Virus record (IMG/VR): IMGVR_UViG_3300044712_000086
Location: 1-59,796 of that record
DNA length: 59,796 nt
Source: a virus
Reading direction: 5' to 3' (one strand)
Made by a program: the position numbers and the translations under genes. Under the pieces are notes generated by a model. That model searched no databases. It was given only the letters and a program-made list of their open reading frames with translations, and had not been told where the DNA came from. This document shows, piece by piece, positions 1-59,796 of the stretch; positions within the stretch are counted from its first letter, which is position 1; each line of letters begins with the position of its first letter.

Positions 1-182
1 ACCAGCGGCTTGAGCCTTGGCGCTGAAGACACGGCGGTTAGCGGGTGATAGCATTAGCTTGGTAGCCTTACCACCGTTTTCGTAGATAGCTTGCATTACA
101 GTATCAATGTGTGATAGCTGTAGGGATACCTTGTCAGCACTGGTTACAGTGGTGAAGGTACCAGCAACACCACCACCTGGAT
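1..182. repeat. Terminal overlap of a circular contig (copy at 59615-59796)
   Basis: Bases 1-182 repeat bases 59615-59796 in the same orientation with a single mismatch (T at 55, A at 59669). The capsid reading frame continues in register through the join. This is what an assembler leaves when it closes a circular or circularly permuted genome; it is not evidence for a physical terminal repeat, because it falls inside a gene. The unit genome is therefore 59,614 bp. Confidence 0.95.
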
Positions 183-759
183 TGGTAGGAGCAGTGTACT
201 CAGAGGGAGTAGCTAGTACGTTTAGAGCGGTACCGCCAGCGGAGGTGGGGTAGTTAACCCAAGCCTGGTAGCCACCGAAAGTACGGGTACCAGAACCGTT
301 AGAGCTGTTCCAGCTGTTAACTAGGTCAAACTCAACATCGCGGCGCATTTCGGTGCCACGCTTCTTGAGCTGATAGGCGTATTCGTCAGCAACACCAGCT
401 TGATCGACAGCACGCTTGGTACCAGTTACGGTTACGGTCTTGCTGTTGATCTGGGTGTAGTTACCTAGACGAGTACGGAGAGGCTCAGCACCTTGGGCGG
501 CAGCTTGAGTAGCGTAAGAAACGCCTTCAGCAACAGCGCCAGAAGTGGGAGCAGCGAGTTCATCGGTTTGCCACTCGTGGAATACGGCAGTAGCCTTGGT
601 CTTACCGATAGAGCTTAGGAAAGGAGTCTCATCGCGAGAGATCATTGAAATGAAATTCGCTAAGTCTTCTCTTTCGGAAGCGTTCATAGAGTTACCAGTA
701 GCAGAAGCGCTACGGGCAGCAGCCTTGGGGCCGCCAGTTTGGAAATTACGTCCAGCCAT
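1..759 (-). CDS. Major capsid protein, N-terminal part (wraps to 59614)
   Basis: Codons 1-253 of the major capsid protein; the gene starts at ATG 757-759 and continues across the window join to its stop at 59264, giving 369 aa in total. The protein (start MAGRNFQTGGPKAAARS, later the stretches AVFHEWQTDEL and VTGTKRAVDQAG) looks like the phage SU10-type major head protein family (DUF5309). It forms the icosahedral shell. It follows the scaffold gene with a short gap of about 29 nt, in the order portal-scaffold-capsid. Codon use is visibly richer in G and C than in neighbouring late genes, as expected for the most abundant product. Family call from remembered sequence patterns, position and size. 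Confidence 0.88.
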   Translation of the reverse strand, partial: MAGRNFQTGGPKAAARSASATGNSMNASEREDLANFISMISRDETPFLSSIGKTKATAVFHEWQTDELAAPTSGAVAEGVSYATQAAAQGAEPLRTRLGNYTQINSKTVTVTGTKRAVDQAGVADEYAYQLKKRGTEMRRDVEFDLVNSWNSSNGSGTRTFGGYQAWVNYPTSAGGTALNVLATPSEYTAPTNPGGGVAGTFTTVTSADKVSLQLSHIDTVMQAIYENGGKATKLMLSPANRRVFSAKAQAAG

Positions 760-788
760 TTTATTTTTCCTTTATTTAAGAAACGATA

Positions 789-1940
789 TTAAAGTTTTTT
801 GCTGACTGAAGAAATTCTTTTTAAGAAATCAAGTTGGTCTTGGGTACTACCCTGACCAGAAAGAACTTTTTTACGGGCTTCCTGTTCTGCATTCTTTTGT
901 TTTACAGATACAGGTGTACCCTTCTTGGTTGGTACAGATTTTACGGTAGGTACTGCTTTACGTTTCACTTCACCTTTTTCCTTTGCTGTTTTAAGTTTTC
1001 TATAATCATTGATAAACTTTACAGCTTCAGGAGAATAGATTTGTTCTAGAAGTGATTCAGGAATACCTTCCTTAAGAGCGAATTCACGAATACTCTTAGC
1101 AACTTTCTCAGAGAAGTCAGGAATAAGATCAGTGATCTTTTCATTGAATTCTTTTAGTAATACTTGTTGCTGTTCTGCTTGTTGCTCTTGAATCTTAGCT
1201 ACAACTGCTTTAGTACTCTCTTCACGCTTTGTACGTGCTTCCCAGTACTTTTCCTGAATTTCTTCCCGTTTTTCTTTAAGCTCTCGAGCGGTGTACGTAT
1301 CACCCTCTTCTTTTGCTTTTTCGATCTGCGCAGATAAGGAATTATATTCAGCAGCTAGTTTAGTTTCTACGGCAGTAATTTCTTCATGAACTACTTGCCC
1401 TAGAGTAACTAGCTCTTGTAGCTTCTCTGTTCTTTCTTGCTCGATTTGTTTCTTCAGTTCACCGAGTTCACGCCCCTTTTGAGATAAGTGTTGATCAGTA
1501 GAGTAGCCCTTACGGATTTCCTCTAGGGTTACATATTCGGTCTTACCGTCAACGGTAACAGGAACTTTGTAACTCCAATCAATATCTTCTTCAGAAGGTA
1601 AGTCAGTATCTTGGGTAGACGCATCATCCTCAACTTCTTCCTCTTCCTCAGATTCCTCTGATTCTTCTTCTTCTTCACCTAGGTCATTTTCAGACTCCTC
1701 ATCGGCATCAGGGACTTCTTCATTTTCATCCGATGATTCATCTGGACTTGGGACGCTATCGTCTTCTTCTGGTAGAGATTCTTCTTGGTCTTTTAAACCT
1801 AGAAGTTCCGCAGCAGGGGAACTCCGAAGAATGTCATCAAGACTTTTTGCTTCCAAGTCTGCACTATAACTTCCGTCATCAAAATCCTTGCTACTGACTT
1901 CAGAAGCAGGGGTATTGGTAGAGAGATGTGATAGATTCAT
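789..1940 (-). CDS. Capsid assembly scaffolding protein
   Basis: 383 aa. The order portal, two small genes, this gene, capsid is that of a scaffold. Residues of about 45-115 form a very acidic D/E/S tract, about 150-270 are charged and predicted to be a long coiled coil (many E, K, Q), and the C-terminal third is basic with K/R/T/V/P segments, typical of scaffolds whose basic end binds the capsid protein. It would act inside the procapsid and leave before or during packaging. No enzyme motif is visible. The family is not recognised by sequence, only by position and composition. Confidence 0.75.
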   Translation of the reverse strand: MNLSHLSTNTPASEVSSKDFDDGSYSADLEAKSLDDILRSSPAAELLGLKDQEESLPEEDDSVPSPDESSDENEEVPDADEESENDLGEEEEESEESEEEEEVEDDASTQDTDLPSEEDIDWSYKVPVTVDGKTEYVTLEEIRKGYSTDQHLSQKGRELGELKKQIEQERTEKLQELVTLGQVVHEEITAVETKLAAEYNSLSAQIEKAKEEGDTYTARELKEKREEIQEKYWEARTKREESTKAVVAKIQEQQAEQQQVLLKEFNEKITDLIPDFSEKVAKSIREFALKEGIPESLLEQIYSPEAVKFINDYRKLKTAKEKGEVKRKAVPTVKSVPTKKGTPVSVKQKNAEQEARKKVLSGQGSTQDQLDFLKRISSVSKKL

Positions 1941-1965
1941 ATTATTCTATTGCCTTTATGTCCAA

Positions 1966-2205
1966 TTAATCTTTTGCAGCTGACGCTTTTGCAGCACGTG
2001 CAGCTTTCATACGTTCGGCAAAATCTGCCTTACCTTCTTGGTTAATCTCATCAATTACTTTAATAGCATTGTGCAGACTAACTAGGATAGGTGCATAGTT
2101 TTGGGAACGACCTGTGCCACCATTTTGCCCACATAGGGCTAATTCACGCAGGATTTCTTCACGACCTCTTGCAAGAACATCTCTTGCTTCATCATACTTA
2201 CTCAT
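1966..2205 (-). CDS. Small head-region protein, unknown
   Basis: 79 aa from ATG 2203-2205; the frame also opens further upstream with a GTG at 2223, but the ATG overlaps the stop of the preceding gene (ATGAGTAA), which fits the translational coupling used all over this genome. Mostly helical, rich in A, E, R, K, ending in an alanine/lysine stretch. Lies between portal and scaffold in the head operon. Function not recognised; a minor head or assembly protein is a guess from position. Confidence 0.6.
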   Translation of the reverse strand: MSKYDEARDVLARGREEILRELALCGQNGGTGRSQNYAPILVSLHNAIKVIDEINQEGKADFAERMKAARAAKASAAKD

Positions 2206-2569
2206 TATTGTCATCTTCTCCACGCTCTGCTGGAGATCCTTTGGCTAATTGTTGAATATATTTAACGTTGTTACCGTAGGTTTCAATACCTACAAGCTTT
2301 TCTTTTACAGAACCTAACGCCATTGCTACAGAATAAAGATACTCTCTTTCTTTGTTACAATGTGGTTCTGACTTTAACCAAGCTACAAATAGATCAGCAA
2401 GGATCTCACTGTAAGCTTCATTAAAGAATTGTTCTCGTTCTCGTTGAACGAATTGGGCTTGCCCTAAAGCAACTTGCGCATCACGAAATGGTTCTACTTT
2501 GTACTCCATTGTATCGTGATTCATCTTAGGTTTTAATCTCTGCTCTAAACCTTTACGATATTTGTCCAT
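2198..2569 (-). CDS. Hypothetical head-operon protein
   Basis: 123 aa, helical and charged, with no motif I recognise. It follows the portal gene after a hairpin at 2590-2624 and ends by overlapping the next gene by 8 nt (ATGAGTAA). Position between portal and scaffold makes a structural or assembly role likely but unproven. Confidence 0.65.
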   Translation of the reverse strand: MDKYRKGLEQRLKPKMNHDTMEYKVEPFRDAQVALGQAQFVQREREQFFNEAYSEILADLFVAWLKSEPHCNKEREYLYSVAMALGSVKEKLVGIETYGNNVKYIQQLAKGSPAERGEDDNNE

Positions 2570-2581
2570 GTTTTATTTTCT

Positions 2582-2624
2582 AAAGAAAGCCTGACCGTAC
2601 CTTTTCAATCGGCAGAGGGTCAGG
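2582..2624 (-). terminator. Probable intrinsic terminator after the portal gene
   Basis: On the minus strand CCTGACC (2624-2618) pairs with GGTCAGG (2596-2590) around a 21-nt loop and is followed by CTTTCTTT. It lies 10 nt after the portal stop codon. The long loop and interrupted T tract suggest partial termination or attenuation rather than a full stop, since the next genes belong to the same head operon. Confidence 0.55.
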
Positions 2625-2633
2625 GCATATTAA

Positions 2634-4889
2634 TTACATCATTTGATTTGGCATAGCTGCTGCTGGACCTTGGATCTCAGGTGTTTGTACACCATTAACA
2701 GGTCGTGAAGCATCATTAGCTACATCCATTTTAATTGCTGCAGTAGCCATAGATAGTAGTTCTTCAACATTTGGTTTCTCAGGTAGTTGTACACCTTCCT
2801 TGGCTGCATCAATATACAGCTTAGCCCACTCTTGGTGAGACTTATCAAGGGCAACCATAAGTTGTTTGATATTATCTTGCATAGCATTCTTAGCTTGAAT
2901 ATTAGTTAAGTCAATAGTAGCTTGCTGTTGTGCAATACCTAGTTGTTTAACTTGTTCTTCAAGCTGACGCATCTTTTCAGCTGCTTTCATTTCATTATCT
3001 TTAGATTGAGCAGCTTTCTGTTTAAACTCTTCAGAAGTAAAGTCTTCTAGATAGTCTAATGGATCTAAATCCAATGCTTCGATAGCCTTAGCAGCAATTC
3101 TAACAGGAGCTTCTGGGTTAATAGCTGCACCTGCCCCGGCTTGTTGCAGTGCAGGAAGTAGCTGTTGACCTACCATAGCCATTTTCTTAACAATATTACT
3201 GTTACCGTTTTCACCTACATCAGCATCAATCTGAAGTAGCATATTAGCGGGTAGTGTTGCAGGATCAACAGAACGGTAAACTTCATTCTGATCAAAGTAG
3301 TTTACAGTTTGACCACGCATCTTAGTACGAATAGTCTTATAAACACCTTCTACAAGTCGTTTAATACCTGTTTCTACGAACCTACGAGCCATATACTGAA
3401 TACGTACCTGAGCAGCACTCATAGCTCTCTGCATCTTTTCTTCGGAATTACCTGATACGTATAGAGTATCATTTAAACCCTGAGCAGCTTTGGATAGACC
3501 AGTAGCTTGCTCTTTGTGCATCTGTAGCATCTCTAGTAAAGGTACAGTACCAGTGCTGATAGTGTCAGGAGTCATAGCAGAAACAGCAGTCTGAGGATTA
3601 CCATTTGTGGCGATAATCTGCTTAGGCTTCATGTTTTGAAGAGCACTAAAGTCAACTACGTTTGGATCTGCAAGCTTAGGTGAGTAGTTAGTTAAATAAA
3701 CGTTTTCTACGAAACCCCGTAAGATAGCAGTTGTTGCTAGTGTAGAGGGTCTAATCATATCAGCAACAGATAGACCAAAGAACTCATGAGGAACTTCGAA
3801 TGGGCATAGAGCCGCAAGCGGGATCATATCACAGTCTTCTTCAAGAAGAATAGTAGTACCGGCAATAATAAAGTGCTTTAGTTCGGCAATACCGTCTCCG
3901 TCACGGTCAACACGAAGCCAACATTCAACAACAGTAACCTGTCTATTAGCTTCAACAGGATAGAGTTCTCTTGAATTTCCACCTAGCCAGTACTCTTCAC
4001 CAACTAGACGCTTTCGAGCAGCTTGCTCTTCGGTGTACTTGGTAGCCCAATCATAGCTACCGTCTCCAATGGCGTCCCAATCAATGTTCTCTGCAATTTG
4101 GGGGAAATACTTTCTGATCTCAGATCGAGTCATGTCAATTTGAATACCAACAAAAGAAGCATCTTCAAAGTTGTGTGCGTCTCTTGTGATACGGAAAGAT
4201 TCAGGGTGAATGTTTCTTAACTCAACCCGAGTCTTATTATGTTTTCTTTTTAGACGTACATTCTTGTATACCATGACGTATACAGCATTACCGTCTTCAT
4301 CAGTGTCTAACTTCTGATCATACTCTAGTTGACCAACGACTTCAACATCATCGTCAGCTAGTAGTGTGTCTAGGTTCTCTTGGGAGATTTCTTCGTACTC
4401 TTCATATGAGTAATCATAATCCTCGATAAATTCCCAACGTACAATAGAATTTTTCCATAGTAGAGCTGCTTTAACCCATGTATTTAATACTTGCCAACCA
4501 GGATTCTTTTTAAAGATTTCATAGTTGACTAGGTCTGAAGCCATCTTTGCATCATGAAAAGCTTTAGGGCTGTTGTTGTAAGGAGTAAACCTAGCAATTT
4601 TATTATTGTTAAATAGTAGTTCAGAGATAATAGCTGAGTAGCCTTCAACAGCTTCTACAGTATCTGAAGATACAATTTGAGAAACACCCTGTGGTTTTAG
4701 GTGCATATCAGGCATCATGCCATACTCAAATGTAGCCTTCTGTCTTTCTCTGGCCATATCAGAACTATTTAAGAAGTCACCAACAGAATTCATTACCCCT
4801 GTTTCGATCATACTTACTAGTTCTTCATCTGTAACTTTCTCTTTGTATCCTTGAGAAATTCTAACTACGCTAGAAATATTGTCTGCCAT
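2634..4889 (-). CDS. Portal (head-tail connector) protein
   Basis: 751 aa, the right size and place for a portal: directly after the large terminase and before scaffold and capsid. N-terminal helical region, a large mixed alpha/beta centre (with the acidic stretch around residues 150-200), and a C-terminal part from about 620 onward rich in Q, K, A, M with coiled-coil character, as in podovirus portals that carry a helical barrel. It forms the dodecameric ring through which DNA is packaged and ejected. The call rests on gene order, length and overall character; no single diagnostic motif was used. Confidence 0.85.
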   Translation of the reverse strand: MADNISSVVRISQGYKEKVTDEELVSMIETGVMNSVGDFLNSSDMARERQKATFEYGMMPDMHLKPQGVSQIVSSDTVEAVEGYSAIISELLFNNNKIARFTPYNNSPKAFHDAKMASDLVNYEIFKKNPGWQVLNTWVKAALLWKNSIVRWEFIEDYDYSYEEYEEISQENLDTLLADDDVEVVGQLEYDQKLDTDEDGNAVYVMVYKNVRLKRKHNKTRVELRNIHPESFRITRDAHNFEDASFVGIQIDMTRSEIRKYFPQIAENIDWDAIGDGSYDWATKYTEEQAARKRLVGEEYWLGGNSRELYPVEANRQVTVVECWLRVDRDGDGIAELKHFIIAGTTILLEEDCDMIPLAALCPFEVPHEFFGLSVADMIRPSTLATTAILRGFVENVYLTNYSPKLADPNVVDFSALQNMKPKQIIATNGNPQTAVSAMTPDTISTGTVPLLEMLQMHKEQATGLSKAAQGLNDTLYVSGNSEEKMQRAMSAAQVRIQYMARRFVETGIKRLVEGVYKTIRTKMRGQTVNYFDQNEVYRSVDPATLPANMLLQIDADVGENGNSNIVKKMAMVGQQLLPALQQAGAGAAINPEAPVRIAAKAIEALDLDPLDYLEDFTSEEFKQKAAQSKDNEMKAAEKMRQLEEQVKQLGIAQQQATIDLTNIQAKNAMQDNIKQLMVALDKSHQEWAKLYIDAAKEGVQLPEKPNVEELLSMATAAIKMDVANDASRPVNGVQTPEIQGPAAAMPNQMM

Positions 4890-4994
4890 TATAAACCTTT
4901 CTTGGTTTCAATCAATCATTCAAGGCTATAATAGCCATATTATAAGTCTTCCGGTCTCCCTCCTGCCGGTCGCCCCAGGTGGACACAAAGGGGA

Positions 4995-5132
4995 TTAGGT
5001 ACCCCGGATAGGGAGTGTTCGTCCAGACTTTTCCCCAATCTTTTCTTTGGGGTTAAGTAGTTTATTAGGTTGTTGTGGTTTAAGTAGCTTCTTAAAAGCT
5101 TCCTTTTCCTCACCACGAAGAGGTACATTCAT
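4995..5132 (-). CDS. Microgene coupled to large terminase
   Basis: 45 aa (start MNVPLRGEEKEAFKKLLKPQ, end TLPIRGT). Its ATG at 5132-5130 overlaps the terminase stop as ATGA. The product is charged and lysine/proline-rich with sensible codon use. A longer open frame of 62 codons beginning at 5128 exists in another phase but reads like non-coding translation. Function unknown; position between terminase and portal suggests a packaging or head role. Confidence 0.55.
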   Translation of the reverse strand: MNVPLRGEEKEAFKKLLKPQQPNKLLNPKEKIGEKSGRTLPIRGT

Positions 5133-6769
5133 AACCATGTTGATTCTACCTGTTGAAAGTTCCCCATACGTTGTGTAAAGGGAACATTGTTAGTTGTTAG
5201 TTTGTCACCGTGAGTTCTGATTACTTCAAGAACAATAGCCAGAGCAATAACTGTATCATCATTATGACCAACAATAGCGTTAGTCTTTCCTGAGTCATCA
5301 GCTACATAGTTCATGAGTTCACCGATAATAGTTCTGGAAGGAATCCATACTTCATCATTCTCGATAGCACTCTTTAAGAAACCAATAATAGCTGGCTTAG
5401 ACGCAGAAGTAGTTCTCCACCCTACTCGACTACCTTCTTCTTTAGATACATTAGCAATCTTGGTTTGGTAGTACAGGTTAACATAGTTCATCTGTGTTAA
5501 TCTGTTTAGGGTAGCAATACCCATAGAGTTAGATTCTACGGCTAATAGTGCGTTGTTATAGTATCTACCTAAGTAAAATAACACATCACCAAACTTAGAA
5601 GGGTCAATAGTGTTATTCCGATATACAGCACACACTTCCCTATCTTTGTTCATCACAATAGCGGTAGAGTAATCCTTACCTACACCTAAAGATACATCAG
5701 CACCAATAGCAAAAGAATCCTCAAAGGTAGGATACTTGTAAATCTCAATAGATCCTCTTGGAGCATCCTCCATCATCTGAGACTCAAAGTTAAACTCCAT
5801 CTGCTTCAGAATAGGTTGAGGAACTAAAGCCATTAGTTTCTCGATGTTAAATACATTAGCACCAGAAACAACAAAAGCCTCATCAGGAGTAGCTGGATAC
5901 TCTTGTCTGAACTTATCAGATCCACCCTCAGCAATCTTTAACCTTCTCCAGTATAACTGGTCATTGTCAAGATTAAACCGGGTAACTAACACCTCTTCTT
6001 CATCTGTTCTTTCGAATGATTCTGGCGCAGCCCGGCGATATTCTGGCATAAGAAACCAAGGTACAAATATCGGTATATACTCGTTCTCTCCAGCTACAGC
6101 ACCCTTCCATAATCTATGAAACTCATTCCCCACACCATTAGCAGTACTCTCAAGAATAACTTCAGTACCCGGTGCCTGTGAAATACCCTGGAATAAACCC
6201 GCCAAGATCTTAGCGTCATGCGTCCAGAAAGCCACCTCAGACAAGTGTGCAATAGTAGGCGTAGTTCCACGACCAGCTTCAGGAGAACCCGCAGTATATA
6301 GTCTATAACCTGAATCATTATGCTCAAACATAATCTCTTTGGCATTAGACTTCTTAAACTTAGGTCTGAACTCTTCAGGCATATTAGCAATAGTATTCCT
6401 ACTCATTGAGAATAGTGCGTCAGAAGTCGCTGTATCATGAGCCATAACAACAGACTTGTTATAGGCATTAAAGTAAGACTTCCAGAATACCCTGGCTGTA
6501 GTAAAGGTACTTAAACCCATTTGTCGAGCCTTAAGAATAATAGCTCTCACTCTACCAGTAGTCTTTAATTGTTCTTCGATTTTATCATTAACAATTCTTT
6601 GTGCTTCATTAAACACAAAAGGTTGAAACCCCTGAGAACTGTCTTTAGGTAAAATCTTAATCTGCTCCTTGGCGAATAGCTCAAAGTTACCTTTATACTC
6701 TGATAACTTCTTTCGCTTATTTAATTCGCGTAGAGCCTCAAGTTTTTGTTTGTTTGATATCGTTGCCAT
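5129..6769 (-). CDS. terL: Terminase large subunit
   Basis: 546 aa. N-terminal ATPase with a Walker-A-like motif ILKARQMGLSTF at about residues 95-106 and a Walker-B-like IAHLSEVAFW with catalytic E at about 175; C-terminal RNase H-like nuclease with acidic positions in IGADVSLGVGKDYS, LAVESNSMG and a late NDDTVIALAI. Two-domain length is normal. It translocates DNA through the portal and cuts concatemers. It is the first gene of the minus-strand late operon and has a copy of the phage promoter repeat 42 nt upstream (6811-6831). The small subunit candidate is 3.6 kb away at 10380-10775. Confidence 0.93.
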   Translation of the reverse strand: MATISNKQKLEALRELNKRKKLSEYKGNFELFAKEQIKILPKDSSQGFQPFVFNEAQRIVNDKIEEQLKTTGRVRAIILKARQMGLSTFTTARVFWKSYFNAYNKSVVMAHDTATSDALFSMSRNTIANMPEEFRPKFKKSNAKEIMFEHNDSGYRLYTAGSPEAGRGTTPTIAHLSEVAFWTHDAKILAGLFQGISQAPGTEVILESTANGVGNEFHRLWKGAVAGENEYIPIFVPWFLMPEYRRAAPESFERTDEEEVLVTRFNLDNDQLYWRRLKIAEGGSDKFRQEYPATPDEAFVVSGANVFNIEKLMALVPQPILKQMEFNFESQMMEDAPRGSIEIYKYPTFEDSFAIGADVSLGVGKDYSTAIVMNKDREVCAVYRNNTIDPSKFGDVLFYLGRYYNNALLAVESNSMGIATLNRLTQMNYVNLYYQTKIANVSKEEGSRVGWRTTSASKPAIIGFLKSAIENDEVWIPSRTIIGELMNYVADDSGKTNAIVGHNDDTVIALAIVLEVIRTHGDKLTTNNVPFTQRMGNFQQVESTWL

Positions 6770-6810
6770 TATATAAGCGCCCTTTATGTCCTGGAAATAA
6801 TTTAAATTAT

Positions 6811-6831
6811 TTCTCTATTATGTTCCGACTA
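6811..6831 (-). promoter_or_regulatory. Candidate phage RNA polymerase promoter (late, terminase operon)
   Basis: Minus-strand copy of the genome's 21-nt repeat, reading TAGTCGGAACATAATAGAGA. Two bases in the centre differ from the consensus CGGTACCTAATAG. It precedes terL by 42 nt and would start the main late transcript. See the findings for the full set of nine. Confidence 0.7.
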
Positions 6832-7352
6832 AATGGTCTCAATGTATACTTACTATTACGTTTTTGGTATGAAATAATTGGTATAATTTTTATTGGCGAG
6901 AAGAGGGAGCAGGATCTCTGCGAGCCCCTGTACTTGGGATACTTTATTTGGGGTACCCCTACCTTGGGTATGGGGAGTTTTAGTTTGAAAAGTTTTTTGT
7001 GGGATTGTAGATTAAAGGTAAATTTAGTTTAGGAATTTTTTGTAGGTATCTGTCTCTGTGTGAGAAAGAAAAGGATTGTTTGTTTGTTGGTTAGCCCCTT
7101 CCTGGTTTCGGTCCCCCTAGGTCCGGTCCTGCTGGGTCGTCCGCTGGTCGCGGTGCGTGGCGCTGCTCCGCTACCTTCTCTTGTTCTGCGCTGTTAGGAG
7201 TCTGTTGTGCGTTATCTTGCTTCTGCTTTGATGTTGTTGGCTAGCTTGCTTTGTGTTGTTGTTGCAGTGTACTGGTCTCTGTGGCCAGTGTTCTTCATCA
7301 GCATCCTTTGCTTGATGTGTTCCTATTGTTCTTTTGTTTTTGAGGAGTAATC
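6832..7352. other. Divergent control region between late and early transcripts
   Basis: About 520 bp without a convincing gene, between the minus-strand terminase operon and the first plus-strand early gene. It holds an AT-rich stretch with an extended -10 promoter (6879-6887), the palindrome GGGGTACCCC (near 6951), a GT/CT-skewed and unusually GC-rich stretch (about 7090-7200), and a small hairpin ACTGG/CCAGT at 7271-7289. Likely the leader/control region for early transcription and possibly the packaging (pac) zone. Confidence 0.6.
6879..6887 (+). promoter_or_regulatory. Host sigma70-type extended -10 promoter
   Basis: TGGTATAAT is a perfect TGnTATAAT extended -10 element in an AT-rich stretch just upstream of the early region; no good -35 is present at 17 bp, which extended -10 promoters do not need. 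It points at the early genes and would let host RNA polymerase start infection. Confidence 0.5.
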
Positions 7353-7460
7353 ATGTATTTCATTTATTCAAAGAAGTCTGGTCGTCTGTTGTATAAGACA
7401 ACAAAGAAGGAAGAGCTTAAGTGGTATTTACCAGCTCTTGTTGATGTTGTTGTATACTGA
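7353..7460 (+). CDS. First early microgene, unknown 35-aa protein
   Basis: 35 aa, basic and aromatic (five tyrosines, eight lysines/arginines), ending in LVDVVVY. A strong ribosome binding site (TGAGGAG, 7341-7347) sits 6 nt before the ATG. As the first plus-strand gene after the control region it is probably made immediately after infection; such tiny early proteins often bind host enzymes, but no function can be read here. Confidence 0.6.
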   Translation: MYFIYSKKSGRLLYKTTKKEELKWYLPALVDVVVY

Positions 7461-7469
7461 CAACCTTCT

Positions 7470-7515
7470 GATAGAGTATTAGCAATAGTACTCTATCGGG
7501 GACGTTGTCCCGTTT
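7470..7515 (+). other. Tandem hairpins before the early operon
   Basis: Two adjacent inverted repeats. GATAGAGTA (7470-7478) pairs with TACTCTATC (7489-7497). Immediately after, GGGAC (7499-7503) and GTCCC (7507-7511) enclose a 3-nt loop GTT and are followed by GTTTT. The second could be a weak terminator for the 35-aa leader gene; a 5-bp stem with a 3-nt loop is also the shape of phage N4 virion RNA polymerase promoters, which matters given the polymerase-like protein at 34076-37483. Confidence 0.55.
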
Positions 7516-7543
7516 TATCAACTGCCATTTCAAGGAGAAAATC

Positions 7544-7846
7544 ATGGCACAAGTCAAGTCTGCTTTCATGTCTGCTGGTTACGCTACCAAAGGTGACACC
7601 GTCACTGCTGCATTCACTCAGGAACCATCCATGCTTATGGCTCTGTATATTGATGCAGAGAACAAGTTCATCTATGCTGTTGACGACAAACAAGTCATCC
7701 GTAAGATGTCTATCACACGTGACGTGGAGTATGCTCGTAAGCAATTCCGTATTGCCAAGAAGCTTGTTGGTAAGCAGGTTCGCTTCGGCGTTACCAGTGG
7801 TTGGAACAGCAATGTCTGGTTCAACGAAGTAGTTGCTGCTGAATAA
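7544..7846 (+). CDS. Early protein, unknown
   Basis: 100 aa from ATG 7544-7546, preceded by CAAGGAGAAAATC; the open frame extends upstream but this is the only start with a good ribosome binding site. Mixed alpha/beta with no recognised motif (start MAQVKSAFMSAGYATKG). Codon use is well adapted and the gene reads as strongly expressed. Unknown early function. Confidence 0.75.
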   Translation: MAQVKSAFMSAGYATKGDTVTAAFTQEPSMLMALYIDAENKFIYAVDDKQVIRKMSITRDVEYARKQFRIAKKLVGKQVRFGVTSGWNSNVWFNEVVAAE

Positions 7847-7897
7847 TAACAAACAAAGCAGGGAGGATTAACTTTAACCATCCAAGAGGAAAACCAA

Positions 7898-8089
7898 ATG
7901 ATCGACCTACTCATCAAACACCTTCCGACTATTGATCCCGAGAACATCCGTGAGTTCTACGAAGAACGTGCCGGTGTACGGGAGTTCGATGGCGGTATGC
8001 CCAGAAGTCTTGCCGAGAGATATGCCTTCGAGGATACTATGGCATTCTTCTACCTTGAGAACCACATCAAACAAACCAGCAACATCTGA
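7898..8089 (+). CDS. Early protein, unknown
   Basis: 63 aa, acidic, with an AAGAGGAAAACCAA ribosome binding site region. Contains REFYEERAGVREFDGG; no recognised domain. Part of the short early gene series. Confidence 0.7.
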   Translation: MIDLLIKHLPTIDPENIREFYEERAGVREFDGGMPRSLAERYAFEDTMAFFYLENHIKQTSNI

Positions 8090-8098
8090 AAGACGACT

Positions 8099-8350
8099 AT
8101 GACTAAGTACATTCTCCTTACACCTCTCACACCTGAAGCATTTACCATTGAGACGCATGATGAGTTACTGGAAGCTGTCAACGAGTTTGGTTGTGATCTG
8201 CTTGTCAGTCACTTTCCCGATGGAAATACTTGTTCTTTTGCTACGGCTAATAACAAGGACGTACTGATCAGGATGTGCGAGACAGTAGAGTTGCCGGGTA
8301 TTGTACTCGAATACAGTGCTGTGTATGACCAAGCAGAGATTGTTTCTTAA
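8099..8350 (+). CDS. Early protein, unknown
   Basis: 83 aa, acidic, three cysteines, alternating beta/alpha pattern (start MTKYILLTPLTPEAFTIETH). Begins 9 nt after the previous stop, so probably cotranslated. Its small acidic character fits DNA-mimic or inhibitor proteins of early phage regions, but this is only a possibility. Confidence 0.68.
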   Translation: MTKYILLTPLTPEAFTIETHDELLEAVNEFGCDLLVSHFPDGNTCSFATANNKDVLIRMCETVELPGIVLEYSAVYDQAEIVS

Positions 8351-8361
8351 GGAACAAACAA

Positions 8362-8721
8362 ATGGAAAAGACTTATGCAGGTAACACACCAGAGTTAATC
8401 GAATTGTACCTAGAAAACCAACCAATTCAATGGTTAAGCAAGGGAAAAGGATGGGTTGATATTCCTCCGTACGAAAAACCTAGTGACATTTACCGGGTAT
8501 CTAACAAGAACTATACCTTCAGACTAAAGCCCGAGAAAGTCATTACAAAGGCATACATGCACTACGATGACATCGAGAAACTAGTCCAGAAAGGTGACTT
8601 TAATCAAACACATATAAACCAGTACTTGTTCTCAAGCAACTATGCCATGAACAAACATCTCGAAATGACCTTTACCAACGGAAAACTCACCAAAGTGGAG
8701 ATGAAAGATGCTACTGACTAA
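8362..8721 (+). CDS. Early protein, unknown
   Basis: 119 aa. Contains WLSKGKGWVDIPPYEKPSD and later YRVSNKNYTFRLKPEK, a pattern seen in small uncharacterised phage proteins of aquatic phages. Overlaps the next gene by 14 nt. No catalytic motif seen. Confidence 0.7.
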   Translation: MEKTYAGNTPELIELYLENQPIQWLSKGKGWVDIPPYEKPSDIYRVSNKNYTFRLKPEKVITKAYMHYDDIEKLVQKGDFNQTHINQYLFSSNYAMNKHLEMTFTNGKLTKVEMKDATD

Positions 8722-8935
8722 ACATAGGGATAGGTTTAACCTAGAAATGTTTGCCGAAGAACTAATCTTCCTGGTAAATAACCTGGGTAGCGACCCACAG
8801 ACACTGGAGGATCAGGAAAAGGTAACAAAGGCACTAAGGGAACTAACCAAACTACAGGCTTTTAGTATCAGTTACGAACAATACATGCTAGAACAGGAGG
8901 CTATTGCAGAAGGATATAGAACTCAAACAGCGTAA
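8708..8935 (+). CDS. Early helical protein, unknown
   Basis: 75 aa, almost entirely helical and acidic (LEDQEKVTKALRELTKLQ). Starts inside the end of the preceding gene (14-nt overlap), suggesting coupling. The following 150 nt (8936-9084) has no convincing gene and contains a hairpin with arms GTGGGTGTAC and GTACCCAC near 9027-9056. Confidence 0.65.
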   Translation: MLLTKHRDRFNLEMFAEELIFLVNNLGSDPQTLEDQEKVTKALRELTKLQAFSISYEQYMLEQEAIAEGYRTQTA

Positions 8936-9084
8936 TCCACAGAAAAGTACCCAGATTATATCACTTTTTGTTATATATCGCGAGATGTATGGGAAATTGT
9001 TTAGTCTGGGTTGGTTTCTTGTGGGTGTACCAAAAGTTAAAGTACCCACACTACAACTCCCAATAAAACTCCCAAGGAAAACTC

Positions 9085-9336
9085 ATGAAATACATCATCG
9101 AAATCACCACCATTGACGAACTTCCCGAGAACCACTTCAGCCGTGACAGCTGGTCCGAAGAAGGTATCTACCAAGTAAAAGGTGACGAATACCTCTACCA
9201 TGTTTCCCGTTATAGCGTTGACTTTATCCCTAACAACAAGCTATTTGTAAAAACTGAATATCACGAACCCAAATCATCCGTACCCGAAGAACTATTCCTC
9301 AAAGCTATTGCTGCCAGCCACGGTAAATCGTTATAA
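9085..9336 (+). CDS. Early protein, unknown
   Basis: 83 aa (start MKYIIEITTIDELPENHFS) with CAAGGAAAACTC before the ATG. Beta-rich, acidic, no recognised motif. Last gene before the first copy of the promoter repeat. Confidence 0.7.
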   Translation: MKYIIEITTIDELPENHFSRDSWSEEGIYQVKGDEYLYHVSRYSVDFIPNNKLFVKTEYHEPKSSVPEELFLKAIAASHGKSL

Positions 9337-9350
9337 ATCAACAACTTACG

Positions 9351-9371
9351 TAGCCGGTACCTAATAGAAAA
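9351..9371 (+). promoter_or_regulatory. Candidate phage RNA polymerase promoter
   Basis: Plus-strand copy of the repeat, reading TAGCCGGTACCTAATAGAAA. It lies in the gap after the 83-aa gene and upstream of the palindrome at 9398-9448 and the gene at 9483. A partial echo CCGGTAACTAAT follows at about 9383. Confidence 0.7.
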
Positions 9372-9397
9372 TTTTCTATCTCCGGTAACTAATTATT

Positions 9398-9448
9398 AAG
9401 AGAATATAATATAAGTACTTTAATTAAGGTATTTAGTTATATTCTCTT
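9398..9448. other. 51-nt near-perfect palindrome in a leader
   Basis: Arms AAGAGAATATAA and TTATATTCTCTT continue inward with few mismatches to the centre TTAATTAA, so the transcript would form a hairpin of over 20 bp, followed by TTTT. It sits between the promoter copy at 9351 and the gene at 9483. It may be an RNase III-type processing site, a terminator/attenuator or a stabilising 5' structure. Confidence 0.7.
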
Positions 9449-9482
9449 TTAATTTAGAGAACATTAACCAAGAGGACCAATA

Positions 9483-9680
9483 ATGTCATCCAATAACAGT
9501 AATCCAAAGAAGTATATCTCCACTAGATCAGCTAAAGAGATCTATGAAGAACTTATCAAGAGAATCAAAGATAAGGTAAACTCAGAGATATCTGTAGTAT
9601 ATGATCCAGAGACTGGTATTCAAAAAGCTTTTCTTAAAGGTAAGCTGTTATGGGTAAAGAAAGTGAGGATTGACAAATGA
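9483..9680 (+). CDS. Small basic protein, unknown
   Basis: 65 aa, lysine-rich, helical (AKEIYEELIKRIKDKV). First gene downstream of the promoter copy at 9351, with AAGAGGACC as ribosome binding site. Ends in a 4-nt overlap with the next gene. The codon use of this and the next two genes is more AT-rich than that of the first early genes. Confidence 0.65.
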   Translation: MSSNNSNPKKYISTRSAKEIYEELIKRIKDKVNSEISVVYDPETGIQKAFLKGKLLWVKKVRIDK

Positions 9681-10078
9681 TAGTCTATCGTTGTGAGTCT
9701 CCAAACTATTTATCTGAAGGTAATCAACATGAACATCCATACACTAAGCGTAAATCATGGAGTCCACTACCATCACCTGAACATGATGAAATCGGTTGGA
9801 TAAACCAGGATGAAGTATGTGGTTGTCGTAGCCTTAAACAATTCCATAAATGGTGGCCTAAAGGTAAATGGATTACTAAAAAACCTAAAAACATGTACCT
9901 TATATTTGATGTACCTGATGAATATGTACGTAAAGGTAATACACAAGTAGTATTTTACAGAGAACATGCCAAAATCATAGGTGCCTTAACTAAAGATCAT
10001 AAGCGAGTATTCTTTAATGAATCATTCACTTACAGCGATTATCAAAGACAAAAAAGGGAACGTACTGGCAATTGGTAA
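9677..10078 (+). CDS. Hypothetical protein
   Basis: 133 aa, rich in W, H, K and Y (KQFHKWWPKGKWITKKPKN), beginning MIVYRCESPNYLSEGN. The YRCE...F.VP.EYV pattern is reminiscent of small ADP-ribose-binding or RES-like folds but not enough to assign. Overlaps the deaminase-like gene by 62 nt. Confidence 0.65.
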   Translation: MIVYRCESPNYLSEGNQHEHPYTKRKSWSPLPSPEHDEIGWINQDEVCGCRSLKQFHKWWPKGKWITKKPKNMYLIFDVPDEYVRKGNTQVVFYREHAKIIGALTKDHKRVFFNESFTYSDYQRQKRERTGNW

Positions 10079-10319
10079 AAACAGTTATACCAAGACTCAT
10101 CCTTACCAAGCTAAATGTGCTAAAGAAGTAGGTTTACCTGAAAAGATATATCTACATGCAGAGATTGATGCTATTCTCAAATGTCATGATCTGTCTAAAG
10201 CACATTCTATTCATATCTTTCGTCAAGGAAAGTCAGGAAAATGGTTACTAGCGAAACCTTGTCCAGCGTGTCAAACAGCAATAAACAAGACACCAATAAA
10301 GAGGGTGTATCATACCTAG
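10017..10319 (+). CDS. Cytidine/nucleotide deaminase-fold protein
   Basis: 100 aa. Carries the zinc signature of the deaminase superfamily: HAEIDAI at about residues 47-53 (H zinc ligand, E catalytic) and KPCPACQ at about 80-86 (two cysteine ligands). Shorter than free cytidine deaminases and distinct from the dCMP deaminase at 20273-20719. It starts within the preceding gene in another frame; the first beta strand (SLTAIIKDKKGNVLAIG) is needed for the fold, so the overlap seems real. Substrate (nucleotide, nucleic acid base or other) cannot be told. Confidence 0.72.
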   Translation: MNHSLTAIIKDKKGNVLAIGKNSYTKTHPYQAKCAKEVGLPEKIYLHAEIDAILKCHDLSKAHSIHIFRQGKSGKWLLAKPCPACQTAINKTPIKRVYHT

Positions 10320-10337
10320 TCGGTACCTAATAGAGAA
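10317..10337 (+). promoter_or_regulatory. Candidate phage RNA polymerase promoter
   Basis: Consensus copy AGTCGGTACCTAATAGAGAA on the plus strand, touching the stop of the deaminase-like gene. It would transcribe rightward through the terS gene (antisense to it) to the ssDNA-binding protein gene at 10840. Confidence 0.72.
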
Positions 10338-10347
10338 CATCCTGAAA

Positions 10348-10373
10348 TAAAAAGACCACTGTAATTAGTGGTC
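10348..10373 (-). terminator. Intrinsic terminator of the terS transcript
   Basis: GACCACT and AGTGGTC (10354-10373) form a 7-bp stem with a 6-nt loop. On the minus strand it is followed by TTTTTATTT, a strong terminator tail, just after the terS stop. On the plus strand the tail is only AGTTTATT, so reading from 10317 may pass. Confidence 0.82.
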
Positions 10374-10379
10374 AGTTTA

Positions 10380-10775
10380 TTATAGCCCTTCTGACTTAAG
10401 AATCTTTTGTAATTCTTCGTCAGTTAGGTCTTCAACTTTAGTTGTATTTGTTTGTTCTAACCGAGCTAACTTAGGCATCTCAAACTCTGCAATTTCTTTT
10501 GCATATCGAGCTGCATCTTCAAAGTTATCCTGATTTAGAGCATGCATCATTGACAGTTTAAGTACGTCAATTGCTTTAATATCAACTTGTGAAAGGACTT
10601 TCTTAACGGCTTCAGCACTACACTGAAATTCTTCTGTCAGAGCTTTAATAGCTTCTGAATTACGCTTTCGAGATTCAACTGATTTAGCTTGATACTCTTT
10701 AGCCATTTCCGGTGAAGTAATCATCCTCAAATTCTTAATTGAATTAGGATGTACTTTCACATAACTCTTTTTCAT
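10380..10775 (-). CDS. terS: Terminase small subunit (probable)
   Basis: 131 aa, all-helical with an N-terminal basic region, a central ALNQDNFEDAARYAKEIAEFE segment type and the ending KLARLEQTNTTKVEDLTDEE, a pattern I associate with phage small terminase proteins. It would recognise the packaging site and load TerL. It is the only minus-strand gene in the plus-strand region, with its own promoter repeat 18 nt upstream (10793-10813), its own AGGAG ribosome binding site and its own terminator. Family call is from pattern memory, supported by late-type promoter use. Confidence 0.65.
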   Translation of the reverse strand: MKKSYVKVHPNSIKNLRMITSPEMAKEYQAKSVESRKRNSEAIKALTEEFQCSAEAVKKVLSQVDIKAIDVLKLSMMHALNQDNFEDAARYAKEIAEFEMPKLARLEQTNTTKVEDLTDEELQKILKSEGL

Positions 10776-10792
10776 AAAATTCTCCTAGTAGT

Positions 10793-10813
10793 ATTTCTAT
10801 TAGGAACCGACTC
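10793..10813 (-). promoter_or_regulatory. Candidate phage RNA polymerase promoter for terS
   Basis: Minus-strand copy reading AGTCGGTTCCTAATAGAAAT. The predicted start lies about 20 nt before the terS ATG, with CTAGGAG in between. It lies back to back with the start of the ssDNA-binding protein gene. Confidence 0.75.
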
Positions 10814-10839
10814 TTCATACATCCAAAAGGAAAATCCAA

Positions 10840-11364
10840 ATGACTACCACTACCGCAAACAACGAAGTCCGTAACGTAATCCTCAAGAACGTTTCCCTAC
10901 ACTGGGCTAAACTAAATCCCGAGAAGCCTGTTTCTCCCTTCGGTACTGAACAATGGGAACTTACCGTACAAGTTGATAAGAAGCGTAGTAAAGAACTAGA
11001 ACAATTCGGTAAGATTAAAGATGGTTTCGATAAAGGTACCGTTGCTATCGGTCTCCGTAAGAAAGCCCAAAAGAAAGATGGTTCACCAGCTGCACCAGTT
11101 CGTGTAGTAGATGCTGCTAAACAACCTCTTGATCCTAAAGTAATCGGTAACGGTTCTGTAGGTAACGTAATGCTTATGCTCAAAGACTATGAGATTAAAG
11201 CACCTAACGGTAAAGTAACCAAGTCAGGTACTACCGTAACACTAACTGCAGTACAAGTTACTGACCTAGTTAAATATGTACCTAAGAACTCTAACTTCGT
11301 TGACTTTGACGAAGAAGGTGAAGGTGCTTCTAACGAAGTTGCTGAAGACGACATTCCCTTCTAA
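10840..11364 (+). CDS. Single-stranded DNA-binding protein (T7 gp2.5-like)
   Basis: 174 aa. OB-fold-like beta-rich core (NVILKNVSLHWAKLNPEKPV, WELTVQVDKK) and a short acidic, aromatic-ended tail (NEVAEDDIPF), the arrangement used by gp2.5-type SSBs to contact DNA polymerase and helicase. Coats ssDNA at the replication fork. Strong ribosome binding site AAAAGGAAAATCC, well-adapted codons, and its own terminator directly after, consistent with high expression. Confidence 0.85.
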   Translation: MTTTTANNEVRNVILKNVSLHWAKLNPEKPVSPFGTEQWELTVQVDKKRSKELEQFGKIKDGFDKGTVAIGLRKKAQKKDGSPAAPVRVVDAAKQPLDPKVIGNGSVGNVMLMLKDYEIKAPNGKVTKSGTTVTLTAVQVTDLVKYVPKNSNFVDFDEEGEGASNEVAEDDIPF

Positions 11365-11375
11365 ATAAGTAAATA

Positions 11376-11408
11376 AGACCTGTCCCTAACAAGGATGGGT
11401 CTTTTTAT
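11376..11408 (+). terminator. Intrinsic terminator after ssb
   Basis: AGACCTGTCC (11376-11385) pairs with GGATGGGTCT (11393-11402, two G-T pairs) around a 7-nt loop, followed by TTTTTATT. It would cap an abundant short ssb transcript while letting some polymerase through to the microgene array. Confidence 0.8.
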
Positions 11409-11411
11409 TCC

Positions 11412-11474
11412 ATGCTAGGTTTACTCGCCATCGCTATCGTTTATTTCATCTGGTATAAAGTGAGCTTCAAATGA
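11412..11474 (+). CDS. 20-aa membrane microprotein (tentative)
   Basis: A 20-codon frame encoding a single hydrophobic segment (LGLLAIAIVYFIWYK). It starts just after the ssb terminator and ends in an ATGA overlap with the next gene, the same coupling used by the following dozen genes. No obvious ribosome binding site other than the terminator T tract region, so it is uncertain. Confidence 0.4.
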   Translation: MLGLLAIAIVYFIWYKVSFK

Positions 11475-11794
11475 AAATCTTAATGTATAACGAACAAGAC
11501 GCTAAAGTAGCAATTCAATTCCTACAATCACTCTCTTCTTCAGTTCCATTACCAAAAATGAACAAGCAAATCATCCTTAATTCCCTGAAACAAACACTGT
11601 CAAACCTAGAGTTCGAACTATCGTACGACAAAGCTGAAGCTGCTTATCTATGGGATCTTTGTGATAAATCCAAACCAATTGTCACCAGAGATAGCTACCA
11701 ACAATACAAACAATTCAAAAACCGTATCCGTAGTACTCAAGCTAAGCTAAAAGCTGTTCGTGAAACCATCCGTCAAGTAAAGAAAATCAAATGA
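11471..11794 (+). CDS. Helical protein of the microgene array, unknown
   Basis: 107 aa, helical, with a basic C-terminal third (RIRSTQAKLKAVRETIRQVK). Starts and ends with ATGA overlaps. Unknown; the basic helix could bind nucleic acid. Confidence 0.65.
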   Translation: MKILMYNEQDAKVAIQFLQSLSSSVPLPKMNKQIILNSLKQTLSNLEFELSYDKAEAAYLWDLCDKSKPIVTRDSYQQYKQFKNRIRSTQAKLKAVRETIRQVKKIK

Positions 11795-12804
11795 CTGACC
11801 GTAAACTAGCTACTATCCGAGTAATTTCCCAACTTAAACCCATTAAAGATGCTGACTTAATTGAAGTTGCAGTTATCGATGGCTGGGAAGTCGTTATCAA
11901 AAAAGGTGAATTCAACGTAGGTGACCTATGTGTTTACTTCGAAATTGACTCATGGATTCCACATGAATTAGCTCCATTTCTTTCTAAAGGTAAAGAGCCT
12001 CGCGAGTATCATGGTATTAAAGGTGAACGACTAAAAACTATCAAGCTTAAAGGTCAAATTAGCCAAGGTTTAGTATTACCACTATCACCTGCTGAAAGTA
12101 AATTCTTTGATATAGGCTATGACTTAACAGAACAATATAACATCCTAAAATGGGAACGTGAAATCCCTGCACAACTCGCAGGTAAAATGGCTGGTAACTT
12201 CCCGTCATTTATCCCTAAAACTGACCAAGAACGTATCCAAAATTACAAATTACCACAAAATACAAACTACTGGGAAATCACTGAAAAGCTTGATGGTTCT
12301 TCAATGACTGTATTCCGTACTATCACTGAAGACGAGTCAACTAAGTTCGGTGTATGTAGTCGTAACTACGAGCTTAAGCTTGAAGATACTAATAATGCCT
12401 TCGTATCAACTGCTCTTAAGCTAAATCTATTCGAAAAGCTTAATGCTCATAACCTAAATGTAGCTCTTCAAGGTGAACTGATCGGTCCTGGTATCCAAAA
12501 GAATCCTTATGAACTTTCAGAACTCGAATACTACATCTACGATATTTTCGATATCGATACACAACGATATTATCTCCCTGCAGAGCGACAGGCCTTATGT
12601 GCCTTACTAAACCTCAAACACGTACCTGTATTCGCTGATTATGAAACTGATTCACGAACTACAATCTCTGAACTACTTAAATTCAGTGAAGGGAAATCTC
12701 ACCTTAACCCTAACACACAACGCGAAGGACTAGTATTCAAGAACAATATCAACAATGAATCATTTAAAGCAATTTCTAACGCATGGTTATTAAAGAATGA
12801 GTGA
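11791..12804 (+). CDS. RNA ligase (DRB0094-type)
   Basis: 337 aa. Nucleotidyltransferase motif I is EKLDGSSM (lysine that takes AMP, about residue 168); EGLVFKN and a final KAISNAWLLKNE match motifs IV and V. The first ~130 residues (DADLIEVAVIDGWEVV, VGDLCVYFEIDSWIP) match the N-terminal domain of the Deinococcus RNA ligase-like family. It would seal RNA nicks, perhaps repairing tRNA cut by host defence nucleases, fitting a phage that also carries tRNA genes. ATGA overlap with the preceding gene. Confidence 0.88.
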   Translation: MTDRKLATIRVISQLKPIKDADLIEVAVIDGWEVVIKKGEFNVGDLCVYFEIDSWIPHELAPFLSKGKEPREYHGIKGERLKTIKLKGQISQGLVLPLSPAESKFFDIGYDLTEQYNILKWEREIPAQLAGKMAGNFPSFIPKTDQERIQNYKLPQNTNYWEITEKLDGSSMTVFRTITEDESTKFGVCSRNYELKLEDTNNAFVSTALKLNLFEKLNAHNLNVALQGELIGPGIQKNPYELSELEYYIYDIFDIDTQRYYLPAERQALCALLNLKHVPVFADYETDSRTTISELLKFSEGKSHLNPNTQREGLVFKNNINNESFKAISNAWLLKNE

Positions 12805-12934
12805 TGTAGAAACTTTCTGGGCGTCATTACAAAAGTTTAACTTTCCTAACTGGAAACCTTGGAATCAACTAAACCCTATGGAACAAATGCAGGTTGTTCA
12901 GGGTATTAATTTAATTCTTGGAATAGCAGCATGA
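12797..12934 (+). CDS. Microgene, unknown
   Basis: 45 aa, tryptophan-rich (FWASLQKFNFPNWKPWNQL) with a hydrophobic C-terminus. Overlaps the ligase end by 8 nt and the next gene by ATGA. No function recognised. Confidence 0.55.
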   Translation: MSDVETFWASLQKFNFPNWKPWNQLNPMEQMQVVQGINLILGIAA

Positions 12935-13167
12935 GAACGCATTATCTAGAAGTACCTTATATGAATAGCCAAGTTGAAGTTGAGTTCGACTACTATAAAG
13001 GATGGGCAGGTAACCGTGAAGAACCACCTGAACCTGAAGAGATTGAAATTACTAAAGTAATTTATAGAGGTACTGACGTAACTGATATTGTAGATCTTGA
13101 AGCTTTACACGAAGATTTAACTGACTTAATCCATAAAATGCAGGAAGAAATGTATGACGAAGATTAA
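12931..13167 (+). CDS. Acidic protein, unknown
   Basis: 78 aa, very acidic (EEPPEPEEIEI, MQEEMYDED), beta N-terminus and helical end. ATGA overlap upstream, 14-nt overlap downstream. Resembles small acidic phage proteins of unknown role. Confidence 0.65.
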   Translation: MRTHYLEVPYMNSQVEVEFDYYKGWAGNREEPPEPEEIEITKVIYRGTDVTDIVDLEALHEDLTDLIHKMQEEMYDED

Positions 13168-13348
13168 AGATGTAAAAGACTATTTTGTTTTTATTAAGCA
13201 AGGTTATGATCGACCATACTTTTGTGTAGCTGGTCGTGAAATTAACCTACAAGATGCAGTTTGTTTCCTAACCAACGATGAGGCTGTAGATTATGCAGAA
13301 GCTAAAAGTAAAAAGATCAATGAACCCAGAAGTAGCAGCGAAGGGTAA
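13154..13348 (+). CDS. Hypothetical protein
   Basis: 64 aa (start MTKIKDVKDYFVFIKQGYDR), starting within the preceding gene and ending within the next. No motif recognised. Confidence 0.55.
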   Translation: MTKIKDVKDYFVFIKQGYDRPYFCVAGREINLQDAVCFLTNDEAVDYAEAKSKKINEPRSSSEG

Positions 13349-13586
13349 AGTAGCCCTTGAACAGTGGCGTAAAGAAAAAGCTTATGCTGAAAAGAAGGGT
13401 GGTAAGTTTCTTGAAGCATGGCTTGAAGAACAAGCACTAAAGAAAGCACAAAAGAAAACTACGCCTATGATGGCTATCAAAAACTTTTGTAATAATTGTG
13501 TAGCTACCCGTGCAGACATTACTAACTGTACAGCTAAACAATGTTCGCTATGGATTTATCGTCCCTACCAGAAAGGTGAAGAATGA
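13320..13586 (+). CDS. Conserved phage cysteine-cluster protein
   Basis: 88 aa from ATG 13320 (the frame is open from 13293, where another ATG lies). A basic, helical N-terminal half precedes FCNNCVATRADITNCTAKQC followed by LWIYRPY. The CxxC-x(8-10)-C-x4-C-x-L-x3-R pattern recurs in many phage early regions and probably binds zinc. Role unknown, possibly nucleic-acid binding. Confidence 0.68.
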   Translation: MNPEVAAKGKVALEQWRKEKAYAEKKGGKFLEAWLEEQALKKAQKKTTPMMAIKNFCNNCVATRADITNCTAKQCSLWIYRPYQKGEE

Positions 13587-13927
13587 ATAAAGAAATTTAT
13601 GATGAAGTTTTAGATCAGTTAAACAAGTTAACTGCACAAGTAAAAGATCTTATTGAGAATGATACCGATGCTGCAGAAATCTTTGAGGAAGATGGTTTTG
13701 TAGAGAAAGTTGTTGATAACAACGAAACAGTTTCTCTTTACGCTAATGGTGGATACAGCTCACATGTAGATCTACTAGCAAACCTTCGTGATACGGGTAA
13801 TGGCTATATTATGTATATTCCAACATATAACTGTACCGATCAAGAAAATTATATTTGCATGGACTATAGTGAAGCTGACTATCTACGTAAAATGTTAAAC
13901 TATATTCATCGTAAAGATAATAAATGA
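13583..13927 (+). CDS. Acidic hypothetical protein
   Basis: 114 aa, acidic helical N-terminus and a beta-rich middle. ATGA overlaps on both sides. No function recognised. Confidence 0.65.
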   Translation: MNKEIYDEVLDQLNKLTAQVKDLIENDTDAAEIFEEDGFVEKVVDNNETVSLYANGGYSSHVDLLANLRDTGNGYIMYIPTYNCTDQENYICMDYSEADYLRKMLNYIHRKDNK

Positions 13928-14073
13928 GCATTGAACATTTAATCGTAGGAGCAACAGGTGTAGGATACCTTATTGTAGGTATTCTACAAGGTCTTAAAGG
14001 TGAAACTGCCAATAGTATTGTCTGGACAGGATATGCTATTGGTCAAGTTGGTTTATGGTTGAATCTTAAATGA
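13924..14073 (+). CDS. Two-segment membrane microprotein
   Basis: 49 aa with two hydrophobic segments (VGATGVGYLIVGILQGL and SIVWTGYAIGQVGLWL) separated by a short polar turn, a hairpin in the inner membrane. ATGA overlaps both sides. Could be a second holin/antiholin or a superinfection-exclusion protein; the clear lysis cassette is elsewhere (52592-53686). Confidence 0.55.
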   Translation: MSIEHLIVGATGVGYLIVGILQGLKGETANSIVWTGYAIGQVGLWLNLK

Positions 14074-14474
14074 ATATCAAACAAACAGAAGCGCTGAAGC
14101 AGGCGCTGGAGGCGATGAACGCCATGCTGACGCACATGGGCATGGATGAGGATGACTGGAACAAAGTCACCTTCGACCAAATGCGTAGAGCCATCACCGC
14201 CCTCCGCACCGCCATCGACCAAGCAGAGAAGCAGGAGCCGGTGGCGTGTGGCCACTGCAATGGATCAGGGCGAATGGTTCGTGACCCTGACATTGGGACA
14301 GATCAAGAGTGCTTTGTTTGCGATGGTTCCGGCGTTACCAACACCCCACCCGCAGCACAGCGGCAATGGGTTGGGCTGACGGATGAGGAAGTGGATCACA
14401 TTGCTGATGAACACGCCACTTTGCAAGGCGCAATCAGAGCCATCGAAGCTAAGCTGCGGGAGAAGAACGCATGA
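14070..14474 (+). CDS. GC-rich gene with DnaJ-type zinc motif, likely transferred
   Basis: 134 aa. Helical N-terminus (KQALEAMNAMLTHMGMDEDD), then two CxxCxGxG-type units, CGHCNGSGR and CFVCDGSGV, as in the DnaJ zinc-binding region, then a helical C-terminus with the pattern WVGLTDEEVD seen in proteobacterial phage proteins. The gene is clearly richer in G and C than everything around it yet keeps ATGA overlaps at both ends, so it looks like a recent in-frame replacement or insertion by recombination. Function unknown. Confidence 0.7.
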   Translation: MNIKQTEALKQALEAMNAMLTHMGMDEDDWNKVTFDQMRRAITALRTAIDQAEKQEPVACGHCNGSGRMVRDPDIGTDQECFVCDGSGVTNTPPAAQRQWVGLTDEEVDHIADEHATLQGAIRAIEAKLREKNA

Positions 14475-14647
14475 AACTTTATGAACTACCACGTAACAGT
14501 TACTTTACTCTAAATGACGATCCAGATAAGGAGGTGTTCTTACTAGAGCGTATCGATGGTATGTACTCTAGTTGCTATAACTCAGATGAAGAACTAATTC
14601 ATCTAGCCGCATTTACCGATGTTGAATTTGTGAAAGCAAAACAATGA
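14471..14647 (+). CDS. Microgene, unknown
   Basis: 58 aa (start MKLYELPRNSYFTLNDDPD), acidic, probably beta-rich (VFLLERIDGMYSSCY). The pattern resembles small single-domain proteins that control expression in other phage microgene arrays, but no assignment is possible. ATGA overlaps both sides; contains AAGGAGGTG internally. Confidence 0.55.
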   Translation: MKLYELPRNSYFTLNDDPDKEVFLLERIDGMYSSCYNSDEELIHLAAFTDVEFVKAKQ

Positions 14648-14787
14648 ATACTTACTACGTTGTTTCAACTAATAAAAACTTTTTCGTATGTGCTTATAAT
14701 GAGGCTGAAGCTTACTATGAAGCAGAGGCTTATCTAGGATATACACCAGAATTCCTTGAGGTATTTCTCGAAGAAGTATTTGTATGA
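14644..14787 (+). CDS. Microgene, unknown
   Basis: 47 aa, aromatic and acidic (NEAEAYYEAEAYLGY). ATGA overlaps both sides. Unknown. Confidence 0.52.
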   Translation: MNTYYVVSTNKNFFVCAYNEAEAYYEAEAYLGYTPEFLEVFLEEVFV

Positions 14788-14969
14788 CCCGAGAAGAGCT
14801 TTATAAAGAATACATGTCAGATAGTACCAAATACTGTTGTTATTGTGGACATGAACAATTTCGTTTTGGCTGTTGTGGAGAAAATCATTTCGAAACATTC
14901 GCTGAAATGAGTAAAGACCTTCAAGATGATATGATTGATAATGATGATCGCCTACAAACTGTTTCGTAA
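14784..14969 (+). CDS. Small cysteine-rich, probably zinc-binding protein
   Basis: 61 aa with YCCYCGH and FGCCGENH, a likely zinc knuckle, and an acidic end. Starts by ATGA overlap; ends inside the next gene. Unknown. Confidence 0.58.
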   Translation: MTREELYKEYMSDSTKYCCYCGHEQFRFGCCGENHFETFAEMSKDLQDDMIDNDDRLQTVS

Positions 14970-15243
14970 ACGTAAAGACGGTTCTTATGGACCACTATTT
15001 ATTAACCGTAAACAACGTGTATTGCCTGGAGTAACTTACCAAGCTGAAGAACATCGTACAAAAGGGTTTGCCTTTAGACCTGGCTGGCATGCATGTGCTG
15101 AACCTACAGCACCACATCTATCTAAGAAAGATCGTGTATGGTGTAAAGTAATTATCGATGATTATACTGAGCATCATCGTCCTGCAAGTCAAGGTGGCTT
15201 GTGGTATACTGCTAATAAGCTAAGGGTAATTGAGGAACTATGA
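14941..15243 (+). CDS. Conserved phage protein, unknown
   Basis: 100 aa starting at one of two adjacent ATGs (14941 or 14944). Sequence such as AYKLFRKRKDGSYGPLFINR and FAFRPGWHAC matches a type of small protein common in aquatic and mycobacterial phages, of unknown function. Basic N-terminus; conserved-looking W/H/C residues in GWHAC suggest a fold with a buried site. Overlaps both neighbours. Confidence 0.68.
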   Translation: MMIAYKLFRKRKDGSYGPLFINRKQRVLPGVTYQAEEHRTKGFAFRPGWHACAEPTAPHLSKKDRVWCKVIIDDYTEHHRPASQGGLWYTANKLRVIEEL

Positions 15244-15410
15244 CTGAAGCTAAATGTATCCGTGAGAATGAAGATGGTAGTGCAGTATACGAGTTTGTTC
15301 TTACTGATGAAGAACGAGATATACTATTACGACTAGGTATTGTAACTGCCATCAAGAATGGTATCCAAGAAGCTAAACAATATCACCCTGAATACAAAGG
15401 ATCTGAATGA
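15240..15410 (+). CDS. Microgene, unknown
   Basis: 56 aa, acidic, helix-rich (LTDEERDILLRLGIVTAIKN), coupled by ATGA overlaps on both sides. Unknown. Confidence 0.58.
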   Translation: MTEAKCIRENEDGSAVYEFVLTDEERDILLRLGIVTAIKNGIQEAKQYHPEYKGSE

Positions 15411-15817
15411 AACAACGAACAGTGTATCTCGCAGGAAGTATGGAGCACGTTAGCAAAGAAGAAGCTACTGGCTGGCGTACTATTGCCGAACAAATTCTTT
15501 ATAGTGCTGAAGTAACTACATTAAACCCATGCCGTAGGCTACATAACTTCGAGAAACGTTATATGAAACGTATCTTTGAGTTAGATCTTCGAGATATCCA
15601 AGAATCAGATATCATCTTAGTTAACCTAGATAAGCCTGAAGTAGCTAAACATGGAACAGCAATGGAGGTATTCTACGCTTCATATGTTCTACGTAAACCA
15701 GTAGTAGCCTTTAAAGCAGATGCTAATACCATCCACCCATTCTTTGAGTCACTTGTAACTGAGTGGCGATCTGATGTGTTTAAAGCTTGTGATACAATTA
15801 TTTCGGAGTACCTATAA
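15407..15817 (+). CDS. Nucleoside 2-deoxyribosyltransferase-like protein
   Basis: 136 aa. YLAGSMEHVS near the N-terminus, a DLRDIQESDIILVNLDKP segment and GTAMEVFYASYVLRKPVVAF match the nucleoside 2-deoxyribosyltransferase fold (substrate loop, D at the binding site, catalytic E in GTAMEVF). It would exchange bases between deoxynucleosides or hydrolyse dNMPs for salvage. Fits the other nucleotide-pool genes downstream. Confidence 0.8.
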   Translation: MKQRTVYLAGSMEHVSKEEATGWRTIAEQILYSAEVTTLNPCRRLHNFEKRYMKRIFELDLRDIQESDIILVNLDKPEVAKHGTAMEVFYASYVLRKPVVAFKADANTIHPFFESLVTEWRSDVFKACDTIISEYL

Positions 15818-16089
15818 TGCCTTATATTAAAGAAGAAGAACGTAAATCCCTAGTAGTACAATACGAAGGAACTAATTGCATGGATCTTGGGGTTATGTTT
15901 CCAGATAACCCTGGGGAACTTAACTATGTAATCACTATGCTTATTAAAAATTACTTTAATAACAAACCCTGTTATCAAAGTATCAACGATGTAGTCGGTG
16001 CCTTAGAGGGTGCTAAGCTAGAGTTTTATCGCCGTGTAGCTGTACCTTATGAGGATTCTAAAATCAAAGAAAATGGAGATGTTTATTAA
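15817..16089 (+). CDS. Conserved phage protein (DUF6899-type)
   Basis: 90 aa starting MPYIKEEERK, with ELNYVITMLI, a central YQSINDVVGALEGAKLEFYR and the ending ENGDVY. This pattern is widespread in phages of many hosts and usually lies next to replication/nucleotide genes, as here. Function unknown. One-base overlap with each neighbour. Confidence 0.78.
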   Translation: MPYIKEEERKSLVVQYEGTNCMDLGVMFPDNPGELNYVITMLIKNYFNNKPCYQSINDVVGALEGAKLEFYRRVAVPYEDSKIKENGDVY

Positions 16090-16472
16090 TGGCGCTTCCT
16101 AAGTATACTTCTAATCAGGACTTCTACGATCTTATGACACCACACTGGTCAAACCAAATGGCTAAGCAATATAACAAAGATATGGAGGAAAGTCTTAACG
16201 GTACATCCGCTAAAGACGTTAATGATGCAATTAACCCTGCACATTACCAAGGTATTGTAGGTAATTACCAATACATCGAGTGCATGGAGTTTATTCTCGG
16301 ATATGACGGTCTTAAGGCACATCTTATCGGTCAGATCTATAAGTACATGATGCGTCTTGGTAAGAAAGACTCTGAGCAACAGGAACTAGGTAAGGTTATT
16401 TGGTATTCACGTTGCCTAGAAATCCTTATGCGTGAAGGAACTATTATCGGTAAGCTTGATCAGCTTAAATGA
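16089..16472 (+). CDS. DUF3310 protein
   Basis: 127 aa. After a ~45-residue polar N-terminus comes NPAHYQG, YIECMEFILGYDGLKAHLIG, QIYKYMMRLGKKD and ELGKVIWY, the features of the DUF3310 family (sometimes called phage nucleotide kinase, without proof). Probably nucleotide metabolism. Overlaps neighbours. Confidence 0.8.
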   Translation: MALPKYTSNQDFYDLMTPHWSNQMAKQYNKDMEESLNGTSAKDVNDAINPAHYQGIVGNYQYIECMEFILGYDGLKAHLIGQIYKYMMRLGKKDSEQQELGKVIWYSRCLEILMREGTIIGKLDQLK

Positions 16473-16603
16473 GACTTGTATTAATTACAAAGAAAGAAAT
16501 CATTGTCTACGAGGGACGAAAGTTCCTTGTAGCCTTTGAGTATCAACCACTATCTAAAGAAGATATCGAGTATGTCAGAACAGACATTTATCAACAAGCC
16601 TGA
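16469..16603 (+). CDS. Microgene, unknown
   Basis: 44 aa, beta-rich start (MRLVLITKKEIIVYEGRKF), ATGA overlap with the preceding gene; its last 32 nt overlap the next gene. Unknown. Confidence 0.5.
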   Translation: MRLVLITKKEIIVYEGRKFLVAFEYQPLSKEDIEYVRTDIYQQA

Positions 16604-16829
16604 AGTGCATTATAAAGGTCCACTAAGAATTACAGAATGGTGGATGTCTGAACCTGATGCGCCAAGGGAATATGTAGCACATTTAGATTTAGTTTTAAAT
16701 CATCCAAGGCTAGGGGTATGTCCTAACGTACGTACTTCTACTATTAAAGTGTGGCCTGACGATAAAGGTAATTTTGAAACCCGTAACACTAAATACATCC
16801 GAGTATATGCAGCATCTGAAGCGAATTAA
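16572..16829 (+). CDS. Hypothetical protein
   Basis: 85 aa from ATG 16572 (frame open from 16536). Tryptophan-rich beta protein (RITEWWMSEPDAPREYVAHL). Ends 23 nt into the next gene. Unknown. Confidence 0.58.
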   Translation: MSEQTFINKPEVHYKGPLRITEWWMSEPDAPREYVAHLDLVLNHPRLGVCPNVRTSTIKVWPDDKGNFETRNTKYIRVYAASEAN

Positions 16830-17406
16830 AAAGTTTGTAGCTGGTTCAGATAAATTCTTTAACATCTATGCTTGTACAGTAGATGAAGTTGAAGAATATA
16901 CCTCTGATTCTGGTAAGCAAATGCTTCGTATTAAAGTTGAAGGTATCGACTATACAGGTCTATACAATAAATGGGTATACGAATTCCTATGCAGTAACGA
17001 AGGACAACCTTCTTTTGTAGTTCTTTGGGAAGCACCTAAAGGAAAACAGATGGTTGCCTATGTTAAAGAACTATGGCAAAATCATTTAGAGGGTAAAGAT
17101 GTTGAATCTGTTTCGCCCGAAGAGCAACCCGCAAACGGAGAAGCCTTCGTTTATATGTGGATTTGTAAAGATACTGATAAGAAGTACATTGGTACTCATC
17201 GCGGTACTACTGACGATGGATATATTGCTTCGTCCGAGTCTTTCCTAGCCGAATATAACGAGTCACCTAGTAGGTTCTTTAGAACTATCCTAGCCTTTGG
17301 TAGTCAACAAGATATGTATGAACTTGAAACAAAGCTTCTATTAGATCTTAAGACTAGAATGAGTCCTATGTACTATAACCTTTCAAACAATCTACGCCAT
17401 GACTAA
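16807..17406 (+). CDS. GIY-YIG domain protein, copy 1
   Basis: 199 aa from ATG 16807. The N-terminal ~110 residues are a beta-rich unknown domain (FFNIYACTVDEVEEYT, LRIKVEGIDYTGL). Residues ~115-195 hold a GIY-YIG-like core: FVYMWICKDTDKKYIGTH, then a late acidic ELETKLLLDLK providing the metal-binding glutamate. The fusion suggests a dedicated nuclease rather than a simple homing enzyme. Overlaps the next gene by 8 nt. Confidence 0.66.
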   Translation: MQHLKRIKKFVAGSDKFFNIYACTVDEVEEYTSDSGKQMLRIKVEGIDYTGLYNKWVYEFLCSNEGQPSFVVLWEAPKGKQMVAYVKELWQNHLEGKDVESVSPEEQPANGEAFVYMWICKDTDKKYIGTHRGTTDDGYIASSESFLAEYNESPSRFFRTILAFGSQQDMYELETKLLLDLKTRMSPMYYNLSNNLRHD

Positions 17407-17644
17407 AGACTATAACTTCACTACACGACTTGGTACTCAAAACTATGATATTGGTATTGATCCTAAGGCATTGTACGGCTACTTTGAACACAATGAACTA
17501 GGTGAAGATTCCGGAGGTGGACTTTGGTTTGATAAACACTTTAATCTGATTGATTACGATGGTGTATTTCAGTTACCATCTGAAGTTAAAAATATTCTGA
17601 TTCAATTTGGAATGATTAGCAAGGAAACAGCTGATGATTTTTAA
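17399..17644 (+). CDS. Hypothetical protein
   Basis: 81 aa, acidic (start MTKDYNFTTRLGTQNYDIG). Overlaps the preceding gene by 8 nt. Last gene before a promoter copy. Unknown. Confidence 0.6.
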   Translation: MTKDYNFTTRLGTQNYDIGIDPKALYGYFEHNELGEDSGGGLWFDKHFNLIDYDGVFQLPSEVKNILIQFGMISKETADDF

Positions 17645-17659
17645 TTGAAACCAATGCTA

Positions 17660-17680
17660 CAGCCGGTGCCTAATAGAGAA
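17660..17680 (+). promoter_or_regulatory. Candidate phage RNA polymerase promoter
   Basis: Plus-strand copy AGCCGGTGCCTAATAGAGAA (one base different from the core). Twenty nt later the nuclease gene at 17698 begins, with TTGGAG as ribosome binding site. Confidence 0.72.
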
Positions 17681-17697
17681 ACTATATTGGAGTTAAA

Positions 17698-18294
17698 ATG
17701 TATTACACATATATTCACCGGCGTGCTGATGATTATCGTATCTTTTATGTGGGTAAAGGCCTTAAACGTAGACCCTATTCTACATGGAGAAGTAATTATT
17801 GGCATAATGTAGCTAATAAGCATGGTTATATTGTACAAGTATTATGTGCATTTGATAATGAACAAGACGCAATTGACCATGAAGTATTTTTAATTAAATA
17901 TTTTAGAAGCTTAAATCAACCTTTAGTTAACCATACAGATGGTGGTGAAGGTAGATCAGGAATATTTAATAGCGAAAGTCAAATGGGTAGTAAAAACCAC
18001 AGGTTTGGTAAACCAATGCATCCAAATACTAAAGATGCATTATTGAAGGCAATTACTAATCGCAAACTATCTGAAAAAACTAAAGCATTAATTGGGTCTA
18101 AATCTAAAGGTAGAAATTTAAAATACAAATTTATAGGTACACACATTGAAACAAAACAAATAATTGAATTTGTAGGTAGAACCGAATTGGAAACGGCTGG
18201 CTGGAATAGAGGAAATATCTATAAAGCTATGTCTAAAAATAAACCATATCAAAAATATTTATGGGAAAAGAAATTAATCTCCAACCTATGCTGA
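17698..18294 (+). CDS. GIY-YIG homing endonuclease with NUMOD motifs
   Basis: 198 aa. N-terminal nuclease core YYTYIHRRADDYRIFYVGKG, with R and a later E (DAIDHEVFLIKYF); then GGEGRSG; then NUMOD3-type repeats (GSKNHRFGKPM, LSEKTKALIGSKSKG) and a C-terminal NUMOD1-like helix-turn-helix (GRTELETAGWNRGNIYKAM). It is a free-standing selfish nuclease between two unrelated genes, more AT-rich than they are, with a promoter copy just upstream. Its last 34 nt overlap the DNA ligase start in another frame. Confidence 0.88.
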   Translation: MYYTYIHRRADDYRIFYVGKGLKRRPYSTWRSNYWHNVANKHGYIVQVLCAFDNEQDAIDHEVFLIKYFRSLNQPLVNHTDGGEGRSGIFNSESQMGSKNHRFGKPMHPNTKDALLKAITNRKLSEKTKALIGSKSKGRNLKYKFIGTHIETKQIIEFVGRTELETAGWNRGNIYKAMSKNKPYQKYLWEKKLISNLC

Positions 18295-19163
18295 TGCCTA
18301 GGGAAACACCTGACTTAGATAGCCTTGAATACCCTGTCTACGTAACACCTAAACTAGATGGTATTCGTTGTTTATTTAAAGACGGTGTAGCACTATCACG
18401 TACCCTTAAACCTATTCCCAATAAGTCTATCCAAACATGGGCTAACTTTTGGGCAGAAGAATTAGAAGGTATGGATGGTGAGCTTATTGTAGGACCAGCT
18501 ACCTCAGCTACCGTATATCGAGATACAAACTCTTTTGTTATGTCTCACGATAAAAAAGGTGAATTCTTTTTCTATCACTTTGATTGGTGGGATGATACTG
18601 AAAACAATTATACTACTCGGTATCATGATCCTAACATTGGTGATGGTGATATGCCACCTAACTACCGTAAAGTAATTTCTTATTCAGCTCATAGCAAAGA
18701 AAGGTTACTAGAGCTAGAAGAAGGGGTGCTAAATAAAGGCTATGAAGGTGTGATTATTAGATCACCTCACGGTAAGTACAAGTATGGTCGATGCACTCTT
18801 AAAGAAAACAATTCGTTTAAACTAAAACGTTTTGAAGACGCTGAAGCCGTTATTGTAGGTTTCGAAGAGGAAATGCACAATGGAAATGAAGCAGAAACAA
18901 ACGAACTCGGAAGAACTAAGCGATCAACTGCTAAATCTGGAATGGTTGGTAAGTCAACTCTTGGGGCGTTTATTTGCAAAACACCAGAGGGAATTGAATT
19001 CAAAATCGGTTCTGGATTTGATCAACAAGATCGAAGTGACTATTGGAACAGTAAAGAAACTTTACTTGGGCAAATCGTTAAATACAAACACTTCCCGATT
19101 GGAGTAAAAGATAAACCACGACACCCTATCTTCCTAGGTTTCCGTAATAAAATAGATATGTAA
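18261..19163 (+). CDS. ATP-dependent DNA ligase
   Basis: 300 aa. Motif I KLDGIRCLF (adenylated lysine at ~residue 31), EGMDGELIVG (motif III), YEGVIIRSPHGKYKYG (motif IV), FKLKRF (motif V), and a C-terminal OB domain ending HPIFLGFRNKI. Small, T7-type ligase that seals Okazaki fragments. The start at 18261 retains the QPMLM segment common at ligase N-termini but lies inside the homing nuclease gene; a later ATG at 18288 is possible. Confidence 0.88.
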   Translation: MGKEINLQPMLMPRETPDLDSLEYPVYVTPKLDGIRCLFKDGVALSRTLKPIPNKSIQTWANFWAEELEGMDGELIVGPATSATVYRDTNSFVMSHDKKGEFFFYHFDWWDDTENNYTTRYHDPNIGDGDMPPNYRKVISYSAHSKERLLELEEGVLNKGYEGVIIRSPHGKYKYGRCTLKENNSFKLKRFEDAEAVIVGFEEEMHNGNEAETNELGRTKRSTAKSGMVGKSTLGAFICKTPEGIEFKIGSGFDQQDRSDYWNSKETLLGQIVKYKHFPIGVKDKPRHPIFLGFRNKIDM

Positions 19164-19164
19164 T

Positions 19165-19677
19165 ATGAGTAATATTTGGTTCTGTTCTGACCTACACTTT
19201 GGTCATAAAAACATTCAGAAGTTTCGTAGACACGTTACCTCTGAAGAAGATAATCGTATGCAGATTAAATTTGATTGGCACAGTCTAGTAACCAAACGAG
19301 ACGTTGTTTATGTACTAGGTGACGCTTGCTTTACTATGGATACTATTGATGAATTTAGTACATTACCCGGGAAAAAATTTCTTATTAGAGGTAATCATGA
19401 TTTACTAAATACATCAGTATATCTAAAATATTTTGAGGAAGTGTACGGCTTATTTAAATATAAGGAATTTTGGTTATCACACGCCCCAATACACCCTGAT
19501 GAATTAAGAAATAAAATTAATTTACATGGGCATGTTCATTACGAAACAGTATCTGATAACAGGTATTTTAATTGTTGTGTAGAAAACACTATTAAACTAA
19601 AAAATCAATCACTGATTTCTCTAGACCAAATCCGAGTAATCATGAAGGAACGCGGGCACAAAGTAGACGGTACCTAA
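19165..19677 (+). CDS. Calcineurin-type metallophosphoesterase
   Basis: 170 aa. All metal motifs present: SDLHFGH (about 8-14), GDACF, RGNHD, SHAPIH and HGHVH. Small phosphoesterases of this form in phages hydrolyse phosphodiesters or nucleotides; the exact substrate is unknown. Begins 1 nt after the ligase stop and ends at a promoter copy. Confidence 0.85.
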   Translation: MSNIWFCSDLHFGHKNIQKFRRHVTSEEDNRMQIKFDWHSLVTKRDVVYVLGDACFTMDTIDEFSTLPGKKFLIRGNHDLLNTSVYLKYFEEVYGLFKYKEFWLSHAPIHPDELRNKINLHGHVHYETVSDNRYFNCCVENTIKLKNQSLISLDQIRVIMKERGHKVDGT

Positions 19678-19684
19678 TACCTAC
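19664..19684 (+). promoter_or_regulatory. Candidate phage RNA polymerase promoter (variant start)
   Basis: Copy TAGACGGTACCTAATACCTA, overlapping the phosphoesterase stop. The -1 to +4 part is ATACCTA instead of ATAGAGA, shared with the nrdA copy at 28555. The gene at 19699 follows with AAGGAAAT as ribosome binding site. Confidence 0.6.
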
Positions 19685-19698
19685 AACCAAGGAAATGT

Positions 19699-19887
19699 AT
19701 GCAACAGTATGCAGTGACAGCAGTATTTTATATAAATGCGGAAAACGAAGATCAAGCTAAGCATGCAGTAGACAATATGGTAAATGAAAACTATTTATAT
19801 TTAGATAAACAGGAATCATGGGATATCGTAGACACCTGCGAATTATATACGATTAAAAACAAATCAAAGACTTGGATGAATAAATAA
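19699..19887 (+). CDS. Small protein, unknown
   Basis: 62 aa (start MQQYAVTAVFYINAENEDQA), a ferredoxin-like beta-alpha-beta pattern that is frequent in small phage proteins. Ends with a one-base overlap to the MazG-like gene. Confidence 0.6.
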   Translation: MQQYAVTAVFYINAENEDQAKHAVDNMVNENYLYLDKQESWDIVDTCELYTIKNKSKTWMNK

Positions 19888-20153
19888 TGGATAAGTACAC
19901 TGTATACACAACAGCCGAAGAATGTAACGAAGTATCTCAGATGCTTATGAAAGTTCTTCGATTTGGTCTTGATACTGAGTCACCTGTAGATAACATTACT
20001 AACAAACAAAAGCTATCTGAAGAAATAGGTCAACTTCAATATTGCCTACATCGAATCACTCGCGAGCTAGATCTTGACAGAGTAACTATTCAAGATGCTT
20101 ATGATGCTAAGCTAACTACCTGGAATAAATGGAAAGCATATTATGATCGTTGA
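19887..20153 (+). CDS. MazG-like nucleotide pyrophosphohydrolase
   Basis: 88 aa, all-alpha. AEECNEVSQMLMKVLRFG and SEEIGQLQYCLHRI give the EExxE / ExxD-type pattern of the MazG-like all-alpha NTP pyrophosphatases, with the second D replaced by Q (EEIGQ). Would hydrolyse (d)NTPs or alarmones. The substitution makes activity uncertain. Confidence 0.62.
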   Translation: MDKYTVYTTAEECNEVSQMLMKVLRFGLDTESPVDNITNKQKLSEEIGQLQYCLHRITRELDLDRVTIQDAYDAKLTTWNKWKAYYDR

Positions 20154-20289
20154 TACTACAGACCCAGCTGTTCTACAAGTAATGGTTTTCTTTGAACGAC
20201 CATTAACACCTGAACAAGAAGCCAAATTAAACTACATCATTGATTCTATTTCAGAACTCGAGTACGACTACCATGAAAACTCAAACTGA
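20143..20289 (+). CDS. Microgene, unknown
   Basis: 48 aa, acidic (RPLTPEQEAKLNYIIDSISE), 11-nt overlap with the MazG-like gene and 17-nt overlap with the deaminase gene. Unknown. Confidence 0.52.
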   Translation: MIVDTTDPAVLQVMVFFERPLTPEQEAKLNYIIDSISELEYDYHENSN

Positions 20290-20719
20290 TTGGGATAACT
20301 TTTATATGAACATCTGCAACTTGATTGCCCAACAATCATATGCAGAAGACCGTAAAGTAGGTGCTGTCATTGTAAAGAATGACAACATTATTTCTTTCTC
20401 TTATAATGGCACTGCCAGAGGTAAAAACAATGACACGCAAACTAACCCTGTCCTCCATGCTGAAGCCCATGCCATCGCTAAAGTGGCTCGTTCAAACCTG
20501 TCTTGTGAGGGTGCCAGTCTTTATTGTACTCTGTCCCCTTGTATTGATTGCAGTAAACTTATTTACGCTTCTGGTATTAGTAGGGTGGTGTATCGGGATG
20601 AATATAAATGCACCAAGGGTATCGAGTTTTTGGCCTCGGTCGGTATTGTAATTAACCGAACTGATATTCATAATTCCTTAATCCCAATTGAACAGCTAAG
20701 GCATACAGGTTTACTATAA
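20273..20719 (+). CDS. dCMP deaminase
   Basis: 148 aa from ATG 20273. Zinc signature HAEAHAIAKVA with catalytic E, and SPCIDCSKLIYASGISRVVY supplying two cysteines; the N-terminal RKVGAVIVKNDNIIS is typical of dCMP deaminases. Makes dUMP for dTTP synthesis, fitting the ribonucleotide reductase downstream. No thymidylate synthase is present in this genome. Confidence 0.86.
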   Translation: MKTQTDWDNFYMNICNLIAQQSYAEDRKVGAVIVKNDNIISFSYNGTARGKNNDTQTNPVLHAEAHAIAKVARSNLSCEGASLYCTLSPCIDCSKLIYASGISRVVYRDEYKCTKGIEFLASVGIVINRTDIHNSLIPIEQLRHTGLL

Positions 20720-20928
20720 TGGATCTTCCTATTTTAATTTTAAGTGCTGCTCTTGTGTGGCTTGGTATTGTTAATTGGAGACTATCAACTCGACTACAAG
20801 ACCTAAACGAACAACTTGATCTTCAATCAGAACTAATTATGGGTATGGCTAACGAACTTAAAGAACTAGGTTCAGAGAATGTATCTGTTATTCAACGTGA
20901 CCCTCCTATCTTTGAAATTAAATTATGA
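20719..20928 (+). CDS. Small membrane-anchored protein, unknown
   Basis: 69 aa: an N-terminal hydrophobic helix (LPILILSAALVWLGIVNW) followed by a coiled coil (LQDLNEQLDLQSELIMGM). One-base overlap upstream and ATGA overlap downstream. Unknown. Confidence 0.62.
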   Translation: MDLPILILSAALVWLGIVNWRLSTRLQDLNEQLDLQSELIMGMANELKELGSENVSVIQRDPPIFEIKL

Positions 20929-21428
20929 CCACTAAAAATCAATTCAAGAATATTAAGGTAGAAGTATCTTGTATTCCTGATCTTGAGAAACAAATTAAAC
21001 AAGTATTCTTTGACTGCCTAAAAGATTATTCTGAACGATTTAAAGCACCTGTAACTACAGAGAAAGTTAAAATCCAAATTTGTTTTATTGAGTATCCTGA
21101 CCCATATGATTACGATCTAGAAACAGGTACATCTAACGGTCTAACTGTTTGGCAGGAGGGTTCTAATAAAATCCTTATTCAAGTTAGAGACCCATTCTTA
21201 AATGACTGGGAAAATAACTTCTATGTTATGCAACAATTCTTGGCTATCATGTGCCATGAATTTGTTCATGCATGTCAACACTTAACAGGTAGAGATGATA
21301 TCAAACTACCTAAAGTACCTCACGATAAAAAGAATGATAAGGAATCTTATTTCTTTTCACCTACTGAAATCGAAGCTAGAATGCTTGAAGTACCTTACAT
21401 GTGTATGTATTGTGGACCATTGTTATGA
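20925..21428 (+). CDS. Zinc metallopeptidase-like protein (HExxH)
   Basis: 167 aa. HEFVHACQHLTG (residues 111-122) is an HExxH zincin motif, and SPTEIEARMLE about 35 residues later gives a candidate third ligand glutamate, as in SprT/M48-like minigluzincins. Target unknown; phage versions lie in replication regions and could trim a host or phage protein. ATGA overlap with DNA polymerase. Not a recognised named family. Confidence 0.68.
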   Translation: MTTKNQFKNIKVEVSCIPDLEKQIKQVFFDCLKDYSERFKAPVTTEKVKIQICFIEYPDPYDYDLETGTSNGLTVWQEGSNKILIQVRDPFLNDWENNFYVMQQFLAIMCHEFVHACQHLTGRDDIKLPKVPHDKKNDKESYFFSPTEIEARMLEVPYMCMYCGPLL

Positions 21429-23275
21429 GTAAAAAGAAATATGTATTTGACATTGAAACTAATGGATTTTTACCTGATGTAAATAAGATCTGGATGCTAG
21501 TACTAGTTAATCCAGACACTAACGAAGTTAAGAGCTACACCAGTAAAGCTGGTCATGTTGACTCTGTTATCGAAGAAGGTTTAGCTGAGCTAGATACTGC
21601 TGACGTAATTATTGGTCACAACGTTATTGGCTACGACATTCCTGTATTAAAGCACCTATGTGGATGGCAACCTAAAGACCATCAACAAGTGGTTGATACA
21701 TGGATTATGTCTCAAACCAATCAATATAAGCGTAAACACAAACACGGTCTAGAAGGATGGGGTCATTTCTTTAATTACCCTAAACTTCCATTCGATAAGT
21801 TTGATGAGTACTCAGATGAAATGCTTACTTATTGTATCCGTGACGTAGAACTTAATGTTCGTGTATACAAAGAGCTTATCAAAGAAGCTACAGCTATTAT
21901 TAAGAAGAACCCTTTATATGCTAAAGGTCTTCAGATTGAAATGGACTTTGCTCGTATTGAATCTAACATCCGTACTAAGGGCTGGAAGTTCGATATGGCA
22001 AAAGCCCAAACACTTTTAATTGAAATTAATAATAAACTAGACGCTATTCAAGCTGTATTAGAACCTAAGATTGGTTTGCAATGTGTAAAGGTGGATCGAG
22101 CAGATGAGTTCAAAACCCCAGCATGGCGAAAAGACGGATGCTATACAGTCGCAACTGTTAAACACTTTAATCTACCACAAGAAGATGGAAGAACTAACCG
22201 AACTATTGAAGGACCATACTGTCGAGTATCCTTTGAACAAGGACGAGTTGGATCAATCGAAGTCGTAAAAGCATGGTTATACTCACTAGGATGGGTGCCT
22301 GACGACTGGAACGTAGAAAAGATTAACGGTAAGTTTGTAAATAAAAGTCCCAAACTAACTGAGTCTAGCCTGGAACCTCTTGGTCCAGACGCTATGCTCT
22401 TAAGCGACTACTATACTATCCGATCAAGGAAAGGTATTCTAGAAGGATGGATTGAGGCCGTTAAAAGTTCACCTGACAATCGTTTACATGGTCGTATGTG
22501 GACTATCGGTACTCCTACATTCCGTTGTCGTCATGAAGTAGTAGCTAATTTACCTTCAGTTGATTCTGTATACGGTAAAGAAATGCGTTCACTACTTATC
22601 TGTGAAGAAGGTACCTCAATTATTGGCGCTGACTCTGCAGGTAATCAAATGCGTGGTCTCTGTCACTACATTGGTAACGATGAATTTACTAATGAAGTAA
22701 TTAATGGAGATGTACACCAACGAAATGCAGATGCACTAGGTACTACTCGTAAGTTAGCTAAACCATTCTTGTATGCTTTCCTCTTTGGTGGCGGTGCTGC
22801 TAAACTAGGTTTAATTCTTAGTGGTAAACGTGACGCCAAGGTAGGTCAACAAGCAATCGATAAGTTTCAAGACTCAGTACCTGGGTTAAAGGAACTTAAA
22901 GAATCTTTAGAGAAACAATATAATGCAACATCAAATACTTTTGGTAGTGACTTTGCTTTTGTACGTGGTTTGGATGGTCGTCTTGTATTCGTATCTAGCA
23001 AACACCAATTACTTAACTACATTCTTCAAACAACTGAAGGTATCACTTGTAAAGCTGCTATCGTTTGGCTTGAAAAAGAATTAAAACGACTGAATATCCC
23101 TCACTACTTTACCCTGCATTATCATGACGAACTAGCAGTAGTTGTTAAAGATGAGCATGCAGAACAAGTAGCTGAGTTATCTATTAAAGCTTTTACTGAA
23201 GCACCTAAAGACTTTGGAGTCATGTGCATGGGTGGTGACGCTCATATCGGTAAGAATTATGCTGAAGTACACTAA
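21425..23275 (+). CDS. DNA polymerase I-type (family A) replicative polymerase
   Basis: 616 aa from ATG 21425 (ATGA overlap). 3'-5' exonuclease motifs: FDIETNGF, NVIGYDIPVLKHL and YCIRDVELN. Polymerase motifs: A (IIGADSAGNQMRGLCHY), B (RKLAKPFLYAFLFGGGA) and C (HYHDELAVV). This is the T7 gp5 layout but about 90 residues shorter, so the thioredoxin-binding loop region may be reduced. No 5' nuclease domain; that is the next gene. Confidence 0.93.
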   Translation: MSKKKYVFDIETNGFLPDVNKIWMLVLVNPDTNEVKSYTSKAGHVDSVIEEGLAELDTADVIIGHNVIGYDIPVLKHLCGWQPKDHQQVVDTWIMSQTNQYKRKHKHGLEGWGHFFNYPKLPFDKFDEYSDEMLTYCIRDVELNVRVYKELIKEATAIIKKNPLYAKGLQIEMDFARIESNIRTKGWKFDMAKAQTLLIEINNKLDAIQAVLEPKIGLQCVKVDRADEFKTPAWRKDGCYTVATVKHFNLPQEDGRTNRTIEGPYCRVSFEQGRVGSIEVVKAWLYSLGWVPDDWNVEKINGKFVNKSPKLTESSLEPLGPDAMLLSDYYTIRSRKGILEGWIEAVKSSPDNRLHGRMWTIGTPTFRCRHEVVANLPSVDSVYGKEMRSLLICEEGTSIIGADSAGNQMRGLCHYIGNDEFTNEVINGDVHQRNADALGTTRKLAKPFLYAFLFGGGAAKLGLILSGKRDAKVGQQAIDKFQDSVPGLKELKESLEKQYNATSNTFGSDFAFVRGLDGRLVFVSSKHQLLNYILQTTEGITCKAAIVWLEKELKRLNIPHYFTLHYHDELAVVVKDEHAEQVAELSIKAFTEAPKDFGVMCMGGDAHIGKNYAEVH

Positions 23276-24120
23276 TGACTGAAGAAATTTATTTTAAAAA
23301 TGCAATCATTGATGCAGATTCTATTCTGTATCAGATTGCACATGTACAACCATCACCTGCTTTGTGTAAAAAAGCTTTAGATGATGCTTTAAAAGACATC
23401 ATGACAGCTACTGAAGCAGATAATGGTCTTGTGTTTATTAAAGGTACAGATAACTTTCGTTACCATGTAGCAGTAGACTACAAAGGTAACCGTAAAGATA
23501 CCATTGAACCTGAAGTAAAAGACCGTATTGAAATGCTTTATGAGTATGCTAAGGACTTTTGTATTGAATCCGATCATGCTGAAGCAGACGATTACTGTGG
23601 TGTGGCTGCTCAATTAGCTACAAATGAAAATGAATCTTATGTAGTATGTCATATTGATAAGGATCTAGATATGATTCCTGGTTGGCATTACAACTTCCGT
23701 AAGAAAGAGTTTTATCAGGTAACACCTGAAGAGGGTTACTATAACCTTATGAAACAAATTCTTACAGGTGATGCCACAGATAACATTCAAGGTATTAAAG
23801 GTATGGGTCCAAAGACTGCTGAGAAAGTTCTTAAGGATGTACCATTAAGCTTTATGTTGGATACGGTAATCGGTACCTATAAACTAAAGTGCGGATCAAC
23901 CTGGGAACATGACTTCCACAAGTCAGCTAACCTGATTTATATCCGTATGAATAGTGATGATTTTAAACCACTAACATTTGAAGAATTAAAAGAAAAGTTA
24001 TCATGGAAGACTACGGACACTGGCACCCCTTATCAGACAGACCAGACAACGCCTTCGGATTTATCTACTACATCGAAAACCTTGAAACAGGAAGACGATA
24101 CATTGGAAGAAAGCAACTAG
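23275..24120 (+). CDS. 5'-3' exonuclease (FEN/T7 gp6-like)
   Basis: 281 aa. Metal-binding acidic clusters IIDADSILYQ, DHAEADDYCG, CHIDKDLDMIPG and the helix-hairpin-helix-like ILTGDATDNIQGIKGMGPKTAEKVL. Removes primers and degrades host DNA. The last ~40 residues (from WKTTDTGTPY) are polar, low-complexity and encoded by DNA that also encodes the start of the GIY-YIG gene in another frame. Confidence 0.9.
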   Translation: MTEEIYFKNAIIDADSILYQIAHVQPSPALCKKALDDALKDIMTATEADNGLVFIKGTDNFRYHVAVDYKGNRKDTIEPEVKDRIEMLYEYAKDFCIESDHAEADDYCGVAAQLATNENESYVVCHIDKDLDMIPGWHYNFRKKEFYQVTPEEGYYNLMKQILTGDATDNIQGIKGMGPKTAEKVLKDVPLSFMLDTVIGTYKLKCGSTWEHDFHKSANLIYIRMNSDDFKPLTFEELKEKLSWKTTDTGTPYQTDQTTPSDLSTTSKTLKQEDDTLEESN

Positions 24121-24428
24121 TAAGTGTATCCCGAAAACTTAAACCTGGAGCAAGCCGAAGAACTGTCACACGTAAGGAATCTGATTGGAGAGACTATCGA
24201 TCCTCTTGCAGAGAACTCCTGGATGATATTGAACTCTATGGACCTCAAGCATTTACATTTGTTATCTACAAGTGGTGCATTGGTCCCGGAGATCTTACAT
24301 ACAGCGAAGTTGAAGAGCAATGGGAATGTAAAGTCTTATCAAGAGATGAACTCCCTAATGGCGAACGTGTGTGGTACAATGGTAACATTGGAGCAGTAAA
24401 GTTTTTAAAACCTAAAAGTTATGAGTAA
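24003..24428 (+). CDS. GIY-YIG domain nuclease, copy 3
   Basis: 141 aa. FGFIYYIENLETGRRYIGRK is the GIY-YIG core, followed by SDWRDYRSSC and YSEVEEQWECKVL with the catalytic-type glutamate region. Similar to the short Seg-like proteins of T4-type phages. Begins 118 nt before the exonuclease stop in a different frame, so the conserved nuclease core is what constrains that stretch. Confidence 0.75.
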   Translation: MEDYGHWHPLSDRPDNAFGFIYYIENLETGRRYIGRKQLVSVSRKLKPGASRRTVTRKESDWRDYRSSCRELLDDIELYGPQAFTFVIYKWCIGPGDLTYSEVEEQWECKVLSRDELPNGERVWYNGNIGAVKFLKPKSYE

Positions 24429-24585
24429 GAAAGATCGTAAGTTTAAAGAGCAACAAGAAGATTTTGTTAACTTCAAAGAAGAATTTGGTAAACAATATCA
24501 ACAGAAAAAGCTTACACAAAAACAAGCGAAAGAACGTAGGCGTATGCTACGTGAGATGAAAGAAGATCAAGAGTATTGGAATTAA
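24421..24585 (+). CDS. Small basic helical protein
   Basis: 54 aa, highly charged (KDRKFKEQQEDFVNFKEEF, AKERRRMLREMKED). Overlaps the nuclease stop as ATGAGTAA and ends 1 nt before the primase-helicase. Unknown; could be a helicase or nucleic-acid cofactor. Confidence 0.58.
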   Translation: MSKKDRKFKEQQEDFVNFKEEFGKQYQQKKLTQKQAKERRRMLREMKEDQEYWN

Positions 24586-24586
24586 A

Positions 24587-26188
24587 ATGTCCCGCTGGTA
24601 TCATGCACCTTGTCCTAAATGCAGTTCATCTGATGCATTCTCCTATAAAAATGGAGATGAATTCGGTTTCTGCTTTAGCTGTAATAAATCTTCCCCAATT
24701 AATCCTGAAGTAAAAGCTTCAACCTACAAAGAGAATTACTCAATGCACACTCTAACTGAAATTGAAACATATGATACTCGTGGTTTTCAAGAACGTGATA
24801 TTAAGAAAGTAGTTGCAGCACATTATGGAGTTAAAGTTTCCTATGCAGAAGATGGTACTATTGCTAGTCACTTCTATCCTTATACGCGGGATGGGGTGGT
24901 TGTTGCTTATAAAGAACGACAACTACCTAAAAAGTTTATCATCCACGGAGACTTTAAAGATGTACAATTCTTCGGTCAAAACACCGTTAGTGGTGGTAAA
25001 CGAATCGTTATCGCTGAAGGTGAGCTCGATGCTCTGGCAGTTGCTCAAGCACAATATGATAAGTACCAACGGTTTTATCCAGCGGTGGCGGTCCCATCGG
25101 CTAGCTCTAAGTCTCTCATCCTTTCACAACGGGAATGGCTACGTTCATTTGATGAAGTAGTTTTAGCCTTTGATATGGATGAGCCAGGTCAGAAAGCTGC
25201 TCAAGAAGCTGCTAAAATTATTGGCTATGATAAAGTTAAGGTATGTACCTTTCCTGAGAAAGATCCATGTGACGTATTAATGAAGCATGGTTCAGACGCT
25301 TTAATGCGTTGTATCTTTGAAGCTAAACAATTTAATCCTTCAGGTATTGTAACAGGTAATGCTATCTGGGAACAATATAAAGTTAAAGAAGCTACTGTAT
25401 CTGTACCTTATCCACCATGCTTAAACACTCTTAACGAAAAGCTTAAGGGTATGCGTATGGGTGAAATTGTACTTTTTACTTCAGGTACAGGTTCCGGTAA
25501 GTCTACTGTTATCAAAGAGATTGTTTTAGATATCCTCAAGAATACCGAAGAAAAAGTAGGTATGGTTTCACTTGAAGAATCCATTGGTGATACTGCTGAA
25601 AAGTTTATTGCTATGCAACTCAGGCGTAACCTTACTGAACAAGAAGCTACTGAAGAAGAAAAATATCAAGCATTTACAGAAGTGTTTGGTGACGAACGCT
25701 TAGTATTGCTTGATCACCAAGGTTCTGTTAGTGATGAATCACTTACTGATAAGATGGAATACCTTGCGTTAATGGGTTGTAAGTATATTATCCTAGACCA
25801 CATTACTATTGCAGTCTCTGAAGGTGCTAAGGGCAAGACAGGTAACGAAGCAGTCGATGCTCTTATGTCTGACCTACTTAAGATGTGTAAGAAGCATAAC
25901 ATCTGGTTAGGTGTTATCTCTCACCTACGTAAAGGTGAAAAGCCTTTCGAAGAAGGTCACTTACCATCTATTGATGACATCAAAGGTTCAGGCTCAATTA
26001 AGCAAATTGCTTTTGATATCGTAGCCTTTGCACGTAATATGATTGCAGAGTCTGAAGCAGACCGTAACACTATTAAACTACGTGTACTTAAGTCTCGATT
26101 TACAGGTCGTACAGGTGACTGCGGTAGTACTCGTTACAACTCTAAAACAACTCGACTAGAACAATTAGGCTTTGTAGATTTTGAATAA
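24587..26188 (+). CDS. DNA primase-helicase (T7 gp4-like)
   Basis: 533 aa. N-terminal zinc ribbon CPKC (9-12) and CFSC; TOPRIM with AEGELDALAVAQ and AFDMDEPGQKAA; RecA-type hexameric helicase with Walker A SGTGSGKS, SLEESIGDTA, Walker B YIILDHITIAV and VISHLRKGEKPFEEGHLPSIDDIKGSGSI split here as VISHLRK and KGSGSIKQ. Primes and unwinds at the fork. Complete architecture. Confidence 0.94.
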   Translation: MSRWYHAPCPKCSSSDAFSYKNGDEFGFCFSCNKSSPINPEVKASTYKENYSMHTLTEIETYDTRGFQERDIKKVVAAHYGVKVSYAEDGTIASHFYPYTRDGVVVAYKERQLPKKFIIHGDFKDVQFFGQNTVSGGKRIVIAEGELDALAVAQAQYDKYQRFYPAVAVPSASSKSLILSQREWLRSFDEVVLAFDMDEPGQKAAQEAAKIIGYDKVKVCTFPEKDPCDVLMKHGSDALMRCIFEAKQFNPSGIVTGNAIWEQYKVKEATVSVPYPPCLNTLNEKLKGMRMGEIVLFTSGTGSGKSTVIKEIVLDILKNTEEKVGMVSLEESIGDTAEKFIAMQLRRNLTEQEATEEEKYQAFTEVFGDERLVLLDHQGSVSDESLTDKMEYLALMGCKYIILDHITIAVSEGAKGKTGNEAVDALMSDLLKMCKKHNIWLGVISHLRKGEKPFEEGHLPSIDDIKGSGSIKQIAFDIVAFARNMIAESEADRNTIKLRVLKSRFTGRTGDCGSTRYNSKTTRLEQLGFVDFE

Positions 26189-26337
26189 TGAAATCAATAT
26201 ACAAACCGCATATTTACTGGCATGCTCCTTGGTGGAGATGCGTTCGACAAGACCCCTCTAAACCAGGGGTTATTTTTATTGGTGATGGGTGGACCCCAAA
26301 ACAAGCATATAATTATTGCCTCAACATCAAACAGTGA
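26188..26337 (+). CDS. Microgene between primase-helicase and RNA polymerase
   Basis: 49 aa, tryptophan-rich (HIYWHAPWWRCVRQDPSKP, FIGDGWTPKQAYNYC). One-base overlap with the stop of the helicase (TAATG). Unknown. Confidence 0.5.
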   Translation: MKSIYKPHIYWHAPWWRCVRQDPSKPGVIFIGDGWTPKQAYNYCLNIKQ

Positions 26338-26341
26338 CAAC

Positions 26342-28546
26342 ATGAATCCACTACAATATCTTACTGAACGTGTATCGAAGATTGTCTTAAACTCAGATAA
26401 GATTCAGAATGAGGGTGCTCGTCTTCTGGCACATCATGCAACATGGGAATATGACCTTGAAAGATTTATTAATGAAGCTTGGGATTCCCTTCTTAAGTAC
26501 TGTATCCGTAACAAAAATTCTACGCACTCTGCCTCTGTCAAACTCACCTTCGCATCTGACCTTATCGGAAAAAGAATTGCAAGAGCTATCGGTGCTGACG
26601 AAACAGACGTTAAAACTACCTTATCCTTGGGAGATCTTCTTCTTGAAACATTCCTCCAAGACGGACTAATCGATATCTTCCGAGAGTACGAAGGTCGTAA
26701 GGCACCATATATGGTTCGTATTGTTAATATGGACGATGAGATTAAGCCTACACTTATCGGTACTTCTTTTGAACCTTTACTACCTATCGCTGGTTTATAC
26801 AGTCCACTAACTAAAGATCCTTTTATTAAGGGATGGACTAACAGTAAACTATTCCACGAATACCTTAATCAACCATTCATCAAGTCACTTGAAGCTTTAA
26901 GACAACAGCCTTGGGTTCTTAACCAAGCAGTACTGTCTGCTATGGCTGAATGTAAACCACAAGAGATTCTAGAAGTGGTTGATGAACATGGTGTTATCTG
27001 GGATTACAATATCCACCATGAAAATCTAGATCTACCTAAGAAACTATGGCATACAGATGGTACAAAGTTCCTAGGTAAACGTGACCCTAAACTACAGCGT
27101 ATGCTCAGTAAGTTCTTTGAGTATACCCAAGTCATTAAGAAAGCACAACTAATTGGTAACAAAACGTTCTATCAAGAAGTCTCCTGCGACTACCGAGGCC
27201 GTGTATACTACGCCGAGTCCTTTCTTGAATTCCAGGGTTCAGACTTGGCTCGATCCTTGTTTCTTTTTGCTAACAAGAAAAGGGTCGATGAAAGAGGGTA
27301 CTACTGGCTTTCAGTACATGCTGCTTCCTGCTACAATAAATCATTTAATATTGAAGAACTATCTAGCCAAGGATTCTCTACTGACTACGTGGCATACCTC
27401 AAGGAAGAGGGTCTAGATACTATTTCTGTAGATAAAATGACTCTAGACGATCGTGTACTATGGGTTAAAAAGAATCTGGAATTCATTATTAATATTGCCC
27501 GTAGAAAGTGGATTGATCTTAATGCAGAAAAGCCTTATAGTTTCTTAGCAGCTTGTATCGAGATTGCAGGATATCATAAAGCTAAACTACTACGTCAAGA
27601 ATATTTTTCTGGACTACCTATTCCTATCGATGGTAGTAACAACGGATGGCAGCATTTAGCAGCTATGTCTAAGGATAAACAAGCAGGTTCACTAGTATCC
27701 CTGGTACCTACTCCTATCCAAAAAGACTTCTATGTAGCAGTAGCTAAGGACTTAATCAAGCTTATGCCTGAATGGTTTGAGTCTAAGAACATGCCTATGA
27801 AACATATTCGTAAGGGTATTGCCAAGCGTGGTTCTATGACTCGTGCCTACTCAGCTGGTAAACAACGTATCGCTAAGAACATGTACGATGATTGCCATGT
27901 AGAAGGTTTTACTGTCAAGTACAATATTACCGAGGAAGATACAGACATTCTAGCTACTAACCTAATTAAGGCTATTAATACTGTCTGTGCTGGACCTCTT
28001 AAAACAACTAAATTCCTACAGAAAATTGCTGAACATGAGTTAAACTCTGGTCGTAATCATATGACATGGCATACACCTAGTGGTTTCCCTGTAGTTTATA
28101 AGGCTTACTTACAACATGAACGTAAACAAAGAGGTACTATCAAGGGTATCCAAGGTAACAAAGATGGTCGTGTCATGCACGTTATCAAGGTCGATGTACT
28201 TAATAAAGAAACTGGAGAGCGTGTACCTTGTAGGCGTTCTTTTGCGTCTGGTATTAGCCCTAATGTTGTTCATTCCTATGATGCTGCTCACATGGCTAAC
28301 ACTATCGTTGCTTTTAATGGTTCATTTGCTGCAGTTCATGACTCATTTAGTACCCATGCTAGTGAAGTGGACTTTCTCCAAGAAGTAACCAAACAAACTT
28401 TCATTGCACAGTACGATGTAGATAACTTCTTTACTGTACTTAAAGAAAGTTTAATGCTTAATAGTAATACTTTTGAATTCAATGAGCCAGAACTAGGTGA
28501 GTTAGATGTTAAAGAAGTAATTGATTCTAAATACTTTTTCTGCTAA
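26342..28546 (+). CDS. T7-like single-subunit RNA polymerase
   Basis: 734 aa from ATG 26342 (the frame is open from 26222, but the upstream part is covered by the 49-aa gene). DYRGRVYY at 283-290 (DxxGR), motif A DGSNNGWQHLA (D430), motif B KRGSMTRAYSAG (K495, Y503) and motif C AAVHDSFS. All catalytic residues are present. About 150 residues shorter than T7 RNA polymerase, mostly in the N-terminal promoter-handling domain. It should read the nine-copy promoter repeat. Confidence 0.94.
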   Translation: MNPLQYLTERVSKIVLNSDKIQNEGARLLAHHATWEYDLERFINEAWDSLLKYCIRNKNSTHSASVKLTFASDLIGKRIARAIGADETDVKTTLSLGDLLLETFLQDGLIDIFREYEGRKAPYMVRIVNMDDEIKPTLIGTSFEPLLPIAGLYSPLTKDPFIKGWTNSKLFHEYLNQPFIKSLEALRQQPWVLNQAVLSAMAECKPQEILEVVDEHGVIWDYNIHHENLDLPKKLWHTDGTKFLGKRDPKLQRMLSKFFEYTQVIKKAQLIGNKTFYQEVSCDYRGRVYYAESFLEFQGSDLARSLFLFANKKRVDERGYYWLSVHAASCYNKSFNIEELSSQGFSTDYVAYLKEEGLDTISVDKMTLDDRVLWVKKNLEFIINIARRKWIDLNAEKPYSFLAACIEIAGYHKAKLLRQEYFSGLPIPIDGSNNGWQHLAAMSKDKQAGSLVSLVPTPIQKDFYVAVAKDLIKLMPEWFESKNMPMKHIRKGIAKRGSMTRAYSAGKQRIAKNMYDDCHVEGFTVKYNITEEDTDILATNLIKAINTVCAGPLKTTKFLQKIAEHELNSGRNHMTWHTPSGFPVVYKAYLQHERKQRGTIKGIQGNKDGRVMHVIKVDVLNKETGERVPCRRSFASGISPNVVHSYDAAHMANTIVAFNGSFAAVHDSFSTHASEVDFLQEVTKQTFIAQYDVDNFFTVLKESLMLNSNTFEFNEPELGELDVKEVIDSKYFFC

Positions 28547-28554
28547 TCTCGTTA

Positions 28555-28575
28555 TAGATGGTACCTAATACCGAA
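28555..28575 (+). promoter_or_regulatory. Candidate phage RNA polymerase promoter for nrdA-nrdB
   Basis: Copy TAGATGGTACCTAATACCGA, 9 nt after the RNA polymerase stop. Shares the variant ATACC start with the 19664 copy. The likely nrdA ATG (28597) follows 22 nt later. Confidence 0.65.
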
Positions 28576-28596
28576 CAACAACTAACAGGAAGATAC

Positions 28597-30609
28597 ATGG
28601 AAAATAATTATAAAGGTTTAATTAATATTAACTACGATAAAGATAACCTGCTTACTGATTATGCTAAAGATATGATCATGGACTTCTATGCTATCAAAGG
28701 TGAAACATCACCCCAAGAAGTCTATGCCCGAGCAGCTTGTGCTTGGAGTACATTTAAAGGTAAACAAGATCTTGCATTAGCTCAACGGTTATATAACTAT
28801 GTAAGCAACAAATGGTTTATGTTTGCCTCACCTGTACTATCTAATGCACCAGCTGTAGACGCTAAGGCTAAAGGCTTACCTATTTCCTGTTTCCTTACAT
28901 ATGTACCTGATACAGTAGAGGGTCTCATCGATCACTCATCCGAACTACGTTGGCTATCTGTAATGGGTGGTGGTGTAGGTGGACATTGGTCAGACGTACG
29001 TTCCGTATCTGACGTAGCGCCTGGTCCTATTCCTTTCCTACATACAGTAGATGCAGATATGACTGCATATCGTCAAGGTAAAACTCGTAAAGGTTCTTAT
29101 GCTGCTTATCTCTCTATTGATCACCCTGATATTATGGAGTTTATTGGTCTCAGGATCCCAACAGGAGACGTCAATCGTAAATGCTTCAATCTCCATAACG
29201 CTGTTAATATTACTAATACTTTCATGGATGCTGTCCTGAAAGGTAAACAATACGAACTTATTGACCCTAAGCGTGGTAACACAGGTGAATTCCTAGATGC
29301 ACGTACTGTATGGACTAAGTTAATGGAAACTCGTTTCCGTACTGGTGAACCATACTTAAACTTTATTGATACAGCTAATGAAGCATTACCACAAAGTCTA
29401 AAAGACAAGGGTCTAAAGATTCATGGTAGTAATTTATGTAATGAAATTCACTTACCAACTTCAGAAGATCGTACCGCAGTATGCTGCTTAAGTTCAGTTA
29501 ACCTAGAATACTTTTCTGAATGGAAAGAAACTACTATGGTTCAAGACCTAGTACGTATGCTTGATAATGTACTAGAATACTTTATTGATAATGCTCCAGC
29601 ATCACTTGTCCGAGCAGTTAAATCAGCCAAAGCAGAACGATCAATTGGTCTTGGTGCTATGGGTTTCCATGAGTGTTTACAACGATATAATATTTCATTT
29701 GAATCAACTGACGCAGTATTTATGAATGAAACTATGTTTAGTTTTATTAAGACTGCTGCTAAACTAGAATCAAAACAATTAGCTACTGAGCGTGGTGAAC
29801 CTGAAGATATGGCTGGTACTGGCCTACGTCATGCACATTTAATGGCTATTGCGCCTAACGCTTCTTCAGGTATTTTACTAAGTACTTCTCCTAGTATTGA
29901 GCCTAGTAAGGCAAATGCTTACACTCACCGTACTCGGGCAGGTTCTTTCTTAGTTAAAAATAAATACCTTGATAAGCTACTAAATGAATTAGGTAAAAAT
30001 AATGAAGAGACATGGTCATCTATTATTACTAATAAAGGTAGTGTACAACATCTAAACTTCTTATCTGATGAACAAAAGAAAGTATACAAAACTTCTTTTG
30101 AATTAGATCAAGCTTGGGTGGTTAAACATGCTGCAGATCGTCAGCCATTTATTTGCCAGGGACAATCGGTTAACTTATTCTTCCCTGCTGGATCTGATCG
30201 ATCTTATGTTAACAAAGTACATCTACAGGCGTGGTTATCAGGATTAAAAGGATTATACTATCTCCGTACCGAAGCTAAACAACGTGCCGAGAATGTATCT
30301 GAAAAGGTTGAAGAGAATAAATTGAAAGAAGTAAAAGAAACTATTATCTATGGAAAACCAAACTGCCCACAATGCAACATGGCCAAAGCCCTTCTTGAAT
30401 CAAGAGGAATTGAATATGTATATGTTGACATTACTACTACAGGTAAGTCAGCAGCAGAAATTACTGGAAGATCAGATGTCAGAACTCTACCTCAAGTATA
30501 TCTCAATGGCGAATACGTTGGAGGCTTTGATGGACTCTATAGTAAATTACAACATCGAGACACCGATGCAGTAACCGAAGATAATGAATGTAAAGCTTGT
30601 GAAGGTTAA
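28597..30609 (+). CDS. nrdA: Class I ribonucleotide reductase alpha subunit fused to glutaredoxin
   Basis: 670 aa from ATG 28597 (AGGAAG before it; an in-frame ATG at 28558 lies inside the promoter repeat). Redox/active cysteines in PISCFLTY, SNLCNEIHL and AVCCLSSVNL; no N-terminal ATP cone, so no classical dATP shut-off. Residues ~590-660 are a glutaredoxin domain, YGKPNCPQCNMAKALL with CPQC, and TLPQVYLNGEYVGG. The fusion brings its own electron donor. Followed 2 nt later by nrdB. Confidence 0.92.
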   Translation: MENNYKGLININYDKDNLLTDYAKDMIMDFYAIKGETSPQEVYARAACAWSTFKGKQDLALAQRLYNYVSNKWFMFASPVLSNAPAVDAKAKGLPISCFLTYVPDTVEGLIDHSSELRWLSVMGGGVGGHWSDVRSVSDVAPGPIPFLHTVDADMTAYRQGKTRKGSYAAYLSIDHPDIMEFIGLRIPTGDVNRKCFNLHNAVNITNTFMDAVLKGKQYELIDPKRGNTGEFLDARTVWTKLMETRFRTGEPYLNFIDTANEALPQSLKDKGLKIHGSNLCNEIHLPTSEDRTAVCCLSSVNLEYFSEWKETTMVQDLVRMLDNVLEYFIDNAPASLVRAVKSAKAERSIGLGAMGFHECLQRYNISFESTDAVFMNETMFSFIKTAAKLESKQLATERGEPEDMAGTGLRHAHLMAIAPNASSGILLSTSPSIEPSKANAYTHRTRAGSFLVKNKYLDKLLNELGKNNEETWSSIITNKGSVQHLNFLSDEQKKVYKTSFELDQAWVVKHAADRQPFICQGQSVNLFFPAGSDRSYVNKVHLQAWLSGLKGLYYLRTEAKQRAENVSEKVEENKLKEVKETIIYGKPNCPQCNMAKALLESRGIEYVYVDITTTGKSAAEITGRSDVRTLPQVYLNGEYVGGFDGLYSKLQHRDTDAVTEDNECKACEG

Positions 30610-30611
30610 TT

Positions 30612-31577
30612 ATGTCATCATTATTAAACTTTTCTAAAACATACAAACCGTTTAATCACGAATGGGCTGTAGAAATTACTAAGAAGCATGAAGAAATTCA
30701 TTGGACTGAGGATGAAGCTGAGTTATCCGAAGACGTTAATGATTGGAAACTAAAACTTTCTAATAGTGAAAAAGACTTTATTACAAATATCCTTCGACTA
30801 TTTACTCAGGGTGATGTACAGGTAGGGCAAAACTACTATGACTTCTTAATCCCTAAGTTTAAGAACAATGAAGTTAGAGTAATGCTAGGTTCATTTGCTA
30901 GTCGTGAAGGCACCCATCAACGGGCTTATGCTCTACTAAATGATACATTAGGTTTACCTGATGAAGAATATCACAAGTTCCTTGAGTACAAAGAAATGTC
31001 TGACAAGATTGATTTCATGGCAAGATCAGACTCATCTACTCAATCTGGGTTAGCCTTATCATTAGCCAAATCAGTACTCAACGAAGGTGTTTCTTTATTT
31101 GCTTCCTTTGTTATGCTACTAAACTTCCAGAGGTTTGGTAAGATGAAGGGTATGGGTACTGTAGTTGAATGGTCTATTCGAGATGAGACTGTACACGTAG
31201 AAGGTAATTCCCGTCTGTTCCGTGAGTTCTGTAATGAGCATCCCAAGATCGTTAATGATGAATTTAAATCTAAAATTTATCAGATGGCTAGGGATGTAGT
31301 ATCTCTTGAGGACAGCTTCATTGATCTTGCTTTTAAATCCTTTGGTATCGAAGGTATTACTAAAGAAGAGATTAAGTCTTATATTAGATACATTACTGAC
31401 CGCAGACTAATTCAACTAGGTTTAAAACCTAACTTCAAACAAAAAGAAAACCCACTACCTTGGTTGGAGTGGGTGCTTAATGGTGTGTCTCATGACAACT
31501 TCTTTGAGAAACGTGTTACTGAATACAGTATTAACGGTATGGAAGGTGAATGGGGCTGGGATAACCTTAAAGGATAA
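30612..31577 (+). CDS. nrdB: Class I ribonucleotide reductase beta subunit
   Basis: 321 aa. Metal ligands visible: D in QGDVQVGQN, SREGTHQRAY (E, H and radical-type Y four residues after H), NEGVSLFASF and RDETVHVEG. The Y suggests a tyrosyl-radical type enzyme. Works with NrdA-glutaredoxin to make dNDPs. Encoded immediately downstream of nrdA, between two promoter copies. Confidence 0.93.
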   Translation: MSSLLNFSKTYKPFNHEWAVEITKKHEEIHWTEDEAELSEDVNDWKLKLSNSEKDFITNILRLFTQGDVQVGQNYYDFLIPKFKNNEVRVMLGSFASREGTHQRAYALLNDTLGLPDEEYHKFLEYKEMSDKIDFMARSDSSTQSGLALSLAKSVLNEGVSLFASFVMLLNFQRFGKMKGMGTVVEWSIRDETVHVEGNSRLFREFCNEHPKIVNDEFKSKIYQMARDVVSLEDSFIDLAFKSFGIEGITKEEIKSYIRYITDRRLIQLGLKPNFKQKENPLPWLEWVLNGVSHDNFFEKRVTEYSINGMEGEWGWDNLKG

Positions 31578-31578
31578 T

Positions 31579-31725
31579 ATGAGCAAAGGTTTATACGATA
31601 ATATTCATGCTAAACGTAAACGTATTAAAGAAGGTTCCGGAGAAAAGATGCGTAAGCCAGGTACTAAAGGTGCCCCTACAGATAAGGCTTTTAAAGAGTC
31701 TGCTAAGACCGCTAAGAAGAAATAA
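31579..31725 (+). CDS. Conserved small basic phage protein
   Basis: 48 aa, starting MSKGLYDNIHAKRKRIKEG and containing GEKMRKPGTKGAPTDKAF. The pattern is one of the commonest small proteins of cyanophages and other aquatic phages and is always basic; its function is unknown. Begins 1 nt after nrdB. Confidence 0.8.
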   Translation: MSKGLYDNIHAKRKRIKEGSGEKMRKPGTKGAPTDKAFKESAKTAKKK

Positions 31726-31726
31726 T

Positions 31727-31747
31727 TAGTCGGTTCCTAATAGTAAA
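31727..31747 (+). promoter_or_regulatory. Candidate phage RNA polymerase promoter for tRNAs
   Basis: Copy AGTCGGTTCCTAATAGTAAA. By analogy with T7 the start would be G31743, 8 nt before the tRNA-Asn gene, which is a strong hint that the repeat is a promoter rather than a protein-coding or structural repeat. Confidence 0.78.
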
Positions 31748-31750
31748 TGT

Positions 31751-31825
31751 TCCGAGGTAGCACAGCGGTAGTGCAGTTGGCTGTTAACCAATTGGTCGTA
31801 GGTTCGATCCCTACCCTCGGAGCCA
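31751..31825 (+). tRNA. tRNA-Asn (GTT)
   Basis: Acceptor TCCGAGG/CCTCGGA, D arm GCAC/GTGC, anticodon stem GTTGG/CCAAT with loop CTGTTAA (anticodon GTT), T arm with GTTCGATC, discriminator G and encoded CCA. All stems close. Confidence 0.95.
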
Positions 31826-31953
31826 AGAACATTCTAGTACTTCTAGAACCCTATCCTACTACCTTAGGGCTGTTGTCGTCACAGTAGAGGCGTCCGTTCA
31901 ACTTATCAACGATATACGATAAGCGTTTGTGGGATCGTATACCCACACTTTAT
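31826..31953 (+). other. 128-nt spacer between tRNA-Asn and tRNA-Leu with hairpins
   Basis: No tRNA or gene recognised. It contains CGATATACGAT and a hairpin TGTGGG-(loop)-CCCACA (31928-31947) ending 6 nt before tRNA-Leu, plus TTCTAGTACTTCTAGAA. It may be a processing element, a decayed tRNA or a small RNA. Confidence 0.4.
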
Positions 31954-32037
31954 GCGCTTATGGTGGAATTGGTAGACACAGGAGACTTAAAATCTCCCGG
32001 TATATCCGTACTGGTTCGAGTCCAGTTAGGCGCACCA
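31954..32037 (+). tRNA. tRNA-Leu (TAA)
   Basis: Acceptor GCGCTTA/TAGGCGC, anticodon stem GGAGA/TCTCC with loop CTTAAAA (anticodon TAA), a long variable arm as expected for leucine, T loop GTTCGAGTC, discriminator A and encoded CCA. Confidence 0.95.
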
Positions 32038-32039
32038 TT

Positions 32040-32116
32040 GTCTCTATAGCTCAGTTGGATAGAGCAACAGCCTTCTAAGCTGTGGGTCGGGTGTTCGAAT
32101 CACTCTAGAGACGCCA
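32040..32116 (+). tRNA. tRNA-Arg (TCT)
   Basis: Acceptor GTCTCTA/TAGAGAC, anticodon stem ACAGC/GCTGT with loop CTTCTAA (anticodon TCT), T arm GGGTG-TTCGAAT-CACTC, discriminator G and encoded CCA. Two bases separate it from tRNA-Leu. Confidence 0.95.
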
Positions 32117-32138
32117 GATTAACTCTAAGGTATTATTA

Positions 32139-32372
32139 ATGAATAAAGATGAATTAACATTTGGTCAACGTGCTTGTGGCGTTTCATTTAATCCAGGTGG
32201 TATTCCCGTTGTAAATGCTGTAAAGAAAGTTTACGCTGAAATTGTAGATCAGCTAAACGATATTCGGGTTAACGATCCAGATCCTGAAGTAAAGCGTATG
32301 TGTTCTATCGCTATTACTGAACTACAAACTTCTCAAATGTGGGCTGTTAAAGCTGTAACTTGGAACCTATAA
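32139..32372 (+). CDS. Acb2/Tad1-like small protein (candidate anti-CBASS/anti-Thoeris)
   Basis: 77 aa. FGQRACGVSFNPGGIPVVN, a central helix, then SIAITELQTSQMWAVKAVTW. The two-helix form and the closing AxTELxxxxMWAVKA pattern match small phage proteins that I remember as carrying the Acb2/Tad1 hairpin domain (DUF7681), which sequester cyclic-nucleotide immune signals. Assignment is from pattern memory. First gene after the tRNAs, at the accessory end of the plus-strand region. Confidence 0.52.
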   Translation: MNKDELTFGQRACGVSFNPGGIPVVNAVKKVYAEIVDQLNDIRVNDPDPEVKRMCSIAITELQTSQMWAVKAVTWNL

Positions 32373-32713
32373 TGAATCTAGCACAACAATTTTACTATGC
32401 AATCCTAGGTGATGAGCTACTACTTAAGCTACATTCCCGTGGTAAAAACTTTTCCTTTACTAAGACTGGTCCAGGTCGGAAGCATAAACAAGGAAAATAT
32501 ATTGGTATTAAATATGTTTATGCTGAGCCTATGACTCGCAAAGAATATAATGACCTACGTGGTTGGCCAGTTCCTGCTGATGAAAACGGTGATGACCCAG
32601 GTTACTTAGTCGAATATATTGATGGTGGCAAGTCAAATGCACTTGGTTATAACGGATATGTATCATGGTCACCAGCAGATGTATTTGAACGTGCTTATCA
32701 GGAACTAGCATAA
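32372..32713 (+). CDS. Conserved phage protein, unknown
   Basis: 113 aa from ATG 32372. C-terminal GYLVEYIDGGKSNALGYNGY and SWSPADVFERAYQ recur in a small phage family usually lying among late-early genes; function unknown. One-base overlap with the preceding stop. Confidence 0.7.
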   Translation: MNLAQQFYYAILGDELLLKLHSRGKNFSFTKTGPGRKHKQGKYIGIKYVYAEPMTRKEYNDLRGWPVPADENGDDPGYLVEYIDGGKSNALGYNGYVSWSPADVFERAYQELA

Positions 32714-33033
32714 TGAAAAAGGCCTATCATTCAAGAAAGTTTTTAAATAAAAACTCTGGAATGGCTGCTGTAGAAGTAGGCGGTACTTACAATAATTATT
32801 CCTTTGATTGCACAGTTGCTATCTCAGACTGTAATAGACGTATTGATCTTGACATGTATATGTGGGATGAAAAGTCTATTAAAGATAAAATGTATAAACT
32901 TAATTTATTAATTAGTGAATTAAGTAATCTTCGGGATTGGATTAACGAAACTACACCTGCTTATCTTGAAGGTAAGTCTGAAAAGAAAAGATCTAAAACA
33001 AAATCTTTAGAAGAGGTTTTAAATGATCTCTGA
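32713..33033 (+). CDS. Hypothetical protein
   Basis: 106 aa. Beta-rich N-terminal half (AAVEVGGTYNNYSFDCTVAI) and helical, basic C-terminal half. One-base overlap with the preceding gene; 11-nt overlap with the next. Unknown. Confidence 0.62.
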   Translation: MKKAYHSRKFLNKNSGMAAVEVGGTYNNYSFDCTVAISDCNRRIDLDMYMWDEKSIKDKMYKLNLLISELSNLRDWINETTPAYLEGKSEKKRSKTKSLEEVLNDL

Positions 33034-33196
33034 AATTGACATTCAAGATATGGACCCTAACCATGATCTAACCTCTGAAGAAATTATTAACGATGATAAA
33101 GCTTATTGGGTTAATATGGAATTACAATTACTCTATTTAGAGATGGGTTGGGGTAACCTTCATATTAACGGTAATAAAAAACTATATGAGGAATAA
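33023..33196 (+). CDS. Acidic microgene, unknown
   Basis: 57 aa, acidic (DIQDMDPNHDLTSEEIINDD) with a C-terminal amphipathic helix. Overlaps the preceding gene by 11 nt. Unknown. Confidence 0.55.
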   Translation: MISEIDIQDMDPNHDLTSEEIINDDKAYWVNMELQLLYLEMGWGNLHINGNKKLYEE

Positions 33197-33198
33197 TT

Positions 33199-33345
33199 AT
33201 GTCAGGTAAGGGTAGTAACAGACGTAATGAAGATACGGACAAAGTAAGGAGTAACTGGGATCAGATTGATTGGTCCAGTACTCGTAAGGAAGAAAAGAAA
33301 GAACAAGATGAGCTGCCAGAGCAAACTAAAAACACTAACCAGTGA
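33199..33345 (+). CDS. Conserved small phage protein (MSGKGS type)
   Basis: 48 aa, beginning MSGKGSNRRNEDTDKVRSNW and with WDQIDW; very polar and charged. This N-terminal signature is common in aquatic phages next to nucleotide or photosynthesis genes. Overlaps the Dps-like gene by 38 nt. Unknown. Confidence 0.65.
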   Translation: MSGKGSNRRNEDTDKVRSNWDQIDWSSTRKEEKKEQDELPEQTKNTNQ

Positions 33346-33739
33346 TAATTTTATTGTATACTTCAAAGCACAAGTATACCACCTAAATATTGTTGGTCCT
33401 AATTTTCCTCAATACCATGAACTATTTAAAGAAGTTTATGATTATTTATGGGAACATCACGACAATTTAAATGAGCAGTGTCGTCAGATGGGCGATATGT
33501 GCATGACTAGCCTTAAGGACTATGCATCTGCATCTAATTTTTCGTTAGAAAATAAAGCTAAAACCGATAAGGATATGCTTAAAGATCTAGAAAAATCCTT
33601 AAGTGAATTACAGTATTGTGCTCAAATGCTTTACACAGAAGCTGGCGCTGAAGGTCATGGTGCTTTAGAAACATATATCGGAGACTATATGATGGGTGTC
33701 TCTAAACTACATTGGAAAGTTAAAACATGTCTGAGTTAA
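33308..33739 (+). CDS. Dps-like ferritin-fold protein
   Basis: 143 aa from ATG 33308, four-helix type. Ferroxidase-site residues H25, H37, D52 and E56 have the same spacing (12, 15, 4) as H51, H63, D78 and E82 of E. coli Dps, in the context HLNIVGPNFPQYHELF. It would form a small iron-oxidising shell that protects DNA from oxidants. A Dps in a phage is unusual but known from aquatic phages. Very short N-terminal tail, so DNA binding by the tail is unlikely. Confidence 0.78.
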   Translation: MSCQSKLKTLTSDNFIVYFKAQVYHLNIVGPNFPQYHELFKEVYDYLWEHHDNLNEQCRQMGDMCMTSLKDYASASNFSLENKAKTDKDMLKDLEKSLSELQYCAQMLYTEAGAEGHGALETYIGDYMMGVSKLHWKVKTCLS

Positions 33740-34023
33740 AAAGCTATAATGTACAAGCCTTACGTGGTCACAACTACGATGACCATACTTTTCAGGCTGA
33801 TATGCGTGAGTCTGGTATTTATATTCCAGATGAATTACTATACAAGAAAGAGCTAGGACCATACGTTATTAATGAAGTATATAAGCAATCTGTAAATGGA
33901 TTGCCTAACGTTATTAATGATCTAACTGGTCGTCCCTATACTGCTGAAGAAGCTAAAGAAGTAGCTGGTGCTAATCGTAAGCAAGCACTAGATATGTACG
34001 ATAAACTACTATCGACTAAATAA
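33727..34023 (+). CDS. Conserved phage protein, unknown
   Basis: 98 aa; last plus-strand gene. QADMRESGIYIPDELLYKK and LTGRPYTAEEAKEVA look conserved but are not assigned. Overlaps the Dps-like gene by 13 nt and ends at the bidirectional terminator. Confidence 0.65.
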   Translation: MSELKSYNVQALRGHNYDDHTFQADMRESGIYIPDELLYKKELGPYVINEVYKQSVNGLPNVINDLTGRPYTAEEAKEVAGANRKQALDMYDKLLSTK

Positions 34024-34072
34024 AAAAAAAAAATAACCCTACCAGGATTAATTCCTAGTAGGGTTTTTTATT
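34024..34072. terminator. Bidirectional intrinsic terminator
   Basis: CCCTACCAGG (34037-34046) pairs with CCTAGTAGGG (34054-34063, one mismatch) around ATTAATT. Plus strand is followed by TTTTTTATT; minus strand by a run of more than ten T interrupted once. It separates the converging plus-strand middle genes and minus-strand late genes. Confidence 0.9.
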
Positions 34073-34075
34073 CGA

Positions 34076-37000
34076 TTAAGTCATGAAGTATACTTTACCT
34101 TGTTTAGCTTGTTGTTTTACTTTATCCATAGCTTTAGCCTTTTTAGCTAAACCTCTGTTAATCCAGCTATTAAGGCCGCCTTCGTTTTTATTAAAAGCTG
34201 CTCTAGTTCCACTAACATCTAGATATTCAATAACAGCATTTAAAAGTATTTTAAATTGAGAAGGTGTTAATACAACTGCACCTGATCGATCTTCTGGTTT
34301 AACATAACCATATTTAGGGTTTTCAAGAACCTCTTTAAATTTCTTTTGTGGTTCTGAAGGATTCTTAGTATCCTTAATATAGCCATATTCTCTATCAAGC
34401 GTAATAAATGCACCACGGTACTTACTGTTTTTATCAATAACTACTTCACCCTGATTTTCAATTTCCTTAATACCTTCTCTAAGTTGATTTTCAAAATCTT
34501 CTTTAAAAGGTTTCTGAATATCCCAATCAAAAATCTTGGGTGCAATAATGTTATTAGCAGTATATAATACGTAGGGGTAACTTGTTGCATCTGTAATAAA
34601 GTTATCGAATACGGGTAACATATACATCATTTTAGCAGGATCTTTACCACCATTAATGTAATTCATTGTATCAATAACTAACGCAGACTCACGATACTGA
34701 CCGAGTAACGGACCAATTTGGTTAATGGCAGCAGTACCTTCACCGGGTTCCCATACAGTACCGTCTTCAAATACTTTAGGTTTTGCTGGTGCTAAAGCAT
34801 TAAACATAGCACGAGTCAATTTAATTTTACGTTCGTTAGCACCAGTGCCTACAGTAACAGTAGTTCCTGTTTCTACAGGAGTCATGTTACCTAGACTCAT
34901 CTTTTCACCATATATACCTGTTGGATGTGGTACGCGACCAAGCATTTGTAATACTTTAACCATCTTCTTTGGTAATACAAATTGCCACTCAGATACAACA
35001 TCTTTAAGAGTAAACTTAAAAATTTCATTAATATCTTTAATAGCCGCTTCAGTATTACCATTATAGTAGTTTACAAGTTCATCACTAAACTCAGGATGCT
35101 CTTTTAAAAACGCTCTTGCTTCTTCTAAGTGATAAGCTAATGGCTTACCATAGTCTGTAGTTAATAGTACTTTCTTAGCTAGTGATTTATTAAATGATCT
35201 ACTTCCATATTTGTCAAGTAGCTCTTTAAATTTCATAGCTTTTTCACGTTGGTCTAAACCAAATGCTTTGTCAATACTTTGGTGTTTAGCTACATCTATA
35301 AAGTATGTACGGGGGTTACCTTCTGGTTGTGTATCATCAAATACACCATCACGATCAGCAGATTCCCATAATAAACCTACACGCTCAATAACGTTCATTT
35401 CACCAATGTCCATTGCTAAGAACGCACGACCCGCAGAGTTCATATCAATAGCTACAGTAGCTTTAGGTAAAAATGGTTTATTATTTTTCTTGGCATCTAA
35501 ATAATTAGAAGCATCTACATAAGCCTGTAGTACATAACCCCATGTTTCTCTATCAGAATTATCTAATAAAGTTTGCATAGCTACTTTTTGTTCATCAGTA
35601 AGCTTAGATGGATCAACAGTCTGGGGATCTACCATAGCATTGTATACATCTCTTTTTGTTGATGGTACAATTGATTTAAGTACTGAACCTACTTGAGCAG
35701 CAGCAATTAGGAAGTTAGGTGTAATAGCTTCTAAAATATTAGGGGCAGTCATATTTTCAGTAGTCATACCTACAGTACGACCTACATCAAGAACTCTACC
35801 AAGAGTTAATAAGAAGCCTAATTCACGTTCTTGTGCTGATAAGCTGTTAATATCGAAATTACCTGATCTAACCTTATTACCAATACGTTCCCAATACTTT
35901 TCAGCGGTAAATCTATTTACACCAGTTTCATGATAGTTACTATCCATCATAAATGGATTACCAATACCTGTAGTAATAGCTCTGGTAAATTTATTACGCT
36001 GCTCATTCATGTCTAATGAATCATTGTATAAACGGTGAACAGAGTAATCTTCCCAATGAGGTGTATATCGAGGTACGCCTTGTAATAATGCGTTAGATAG
36101 CATAGTAAGTTCTTTACCAATGCCATTAAGTTTATCTTTAACTACAGGACTACCTTCCTCAATATCCCGTTTAGTAATCTTAAACAGATCAAGAGTATTA
36201 AATGGGGCAGGGTTAGCAGGATCATTTTGAGCTTCAATAAGAGCGTTACTATATAACATAGCACCGATATAAGCCTTACCTGGGCCAACTAAGCGACCAA
36301 TACTACCGGCAATACGTTTAGCTTCAGTAACATTATCTAATTTTTCAAAGTTAACTTTCTGCTTATCACCCCTACGGATGTTACGCATAGCGCCAGCATA
36401 GTTACCTTCTTCAGTTACAGGTACAGTTTGAGACATACCTGCACCAGCCTCACCTAATGTACGTCTTAGGTTACGACCACTAGCATAAAACTCAGTACCA
36501 AAGATAGGGTTTAAACGAACAATACGTGTACCGTCTGGAGCGTTATCTAAAGTAAAGATATCAGAATTAACTAAGGCATTTAAAGCAGTAGCACCAGCAG
36601 ACTGTGCATCTACGTTTTGCCCTTGTAGTGTACGAGGGTCAAGTGGGTTATTTTCAGCATCTACTTGAGAACCTTTAGCATAGTTTTTAATTAAACGACC
36701 TAATGTTTGTTCAACAACCTCTACAGGTACACCACCGCTAACAGCATTCTTGGGAATTGCTACATCACCTTCTTGGGAAAGAATAGCATCTAAATAATTA
36801 AATGTATCTTTTTCATCGGTTTGAATTTCACCATTACCTGTTTTAGCAGCACCAGCAAGCATAGGTGCGATCATATTAGCAGCTAAAGTAATATTAGAAG
36901 CTACTTGCTTAGTTGATAGACCTAAACCTTGTTTAAGGTAGGTCATACCAGATAGTTCTACAGGAGTAGCGCTACCTTCTTCGGTAATATTAACCATTTC

Positions 37001-37483
37001 ACGGCTAAGTGATTCACCAATATCTCTGGCAGAACGCTGAATAGTACCTGCCTGAGTAGGTAATACTGCTTCAGGGAATGCGTCTCTTAACTCTTGTTGT
37101 GATTCCCAATCAATATTAACTGATTGCGCTAGTCTAGCTTGTCTAGCCTTTTCTTCTTCTAATTGTTGTAGTCTAACGTCATAAGGTGTAACTTCACCTT
37201 GAGCAGTTAGTGTTTCTCTTTCTACATCTACAACATCGTTAAAAGGTTGTGGCTCAACTTCTTGGGGTACAAAACTAGGAGCAGCAAAGGATTGATATTC
37301 CTCTGGTGCTGGCATCTCAGGTACAGGTGCTCCACCTTGAAATGGAGTACCAGTAACCTGCATGTTTTCAGGTAATGGTGCTTGAGCATTAGCTCTTGCA
37401 GCAGCTTGGTTAGCAAGTTGTTGTTCTAGGAACTTGTTACCTAGTGGTGGTACCTGGCTAGGTACATTGACATTAATAGCCAT
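34076..37483 (-). CDS. Internal virion protein with RNA-polymerase-like motifs (candidate virion RNAP)
   Basis: 1135 aa, last gene of the late operon, after other ejection proteins. A Q/P/A-rich N-terminus (1-120) precedes a large globular part. VAIDMNSAGRAFLAMDIG (D680) resembles motif A; KSLAKKVLLTTDYG (K766, K770, Y778, G779) fits motif B with the R/K-x3-K-x7-YG spacing of phage N4 virion polymerase; MLPVFDNFITDA (D960) resembles motif C. A DxxGR motif is not clear (the nearest is ETGVNRF, 519-525). The size matches the N4 mini-vRNAP. Alternatively a large structural ejection protein with chance motifs. Confidence 0.5.
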   Translation of the reverse strand: MAINVNVPSQVPPLGNKFLEQQLANQAAARANAQAPLPENMQVTGTPFQGGAPVPEMPAPEEYQSFAAPSFVPQEVEPQPFNDVVDVERETLTAQGEVTPYDVRLQQLEEEKARQARLAQSVNIDWESQQELRDAFPEAVLPTQAGTIQRSARDIGESLSREMVNITEEGSATPVELSGMTYLKQGLGLSTKQVASNITLAANMIAPMLAGAAKTGNGEIQTDEKDTFNYLDAILSQEGDVAIPKNAVSGGVPVEVVEQTLGRLIKNYAKGSQVDAENNPLDPRTLQGQNVDAQSAGATALNALVNSDIFTLDNAPDGTRIVRLNPIFGTEFYASGRNLRRTLGEAGAGMSQTVPVTEEGNYAGAMRNIRRGDKQKVNFEKLDNVTEAKRIAGSIGRLVGPGKAYIGAMLYSNALIEAQNDPANPAPFNTLDLFKITKRDIEEGSPVVKDKLNGIGKELTMLSNALLQGVPRYTPHWEDYSVHRLYNDSLDMNEQRNKFTRAITTGIGNPFMMDSNYHETGVNRFTAEKYWERIGNKVRSGNFDINSLSAQERELGFLLTLGRVLDVGRTVGMTTENMTAPNILEAITPNFLIAAAQVGSVLKSIVPSTKRDVYNAMVDPQTVDPSKLTDEQKVAMQTLLDNSDRETWGYVLQAYVDASNYLDAKKNNKPFLPKATVAIDMNSAGRAFLAMDIGEMNVIERVGLLWESADRDGVFDDTQPEGNPRTYFIDVAKHQSIDKAFGLDQREKAMKFKELLDKYGSRSFNKSLAKKVLLTTDYGKPLAYHLEEARAFLKEHPEFSDELVNYYNGNTEAAIKDINEIFKFTLKDVVSEWQFVLPKKMVKVLQMLGRVPHPTGIYGEKMSLGNMTPVETGTTVTVGTGANERKIKLTRAMFNALAPAKPKVFEDGTVWEPGEGTAAINQIGPLLGQYRESALVIDTMNYINGGKDPAKMMYMLPVFDNFITDATSYPYVLYTANNIIAPKIFDWDIQKPFKEDFENQLREGIKEIENQGEVVIDKNSKYRGAFITLDREYGYIKDTKNPSEPQKKFKEVLENPKYGYVKPEDRSGAVVLTPSQFKILLNAVIEYLDVSGTRAAFNKNEGGLNSWINRGLAKKAKAMDKVKQQAKQGKVYFMT

Positions 37484-40400
37484 TTATTCTTCTCCAAGTG
37501 TTTTCTGAAGATATTTAGCAAAGGCGGGAGATGTTCCAAATACTGGAAGCAGCCTTGCACCCTTCTCAATTTCCTTACCCTCAGGGGCAGATAGGGCTGA
37601 GTTAACCCTGTTAATATAAGCTAGTTGTGGAGATTGACTAGAAATCTTTTCATAGACATCACCAAGAATAGTCTTACTGTATTTGTCGTTGCCTGTAATA
37701 TCGGATACTGCATCCCATACACGTTGACCTGTACCTAGAATACCCATTTGACTTACAACTCTTTGGAATTGCTTATCGTCTTTGAGCCATTCAGGTGGTG
37801 ACTCACCATACTTAATTAGATCTTTGATATAAAGAGCAAGTAAAGCCATAGCAAGCATCATAGCAATAGTAGCAGCAGCATTACCTTGATCAGCAGAACC
37901 TTTTCTGTTTAAATCACCAATAAGTCTTGGTAATACATTGGCAGTAAAAGTTGATGTGTAACCTTGGAACTGAGTAAACAGTCTTAGGTATGGATCACTA
38001 TAAAACTTAGGTCTATTTAGCTGTGAAGGAATTACAACGGCTTCATTAATAAAAGCGTAAGTACCCTTTTGAAGATTATCCATAACTCTTTGTTCGGTAT
38101 CAATACTATGCTTAGTGATATTAGTCATAAAGTTATAGTCAACACCTAAACGAGTTAAATGTTCTTTAGCATCAATAACAGCTTGATCAGTCGGATCACC
38201 AGACTTAATTGTAGATAACCAATTGTTAATAGCGTCTGCAGCAATAGCTAACTTGGCATTACGAGTAATAGTAGTCATAGAAGTTAGACCAGTAATTTTA
38301 AAGAAACCTTCTGTCCACTTCTGGAAGTATCCTGACATAATATCGTTTCTATGTGCGATACCACCTTCTCTTAAGTAACCAGCATTAGATAAAGCAATTC
38401 TATGCTCAACAGGTTTCATTTTAATTTTGTCAGTAGTAGCAGCGCCTAACTCTCTGAACAATGCAGCAAACTCTTTACCAAATGTTTTTAGTAATACATG
38501 AGTAGCTTTAATAGCTTGAGGTTTATTTAGGTTACGGTACACCTGAGCAAATTCTACTGTAGAACTAATAGCAGCTAAAGGTAATGAAGTAATAGTAGAT
38601 AGGAAGTTAACAGTACTTAAAGCACCACGAACATATTTGTTCTCAATTTGGTGAAACTTACCAGCCCTCATGTCTAAAAAGTCTTTAACTTCTTTAGCCA
38701 TAAATGAAGCTTGTTGTTCGGTAATATCGCCATTTTGTTTTGCAGCTTCAATTAAAGCAGCTAACTTAGCACCATCTTTACCGATTAAATTCATATTAAT
38801 ATTCTTAGCAGCACCTCTGGCAGATAATGTATAAGCATTATCAACTAGATCATGTGAAAAATATTTATGGAATTTACCACGGTTAACTGGATCATAAAGC
38901 TTTTTAGCTAATTCGTCTTTGTTCTTTAAAGATGCAACATCAAAGTTAAGGATGTCATCAAGAGCATCTTCCATTGAGTTAATGCTATTATTATCAAGAA
39001 CGGTATTAGCAAGCTTAGTAGCTTCTTGTTGTGATAAGCCTAAAGCTGAAGTTAAATCATTAACAAACTGATTAAAGTACCTTGAAACAATTGTCTTATC
39101 TAAAGGTCTTTGTTCAATAAAGTCATCAAACCTAAGTTGGCTTTTAGTTGCTGCATTATAAGTTGTAATCATATTATCAATACGATTAGCATACTCTACA
39201 ATAGCATTTTTATACTGAGCAAACTCACCTAAATCTTTATCTAGATCGTACTTACCTACAACACCATCCATGTTGTCTGCAAATTGAGCTTTCTTTCTAC
39301 GTACTAATTTTTCCATTACATCTAGTACTTTAGGATTAGATAATAAGATAGATATTTTCTTACTATCCATACCATTAAACATGGCTTCCATTTCTTCTTT
39401 AGTACCAAAGTGTTTATGAATATTAGCTTCAACTAAAGCTTGTTGATCTGTAATAGATGAACCATTAACAGGGTTACCTGCACCGAGTAATGTAGCTAGA
39501 GCAGCTGTATATTTACTCTTATGAATGCTATCGCCCATAATGGTATTAGACCATTTGTCCCATAAAGAAGATATACCTTTATCTTGCCACCAAGAACCAA
39601 TCTTTGCGGGAATACCTTCAATAGAACGCTTAGTTGTTTCCATCTCAGCAAGCTTATCTAAGCTAACATCTGCATTGGTTGTTAAAGCTTCATTGGCAAT
39701 GTCTACCGCAAAAGGTACTTTGTCTCCGAATTGTTCTCTGAATGCAACATCATTACCACGGTTAATAGTCTTGTCTGAAAATGTTAAATTCTTAGCTGTA
39801 GCAGCAGCACCACCAATAGTACCGCCTAATAAAGCACCACCAACAGTAGCATTTAAAACTCTGTTCTTTAGCTTAGAATAATCTTCACCTTCAGGTACGT
39901 TTAAACTAGATGTTTCACCGAAGTATTGTACTAGTTCTTGTAAACCTTCTGTTGGACCTTCTGTAGCAGCACCTACAGCAACTGCTTTACCGATATTAGC
40001 TAAGCCTAATTGTTGTCTTGCTGCAACAATCTTAGCAGCATCAGCAACATCTTTTACTGATTCTTGAGTTGCTTTGACAATCATAGCCTCAGCAGCTTCT
40101 TTAGTAAAACCCTTTTTAATTAATTGATTTTTAATTAATTCTTGGGTAGCACTAGAAGTAATATTAAGTCCAGGGGCTTTAACAACACCCGCTAAACCTA
40201 AACGATCTAAAGCAGCTTGGGTAACACCGGACATAATAGCTGTACTAGCATTCTTTTCTTTTTGTTCATTCCATACATTACCTGTATAGATAGCAGCAGG
40301 AACGGATAATGATAAACCAAATGTAGCAGGTGCAGCAAATGCAGCAGCTAAAGAAGCTACCATTTGAGGAGCAGAAGAAGCAGCAGTACCTACTAAGTAG

Positions 40401-41278
40401 TCAGTTAACTTACCAAAGCTATCTAATTTCCAATTACCTTTATCGTCAAATGCTTCAGCATTACGTAGGTATGGTAGTGATTCAAGCTCAGATCGTAATG
40501 CACGTACATTAGATGTACCTACGTTTTCTAGGAACTCAATACCTGTAGTTCTACCGATAAGATCGATAGCGCCAAATAAACCTTGTTTCATTTGCGCCAT
40601 ACCGATATCTAGTCCAGTAGATAGGTTGCTTGTTGCCTTACCAAATCGATCTTCACCTTCACGGATAACAGCAGGACCAGCGAAATAATCACTACGACCT
40701 GCGTCATCTACAGAAGCACCAAATGACTTTGCGTCAGGAGTAAATACCTTAGCACGAACCCCAAACTGATTACGCTCTTCATTTAGCTTATCTAGTAACA
40801 AGTCTGCTTCAGTCTTTTTACCTTCATTAATACGTCTTTGTCGCTCTAATCTACCCCAATACATTGCATTGGTTTGATCAACAGTAGGTGTTAATGATGG
40901 GTTAACAACACCCATTTCTAATAATTTAGTACTTAACTTATTACCATAAGGGTCAGTTAAGTCACCCATTACACGACCAAACTTATCAATTTCTCCGGTA
41001 ACTACTGGTGTAGTAAAGTTACCTTGTCTTGCTACGTTACCTACAATAGCTGTTTGAGTATCAGCACCGGGTTGAGAACCTTCAAAGGCACCTCGTTTAG
41101 AGTCTACCTTTGAAGTCTCAGCAGCATTAATACCCCGAATACGTACAGCAGTACCTTCAGGGGTTGTGAAAGTATCTGCGTCCTTTAATATATTGTTACC
41201 TACTTTAAAGTCAGAAGCTTTAGGGATAGACGAAACATCTACACCGATATCTGATAATACTTTTTCCAATCTATCCAT
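37484..41278 (-). CDS. Large internal virion (ejection) protein with N-terminal SNase-like domain
   Basis: 1264 aa. Residues ~28-125 match the staphylococcal-nuclease fold: DADTF (D33, D35), VRIRGINAAE (R46, N51, E54) and KFGRVMGDL (R102). The spacing of R35, D40, E43 and R87 in SNase is kept but D40 is N here, so activity may be lost. A glycine/alanine-rich hydrophobic middle (YLVGTAASSAPQMVASLAAA) and long helical C-terminal part resemble T7 gp16-type ejection proteins. Starts directly after the SLT-domain protein gene. Confidence 0.7.
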   Translation of the reverse strand: MDRLEKVLSDIGVDVSSIPKASDFKVGNNILKDADTFTTPEGTAVRIRGINAAETSKVDSKRGAFEGSQPGADTQTAIVGNVARQGNFTTPVVTGEIDKFGRVMGDLTDPYGNKLSTKLLEMGVVNPSLTPTVDQTNAMYWGRLERQRRINEGKKTEADLLLDKLNEERNQFGVRAKVFTPDAKSFGASVDDAGRSDYFAGPAVIREGEDRFGKATSNLSTGLDIGMAQMKQGLFGAIDLIGRTTGIEFLENVGTSNVRALRSELESLPYLRNAEAFDDKGNWKLDSFGKLTDYLVGTAASSAPQMVASLAAAFAAPATFGLSLSVPAAIYTGNVWNEQKEKNASTAIMSGVTQAALDRLGLAGVVKAPGLNITSSATQELIKNQLIKKGFTKEAAEAMIVKATQESVKDVADAAKIVAARQQLGLANIGKAVAVGAATEGPTEGLQELVQYFGETSSLNVPEGEDYSKLKNRVLNATVGGALLGGTIGGAAATAKNLTFSDKTINRGNDVAFREQFGDKVPFAVDIANEALTTNADVSLDKLAEMETTKRSIEGIPAKIGSWWQDKGISSLWDKWSNTIMGDSIHKSKYTAALATLLGAGNPVNGSSITDQQALVEANIHKHFGTKEEMEAMFNGMDSKKISILLSNPKVLDVMEKLVRRKKAQFADNMDGVVGKYDLDKDLGEFAQYKNAIVEYANRIDNMITTYNAATKSQLRFDDFIEQRPLDKTIVSRYFNQFVNDLTSALGLSQQEATKLANTVLDNNSINSMEDALDDILNFDVASLKNKDELAKKLYDPVNRGKFHKYFSHDLVDNAYTLSARGAAKNINMNLIGKDGAKLAALIEAAKQNGDITEQQASFMAKEVKDFLDMRAGKFHQIENKYVRGALSTVNFLSTITSLPLAAISSTVEFAQVYRNLNKPQAIKATHVLLKTFGKEFAALFRELGAATTDKIKMKPVEHRIALSNAGYLREGGIAHRNDIMSGYFQKWTEGFFKITGLTSMTTITRNAKLAIAADAINNWLSTIKSGDPTDQAVIDAKEHLTRLGVDYNFMTNITKHSIDTEQRVMDNLQKGTYAFINEAVVIPSQLNRPKFYSDPYLRLFTQFQGYTSTFTANVLPRLIGDLNRKGSADQGNAAATIAMMLAMALLALYIKDLIKYGESPPEWLKDDKQFQRVVSQMGILGTGQRVWDAVSDITGNDKYSKTILGDVYEKISSQSPQLAYINRVNSALSAPEGKEIEKGARLLPVFGTSPAFAKYLQKTLGEE

Positions 41279-41291
41279 ATTACCTCTTTGT

Positions 41292-44174
41292 TTATTCTTT
41301 CAGTCCTTTGTTGAGAGTATCTTTCATAAACATATAGAAAGAACTTTCTTCAGGACCGGGTTTAAGATACTTTTCTCTTAGCTTAGGATTGTTATTCCAG
41401 GTTGTAGCCATGCGTTGATATAGCGCTTGTTGAGCAGCAGGATTAGTTTGACCACCACCTAATTCAGCTGAAGCTTGTTTAACTAGATAATCTAGTTGTA
41501 CAATCTTTTCTGGTGGCATAAGCTTAGCTTTATCTCCGCTACCAATCTTGAATAAATCAGGACTGATACCAGAACGAACTGTAATCATAGAACGGCTTAG
41601 GTAAGGTGTAAGATCTTCAACTTTAGCACCACGACCTTGTTGATCGGCAATCATATCCTTAACTGCTACGTTCATAATGTTTTTAGCTTCAAGCATTTCA
41701 TTAGCATCACTTGGTTCAAAACCAATTGACTTAAAGAAAGATGCGGCTTGAGCACCCATAGCAGCAGAAGTAGGTACGTTAGCTCTTGCAGTATTAGGTT
41801 TACCCTTTACGTTAGAAGCACCATATGTTTGCTCTACAGCTTGTTCGGCAATAGTTGTAGCGTCTTTCTCTACCCACTCTTTAACTCTATTAGCTCTGGC
41901 TAAGGGAGAATGTTGTGCAGCAGAATAATCAACAATGTTATAACCTAGTTTCTGAGCATTAGCTTGGAATGAAGCTAAAGGAATTTTACTACCGGTTCTA
42001 GGATCAACAACCATAAGAGTTGTATCACCAGCACCTTTACCTGTTTTAGTTACAGCTTCTACAATTTGGAAAGTCATACCTGACTGTGGTCCACGATCAA
42101 CAGTAACTTGTCTACCAGTTTCTTTAAAGCTAAATGTAGTGCGTGGTACACCTAAATCAGCAACTTGTCTTGATTTAAGGTACTTGTCAATAGAAGCTGG
42201 TTCATAACCTTGATCAATAAGTTTATTGCGTTCGGTACGATCATCAACAGCTTTAATCTTTTCGCGTTCAAATTCTTGTTGAGCTTGAACTGTAGCACGC
42301 TTATCAGCATTAGCTAGTACATCTCTTGCGGCATATCTAACAGCTCTACCTGTTCTAGCACCAGTTAAAATACCACCAGCAGTTACAATAGCAAATCGAG
42401 CTAAGTCTCTTTCATTGAATAAACCTTTTTCACCATATAGGTTTGAAATAAAACTTTCAAGGAAGGTTTTACGTTGTACGGGGTCTTCAATTTTACTTGC
42501 TTCAGCAGCTGCTTGATCAATTTGAGGAGCTACTTGCTGTGAGAAGCTAGAAATAACTGCTTCAAAAGCACGATCATCTTTTTGAACTGGCTCTGGTTGT
42601 ACAGTAGTTTCTTTTGGAAGTTCTGCAGGAAGTGGTGGAGGTACCTTAGCTGCTTGTGCTTCAGTTTGTGTATCAGGAATCCTAACTTCTTGCATAGCAG
42701 GAGTAGGAGGCGCAATATTAGGTACTGCTTGGTAATCACCACGGGCAAGAGCTTCTTGTCTTGGTACAGACTTAGCTGCACCACGGGTAATATTAGGGTT
42801 ACCAAAGGCAGCACCACCAGCATTAGAAGCAAAGCCAGTACCAGGTGAATCACCCTGCAATGGTGCCTTAGTTAAGTCGGCTAAAACTTTAGCTGAATAT
42901 TCTTTAGCCTCTTGTGTTGGTAGGAACTCTTTCCAAGCTTCTGGTCTACCTGCTTTATTAGCTCTTTCAACAGCTTTATCAACACTACCTGGTCCAGCAT
43001 TATAAGCAGTTAAAGCCTTTTCAATATCACCATTATAACGGCTAGACATAGCTGCCATATAGTCGCCTTGGAATCTAATAGCTTTTCTAGAGTCTTTTAG
43101 GTCTTCCATTGAAATGGGTTTAATACCAAATCCAGGATCAGCAGCAGTTGTAGGTCTAATTTGAGCAATACCTAAAGCACCAGCTGGAGATGTAACTAAT
43201 TGACCTGCTTGAGGATGACCTTCTGGGTATACATTCATATTACCTGATTCAATACGTCTTTGTGAAAGAAGAATAGGTTCAGGGACAAGAACTGCAGGAG
43301 CTACGGGAGGTACAACAGCAGGTACATTACCCATTCTATTAAAACCAGGAACAGGTGCTGCAGTAATTCTTTGGGTATCAGGTGTAGGTGTAGGTGCAGG
43401 AGCTACTTCAGTAGATTGTGGAATAGTTTGACCAGCCATTCTATTAAGTAGTCTGTCTAGGAAGGAAACATTGGTAACACCATCTTCGTAGTAAGCTACC
43501 CCAGGAGTCCCTTCACTATAGTATGATACACCAGTAGTACCATCAGCATGCCACTGAGTAGCATTACGAGCAAAGTTAGCTTGCTTACGAGTGCTAGGAT
43601 CATATTTACCTAATGGTGCAGCTAATACTTTTTGAGCATATTCTTGCACACTCATTCCAGCGGCATCCGCTTTCTTAGTAAATTTACCTTCATTCTCAGG
43701 TTTAATATTAATAGAACCATCGGCATAACCTTTGATTTCTTTATTCTTCTTACGACCTTCATTAACCATACGCTTAATCGCTTTCTTATTTTTAGGATTT
43801 TGAGCAGCAGGTGCTGGAATAACAGCTTCACCAGGTGTAAGCATAGCTGGTACAGTATCAGTACCTTTAGGCATAGGTAATTGCTTTTGACCTTGCCCTA
43901 AAACTTCAGTACCAGCAAGAGGATTCATTGAAGGTAGACCTAACTTTTGACGATTAATTCGAGGTACCTTTAAAGTACCTTCAGCTAGCTTCATGGTATG
44001 ATTTTCTTCTTTATGAGTAATACCTTGGGACGCCTTAGCAGCAGCTTCTTGAAGCTTTAAATTGTGTAGCTGGTCTTTACGTTGTTGTTCTTGAAGGAAT
44101 GAAGCTTGTTTACGCTTTTCATCTGCTTCAAGCTTTAAATATTCTCTATGTTGTTTTGCGCTTAATGGCCCCAT
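41292..44174 (-). CDS. Internal virion protein with lytic transglycosylase (SLT) domain
   Basis: 960 aa. Residues ~300-420 are an SLT domain: RRIESGN with catalytic E309, GALGIAQIRPTTA and YNAGPGSVDKAV. It opens the peptidoglycan so that DNA can be ejected. A DTVPAMLTPGEAVIPAPAAQ motif (106-125) is frequent in phage ejection proteins. Three short repeats (GTTGVSYYSEG, GTPGVAYYEDG, GVTNVSFLD) lie at 212-240. The remainder is helical and Q/A-rich. Confidence 0.86.
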   Translation of the reverse strand: MGPLSAKQHREYLKLEADEKRKQASFLQEQQRKDQLHNLKLQEAAAKASQGITHKEENHTMKLAEGTLKVPRINRQKLGLPSMNPLAGTEVLGQGQKQLPMPKGTDTVPAMLTPGEAVIPAPAAQNPKNKKAIKRMVNEGRKKNKEIKGYADGSINIKPENEGKFTKKADAAGMSVQEYAQKVLAAPLGKYDPSTRKQANFARNATQWHADGTTGVSYYSEGTPGVAYYEDGVTNVSFLDRLLNRMAGQTIPQSTEVAPAPTPTPDTQRITAAPVPGFNRMGNVPAVVPPVAPAVLVPEPILLSQRRIESGNMNVYPEGHPQAGQLVTSPAGALGIAQIRPTTAADPGFGIKPISMEDLKDSRKAIRFQGDYMAAMSSRYNGDIEKALTAYNAGPGSVDKAVERANKAGRPEAWKEFLPTQEAKEYSAKVLADLTKAPLQGDSPGTGFASNAGGAAFGNPNITRGAAKSVPRQEALARGDYQAVPNIAPPTPAMQEVRIPDTQTEAQAAKVPPPLPAELPKETTVQPEPVQKDDRAFEAVISSFSQQVAPQIDQAAAEASKIEDPVQRKTFLESFISNLYGEKGLFNERDLARFAIVTAGGILTGARTGRAVRYAARDVLANADKRATVQAQQEFEREKIKAVDDRTERNKLIDQGYEPASIDKYLKSRQVADLGVPRTTFSFKETGRQVTVDRGPQSGMTFQIVEAVTKTGKGAGDTTLMVVDPRTGSKIPLASFQANAQKLGYNIVDYSAAQHSPLARANRVKEWVEKDATTIAEQAVEQTYGASNVKGKPNTARANVPTSAAMGAQAASFFKSIGFEPSDANEMLEAKNIMNVAVKDMIADQQGRGAKVEDLTPYLSRSMITVRSGISPDLFKIGSGDKAKLMPPEKIVQLDYLVKQASAELGGGQTNPAAQQALYQRMATTWNNNPKLREKYLKPGPEESSFYMFMKDTLNKGLKE

Positions 44175-44186
44175 AGATATTTCTCC

Positions 44187-44816
44187 TTAGAAAAGCTTTA
44201 ATTTCTTTGCTAGTAAACCTGCACCGACTAATAAACCAATAGGTCCAAGAGCACCTAGTGCAGCAGTACCACCAGCACCTAACGCTCCACCTAAACCAGT
44301 TGTAGCAGCAGCAGTACCTGCGGCACCTGCTCCAGCAGCACCAGCAGCGGTACCTGCAGCAGTTCCAGCGGCAGTTGTACCTAATGCACTACCAATACCA
44401 GCACCAATAGGAGCTGCGGCGGCAGTACCTACACCTAGCCCTGCACCACCAATAGGAGCAGCAGTTAAAGTAGGTGTTAATACAGCAGGAGTTAAACCAG
44501 TTATTGTACTTGCAGCAGGAGCTACACTAGGAATAGCAGCATTAGCTAAAGTAGCACCCTGCATTAATGTATTAGAAGCAGTAGCAGTTTGTGATAAAGG
44601 TGCCCCATATGCTTTAATACCTTCAGTAATACCTTTTTCAGCAGCCTTAGCCATTTGATTAGCACCCATGCTAGTAAATTGCTGGGTTGTAGGATCGGTA
44701 TTATTGTAAATTAAAGGTGCTGGTGCTTGATCTTGCGAAGGCATAATTTGAGCACCTAATGGAGCAACAGGCTTTTGAGTTTCAGTCCACGCCCAAGGAT
44801 CAATTTGCATATCCAT
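44187..44816 (-). CDS. Gly/Ala-rich internal virion protein
   Basis: 209 aa: polar N-terminus, then from ~75 a Gly/Ala/Thr-rich low-complexity stretch of glycine-zipper type and a hydrophobic end (GPIGLLVGAGLLAKKLKLF). Position corresponds to T7 gp14; likely inserts into the host envelope as part of the ejection channel. One-base overlap with the preceding gene. Confidence 0.68.
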   Translation of the reverse strand: MDMQIDPWAWTETQKPVAPLGAQIMPSQDQAPAPLIYNNTDPTTQQFTSMGANQMAKAAEKGITEGIKAYGAPLSQTATASNTLMQGATLANAAIPSVAPAASTITGLTPAVLTPTLTAAPIGGAGLGVGTAAAAPIGAGIGSALGTTAAGTAAGTAAGAAGAGAAGTAAATTGLGGALGAGGTAALGALGPIGLLVGAGLLAKKLKLF

Positions 44817-45481
44817 TATTTACCTCCAGTAGGCTGAACAGCTTGCTGTCTGGCAGGGTTACCATAAATAGCCTGTGAATAACGGGATAGCGCTTGCCAG
44901 TCTTTATCAGCAATTTGTTGTTCAATAGCTCTTTGTTCTGAGCCTAAACGGGCTACACCTGAAGCAGCAGATGAAGTTTGCGATAACGTGTCACTAACAG
45001 ATTTGCCTAATGCCTGTTCAGCAGCTTGTTTGTTAGCAATTACTTGTTGTGCAAACTTAGCCTTTGCAGCATCTTCTGAAGTCTTTTCTGCAAGAGCATG
45101 CCTAGCAGAACCTAATACCCCAGCGGCACCATATTGGTTACCGAGGTTAGCAGAAGACATTCCTACGTCTAATTTTAACGCATCCTGTAACTCATTAGCC
45201 CCACCAGTACGAGCCATTTCTTTTAAACGTTCTTGCTGGTCTTGTAAAGTGGCTGTACCTGCTTTACCAATATTAGCAATATCTTTGCCCATATCAAAAG
45301 CAGTTTGTTGGTTAGCAGTAGCACCGGCTACACGACCTAAAGCACCAGAACTGTATTGCTCTTGAGCTGCTTTACCAACACTTTCCATGTAAGGTCTTGC
45401 CCATTCAGGAATTGTTTCAACTGTTTGTGGTGGTGGTGGAGCACTACTACCGCCATATTTTTTCTTGATATTATATTTCAT
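44816..45481 (-). CDS. Internal virion protein
   Basis: 221 aa, helical, A/Q/S-rich, with APPPPQTVETIPEWARPYME near the start, a pattern seen in small internal or tail-associated proteins of podoviruses. Sits between the GNAT-like and Gly/Ala-rich genes in the ejection-protein cluster. Confidence 0.65.
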   Translation of the reverse strand: MKYNIKKKYGGSSAPPPPQTVETIPEWARPYMESVGKAAQEQYSSGALGRVAGATANQQTAFDMGKDIANIGKAGTATLQDQQERLKEMARTGGANELQDALKLDVGMSSANLGNQYGAAGVLGSARHALAEKTSEDAAKAKFAQQVIANKQAAEQALGKSVSDTLSQTSSAASGVARLGSEQRAIEQQIADKDWQALSRYSQAIYGNPARQQAVQPTGGK

Positions 45482-45897
45482 TCTAAATCCTTTCGCATTA
45501 CCACATAGGCTTGCTTAAATCCGGGAACATATTGAGGAAGGACTTTAGCCCATCCTTGCCTTCCCCATTGTTCAATTGCTTTACAACCAGTGTCCCGAGC
45601 AAATTGCTCTATGGTTGGAAAGACTTTAGATTGTTCTTCAAAATTACTACCGCTAAAAGCAATAATATGAAGTGTTTTATGTTGTGAATAATTTAAAAAT
45701 TCAGTTAAGCCAGCGCCAACTATATCGTTATTACTATCTATAACAGCCCAACATTGAGCAACACCATTAAGAATTTTAGTTAGATAGTCTATAACTGTTG
45801 ATTCTCCTTGGCTATATTGCAATACTTTATTAAAATGATTTGATAATAAAGGCCAGTATTCAACTGTTTGTTCTTTAGATAGTAAGTATATATTCAT
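45478..45897 (-). CDS. GNAT-fold protein (T7 gp13-like position)
   Basis: 139 aa with an acetyltransferase-like beta-alpha layout (AQCWAVIDSNNDIVGAGLTE, KTLHIIAFSGSNF, CKAIEQWGRQGWAKVLPQ). T7 gp13 is an internal protein with this fold and place in the gene order. Whether it acetylates anything is doubtful; no clear acetyl-CoA P-loop. ATGA overlap with the next gene. Confidence 0.66.
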   Translation of the reverse strand: MNIYLLSKEQTVEYWPLLSNHFNKVLQYSQGESTVIDYLTKILNGVAQCWAVIDSNNDIVGAGLTEFLNYSQHKTLHIIAFSGSNFEEQSKVFPTIEQFARDTGCKAIEQWGRQGWAKVLPQYVPGFKQAYVVMRKDLE

Positions 45898-46251
45898 TTA
45901 TTTACAAACTGGATTTGCTAAATCTAAAGCATTAACCCCATTAGGAATCATACTAGGGTCAATAATTTCATTAGTATTTTTATCTCTTAAGGCATGAATA
46001 CAATATGCAACTGTTTCATCAGTTAATGCTTCTAATTCATGTACTTTATCTTTGTGAATATAAATCATATGTGGAGCGGTAAATTCAGTACTTACTCCTT
46101 CAACCGTTACTTTAAGTTTACCTTTAGCAAGTAAGGTTAAATGATCAAACTGATGCGTGTGGCCGATTTCAATGTCGCCAGCTTTTTCAAAACGCATCAT
46201 GCGTGAAAAGAGGTTGGCAACGCAGCCGATGTGAACAGTAGGTGAACTCAC
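45898..46251 (-). CDS. Cupin protein (resident copy)
   Basis: 117 aa. GHTHQFDHLTLLAKGKLKV and HKDKVHELEAL provide the two cupin motifs and three histidines that can bind a metal. Homologous to the cupin at 46602-46880 but AT-rich like the rest of the genome. Begins within the stop of the preceding domain copy (ATGA). Function unknown; found next to tail genes in other phages. Confidence 0.7.
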   Translation of the reverse strand: MSSPTVHIGCVANLFSRMMRFEKAGDIEIGHTHQFDHLTLLAKGKLKVTVEGVSTEFTAPHMIYIHKDKVHELEALTDETVAYCIHALRDKNTNEIIDPSMIPNGVNALDLANPVCK

Positions 46252-46532
46252 AGAATGCTCCGTGGGATTTCGTTAGATGGCGGAGTTGCGGTTATCGGTG
46301 GCGGTGGTACGTATTCGCCAATAGGGCCGTATTTACCTGCTACAAGGTCTGCGAAAATTTTACGACCATGAACCTCAACATCGTTTATGCTGGCAGTGAA
46401 GGGTAAAACTTCATCGCCAAACTGCGAAGTTGTGATTTCGCAGTCAATTATGGTTTGTTCAGCGTTGGCCCAGCACGGGGCCAAGCGACTCGACGTTATC
46501 AACCGTTTTCGCCGCCTTCTTGACGAGGGCAA
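46248..46532 (-). CDS. Tail-associated small protein, truncated copy
   Basis: Homologous to 46877-47146 from WANAEQTIIDCEITTSQF onward (motif GDEVLPFTASINDVEVHGRK). Upstream of the W codon (about 46470) the sequence is that of a different gene read in another frame, so the native N-terminus is lost. The frame is open to a TTG at 46532 but has no ATG; it may use a non-ATG start, be translated by re-initiation at the overlapping TGA (46459), or be a remnant. Confidence 0.55.
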   Translation of the reverse strand: MPSSRRRRKRLITSSRLAPCWANAEQTIIDCEITTSQFGDEVLPFTASINDVEVHGRKIFADLVAGKYGPIGEYVPPPPITATPPSNEIPRSIL

Positions 46533-46587
46533 CGGCTTTATTTACTGCATCAAGCGCCTTGTCCGGGTCAAGGAGGAGGTCGATCAT
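46459..46587 (-). pseudogene. Truncated gene fragment at a recombination junction
   Basis: 42 codons from ATG 46587 (MIDLLLDPDKALDAVNKAVA ... SLGPVLGQR), then TGA exactly where the neighbouring domain copy begins. The start looks like that of a conserved aquatic-phage protein that continues after SLGPxLG, so its C-terminus seems cut off. GC-rich like the cassette upstream. The junction lies at a short similarity (TGGGC). Confidence 0.62.
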
Positions 46588-46601
46588 GGCCAACTACTTA
46601 C

Positions 46602-46880
46602 TCAATACTTACCTTCGGCAAAGACGTTCACAAAAACGGTCCCGTCTTCCAGCGCCTCGATTTCATGCCATTCGTTTGCCACAAGGCTAACCGGCTGCGT
46701 GTCCTTGGTCATCACCAGCTCACGGCCTTCCTTACGCACGACAGCGCGGCCCGCATGACACAGCGTCAGGTGAGAGAAAACGTGCTCGTGGCGCGGCAGA
46801 CCCTCGCCATTGTTGGCGTGATAAACGTGTAGCGTGGTGCCGTCTTGTGTGACAACAAAGCGTGGACGGATCTCGTTCAC
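46602..46880 (-). CDS. Cupin protein (GC-rich copy)
   Basis: 92 aa. PRHEHVFSHLTLCHAGRAVV and ANEWHEIEAL carry the metal histidines. ATGA overlap with the preceding domain gene, as in the resident pair. Clearly GC-richer than the resident cupin, pointing to recent acquisition from another phage. Confidence 0.72.
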   Translation of the reverse strand: MNEIRPRFVVTQDGTTLHVYHANNGEGLPRHEHVFSHLTLCHAGRAVVRKEGRELVMTKDTQPVSLVANEWHEIEALEDGTVFVNVFAEGKY

Positions 46881-47146
46881 AGCGTCTGCGCCCCCTCAAC
46901 TGTCGGCTGCGAAGAGCTGGCTGGGAGAACGGGCTCCGGCGGGGGCACATACTCAGCAATAGGCCCGTACTTACCGGCAACGATGTCGGCAAAGATTCCA
47001 CGACCGTGCGCCTCAACATCGTTGGCGCTTGCCGTAAACGGAAGAATTTCGTCCCCAAACTGCGAGGTGGTGATTTCACAGTCAATCATGGTGTGGCCTG
47101 CGTCCGCCCACCGGGGGTTTGTCAAAGATGTCAGTGTTGCTTGCAT
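46877..47146 (-). CDS. Tail-associated small protein (GC-rich copy)
   Basis: 89 aa from ATG 47146 (GAGGTGAAC before it). MIDCEITTSQFGDEILPFTA and EAHGRGIFADIVAGKYGPI define the domain, which I have seen following tail-fibre genes in proteobacterial phages; ends in PP/S-rich residues. Intact version of the truncated copy at 46248-46532. Confidence 0.68.
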   Translation of the reverse strand: MQATLTSLTNPRWADAGHTMIDCEITTSQFGDEILPFTASANDVEAHGRGIFADIVAGKYGPIAEYVPPPEPVLPASSSQPTVEGAQTL

Positions 47147-47156
47147 GTTGTTCACC

Positions 47157-47528
47157 TCAAGAAATACGAAGCCAAAGCGTTGCGGGGAAAAAGTTTGCAA
47201 AACAGTTTGAATAAGGCAGGCTGTATCCCATACACCGCCAAGTTCCCGATACTGTTGTGGAGGCGCTACCGAATACTTGGCTGGCGCTGGTGCTGGGCCA
47301 CGGGCTGGCCTTGGCGAAGCCCATATAAGCCAGAGCAGACCCCGGTCTTGTGCCGCCAGCCTGAGTCGTCGTTTGTGAGCTTTCACCCAAAAGTGCATAA
47401 GTCCCTACCGCGCCAACAGACGCGCCAGCCGTGGCGTTAAGAACGGCGGTAGTGTTAACAACAGCCGCAGTGCTTTGCGTGGTGCCATCATTAAAAAGAA
47501 TATCGGTTCCCCGAACGGTTACTGGCAT
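47157..47528 (-). CDS. Putative tail tip/fibre protein
   Basis: 123 aa. FNDGTTQSTAA near the start, a T/A-rich beta stretch and a compact ending (CMGYSLPYSNCFANFFPATL, WLRIS) resemble small receptor-binding or fibre-tip modules. GGAGG ribosome binding site. GC-rich, so likely part of the acquired cassette with the following two genes. Confidence 0.62.
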   Translation of the reverse strand: MPVTVRGTDILFNDGTTQSTAAVVNTTAVLNATAGASVGAVGTYALLGESSQTTTQAGGTRPGSALAYMGFAKASPWPSTSASQVFGSASTTVSGTWRCMGYSLPYSNCFANFFPATLWLRIS

Positions 47529-47567
47529 AAAATACCTCCGTTAAAAATATTAATCATATTAACCTTA

Positions 47568-47924
47568 TTAATAAACTGTAAATCCATCTGTTAAACTCAT
47601 TGACATTTTAAGGTTACCAGATGAGTCTTTAAATTGTAGTACACTACCAGACTCTTCTATAATCCAATTTGAGCTAACAACTCTAGAGCCAGTAACAGCA
47701 TTTGTGGCCGTTGCAGCATTACCCGTAATACTAATATCCCAAGTACCACTTGCATTACCACCAGTTCTGGTTGGAACATTTAAAGCTGTTCTTGCATCAG
47801 CTGCAGTACTAGAACCAGTTCCACCTTTAGCAATTGGCGTAGGTGCGCTAAGTGCATTAGGGTCAACCTGTCCTGATGAGTTTAAGCTATTAGCAAAATT
47901 AGCTAAATTACTTGCTTGTGTCAT
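47568..47924 (-). CDS. Tail fibre module protein
   Basis: 118 aa. ALSAPTPIAKGGTGSSTAAD and WDISITGNAATATNA are typical phage tail-fibre repeat motifs (GGTG and GNAATA). Probably trimeric and attached to the fibre encoded upstream. ATGA overlap with the 715-aa gene. Confidence 0.72.
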   Translation of the reverse strand: MTQASNLANFANSLNSSGQVDPNALSAPTPIAKGGTGSSTAADARTALNVPTRTGGNASGTWDISITGNAATATNAVTGSRVVSSNWIIEESGSVLQFKDSSGNLKMSMSLTDGFTVY

Positions 47925-50068
47925 AATTCACCTTTCAATCTCTTTACTTCTAATTGTAGACTTTCAACCTGAGATTGTAATTCTAAAAACATATCTCTAA
48001 TAGATAACTTCTTTTCAATCTCAATAGGTATATCATAACCAAGTACACCCGCAGAACTTAGTGATCCTACTGATGCTGGACCAGCACTCTTAAAAGAAGC
48101 ATATTGCACTGGTTGTCCAGCAAAATCTAATACTCCAATTAATTGTGCATTGTAAACAATATCAGCAGAACCAGGAATGCTGTAGTCAGCTGTTGGCTTT
48201 AACAATACTCCATTAAACCAGATTAAAGAAGAATTCCTTTGATAAGGTGTAGGGTAAGTTATAATAGTAGAACCAGCAGATTTTTCGGTATAGTTTTCAG
48301 TAAAGATTAAAGCATTAGCATTGTTTTTAGCGAATTCAATAATTGTAAGAACACCACCAGTAGCTGGTGACTTTAATAAATAACCTTCACCACCCGGTAA
48401 ATAAGTATAGTCTGTATCTACAATTAACACGCCATTAATAAACAATAACTCACTTCCATCAATAGATGTTCTAGGAATAATTGTTTGACCATTGCTTAAT
48501 GTTACATAACTATAAGTAAAAGGTACTTTATCGTTAGAGGTAACTGCATCAATTAATCTAATATAGTAAGCCATCATCGATTCACCACCAATACATGGTT
48601 CGGCTAATGTTAAAGTAGTTGATGTGCGTGTATAATCTGTACCATTCTGAAGTAAAATACCATTCTTAAAGAAAAGTACTTGATTTGCTTGTTCATTAGA
48701 AAAATTAAATACTGATTGATTTACTGCAGCATTAACCATACCTAAACTAAATCTAACTTGATCTAATGCACCAGCATTTAGTACTCTACCAAATTGATCT
48801 ACAACAATTTCAGCAGTGTCGGCAGGATCAAAAGAAAACCCACCACTACCAGCACCTTGACCATAAGGGTCTAAGTTAATGTTATACACACCTGTTGATG
48901 TTTGAGTATAACCAATACGACCGTCAGATGGTGAAGTTAAATCTGTTACAACAGTACCTGACCTACTATATACGTCAATGTGATTAAAAGAATTACTTTG
49001 TGAGGTTACGTCATACCAACCAGTACTATCTGGTGCTTCAGTATTATTGTCAAATGTAACAATATTGTTACCAATACTCCTATACCATAATTTTCTTTCT
49101 GTTGCTCCAAAATTACCTCCAGCACTAAACCAAAGGAAATCCGATGCTACATTATTATCGTATAAAATATCTGAGCCTAATAATCCAAAATAGCTTTTAC
49201 CGGCTGGATTATTACTAATACCGCCACCATTAATATTATCAGCATATTTTACAAGAATATATCTTGCAGGTGAAATAACTGTTAATGGTGCTTCATCAAT
49301 AATACCAATTTTATCAGTAACACTAAAAGTAGTTACGTCTAAGTTTACAAATGAATTGTCTTTAAATAATAGTAATCCTACAGGTTTAGTTTGGTAAGGA
49401 GCAATCTCAATACTTCTTCCACCATAACACCTATAGTATAATTCGTAAGTGGTACCAAAATCAAATGGTGACCACTCATAATCTTTAGGGTCGGTAGAAG
49501 CAACTAACGAATCGTTACTATATACACCATAAAACTTTTTATTAATAGGACTAGTAGATAAACCATTACCTGCAGAATCATCCGCATAACGTACTGTTAA
49601 ATACTTTTTGTATTCAGTAGTTAATCTATCTAAATCTAAAGATCTTACTGGTGCTAAAATCCAGTTAGCATCATCAGGATAAATTTCACCTACATAAAAG
49701 CTTACTTGTCTATTACCTTGTTTTAATACCCATAAATATTTGTTATTTCCAAAACTACCATCTACAGGTATCCAAGTATAATCTGCTGGATTGGTTGATT
49801 CAATAGACTGATCTGAGTTATAAATACCAAAGTAAAGTTTATTAGTTGGTACATCAGAGATACCAGCACCGAGATTATCATCGGCATATTTAATACTCAA
49901 GTATCTATAGAGAAAACCAAGGATATTATTATTGCTGTCGGTAATAATACCAGTACCTTCATCAACACTAATACTTTGATTTTGTTCAATAGCATTGATT
50001 CCTAAATACACATTGTATAAAAATGAATCTAAATCAGGATTACCAGTGTATGGTGGGATTAAAAACAT
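47921..50068 (-). CDS. Tail fibre/tail protein with internal repeats
   Basis: 715 aa. Three copies of a ~110-residue repeat begin with YLSIKYADDNLGAGIS, YLTVRYADDSAGNGLS and YILVKYADNINGGGIS and end near TWIPVDGSFG-like words. The middle holds GRIGYTQTSTGVYNI and PADTAEIVVDQFGRV; the C-terminus is a heptad coiled coil (LQSQVESLQLEVKRLKGEL) for trimerisation. Likely a virion fibre; receptor unknown. Confidence 0.72.
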   Translation of the reverse strand: MFLIPPYTGNPDLDSFLYNVYLGINAIEQNQSISVDEGTGIITDSNNNILGFLYRYLSIKYADDNLGAGISDVPTNKLYFGIYNSDQSIESTNPADYTWIPVDGSFGNNKYLWVLKQGNRQVSFYVGEIYPDDANWILAPVRSLDLDRLTTEYKKYLTVRYADDSAGNGLSTSPINKKFYGVYSNDSLVASTDPKDYEWSPFDFGTTYELYYRCYGGRSIEIAPYQTKPVGLLLFKDNSFVNLDVTTFSVTDKIGIIDEAPLTVISPARYILVKYADNINGGGISNNPAGKSYFGLLGSDILYDNNVASDFLWFSAGGNFGATERKLWYRSIGNNIVTFDNNTEAPDSTGWYDVTSQSNSFNHIDVYSRSGTVVTDLTSPSDGRIGYTQTSTGVYNINLDPYGQGAGSGGFSFDPADTAEIVVDQFGRVLNAGALDQVRFSLGMVNAAVNQSVFNFSNEQANQVLFFKNGILLQNGTDYTRTSTTLTLAEPCIGGESMMAYYIRLIDAVTSNDKVPFTYSYVTLSNGQTIIPRTSIDGSELLFINGVLIVDTDYTYLPGGEGYLLKSPATGGVLTIIEFAKNNANALIFTENYTEKSAGSTIITYPTPYQRNSSLIWFNGVLLKPTADYSIPGSADIVYNAQLIGVLDFAGQPVQYASFKSAGPASVGSLSSAGVLGYDIPIEIEKKLSIRDMFLELQSQVESLQLEVKRLKGEL

Positions 50069-50070
50069 AA

Positions 50071-51603
50071 TTACCTCCGATCAGCTGGCTTAGCTTCAAA
50101 TGCGTATAAAGGCATTCTCCAATTTCCCATAGATGAAATCTTAAAGTTTAAAACTCTACCATTAATTCTTGGATCTACTTTATAGCCAAGTGCTCGATCA
50201 TTATTAGGCTCAAAAGTAAATAAGTCATTTGAATCAAACGTAATATTATCGGTATAATTGTTTTGACCTTTTACATAGATATTAATTGTAGAATTAGATG
50301 GTACAGAATCAAATACTGGGTATAAAGATGTTACTAAAGAACTTAATGCGGTATTACCTGTATTAAGTTTTTTCTTTTCAATATAAGATTCATAACTTAC
50401 CAATGCACTACCATTCCACATATTAAATGAGTCATCAGTAATGAGTGTTTGGGTAGTATTGGTAGTCATGTAAATAACTTTATTACTGTATTGCCATTGA
50501 TTAGCAATATTACTTGGTCCATTAAATGCCCATGCTACGTTAGCTAATTGCCGTTTAGTCCAAGTATTTGTTTTATAATTGAAAATTAAAGATTCATTAC
50601 AATTAACTGAACTACCTTTAGGATAGTTAATCCAGATTTCTTTATAGAAAGGATTTCTAATTACTTGTACTTTATTAATTTGTGATCTATTTAAATTAGA
50701 AAAGAAATAACGTTTAATTCTACCATCTGCAACGGATTGAATTTCACCTGATCCGCTATGAATATAAATATCGTTATTATCTACTACAAAATGTTTACCT
50801 TCAAACTCAATAACACAATCTGTATTTAAAATACCATATGAATCTGAATAACCACTTACCCTAGCTTGACCTTGTTGGTTAATGGATAACATGCTAATAC
50901 TATCTGAAGTATAAATAAACATGTTACCACGTAAAGGTGCCATATCTAATACTGGTGAAGTTGAAGATAATTCAAATTCATCTGCTGTATCAGCAGTTAA
51001 ACCGGGTTGCCATGTTTGAGGAATACCACCTGTAGGCGCTTGTACTGAAACACGAATAGTTCCAGGAGCATAAGTAACTGTACCTGATGCGCTAATAGTT
51101 AAATTACCAGCAACTAGTGAATAATTTAATGCCCTAATGACTTTAGCAGTAACTGTTAAACCTGCGGCATAATTCCAATTAGGTAATGGTTGTAATGCGC
51201 TATCAGCATTAACACTACCATATAAACAATATAATGGAGTTGATTTACCATTGTTAAATACAATAGCATAACCACCATTAAAATAAGTAAATTGCCAATC
51301 ACTATTTGAGTATTGACTAGCGTTAGATGAGAACATACTGGATTGATTACCAGCAGAATCTACTCTAACAAAGTTTCCATTTTTAGCAAAGATATTATAC
51401 CCTTGATCTGGTCGTCTCCAATGAACACCAAAATCAGGAGCAATACCTACAATACGACCAGTAGTTTCACCTGTAATAGTTTGTACTGAGTCATCGAAAA
51501 ATCGTACATTAAGAACATCTGTAAAGGTGTTTGGTGGTACGATCATTGGGGGTGTATCTGTGTTTAAACCACCTGCACCTAATTGTCTAATCTGTTCTGC
51601 CAT
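50071..51603 (-). CDS. Tail tube/nozzle-like structural protein
   Basis: 510 aa, beta-rich (start MAEQIRQLGAGGLNTDTPPM), with repeated beta-propeller-like segments and few charged helices. The GG(L)xTDxPP start is common in podovirus nozzle or tail-hub proteins (T7 gp12 position). No catalytic motif. Follows PhoH. Confidence 0.68.
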   Translation of the reverse strand: MAEQIRQLGAGGLNTDTPPMIVPPNTFTDVLNVRFFDDSVQTITGETTGRIVGIAPDFGVHWRRPDQGYNIFAKNGNFVRVDSAGNQSSMFSSNASQYSNSDWQFTYFNGGYAIVFNNGKSTPLYCLYGSVNADSALQPLPNWNYAAGLTVTAKVIRALNYSLVAGNLTISASGTVTYAPGTIRVSVQAPTGGIPQTWQPGLTADTADEFELSSTSPVLDMAPLRGNMFIYTSDSISMLSINQQGQARVSGYSDSYGILNTDCVIEFEGKHFVVDNNDIYIHSGSGEIQSVADGRIKRYFFSNLNRSQINKVQVIRNPFYKEIWINYPKGSSVNCNESLIFNYKTNTWTKRQLANVAWAFNGPSNIANQWQYSNKVIYMTTNTTQTLITDDSFNMWNGSALVSYESYIEKKKLNTGNTALSSLVTSLYPVFDSVPSNSTINIYVKGQNNYTDNITFDSNDLFTFEPNNDRALGYKVDPRINGRVLNFKISSMGNWRMPLYAFEAKPADRR

Positions 51604-51617
51604 ATACGATCTCCATA

Positions 51618-52310
51618 TTAAATCTTTTCTTTAATAAAGGCTTTAACTAATTGGCCAACAATATCTGATCTTACGATATCTTCTACTGTAAATTCTACAA
51701 TAGGAATTTCAATATTATGTTTACGACAAATATTTACAAACTTAAGAATATCTTTACCTGAATTAATATCTGACTGTGAGCTGTCACCCATTAAAACCAT
51801 TTTAGAGTTTTCACCTAATCTAGTTGTAATAGCTTTTAATTCTTCAATCGTAAGGTTTTGACATTCATCTACCAGCACTAAACTATTTTCAAATGATCTA
51901 CCACGAATGGTTTCTAATGGTTGTAATTGTAAGATCTCTTTAGCTGAAATATATTCGTATTTAGTTTTACCTAGTTGTTTTTCTAATACACTAATTAAGG
52001 GTAATAGCCAAGGTGTTAACTTTTCTTTGATGTCCCCAGGAAAGAACCCCAAGGATCTACCAGTAGGTACATTACTACGAGTAAGAATAATATTGTCATA
52101 TTTACCTGTCAAATATAATTGGGCAACTTTACTTGCAGCACAAAAAGTTTTTCCAACACCAGCAGCGCCTAGTGTAACTACGATTGGAAATTCTTCAATA
52201 GCCTCAAGTAATAATTGTTGATTGTGTGTTTTTGGTTGAATGTGAAAGGAAGAGGTGTCTCTTTGAACACGTTCCCTACGCTGCTTTTCACTTCTCTTCA
52301 TTAATAGCAT
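51618..52310 (-). CDS. phoH: PhoH-like ATPase
   Basis: 230 aa. Walker A LGAAGVGKTFCA, Walker B LVLVDECQNL, and SNVPTGRSLGFFPGDIKEK plus MGDSSQSDI are all characteristic of the phage PhoH family. Function in phages is unknown although it is among the commonest phage auxiliary genes; RNA-related roles have been proposed. Here it is in the late operon among tail genes rather than in the replication region. Confidence 0.9.
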   Translation of the reverse strand: MLLMKRSEKQRRERVQRDTSSFHIQPKTHNQQLLLEAIEEFPIVVTLGAAGVGKTFCAASKVAQLYLTGKYDNIILTRSNVPTGRSLGFFPGDIKEKLTPWLLPLISVLEKQLGKTKYEYISAKEILQLQPLETIRGRSFENSLVLVDECQNLTIEELKAITTRLGENSKMVLMGDSSQSDINSGKDILKFVNICRKHNIEIPIVEFTVEDIVRSDIVGQLVKAFIKEKI

Positions 52311-52322
52311 CCTAACTTCAGA

Positions 52323-52595
52323 TTACCATTTAACTTTATTTGCCCAGTAAGCTGCGCTTAATGGACCCTTTGCAATATCTTTGGCATGTCTAGCCTTAAA
52401 CGATTCTCTGCGTTTACGGTATGCTTCCGACTCACCTTCTTTTTTAGGGCTACCTTGAGTGCCCTGTTCTCCAAATCGGATTAACCTAATTTTACTGCCT
52501 TCTTTTACAAGTACAGCATGTGACTTTGTAGGGTGATCAGGAGTTCTTTTAGGCTTATTATAGCCTTCAAATTTCTCGCCAGCGTATTCAATCAT
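52323..52595 (-). CDS. Conserved phage protein (AHAVLV.EG type)
   Basis: 90 aa. KSHAVLVKEGSKIRLIRFGE and FKARHAKDIAKG ending SAAYWANKVKW match a widely conserved basic phage protein of aquatic phages (DUF6321-type), possibly a capsid-associated or DNA-binding protein. ATGA overlap with Rz. A promoter repeat lies 7 nt upstream. Confidence 0.78.
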   Translation of the reverse strand: MIEYAGEKFEGYNKPKRTPDHPTKSHAVLVKEGSKIRLIRFGEQGTQGSPKKEGESEAYRKRRESFKARHAKDIAKGPLSAAYWANKVKW

Positions 52596-53017
52596 AAAGA
52601 ACTTTCTAATAGGTACCGCCTACAAGTAATAAGCGATTGTTTTAAGACTTCGGCTTTGGCAGCTTCCCCGATAAGAAATTCTGCATCCTCTCTAAATAAT
52701 TGTTCTCCAGTGCTTCCTGTTCCTGTGCAGACAGCGGTGCAAGAGTTGGTTTCTTTGGGTACATCACTTCTTTCCGGACGGTTCCGCAAGCTGACAACAA
52801 TAGCATTGTGCTTAGAATTAAGAGTTTTAATTTCATTTTCTTTGTCTAACTGAATAAGAGTAACTTTCTTAGTTAACTCTTGATTTTTAATTTCTTGCTC
52901 TACTAATTGCTTTTCATAAATCTTGGCTTGTCTATTACTAGCTGTTTTATAGCCATAATCATAACATACATAACCAATAAACAAAGCAATTAAAGCTACA
53001 ACAATTGATTTAACCAT
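52592..53017 (-). CDS. i-spanin (Rz-like)
   Basis: 141 aa: N-terminal transmembrane helix (IVVALIALFIGYVCYDYGY), long coiled-coil periplasmic region, and C-terminal region with FREDAEFLIGEAAKAEVLKQ typical of Rz proteins. Spans the periplasm with the nested Rz1 and fuses the membranes at lysis. The promoter-like repeat is encoded in its last codons. Confidence 0.83.
   Translation of the reverse strand: MVKSIVVALIALFIGYVCYDYGYKTASNRQAKIYEKQLVEQEIKNQELTKKVTLIQLDKENEIKTLNSKHNAIVVSLRNRPERSDVPKETNSCTAVCTGTGSTGEQLFREDAEFLIGEAAKAEVLKQSLITCRRYLLESSL
52602..52622 (-). promoter_or_regulatory. Candidate phage RNA polymerase promoter inside the Rz end
   Basis: Minus-strand copy TAGGCGGTACCTATTAGAAA, one base different at the core (CCTATTAG for CCTAATAG). 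It lies within the last codons of Rz and only ~10 nt before the next ATG, leaving a very short leader, so it is the weakest of the nine. Confidence 0.5.
52642..52836 (-). CDS. o-spanin (Rz1-like) nested in Rz
   Basis: 64 aa in another frame entirely inside Rz. Signal peptide with lipobox LLLSACG (Cys 17), proline-containing mature part (YPKKPTLAPLSAQEQ). A lipoprotein of this size inside an i-spanin gene is the classic Rz/Rz1 arrangement. Marks a Gram-negative host. Confidence 0.85.
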   Translation of the reverse strand: MKLKLLILSTMLLLSACGTVRKEVMYPKKPTLAPLSAQEQEALENNYLERMQNFLSGKLPKPKS

Positions 53018-53468
53018 TTATGCACATCCTATATTCTTCCTGTCTACGTTTAGTTAATCCAGGTAATTCTTTACCTTTAAACATATTCCATTTGAGAATT
53101 TCTTTGCATGCACCTTCATAGTCGTACCTGTTTAATTTCTTAACAAGGGTAGATCTACAAAAAGCTCCCTCACCAATATTATATGTTAAAGATACAAACG
53201 CACTATACTCGTAAGGATGCATTGGTACATCTGCACACCTTTTTACCGCACGTTCGAACTTGTTAGTATCATTTAAAAGATTTACTAAAGCACGTTCTAC
53301 CGTAATCTTATCACCTAGTTTAACATTTTCTGTTGTACCGAAGCCAATAGTAGGCACATCCCCAGGTACTGGAATATATGCTTCTGATCTGAAGCCTTCA
53401 TGTACAGCTATGCTAATTAAAGCAGAAGCAGTTAAAGATAGGGAAGCTACCTTCATTCGTTCAATCAT
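53010..53468 (-). CDS. SAR endolysin (GH24 lysozyme)
   Basis: 152 aa. The N-terminus (KVASLSLTASALISIAVHEG) is a weakly hydrophobic signal-anchor-release segment; the catalytic triad E-x8-D-x5-T is seen in HEGFRSEAYIPVPGDVPTIG. Exported by Sec and activated after membrane depolarisation by the holin. Overlaps Rz by 8 nt. Confidence 0.88.
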   Translation of the reverse strand: MIERMKVASLSLTASALISIAVHEGFRSEAYIPVPGDVPTIGFGTTENVKLGDKITVERALVNLLNDTNKFERAVKRCADVPMHPYEYSAFVSLTYNIGEGAFCRSTLVKKLNRYDYEGACKEILKWNMFKGKELPGLTKRRQEEYRMCING

Positions 53469-53485
53469 ATAGCCTCCCTATTAAG

Positions 53486-53686
53486 TTAATCTTTACTTGA
53501 AACGTCTTTATAAATTGTATATAATTTGTGACCAATCATAAGAATGGTATAGACTAAAGTAGCCCACAAAAGAATCTCTGATACTTGGTAGCCAGCAACT
53601 GTGGCTAGAGAAACAGTAGCAGGAGCGGCAACTTTAGTTGCAATGCTTGCTCCCGTTTCGGTAGTCTGTTGAAGAGTTGTTGACAT
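53486..53686 (-). CDS. Holin
   Basis: 66 aa: polar N-terminus, hydrophobic segments VAAPATVSLATVAGY and SEILLWATLVYTILMIGHK, and a charged end. Matches T7-type class II holins (VSGATLAGVSLPDWVLW-like). Directly upstream of the endolysin and Rz/Rz1, completing the cassette. Confidence 0.82.
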   Translation of the reverse strand: MSTTLQQTTETGASIATKVAAPATVSLATVAGYQVSEILLWATLVYTILMIGHKLYTIYKDVSSKD

Positions 53687-53695
53687 AATTTTCCT

Positions 53696-54235
53696 TTATC
53701 TCCAAGGTGGCCCTTCCACCCATGTTACTAATGAATGCCTAATTCCGGAAGTTACAGGTGTAACTCTATGCTCTAGAAAAGAAGGGAACACAATGACAGA
53801 ACCTTGAGGTTTAAAGTTTGGATTTTCAATTCCCTTAAATTCAAAGTTACCGCCTTTATATTCTGTTGGATCATCAAGTTGAATAACTACACTTAACTTT
53901 CTATCAAAAGCTTTTGTATTGTTTAGTTCAACGTCATGATGCCAATCATAAAAACCATTTTCATTAGAATGATACTCAGTATATTGGATCTCAAATGGTT
54001 GATCAATATCGACATTAAAGGCATTACGATTAGCTTGTTCAGCATAATCAAGTAATAAAGCCTTGATTGATTTATCGTATACCCATCTAACCTTTGATCT
54101 TCTAACTTTATCATCAGGTTTATTTTCAGCAAAAATCCCAGCATCTACCGGGGCGTATTGTTCACAAATATATTTAATTTGTTGACATTGCTCTTTACTT
54201 AAGGCGCTTGTCCATAGCTGCCATTGTGCTTTCAT
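53696..54235 (-). CDS. 2-oxoglutarate/Fe(II) dioxygenase, prolyl-hydroxylase-like
   Basis: 179 aa. Iron triad H99-x-D101 (WHHDVEL) and H156 (FLEHRVTP) and 2OG-binding R166 (GIRHSLVTW) in a double-stranded beta-helix fold (P4Hc family). It lies immediately after the collagen-repeat fibre gene, on the same strand and with adjoining start. A plausible substrate is therefore the fibre or another virion protein; nucleic acid or free amino acid oxidation cannot be excluded. Confidence 0.85.
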   Translation of the reverse strand: MKAQWQLWTSALSKEQCQQIKYICEQYAPVDAGIFAENKPDDKVRRSKVRWVYDKSIKALLLDYAEQANRNAFNVDIDQPFEIQYTEYHSNENGFYDWHHDVELNNTKAFDRKLSVVIQLDDPTEYKGGNFEFKGIENPNFKPQGSVIVFPSFLEHRVTPVTSGIRHSLVTWVEGPPWR

Positions 54236-57200
54236 TTATTTTCCTTCTAGAATTTTAATTCTATTTTCTAATTCAATTACTTTCTTAGCAAGTTTAATTA
54301 CAGATACTAAAGCTGCATTTCCATAAGCTACAGAAAGTTTTCCGTTATCACCTAGTAAAACAGAATGTGGTAAAATTGGTTGTAAAGATTGAGCAGAAAC
54401 ACCGTCTTGTGTTAATGCAATATCAACACGATCGTATGTACCACTCTTAACAAGTGCTAATAACTCAATAAAGTTATCAGGTAACTCGCGCCAATTTGTT
54501 TTTAATGACTCATCAGAGTTTGCAATAACGTTACCACCAACTGTTAAGTTAGTTCCGTTAAATGTTAAGTTAGCAGATCCAGCGGCTACACCGTTATTGT
54601 TATAAATAACTTGTGTGTTTGAACCTGCAACAGGGCCAGGAGGTCCAGCGGGACCAGTAGGACCAGTAGGTCCAGCGGGACCAGTTGGTCCAGTTAAACC
54701 TGTTGGACCTTGTAGACCTTGAGGGCCAGTTGGTCCGGTAGGTCCAGGAGGACCAGACGGTCCAGTAGCACCCGTAGGACCAGTTGCACCAGTATCACCT
54801 CTTGGAATAACAAAATCAAATACAGCTGCAGAAGATGTACCACTATTGGTTACTGAAGCACTTGTGCCCGCTGTACCAGTAGTTGTAGTACCTACTGTAA
54901 TAGTAGCTGCAGTTCCTGTAGGACCGGTAGGTCCGGTGGGACCTGGAGAACCGGGAGTACCATCAGCACCTGCTGGCCCAACGGGACCAGTAGGGCCGGT
55001 AGGACCAGGAGCACCATTAGAACCAGGAGCACCAGCAGGACCGGTAGGTCCAGGAGGGCCGACTAAAGCTGCATTACTTACAGTAGCTTTCTTTAATGTA
55101 TTGTCTGTGGCATCTAATACTAACAAGTAATCATTAGCACCGTCTACTGAGGTAATAGCTGTTTTACCACTAATTGCATTTGGAGTTAAAGTTGCAGTAC
55201 CGGTAACATCGTTTGTGCCGTCAAAACCAGCGCTAGTATAACCAATATCACCACTTGCAGAAATAGTTCTTGCGTTAGTTAATTGTGTAGCAGTGTTTGC
55301 TGAGCTAGCTGTAGTAGCTGTACTTGCATTACCTTGTAAGGCACCATAAAAGTTTTCAGCTTGAAAGTCTGCTAATGCAAATGATGGATCTGAAGTGTCA
55401 ATAAAGACACCTGGTTCAGGTAAGTAGTTCTTAAAGATTTTCCATCTACCATCAGACGCATCTCTAAAGATACCTGTGTGTCGATATACACCATCATTGT
55501 AGTTACCTGTAACACCAATATCAGGATTAGCTACAGTAGAACCTTCGTTAAGATAAATCATATTATCTTCAACAGCTAGGTTCTGAGTATTAATAGTTAC
55601 AGTTGTACCTTCTACAGTTAAGTTACCCCTAACTATGGCATCACCTTTTACCTCTAAATTATTATCGGTAATGGTATTACCATATAAAGTAGTGTTATTT
55701 AAGAAAGTATTCTTAGGTACGTTTTTCCAAACACCTACAATAGAGTCATATACTAATACATCATTATTAGCTACCGCTGTAATTAATACATTGTGTAATT
55801 CATCGAGTTCATAACCATTTTGAATCTTAACCTCAATAGAACCTTGAGTAGCATGTGATCTGGATACTGTACCTACATACACAATATGGTTAGGTGCTTG
55901 TGGTTTGGTGGTAGTATAACCGCCTGGAATAGTAGGTGACAACCAAAGAGCAGCACCTTCAGTATAAGCAGAAGTGTTTAACCCAGATAGTTCACCAATA
56001 ATAGTAGCTTTACCATTATTGTTGTTTGCAATACCCTGGGATAAAATAGCGTATGTACCCGAAGAAGTAGATTCTGCATTAGCTTGAGCTTTTTGGACAA
56101 GAGGTTTATTACCTCCTGCACCTGATAAATATACAACAGTACCTTTTGTTAAAGTTGCACCAGTTTGGTTTCTAACAATAGTGTTAACTGTTAATGAACT
56201 TAATACTGCTAGATCTCTTGAACTACCGCTTGCTGTAATAGCTACGCTTCCATCATTAGAAGTTATTGTTTGTACGGCAGTTTGTATAATAGTCGCAGCT
56301 TCACTAGCAGAAGCAGCAGCTGCGGTAGCGCTATTAGCTGCACTAGTGGCTGAGTTAGCCGCAGCGGTAGCAGAACTTGCAGATGAGGTTGCACTTGAAG
56401 CAGAACTAGTTGCTGATGCTGCTGAATTGGAAGCGCTGGTAGAAGCACTATTAGCACTATTTAAAGCAGAAGTTGCGGATAATGCTGCATTGGTAGCTGA
56501 AGCACTAGCAGCAGATGCTGAATTAGAAGCATTAGTAGCTGAAGTACTGGCAGATGTAGCAGAACTAGCTGCAGAAGTAGCACTTGTACTAGCATTACTT
56601 GCAGAAGTTGAAGCGCTATTTGCAGAAGTATTAGCTGCGGATGCAGACGCGGCAGCACTAGTAGCTGATGCACTAGCTTCTGTAGCTTTAGTAGTAGCTG
56701 TATTAGCTGAAGTAGCAGCATTAGTAGCAGAAGTACTTGCTTCTGTGGCTTTAGTTGTTGCAGTAGCAGCACTGTTAGTGGCGCTAGTAGCTGAATTAGC
56801 TGCACTAGTAGCACTAGTTGCTGCAGCATTTCTGTAGGCTAAAGCGTCAGCTGCCTCACTTGCTGCGTCAGAAGCAAAGACACTAGCTTCGTTAGCTTCA
56901 TTTGTTGCAGTTGTTGCACTGTTTGCCGCTGAGGTAGCACTTGTAGCGGCCTCATTAGCTTTAGTTGTTGCAATACCTGCTTGAGTAGTAGCTGTAGTAG
57001 CACTATTTGAAGCAGAAGTAGCACTAGCGGAGGCTTCACTGGCCTTAGTAGTTGCAGTTGTTGCTGAACCAGAAGCTGAAGAGGCGCTAACAGAAGCTTC
57101 ACTGGCTTTGGTTGTTGCGGTACTTGCAGAAGTACTTGCGTTAGTGGCTGAGGTAGCAGCATTAGTAGCGGAAGTACTTGCACTGGTAGCGGAAGTTGCG

Positions 57201-57469
57201 GCATTAGCAGCTGAGGTACTTGCGCTAGAAGCAGCGGCAGTAGCAGTTGCTACTTGGGTATTAATTTGATTAACTGTGTTCTCGGCAAATTGAGCAGAGT
57301 CAGCTGCGTCAGCAGCACTAGCAGCAGCTTGTTGAGCACTAATATTAGCTTGGGCAGCGGCTTCAGCTGCTTCATTACTGTATTGTAATGAGTCTACTGA
57401 ATCTAGGTCGTCATATTCCCCGCCAGCCGAGATACTACCAGTCATGCCTGGTTTTTGTTCATATCCCAT
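54236..57469 (-). CDS. Collagen-like tail fibre with Peptidase S74 chaperone
   Basis: 1077 aa. ~30-400: long A/S/T-rich heptad-like repeats. ~400-800: beta domain with [16 protein letters not shown] and GNLTVEG. ~800-945: two G-x-y collagen tracts ([16 protein letters not shown]..., [17 protein letters not shown]) split by a [13 protein letters not shown] insertion. Last ~110: S74 domain, SDESLKTNW (S-x4-K dyad) and a final coiled coil. Trimeric; the chaperone cuts itself off after folding. Confidence 0.88.
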
Positions 57470-57478
57470 ATATACTCC

Positions 57479-58354
57479 TTAGATTAAGCCGCCAGTGTTA
57501 ACGTTAATCTGTACGTTACCGCCAAGACTACGCCGCCATTTTTCTTCTCTATTTAATGATTCAATGTTTTCAATAAACTTTAATTGATAACGCTTTTCCA
57601 TTGCGTCATCTACTAGGTATGCTGCAAGATTATATAAAGCACCCCAAATTAATAACCGTTCATTCTGGTCTCTTAGCCAATTAGTTACTTCTTTACCTTC
57701 ATACATTTTAGTTGTTACTGATGTGCCATAAGCTTGAGCTTCACCTAGTGTAGCAAAACATTTTGTTACAGAGTTTGCAGTAGCAAAGTAAAGATTAGTA
57801 CCGCCTGATTGAACTAAAGTTAAATAAGGCTGTTGTGCATCCTCTAAACCAATTAGATAGTTAATAGGAATAACCGTATAAGTAGCATTTAATGCGGGTA
57901 AACGTTTGTAGTAATGTACTTCAATTTTAGTACCAACTTTTTGTTGTGGTTTTACAAAGATCTTACCATCTTGCCACATCCAATAAATATCGCTATATGT
58001 TTCAGCAGTAGGATCAAAGAATGTTCTTTTATCTGTTACTTCATTAAACATAATAGTTTGTTGAGTAGCTGAATCAATTGTTCTGACGTAAATAAATTGA
58101 GTTAAATCCTCTGGAATAGCAAATGAAGTGTATGCTAAATAGCCTCCAGCATTAGGTTCGCCTACATTATCTGTTGAACCAACAGTGTAGGTTACTGTTT
58201 CCTCTAGTGGAGGGATCCTTAGTAATCTGTAACACTCATCAGCAGAGTAAGATAGGCAATCCTCGATAACGCTGTTAGGAATAGTGTTAACATCAGGTTT
58301 ATTACTCCAGTCTCTTACTTTCGCTACGAGAGCGTCATATAAAGGTGTTGCCAT
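57479..58354 (-). CDS. Head-tail adaptor / tail tubular protein
   Basis: 291 aa, helical N-terminus (LYDALVAKVRDWSNKPD), a mixed middle and RLLIWGALYNLAAYL, matching adaptors of the T7 gp11 type that bind below the portal. Upstream of the fibre gene in the late order. Confidence 0.75.
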   Translation of the reverse strand: MATPLYDALVAKVRDWSNKPDVNTIPNSVIEDCLSYSADECYRLLRIPPLEETVTYTVGSTDNVGEPNAGGYLAYTSFAIPEDLTQFIYVRTIDSATQQTIMFNEVTDKRTFFDPTAETYSDIYWMWQDGKIFVKPQQKVGTKIEVHYYKRLPALNATYTVIPINYLIGLEDAQQPYLTLVQSGGTNLYFATANSVTKCFATLGEAQAYGTSVTTKMYEGKEVTNWLRDQNERLLIWGALYNLAAYLVDDAMEKRYQLKFIENIESLNREEKWRRSLGGNVQINVNTGGLI

Positions 58355-58366
58355 ATATTATTCTCC

Positions 58367-58690
58367 TTATAGGGCTTTAATATTACTTGTTTTAAGTAAT
58401 GGATAATCTGATTCGATAATTTGTTTTAAACGTCTTAGTTGAGCAGGATCATGCATAAAGTCTGGGGAATGAATATCCATCCCATATTTGGTTAGAATAT
58501 CAATTGCAACAATATCAGGAATAATAGCAAAGGAACGATATGTTCGACCATTACTTGCAATTGTATCTTGTTCTCTTTGTTGTGCAGCGTAGTCTTTATA
58601 CGCTTGGATGTCTTGCTCTAATTGATAATTTTGTTCGTCAGTCTTAACGATAAAACTATTTAGATTATTTTCTTGTGATCGGAATCCCAT
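58367..58690 (-). CDS. Hypothetical virion-region protein
   Basis: 107 aa, with a central coiled coil (NYQLEQDIQAYKDYAAQQRE) and FAIIPDIVAIDILTKYG. Between the head-protein pair and the adaptor. Unknown; perhaps a head completion protein. Confidence 0.65.
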   Translation of the reverse strand: MGFRSQENNLNSFIVKTDEQNYQLEQDIQAYKDYAAQQREQDTIASNGRTYRSFAIIPDIVAIDILTKYGMDIHSPDFMHDPAQLRRLKQIIESDYPLLKTSNIKAL

Positions 58691-58704
58691 TTGTGTCCTT
58701 TAGG

Positions 58705-58971
58705 TTAATTTGAAAATGCAATATTAAAGAAACCATCGTGAGTTAATTCACCAAATTCATACTTATCATTAGCACCATTATAAGGTGCAGGTGTATCGGT
58801 AACGTAAATAAGGTTACCACTAACAACTTTCTCGTATGAAACAGAAGTAATTCTACCTCTACTGGTGACTACATTTCCTACAACTACTGGAGCAGATAAA
58901 CTAACTGAAGCAGTATATCCTGGAATAAACTCAGATGTTTGATCTGGATGTGTAATCTTTAGGAAGTTCAT
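58705..58971 (-). CDS. Head-region protein, paralogue 2
   Basis: 88 aa, beta-rich. Shares FLKIT, SVSYE and PYNGANDKYEFG with the neighbouring gene 58968-59207; the two look like a tandem duplication. Possibly capsid decoration or cement proteins because of the position right after the capsid gene. ATGA-type overlap with its paralogue. Confidence 0.65.
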   Translation of the reverse strand: MNFLKITHPDQTSEFIPGYTASVSLSAPVVVGNVVTSRGRITSVSYEKVVSGNLIYVTDTPAPYNGANDKYEFGELTHDGFFNIAFSN

Positions 58972-59207
58972 CTTACAATATAATTAGCCACGTATGCTGA
59001 AAAAATATTACCGGGTACTAGGCAACCTACTTCATATTTATTATTAGCACCATTGAATGGATCAATTTCTGTATTAACGGGGATACCTGCTAAATCGATA
59101 TATGAAACACGGGTAATAATATTGTTAGTAACTTGAACACCACGGATATAATTATCAGGAATAAGAGTTTCTACGCCAGCGGCGCTAGTAATTTTTAAAA
59201 CTTTCAT
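58968..59207 (-). CDS. Head-region protein, paralogue 1
   Basis: 79 aa from ATG 59207 (AAAGAGATAC before it). VLKIT, TRVSYIDLAG and PFNGANNKYEVG mirror paralogue 2. It follows the capsid terminator, so expression may be partial relative to capsid. Candidate decoration protein. Confidence 0.66.
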   Translation of the reverse strand: MKVLKITSAAGVETLIPDNYIRGVQVTNNIITRVSYIDLAGIPVNTEIDPFNGANNKYEVGCLVPGNIFSAYVANYIVR

Positions 59208-59220
59208 TGTATCTCTTTCC

Positions 59221-59253
59221 AATTAAAAAGGGATAAGGTTTCCCTTACCCCTT
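59221..59253 (-). terminator. Intrinsic terminator after the capsid gene
   Basis: On the minus strand AAGGGGTAAGG pairs with CCTTATCCCTT (one G-T) around a 4-nt loop and is followed by TTTTTAATT. It starts 11 nt after the capsid stop codon (59264) and would enrich capsid mRNA over downstream genes. Confidence 0.9.
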
Positions 59254-59263
59254 CTTAGGTTAA

Positions 59264-59796
59264 TTATTGACCAGATAGACCGAAGATTAAACCGCAGCCC
59301 TTGGGGTTACGGCACTCTAGGGTACCTTCTTCAACGATTTGACCGATGATAGAATCACCTAGTTGGCCTAGATCTACTTCTTGAGTAGGACGTAGGCTAG
59401 CATACGCGAACCACTGGGGATCATAGACTAGAGCGCTGAAGTTAGCGGTATTGTCTAGACCGGATACGGCGGTGTTAGCAATGCCCATTACGTAGTTAGG
59501 AACTACCATGATGTCGCCGAAGTCAGACATGTAGATTTCTACAGATTGACGTAGCTTGCCATCGGCATCGATGTTACGGCGAACGTTACCGTCACCAGCG
59601 TTGCTTGAGCTAGAACCAGCGGCTTGAGCCTTGGCGCTGAAGACACGGCGGTTAGCGGGTGATAGCATAAGCTTGGTAGCCTTACCACCGTTTTCGTAGA
59701 TAGCTTGCATTACAGTATCAATGTGTGATAGCTGTAGGGATACCTTGTCAGCACTGGTTACAGTGGTGAAGGTACCAGCAACACCACCACCTGGAT
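59264..59796 (-). CDS. Major capsid protein, C-terminal part
   Basis: Continuation of the gene at 1-759 across the circular join; stop at 59264-59266. Contains MQAIYENGGKATKLMLSPAN, FSAKAQAAG and ALVYDPQWFAYASLRP, conserved features of the SU10-type capsid family. 59615-59796 duplicates window bases 1-182. Full protein is 369 aa. Confidence 0.9.
   Translation of the reverse strand, partial: PGGGVAGTFTTVTSADKVSLQLSHIDTVMQAIYENGGKATKLMLSPANRRVFSAKAQAAGSSSSNAGDGNVRRNIDADGKLRQSVEIYMSDFGDIMVVPNYVMGIANTAVSGLDNTANFSALVYDPQWFAYASLRPTQEVDLGQLGDSIIGQIVEEGTLECRNPKGCGLIFGLSGQ

Follow-up and report, generated by a model that had tools for sequence, protein, structure and literature searches.

Background

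Does a phage that already encodes a T7-like RNA polymerase carry another polymerase in its virion, and could it send that enzyme into the new cell to transcribe its first genes? The question is raised by the last late gene of a 59,796-base virus record, which was analysed at its full length (the window). A preliminary description of this DNA had suggested that the product of the gene, here called P0001, is a virion-encapsidated RNA polymerase related to that of phage N4. For single-chain polymerases that travel in a phage particle and are injected with the DNA, N4 gp50 is the standard case, and how a protein of 3,500 residues gets through a narrow tail has yet to be explained.

Gene order in the window

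The record consists of two modules that face each other. The plus strand carries the early and middle genes, between about 7.5 kb and 34.0 kb; late genes are on the minus strand, from terL (6769), across the ends of the record, to P0001 as the last of them (Table 1). The P0001 ORF runs from its ATG at 37483 down to a stop ending at 34076. It adjoins the genes for P0002 and P0003 at the end of the late module, and its placement beside ejection-type proteins is confirmed; so is the presence of a T7-like polymerase gene, which is complete. In LUZ24-like and KIT05-like phages, homologues of P0002 are the last of the late genes. The portal of the window phage is of the SU10/CRP-7 type and the genome is not that of a schitovirus. 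Among named phages, Roseobacter phage CRP-7 (MK613349) is the nearest to it, and the two have their layout in common.

Table 1. Features of the window discussed in the text
Feature	Position	Strand	Remarks
Promoter-like site AGTCGGAACATAATAGA	6814..6830	-	Precedes terL and the late operon; kept in three relatives as AGYCGGTACATAATAGAGAAA
Divergent region, 735 nt, non-coding	6770..7504		Flanked by the late operon (-) and the first early genes (+)
Promoter-like site AGCCGGTACCTAATAGA	9352..9368	+	Earliest in the early/middle module
Promoter-like site, exact consensus	10318..10334	+	
Promoter-like site, exact consensus	10796..10812	-	Upstream of minus-strand ORF 10380-10775
Promoter-like site, exact consensus	17661..17677	+	
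Promoter-like site, 2 mismatches	19665..19681	+	
T7-like RNA polymerase (second polymerase), 774 aa, 9 Cys	26222..28546	+	Hits RNA_pol PF00940 and PHROG 414
Promoter-like site, 1 mismatch	31728..31744	+	
P0001, candidate virion (ejected) single-subunit RNA polymerase, 1135 aa, Cys 0	34076..37483	-	Last gene of the late module
Motif C, PVFDNFITD, residues 957-965	34589..34615	-	Conservation; D960 at a beta-hairpin turn, strands 955-958/961-965
Motif B, KSLAKKVLLTTDYGK, residues 766-780	35144..35188	-	Conservation; helix 762-773
Motif A, AIDMNSAGR (D680), residues 678-686	35426..35452	-	Conservation, hhalign, DSSP strand 676-679
DYSVHR484LYNDSLDMNEQRNKFTR, residues 479-501	35981..36049	-	Probable TxxGR/DxxGR equivalent and N-P-Q-x2-K-x2-R element (hhalign)
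P0002, ejection-type virion protein, 1264 aa, Cys 0	37484..41278	-	PHROG virion structural protein family
P0003, ejection-type, 960 aa, Cys 0	41292..44174	-	SLT lytic transglycosylase domain
Promoter-like site, 1 mismatch	52605..52621	-	Directly upstream of ORF 52323-52595 (-)
Tail fibre	54236..57469		Cys 0

P0001 has the conserved motifs and predicted fold of a single-subunit RNA polymerase

Searches with P0001 as a single sequence returned nothing useful from Pfam, the PHROGs, the PDB (phmmer) or phage sequences (tblastn). Neither PF00940 nor PHROG 414 was matched; nor, at E values up to 1, were the curated vRNAP models (PHROG 2206 and the Pfam vRNAP domains), and the L015 and CRP-7 relatives failed to match PHROG 2206 or the Pfam vRNAP domains even at E values up to 10. 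Pfam detected no plug module or N4 helical domain in P0001. A 16-member profile found no match among PDB sequences (hmmsearch), and no homologue turned up in a collection of bacterial and archaeal genomes.

An IMG/VR relative at 87%, together with iterated searches, yielded a family alignment, A6, of 16 sequences reaching down to 27% identity. The three most conserved nine-residue windows in the whole of P0001 are AIDMNSAGR (0.95), VLLTTDYGK (0.94) and PVFDNFITD (0.93), against a mean of 0.45, which is the pattern that selection for catalysis would give. They coincide with the segments that had been read earlier as motifs A, B and C (VAID680MNSAGRAF, K766-SLA-K770-KVLLTTD-Y778-G779 and LPVFD960NFITD), all residues of which we find as given. 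The proposed catalytic residues D680, K770, Y778 and D960 are invariant in all 16 members, together with G779 and K780; K766 is kept except in one member, L028, which has G.

The preliminary description had also remarked that a clear DxxGR motif is missing. Judging by the alignments, the arginine of this motif is probably R484 of DYSVHR484LY. It is invariant both in A6 and in the CRP-7 group, and separate profile alignments put it on R424 of the N4 vRNAP and on R425 of T7 RNAP. Q495, R496, K498 and R501 are invariant in A6 as well. The GR pair is not conserved: within A6 only L028 has it (STGR), while the arginine itself is present throughout. R484 and D680 are 196 residues apart, compared to 135 in N4, which leaves room for an insert. 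GVNR524 was considered as a TxxGR candidate and dropped, R524 not being conserved in A6.

The AlphaFold2 model built on A6 is of moderate confidence (pLDDT 73.2, pTM 0.68). Its secondary structure fits each motif, with motif A on a strand, motif B on a helix and D960 where a hairpin turns (Table 1); the motif B loop, residues 774-781, has a pLDDT below 50. In Foldseek every one of the top PDB matches is a T7, mitochondrial or N4 polymerase, with E values down to 1.6e-13, and the structure matches cover residues ~99-1135 of P0001. VIA-align gives Z 24.9 for T7 RNAP (555 residues, 5.3 A), 23.4 for the yeast mitochondrial RNAP and 20.6 for the N4 mini-vRNAP (702 residues, 6.5 A), and the significant matches in a viral structure library are N4-like vRNAPs and phage RNAPs. 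The structure comparison that had been recommended as a check thus finds the fold of a single-subunit RNA polymerase, the homologues keep the catalytic residues as the proposal required, and we have hardly any doubt that P0001 is such a polymerase. Going by their order in the model, hairpin 310-324 may be the counterpart of the T7 intercalating hairpin, and hairpin 866-895 that of the specificity loop. The model of a CRP-7-type homologue is poor (pLDDT 51, pTM 0.40); its best PDB matches are the N4 mini-vRNAP (E 0.005), followed by T7 and mitochondrial polymerases, a match to be read as weak because the underlying alignment included the P0001 family.

Relationship to the virion polymerases of N4-like phages

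The modelled fold does not separate a T7-like from an N4-like enzyme, but the sequence profile favours N4. When A6 was compared by hhalign with the polymerase domains of 11 Schitoviridae vRNAPs, the two aligned over 402 columns with probability 94.8, score 82 and an E value of 4.9e-8 (for one comparison). The alignment runs from P0001 residue 208 to D680, equivalent to residue 155 to D559 of the N4 mini-vRNAP, and pairs DYSVHR484 with T-R-V-G-R424 and N-E-Q-R-N-K-F-T-R with N-P-Q-S-A-K-L-V-R of N4. The score is well above the controls: none of 30 column shuffles exceeded 27.5, and reversing the alignment gave 20.3. Whichever subgroup is dropped, E stays at or below 4.6e-6. Against 14 T7-like polymerases the same element is aligned, on DWRGR425VY of T7, at an E value of 0.054.

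The known homologues N4 and T7 are recovered at E 4e-12 in the same set-up, so the method works. The C-terminal half of P0001 taken alone gave no significant profile match to N4, and neither did three sequences compared with N4 as a single sequence; with single-sequence searches empty, it was only the comparison of profile with profile, using a diverse set of vRNAPs, that was informative. Together with the position of the gene and its lack of cysteine codons (see below), this comparison supports the suggested link to N4, and the profiles favour placing the P0001 family nearer to the Schitoviridae vRNAPs than to the T7-like polymerases.

An ejection cassette without cysteine

Cysteine is absent from 15 of the 16 members of the P0001 family, and the remaining member has a single one. 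It is equally absent from the CRP-7 group, from P0002, P0003 and the P0002 homologues tested, and from N4 gp50, gp51 and gp52 and ten other vRNAPs, whereas 14 T7-like polymerases have 5-14 cysteines each. With the cysteine frequency of the early and middle proteins of this phage, P0001 would be expected to contain ~19 cysteines, and with that of the other late proteins ~6. Since the tail fibre has no cysteine either, the trait extends beyond ejected proteins to other virion proteins, and it is to be taken as support, not proof. The preliminary description had overlooked this feature.

The position of the gene points in the same direction. In two very diverged groups the polymerase gene is fixed behind ejection proteins. 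In N4, gp50, gp51 and gp52 form an ejection operon (PMC12633501). Related phages, the LUZ24-like ones and KIT05 among them, have a P0002-type gene with no polymerase behind it, and the related podoviruses PaP3, KIT05 and Vibrio 1.262.O share the facing modules as well, so that the polymerase gives the impression of having been added to an existing ejection cassette. An initial expectation, that P0002 supplies the C-terminal part of gp50 which P0001 lacks, was dropped when hhalign detected no homology between P0002 and the C-terminal region of gp50. Because the phage encodes a separate and complete T7-like polymerase, P0001 is not needed as an ordinary phage polymerase. The terminal position in the cassette and the lack of cysteine make packaging and ejection likely, and we consider it probable that P0001 is packaged, ejected and active early in infection.

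A promoter-like motif, probably of the second polymerase

Eight sites in the window match the 17-nt motif AGYCGGTNCCTAATAGA with at most two mismatches, compared to 1 match in 20 random genomes. The sites are mostly in gaps and are oriented toward genes; judged by this position and by its form, the motif most likely serves the T7-like polymerase as promoter. A scan of bases 1-58106 of CRP-7 found no copy of this type; hence the motif is particular to the group of the window.

The first plus-strand copy occurs only at 9352, which means that the genes from 7505 to 9336 need another polymerase. We propose the divergent region (Table 1) as the site of the early promoters. Sigma-70-like sites near it are no commoner than in shuffles, a simple hairpin scan of it gave no convincing or conserved ssDNA-hairpin promoter, and no convincing early promoter was found in it.

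A hypothesis of two successive polymerases

We suggest the following sequence of events. P0001 would be a catalytically competent single-subunit RNA polymerase and a relative of the N4 virion polymerase. It would be made late, from the late operon, and packaged with P0003 and P0002. On infection it would leave through the tail together with the genome and, in the new cell, transcribe the first genes downstream of the divergent region. This phase would last until the T7-like polymerase is made, which would then transcribe middle and late genes, including the late operon, from the AGYCGGTNCCTAATAGA promoters. As a whole, this explanation seems to us a good deal likelier than its alternatives taken together.

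A programme of this kind had been described as not usual for the architecture. It is correct that a separate T7-like polymerase is present. However, N4 itself runs two, its vRNAP and then RNAPII, so two successive phage polymerases are not unheard of.

Alternative explanations

One could also imagine that P0001 is active but stays, unpackaged, in the cell that produces it, acting late on a subset of late genes or in packaging. Its location in the late operon would suit this. Yet the family is nearly free of cysteine, a trait of the N4 ejection proteins that none of the 14 cytoplasmic T7-like polymerases tested shows; its gene keeps the same place behind ejection proteins in both diverged groups, and its profile is closer to vRNAPs than to T7-like polymerases. 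We regard such a role as unlikely. Somewhat less likely still is that P0001 keeps the polymerase fold as an ejection protein but has lost the ability to polymerise and become a DNA-binding or DNA-pulling part of the ejection channel. The lack of a conserved canonical GR pair, the arginine at position 770 in the CRP-7 group and the poorly modelled motif B loop could all be read in this way, but the two catalytic aspartates and the YG pair do not vary in any group, and conservation in P0001 is highest at motifs A, B and C.

Finally, P0001 might be an ordinary ejection protein that resembles polymerases in its motifs by chance, as the failure of sequence searches in Pfam, PHROGs and the PDB would at first suggest. 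The profile match at E 4.9e-8 with its controls, a fold match with Z above 20 across the chain, and conservation peaks that coincide with the motifs leave this reading nearly refuted and very improbable. The ejected, early-acting polymerase thus remains the explanation that we prefer.

Implications

A broader claim can be made more tentatively, and we see it as a serious possibility that falls short of being probable. The P0001 family may represent a second lineage of virion-ejected RNA polymerases, outside the Schitoviridae, stand-alone and about one third the size of gp50. These marine and metagenomic phages would then divide all their transcription between the ejected polymerase, acting early, and a T7-like one for the middle and late stages, and host RNA polymerase would be unneeded. 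If this is true, a polymerase of ~1,135 aa devoid of giant extra domains would show the minimal needs for packaging and ejection, and the switch from the ejected to the T7-like polymerase would be a simple one. The idea is testable, as cultured CRP-7 has the same arrangement, with gp33 annotated only as a hypothetical protein.

Comparison with known systems

We know other single-subunit polymerases with which P0001 can be compared. The T7-like (Autographiviridae) RNA polymerases share with it the fold, the order of the motifs and the spacing of motif B. They differ in that the profile match is weak (E 0.05) and confined to the DxxGR element, in their cysteine content and in not being encoded in an ejection cassette.

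N4 gp50 (PDB 2po4, 3c2p, 9pnq) has the same single-subunit polymerase fold and is homologous to P0001 at the profile level; its R424, D559, motif B and D951 align with P0001 equivalents. Both proteins lack cysteine, in both cases the late genes end with the polymerase gene, preceded by those of other ejection proteins, and in both programmes, the one proposed for P0001 included, a separate T7-like polymerase comes next. On the other hand, gp50 has ~3500 aa and P0001 has 1135 aa, without the N- and C-terminal domains of gp50. Motif A of vRNAPs is ExDGxxxG, while the P0001 family has A[IL]DMNSAG, in which the D and the final G are equally spaced and the E and the DG are absent. With this length and motif A, no match to a vRNAP model and a genome that is not that of a schitovirus, P0001 should not be filed as gp50. 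Known vRNAPs range from 2,842 to 3,820 aa, and a survey of N4-like phages in IMG/VR dropped proteins below 2,500 aa and demanded ExDGxxxG (PMC10654107); the P0001 group would escape a survey with these two filters.

For the podophage StenR_269 a vRNAP has been proposed from a large, helical, cysteine-free protein with low-confidence models (PMC10747016). This candidate comes from a non-N4 podophage and is Cys-free like P0001, a likeness that is one of description.

A further parallel is in CRP-7. As far as the accessible part of the CRP-7 paper goes, one RNA polymerase, ORF30, is recognised and a second is not mentioned (PMC6918029). The hypothetical protein gp33 lies behind the large gp35 and gp34, in the place and size class of P0001, and has no cysteine. 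Its group keeps the equivalents of R484, D680, K766, YGK and D960, with K770 replaced by R, and motif C of gp33 reads IHDALIT. Identity between gp33 and P0001 is only ~20%; nevertheless their positions correspond, since gp34 is homologous to P0002 (hhalign, E 7e-30).

Additional features of the record

Enclosed by the plus-strand early module is a minus-strand ORF that has a promoter-like motif of its own, identical to the consensus, and, judged by eye, resembles a small terminase subunit. The large subunit of ribonucleotide reductase appears, on reading its sequence, to be fused to a glutaredoxin-like C-terminus (IIYGKPNCPQCNMAK...). Another ORF, also present in the relative L001, overlaps the end of the exonuclease gene and by its sequence looks like a GIY-YIG-type endonuclease.

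Coordinates of the additional features
Feature	Position	Strand
TTTGGGGTACCCCTAC	6949-6964	
Hairpin pair	7470-7512	
First early ATG	7544	+
Minus-strand ORF	10380-10775	-
Its promoter-like motif	10796-10812	-
Endonuclease-like ORF	24003-24428	+
Ribonucleotide reductase, large subunit	28558-30609	
Tail-region protein, copies	46248-46532; 46877-47398	-
Fibre protein	54236-57469	-

In the non-coding divergent region, TTTGGGGTACCCCTAC, which contains the palindrome GGGGTACCCC, is kept in three relatives. The first early ATG lies directly downstream of a pair of neighbouring hairpins: GATAGAGTATTA..TAGTACTCTATC, and CGGGGACGTTGTCCCG with TTTT after it.

The long fibre protein is Ala/Ser/Thr-rich and collagen-like (GPTGPTG); like the candidate ejected RNA polymerase, it lacks cysteine. 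A short tail-region protein occurs in two similar copies with IDCEITTSQFGDE.LPFTAS.NDVE.HGR in common, in GC-rich surroundings where several frames overlap, and the pair looks like the result of a recent duplication or cassette exchange.
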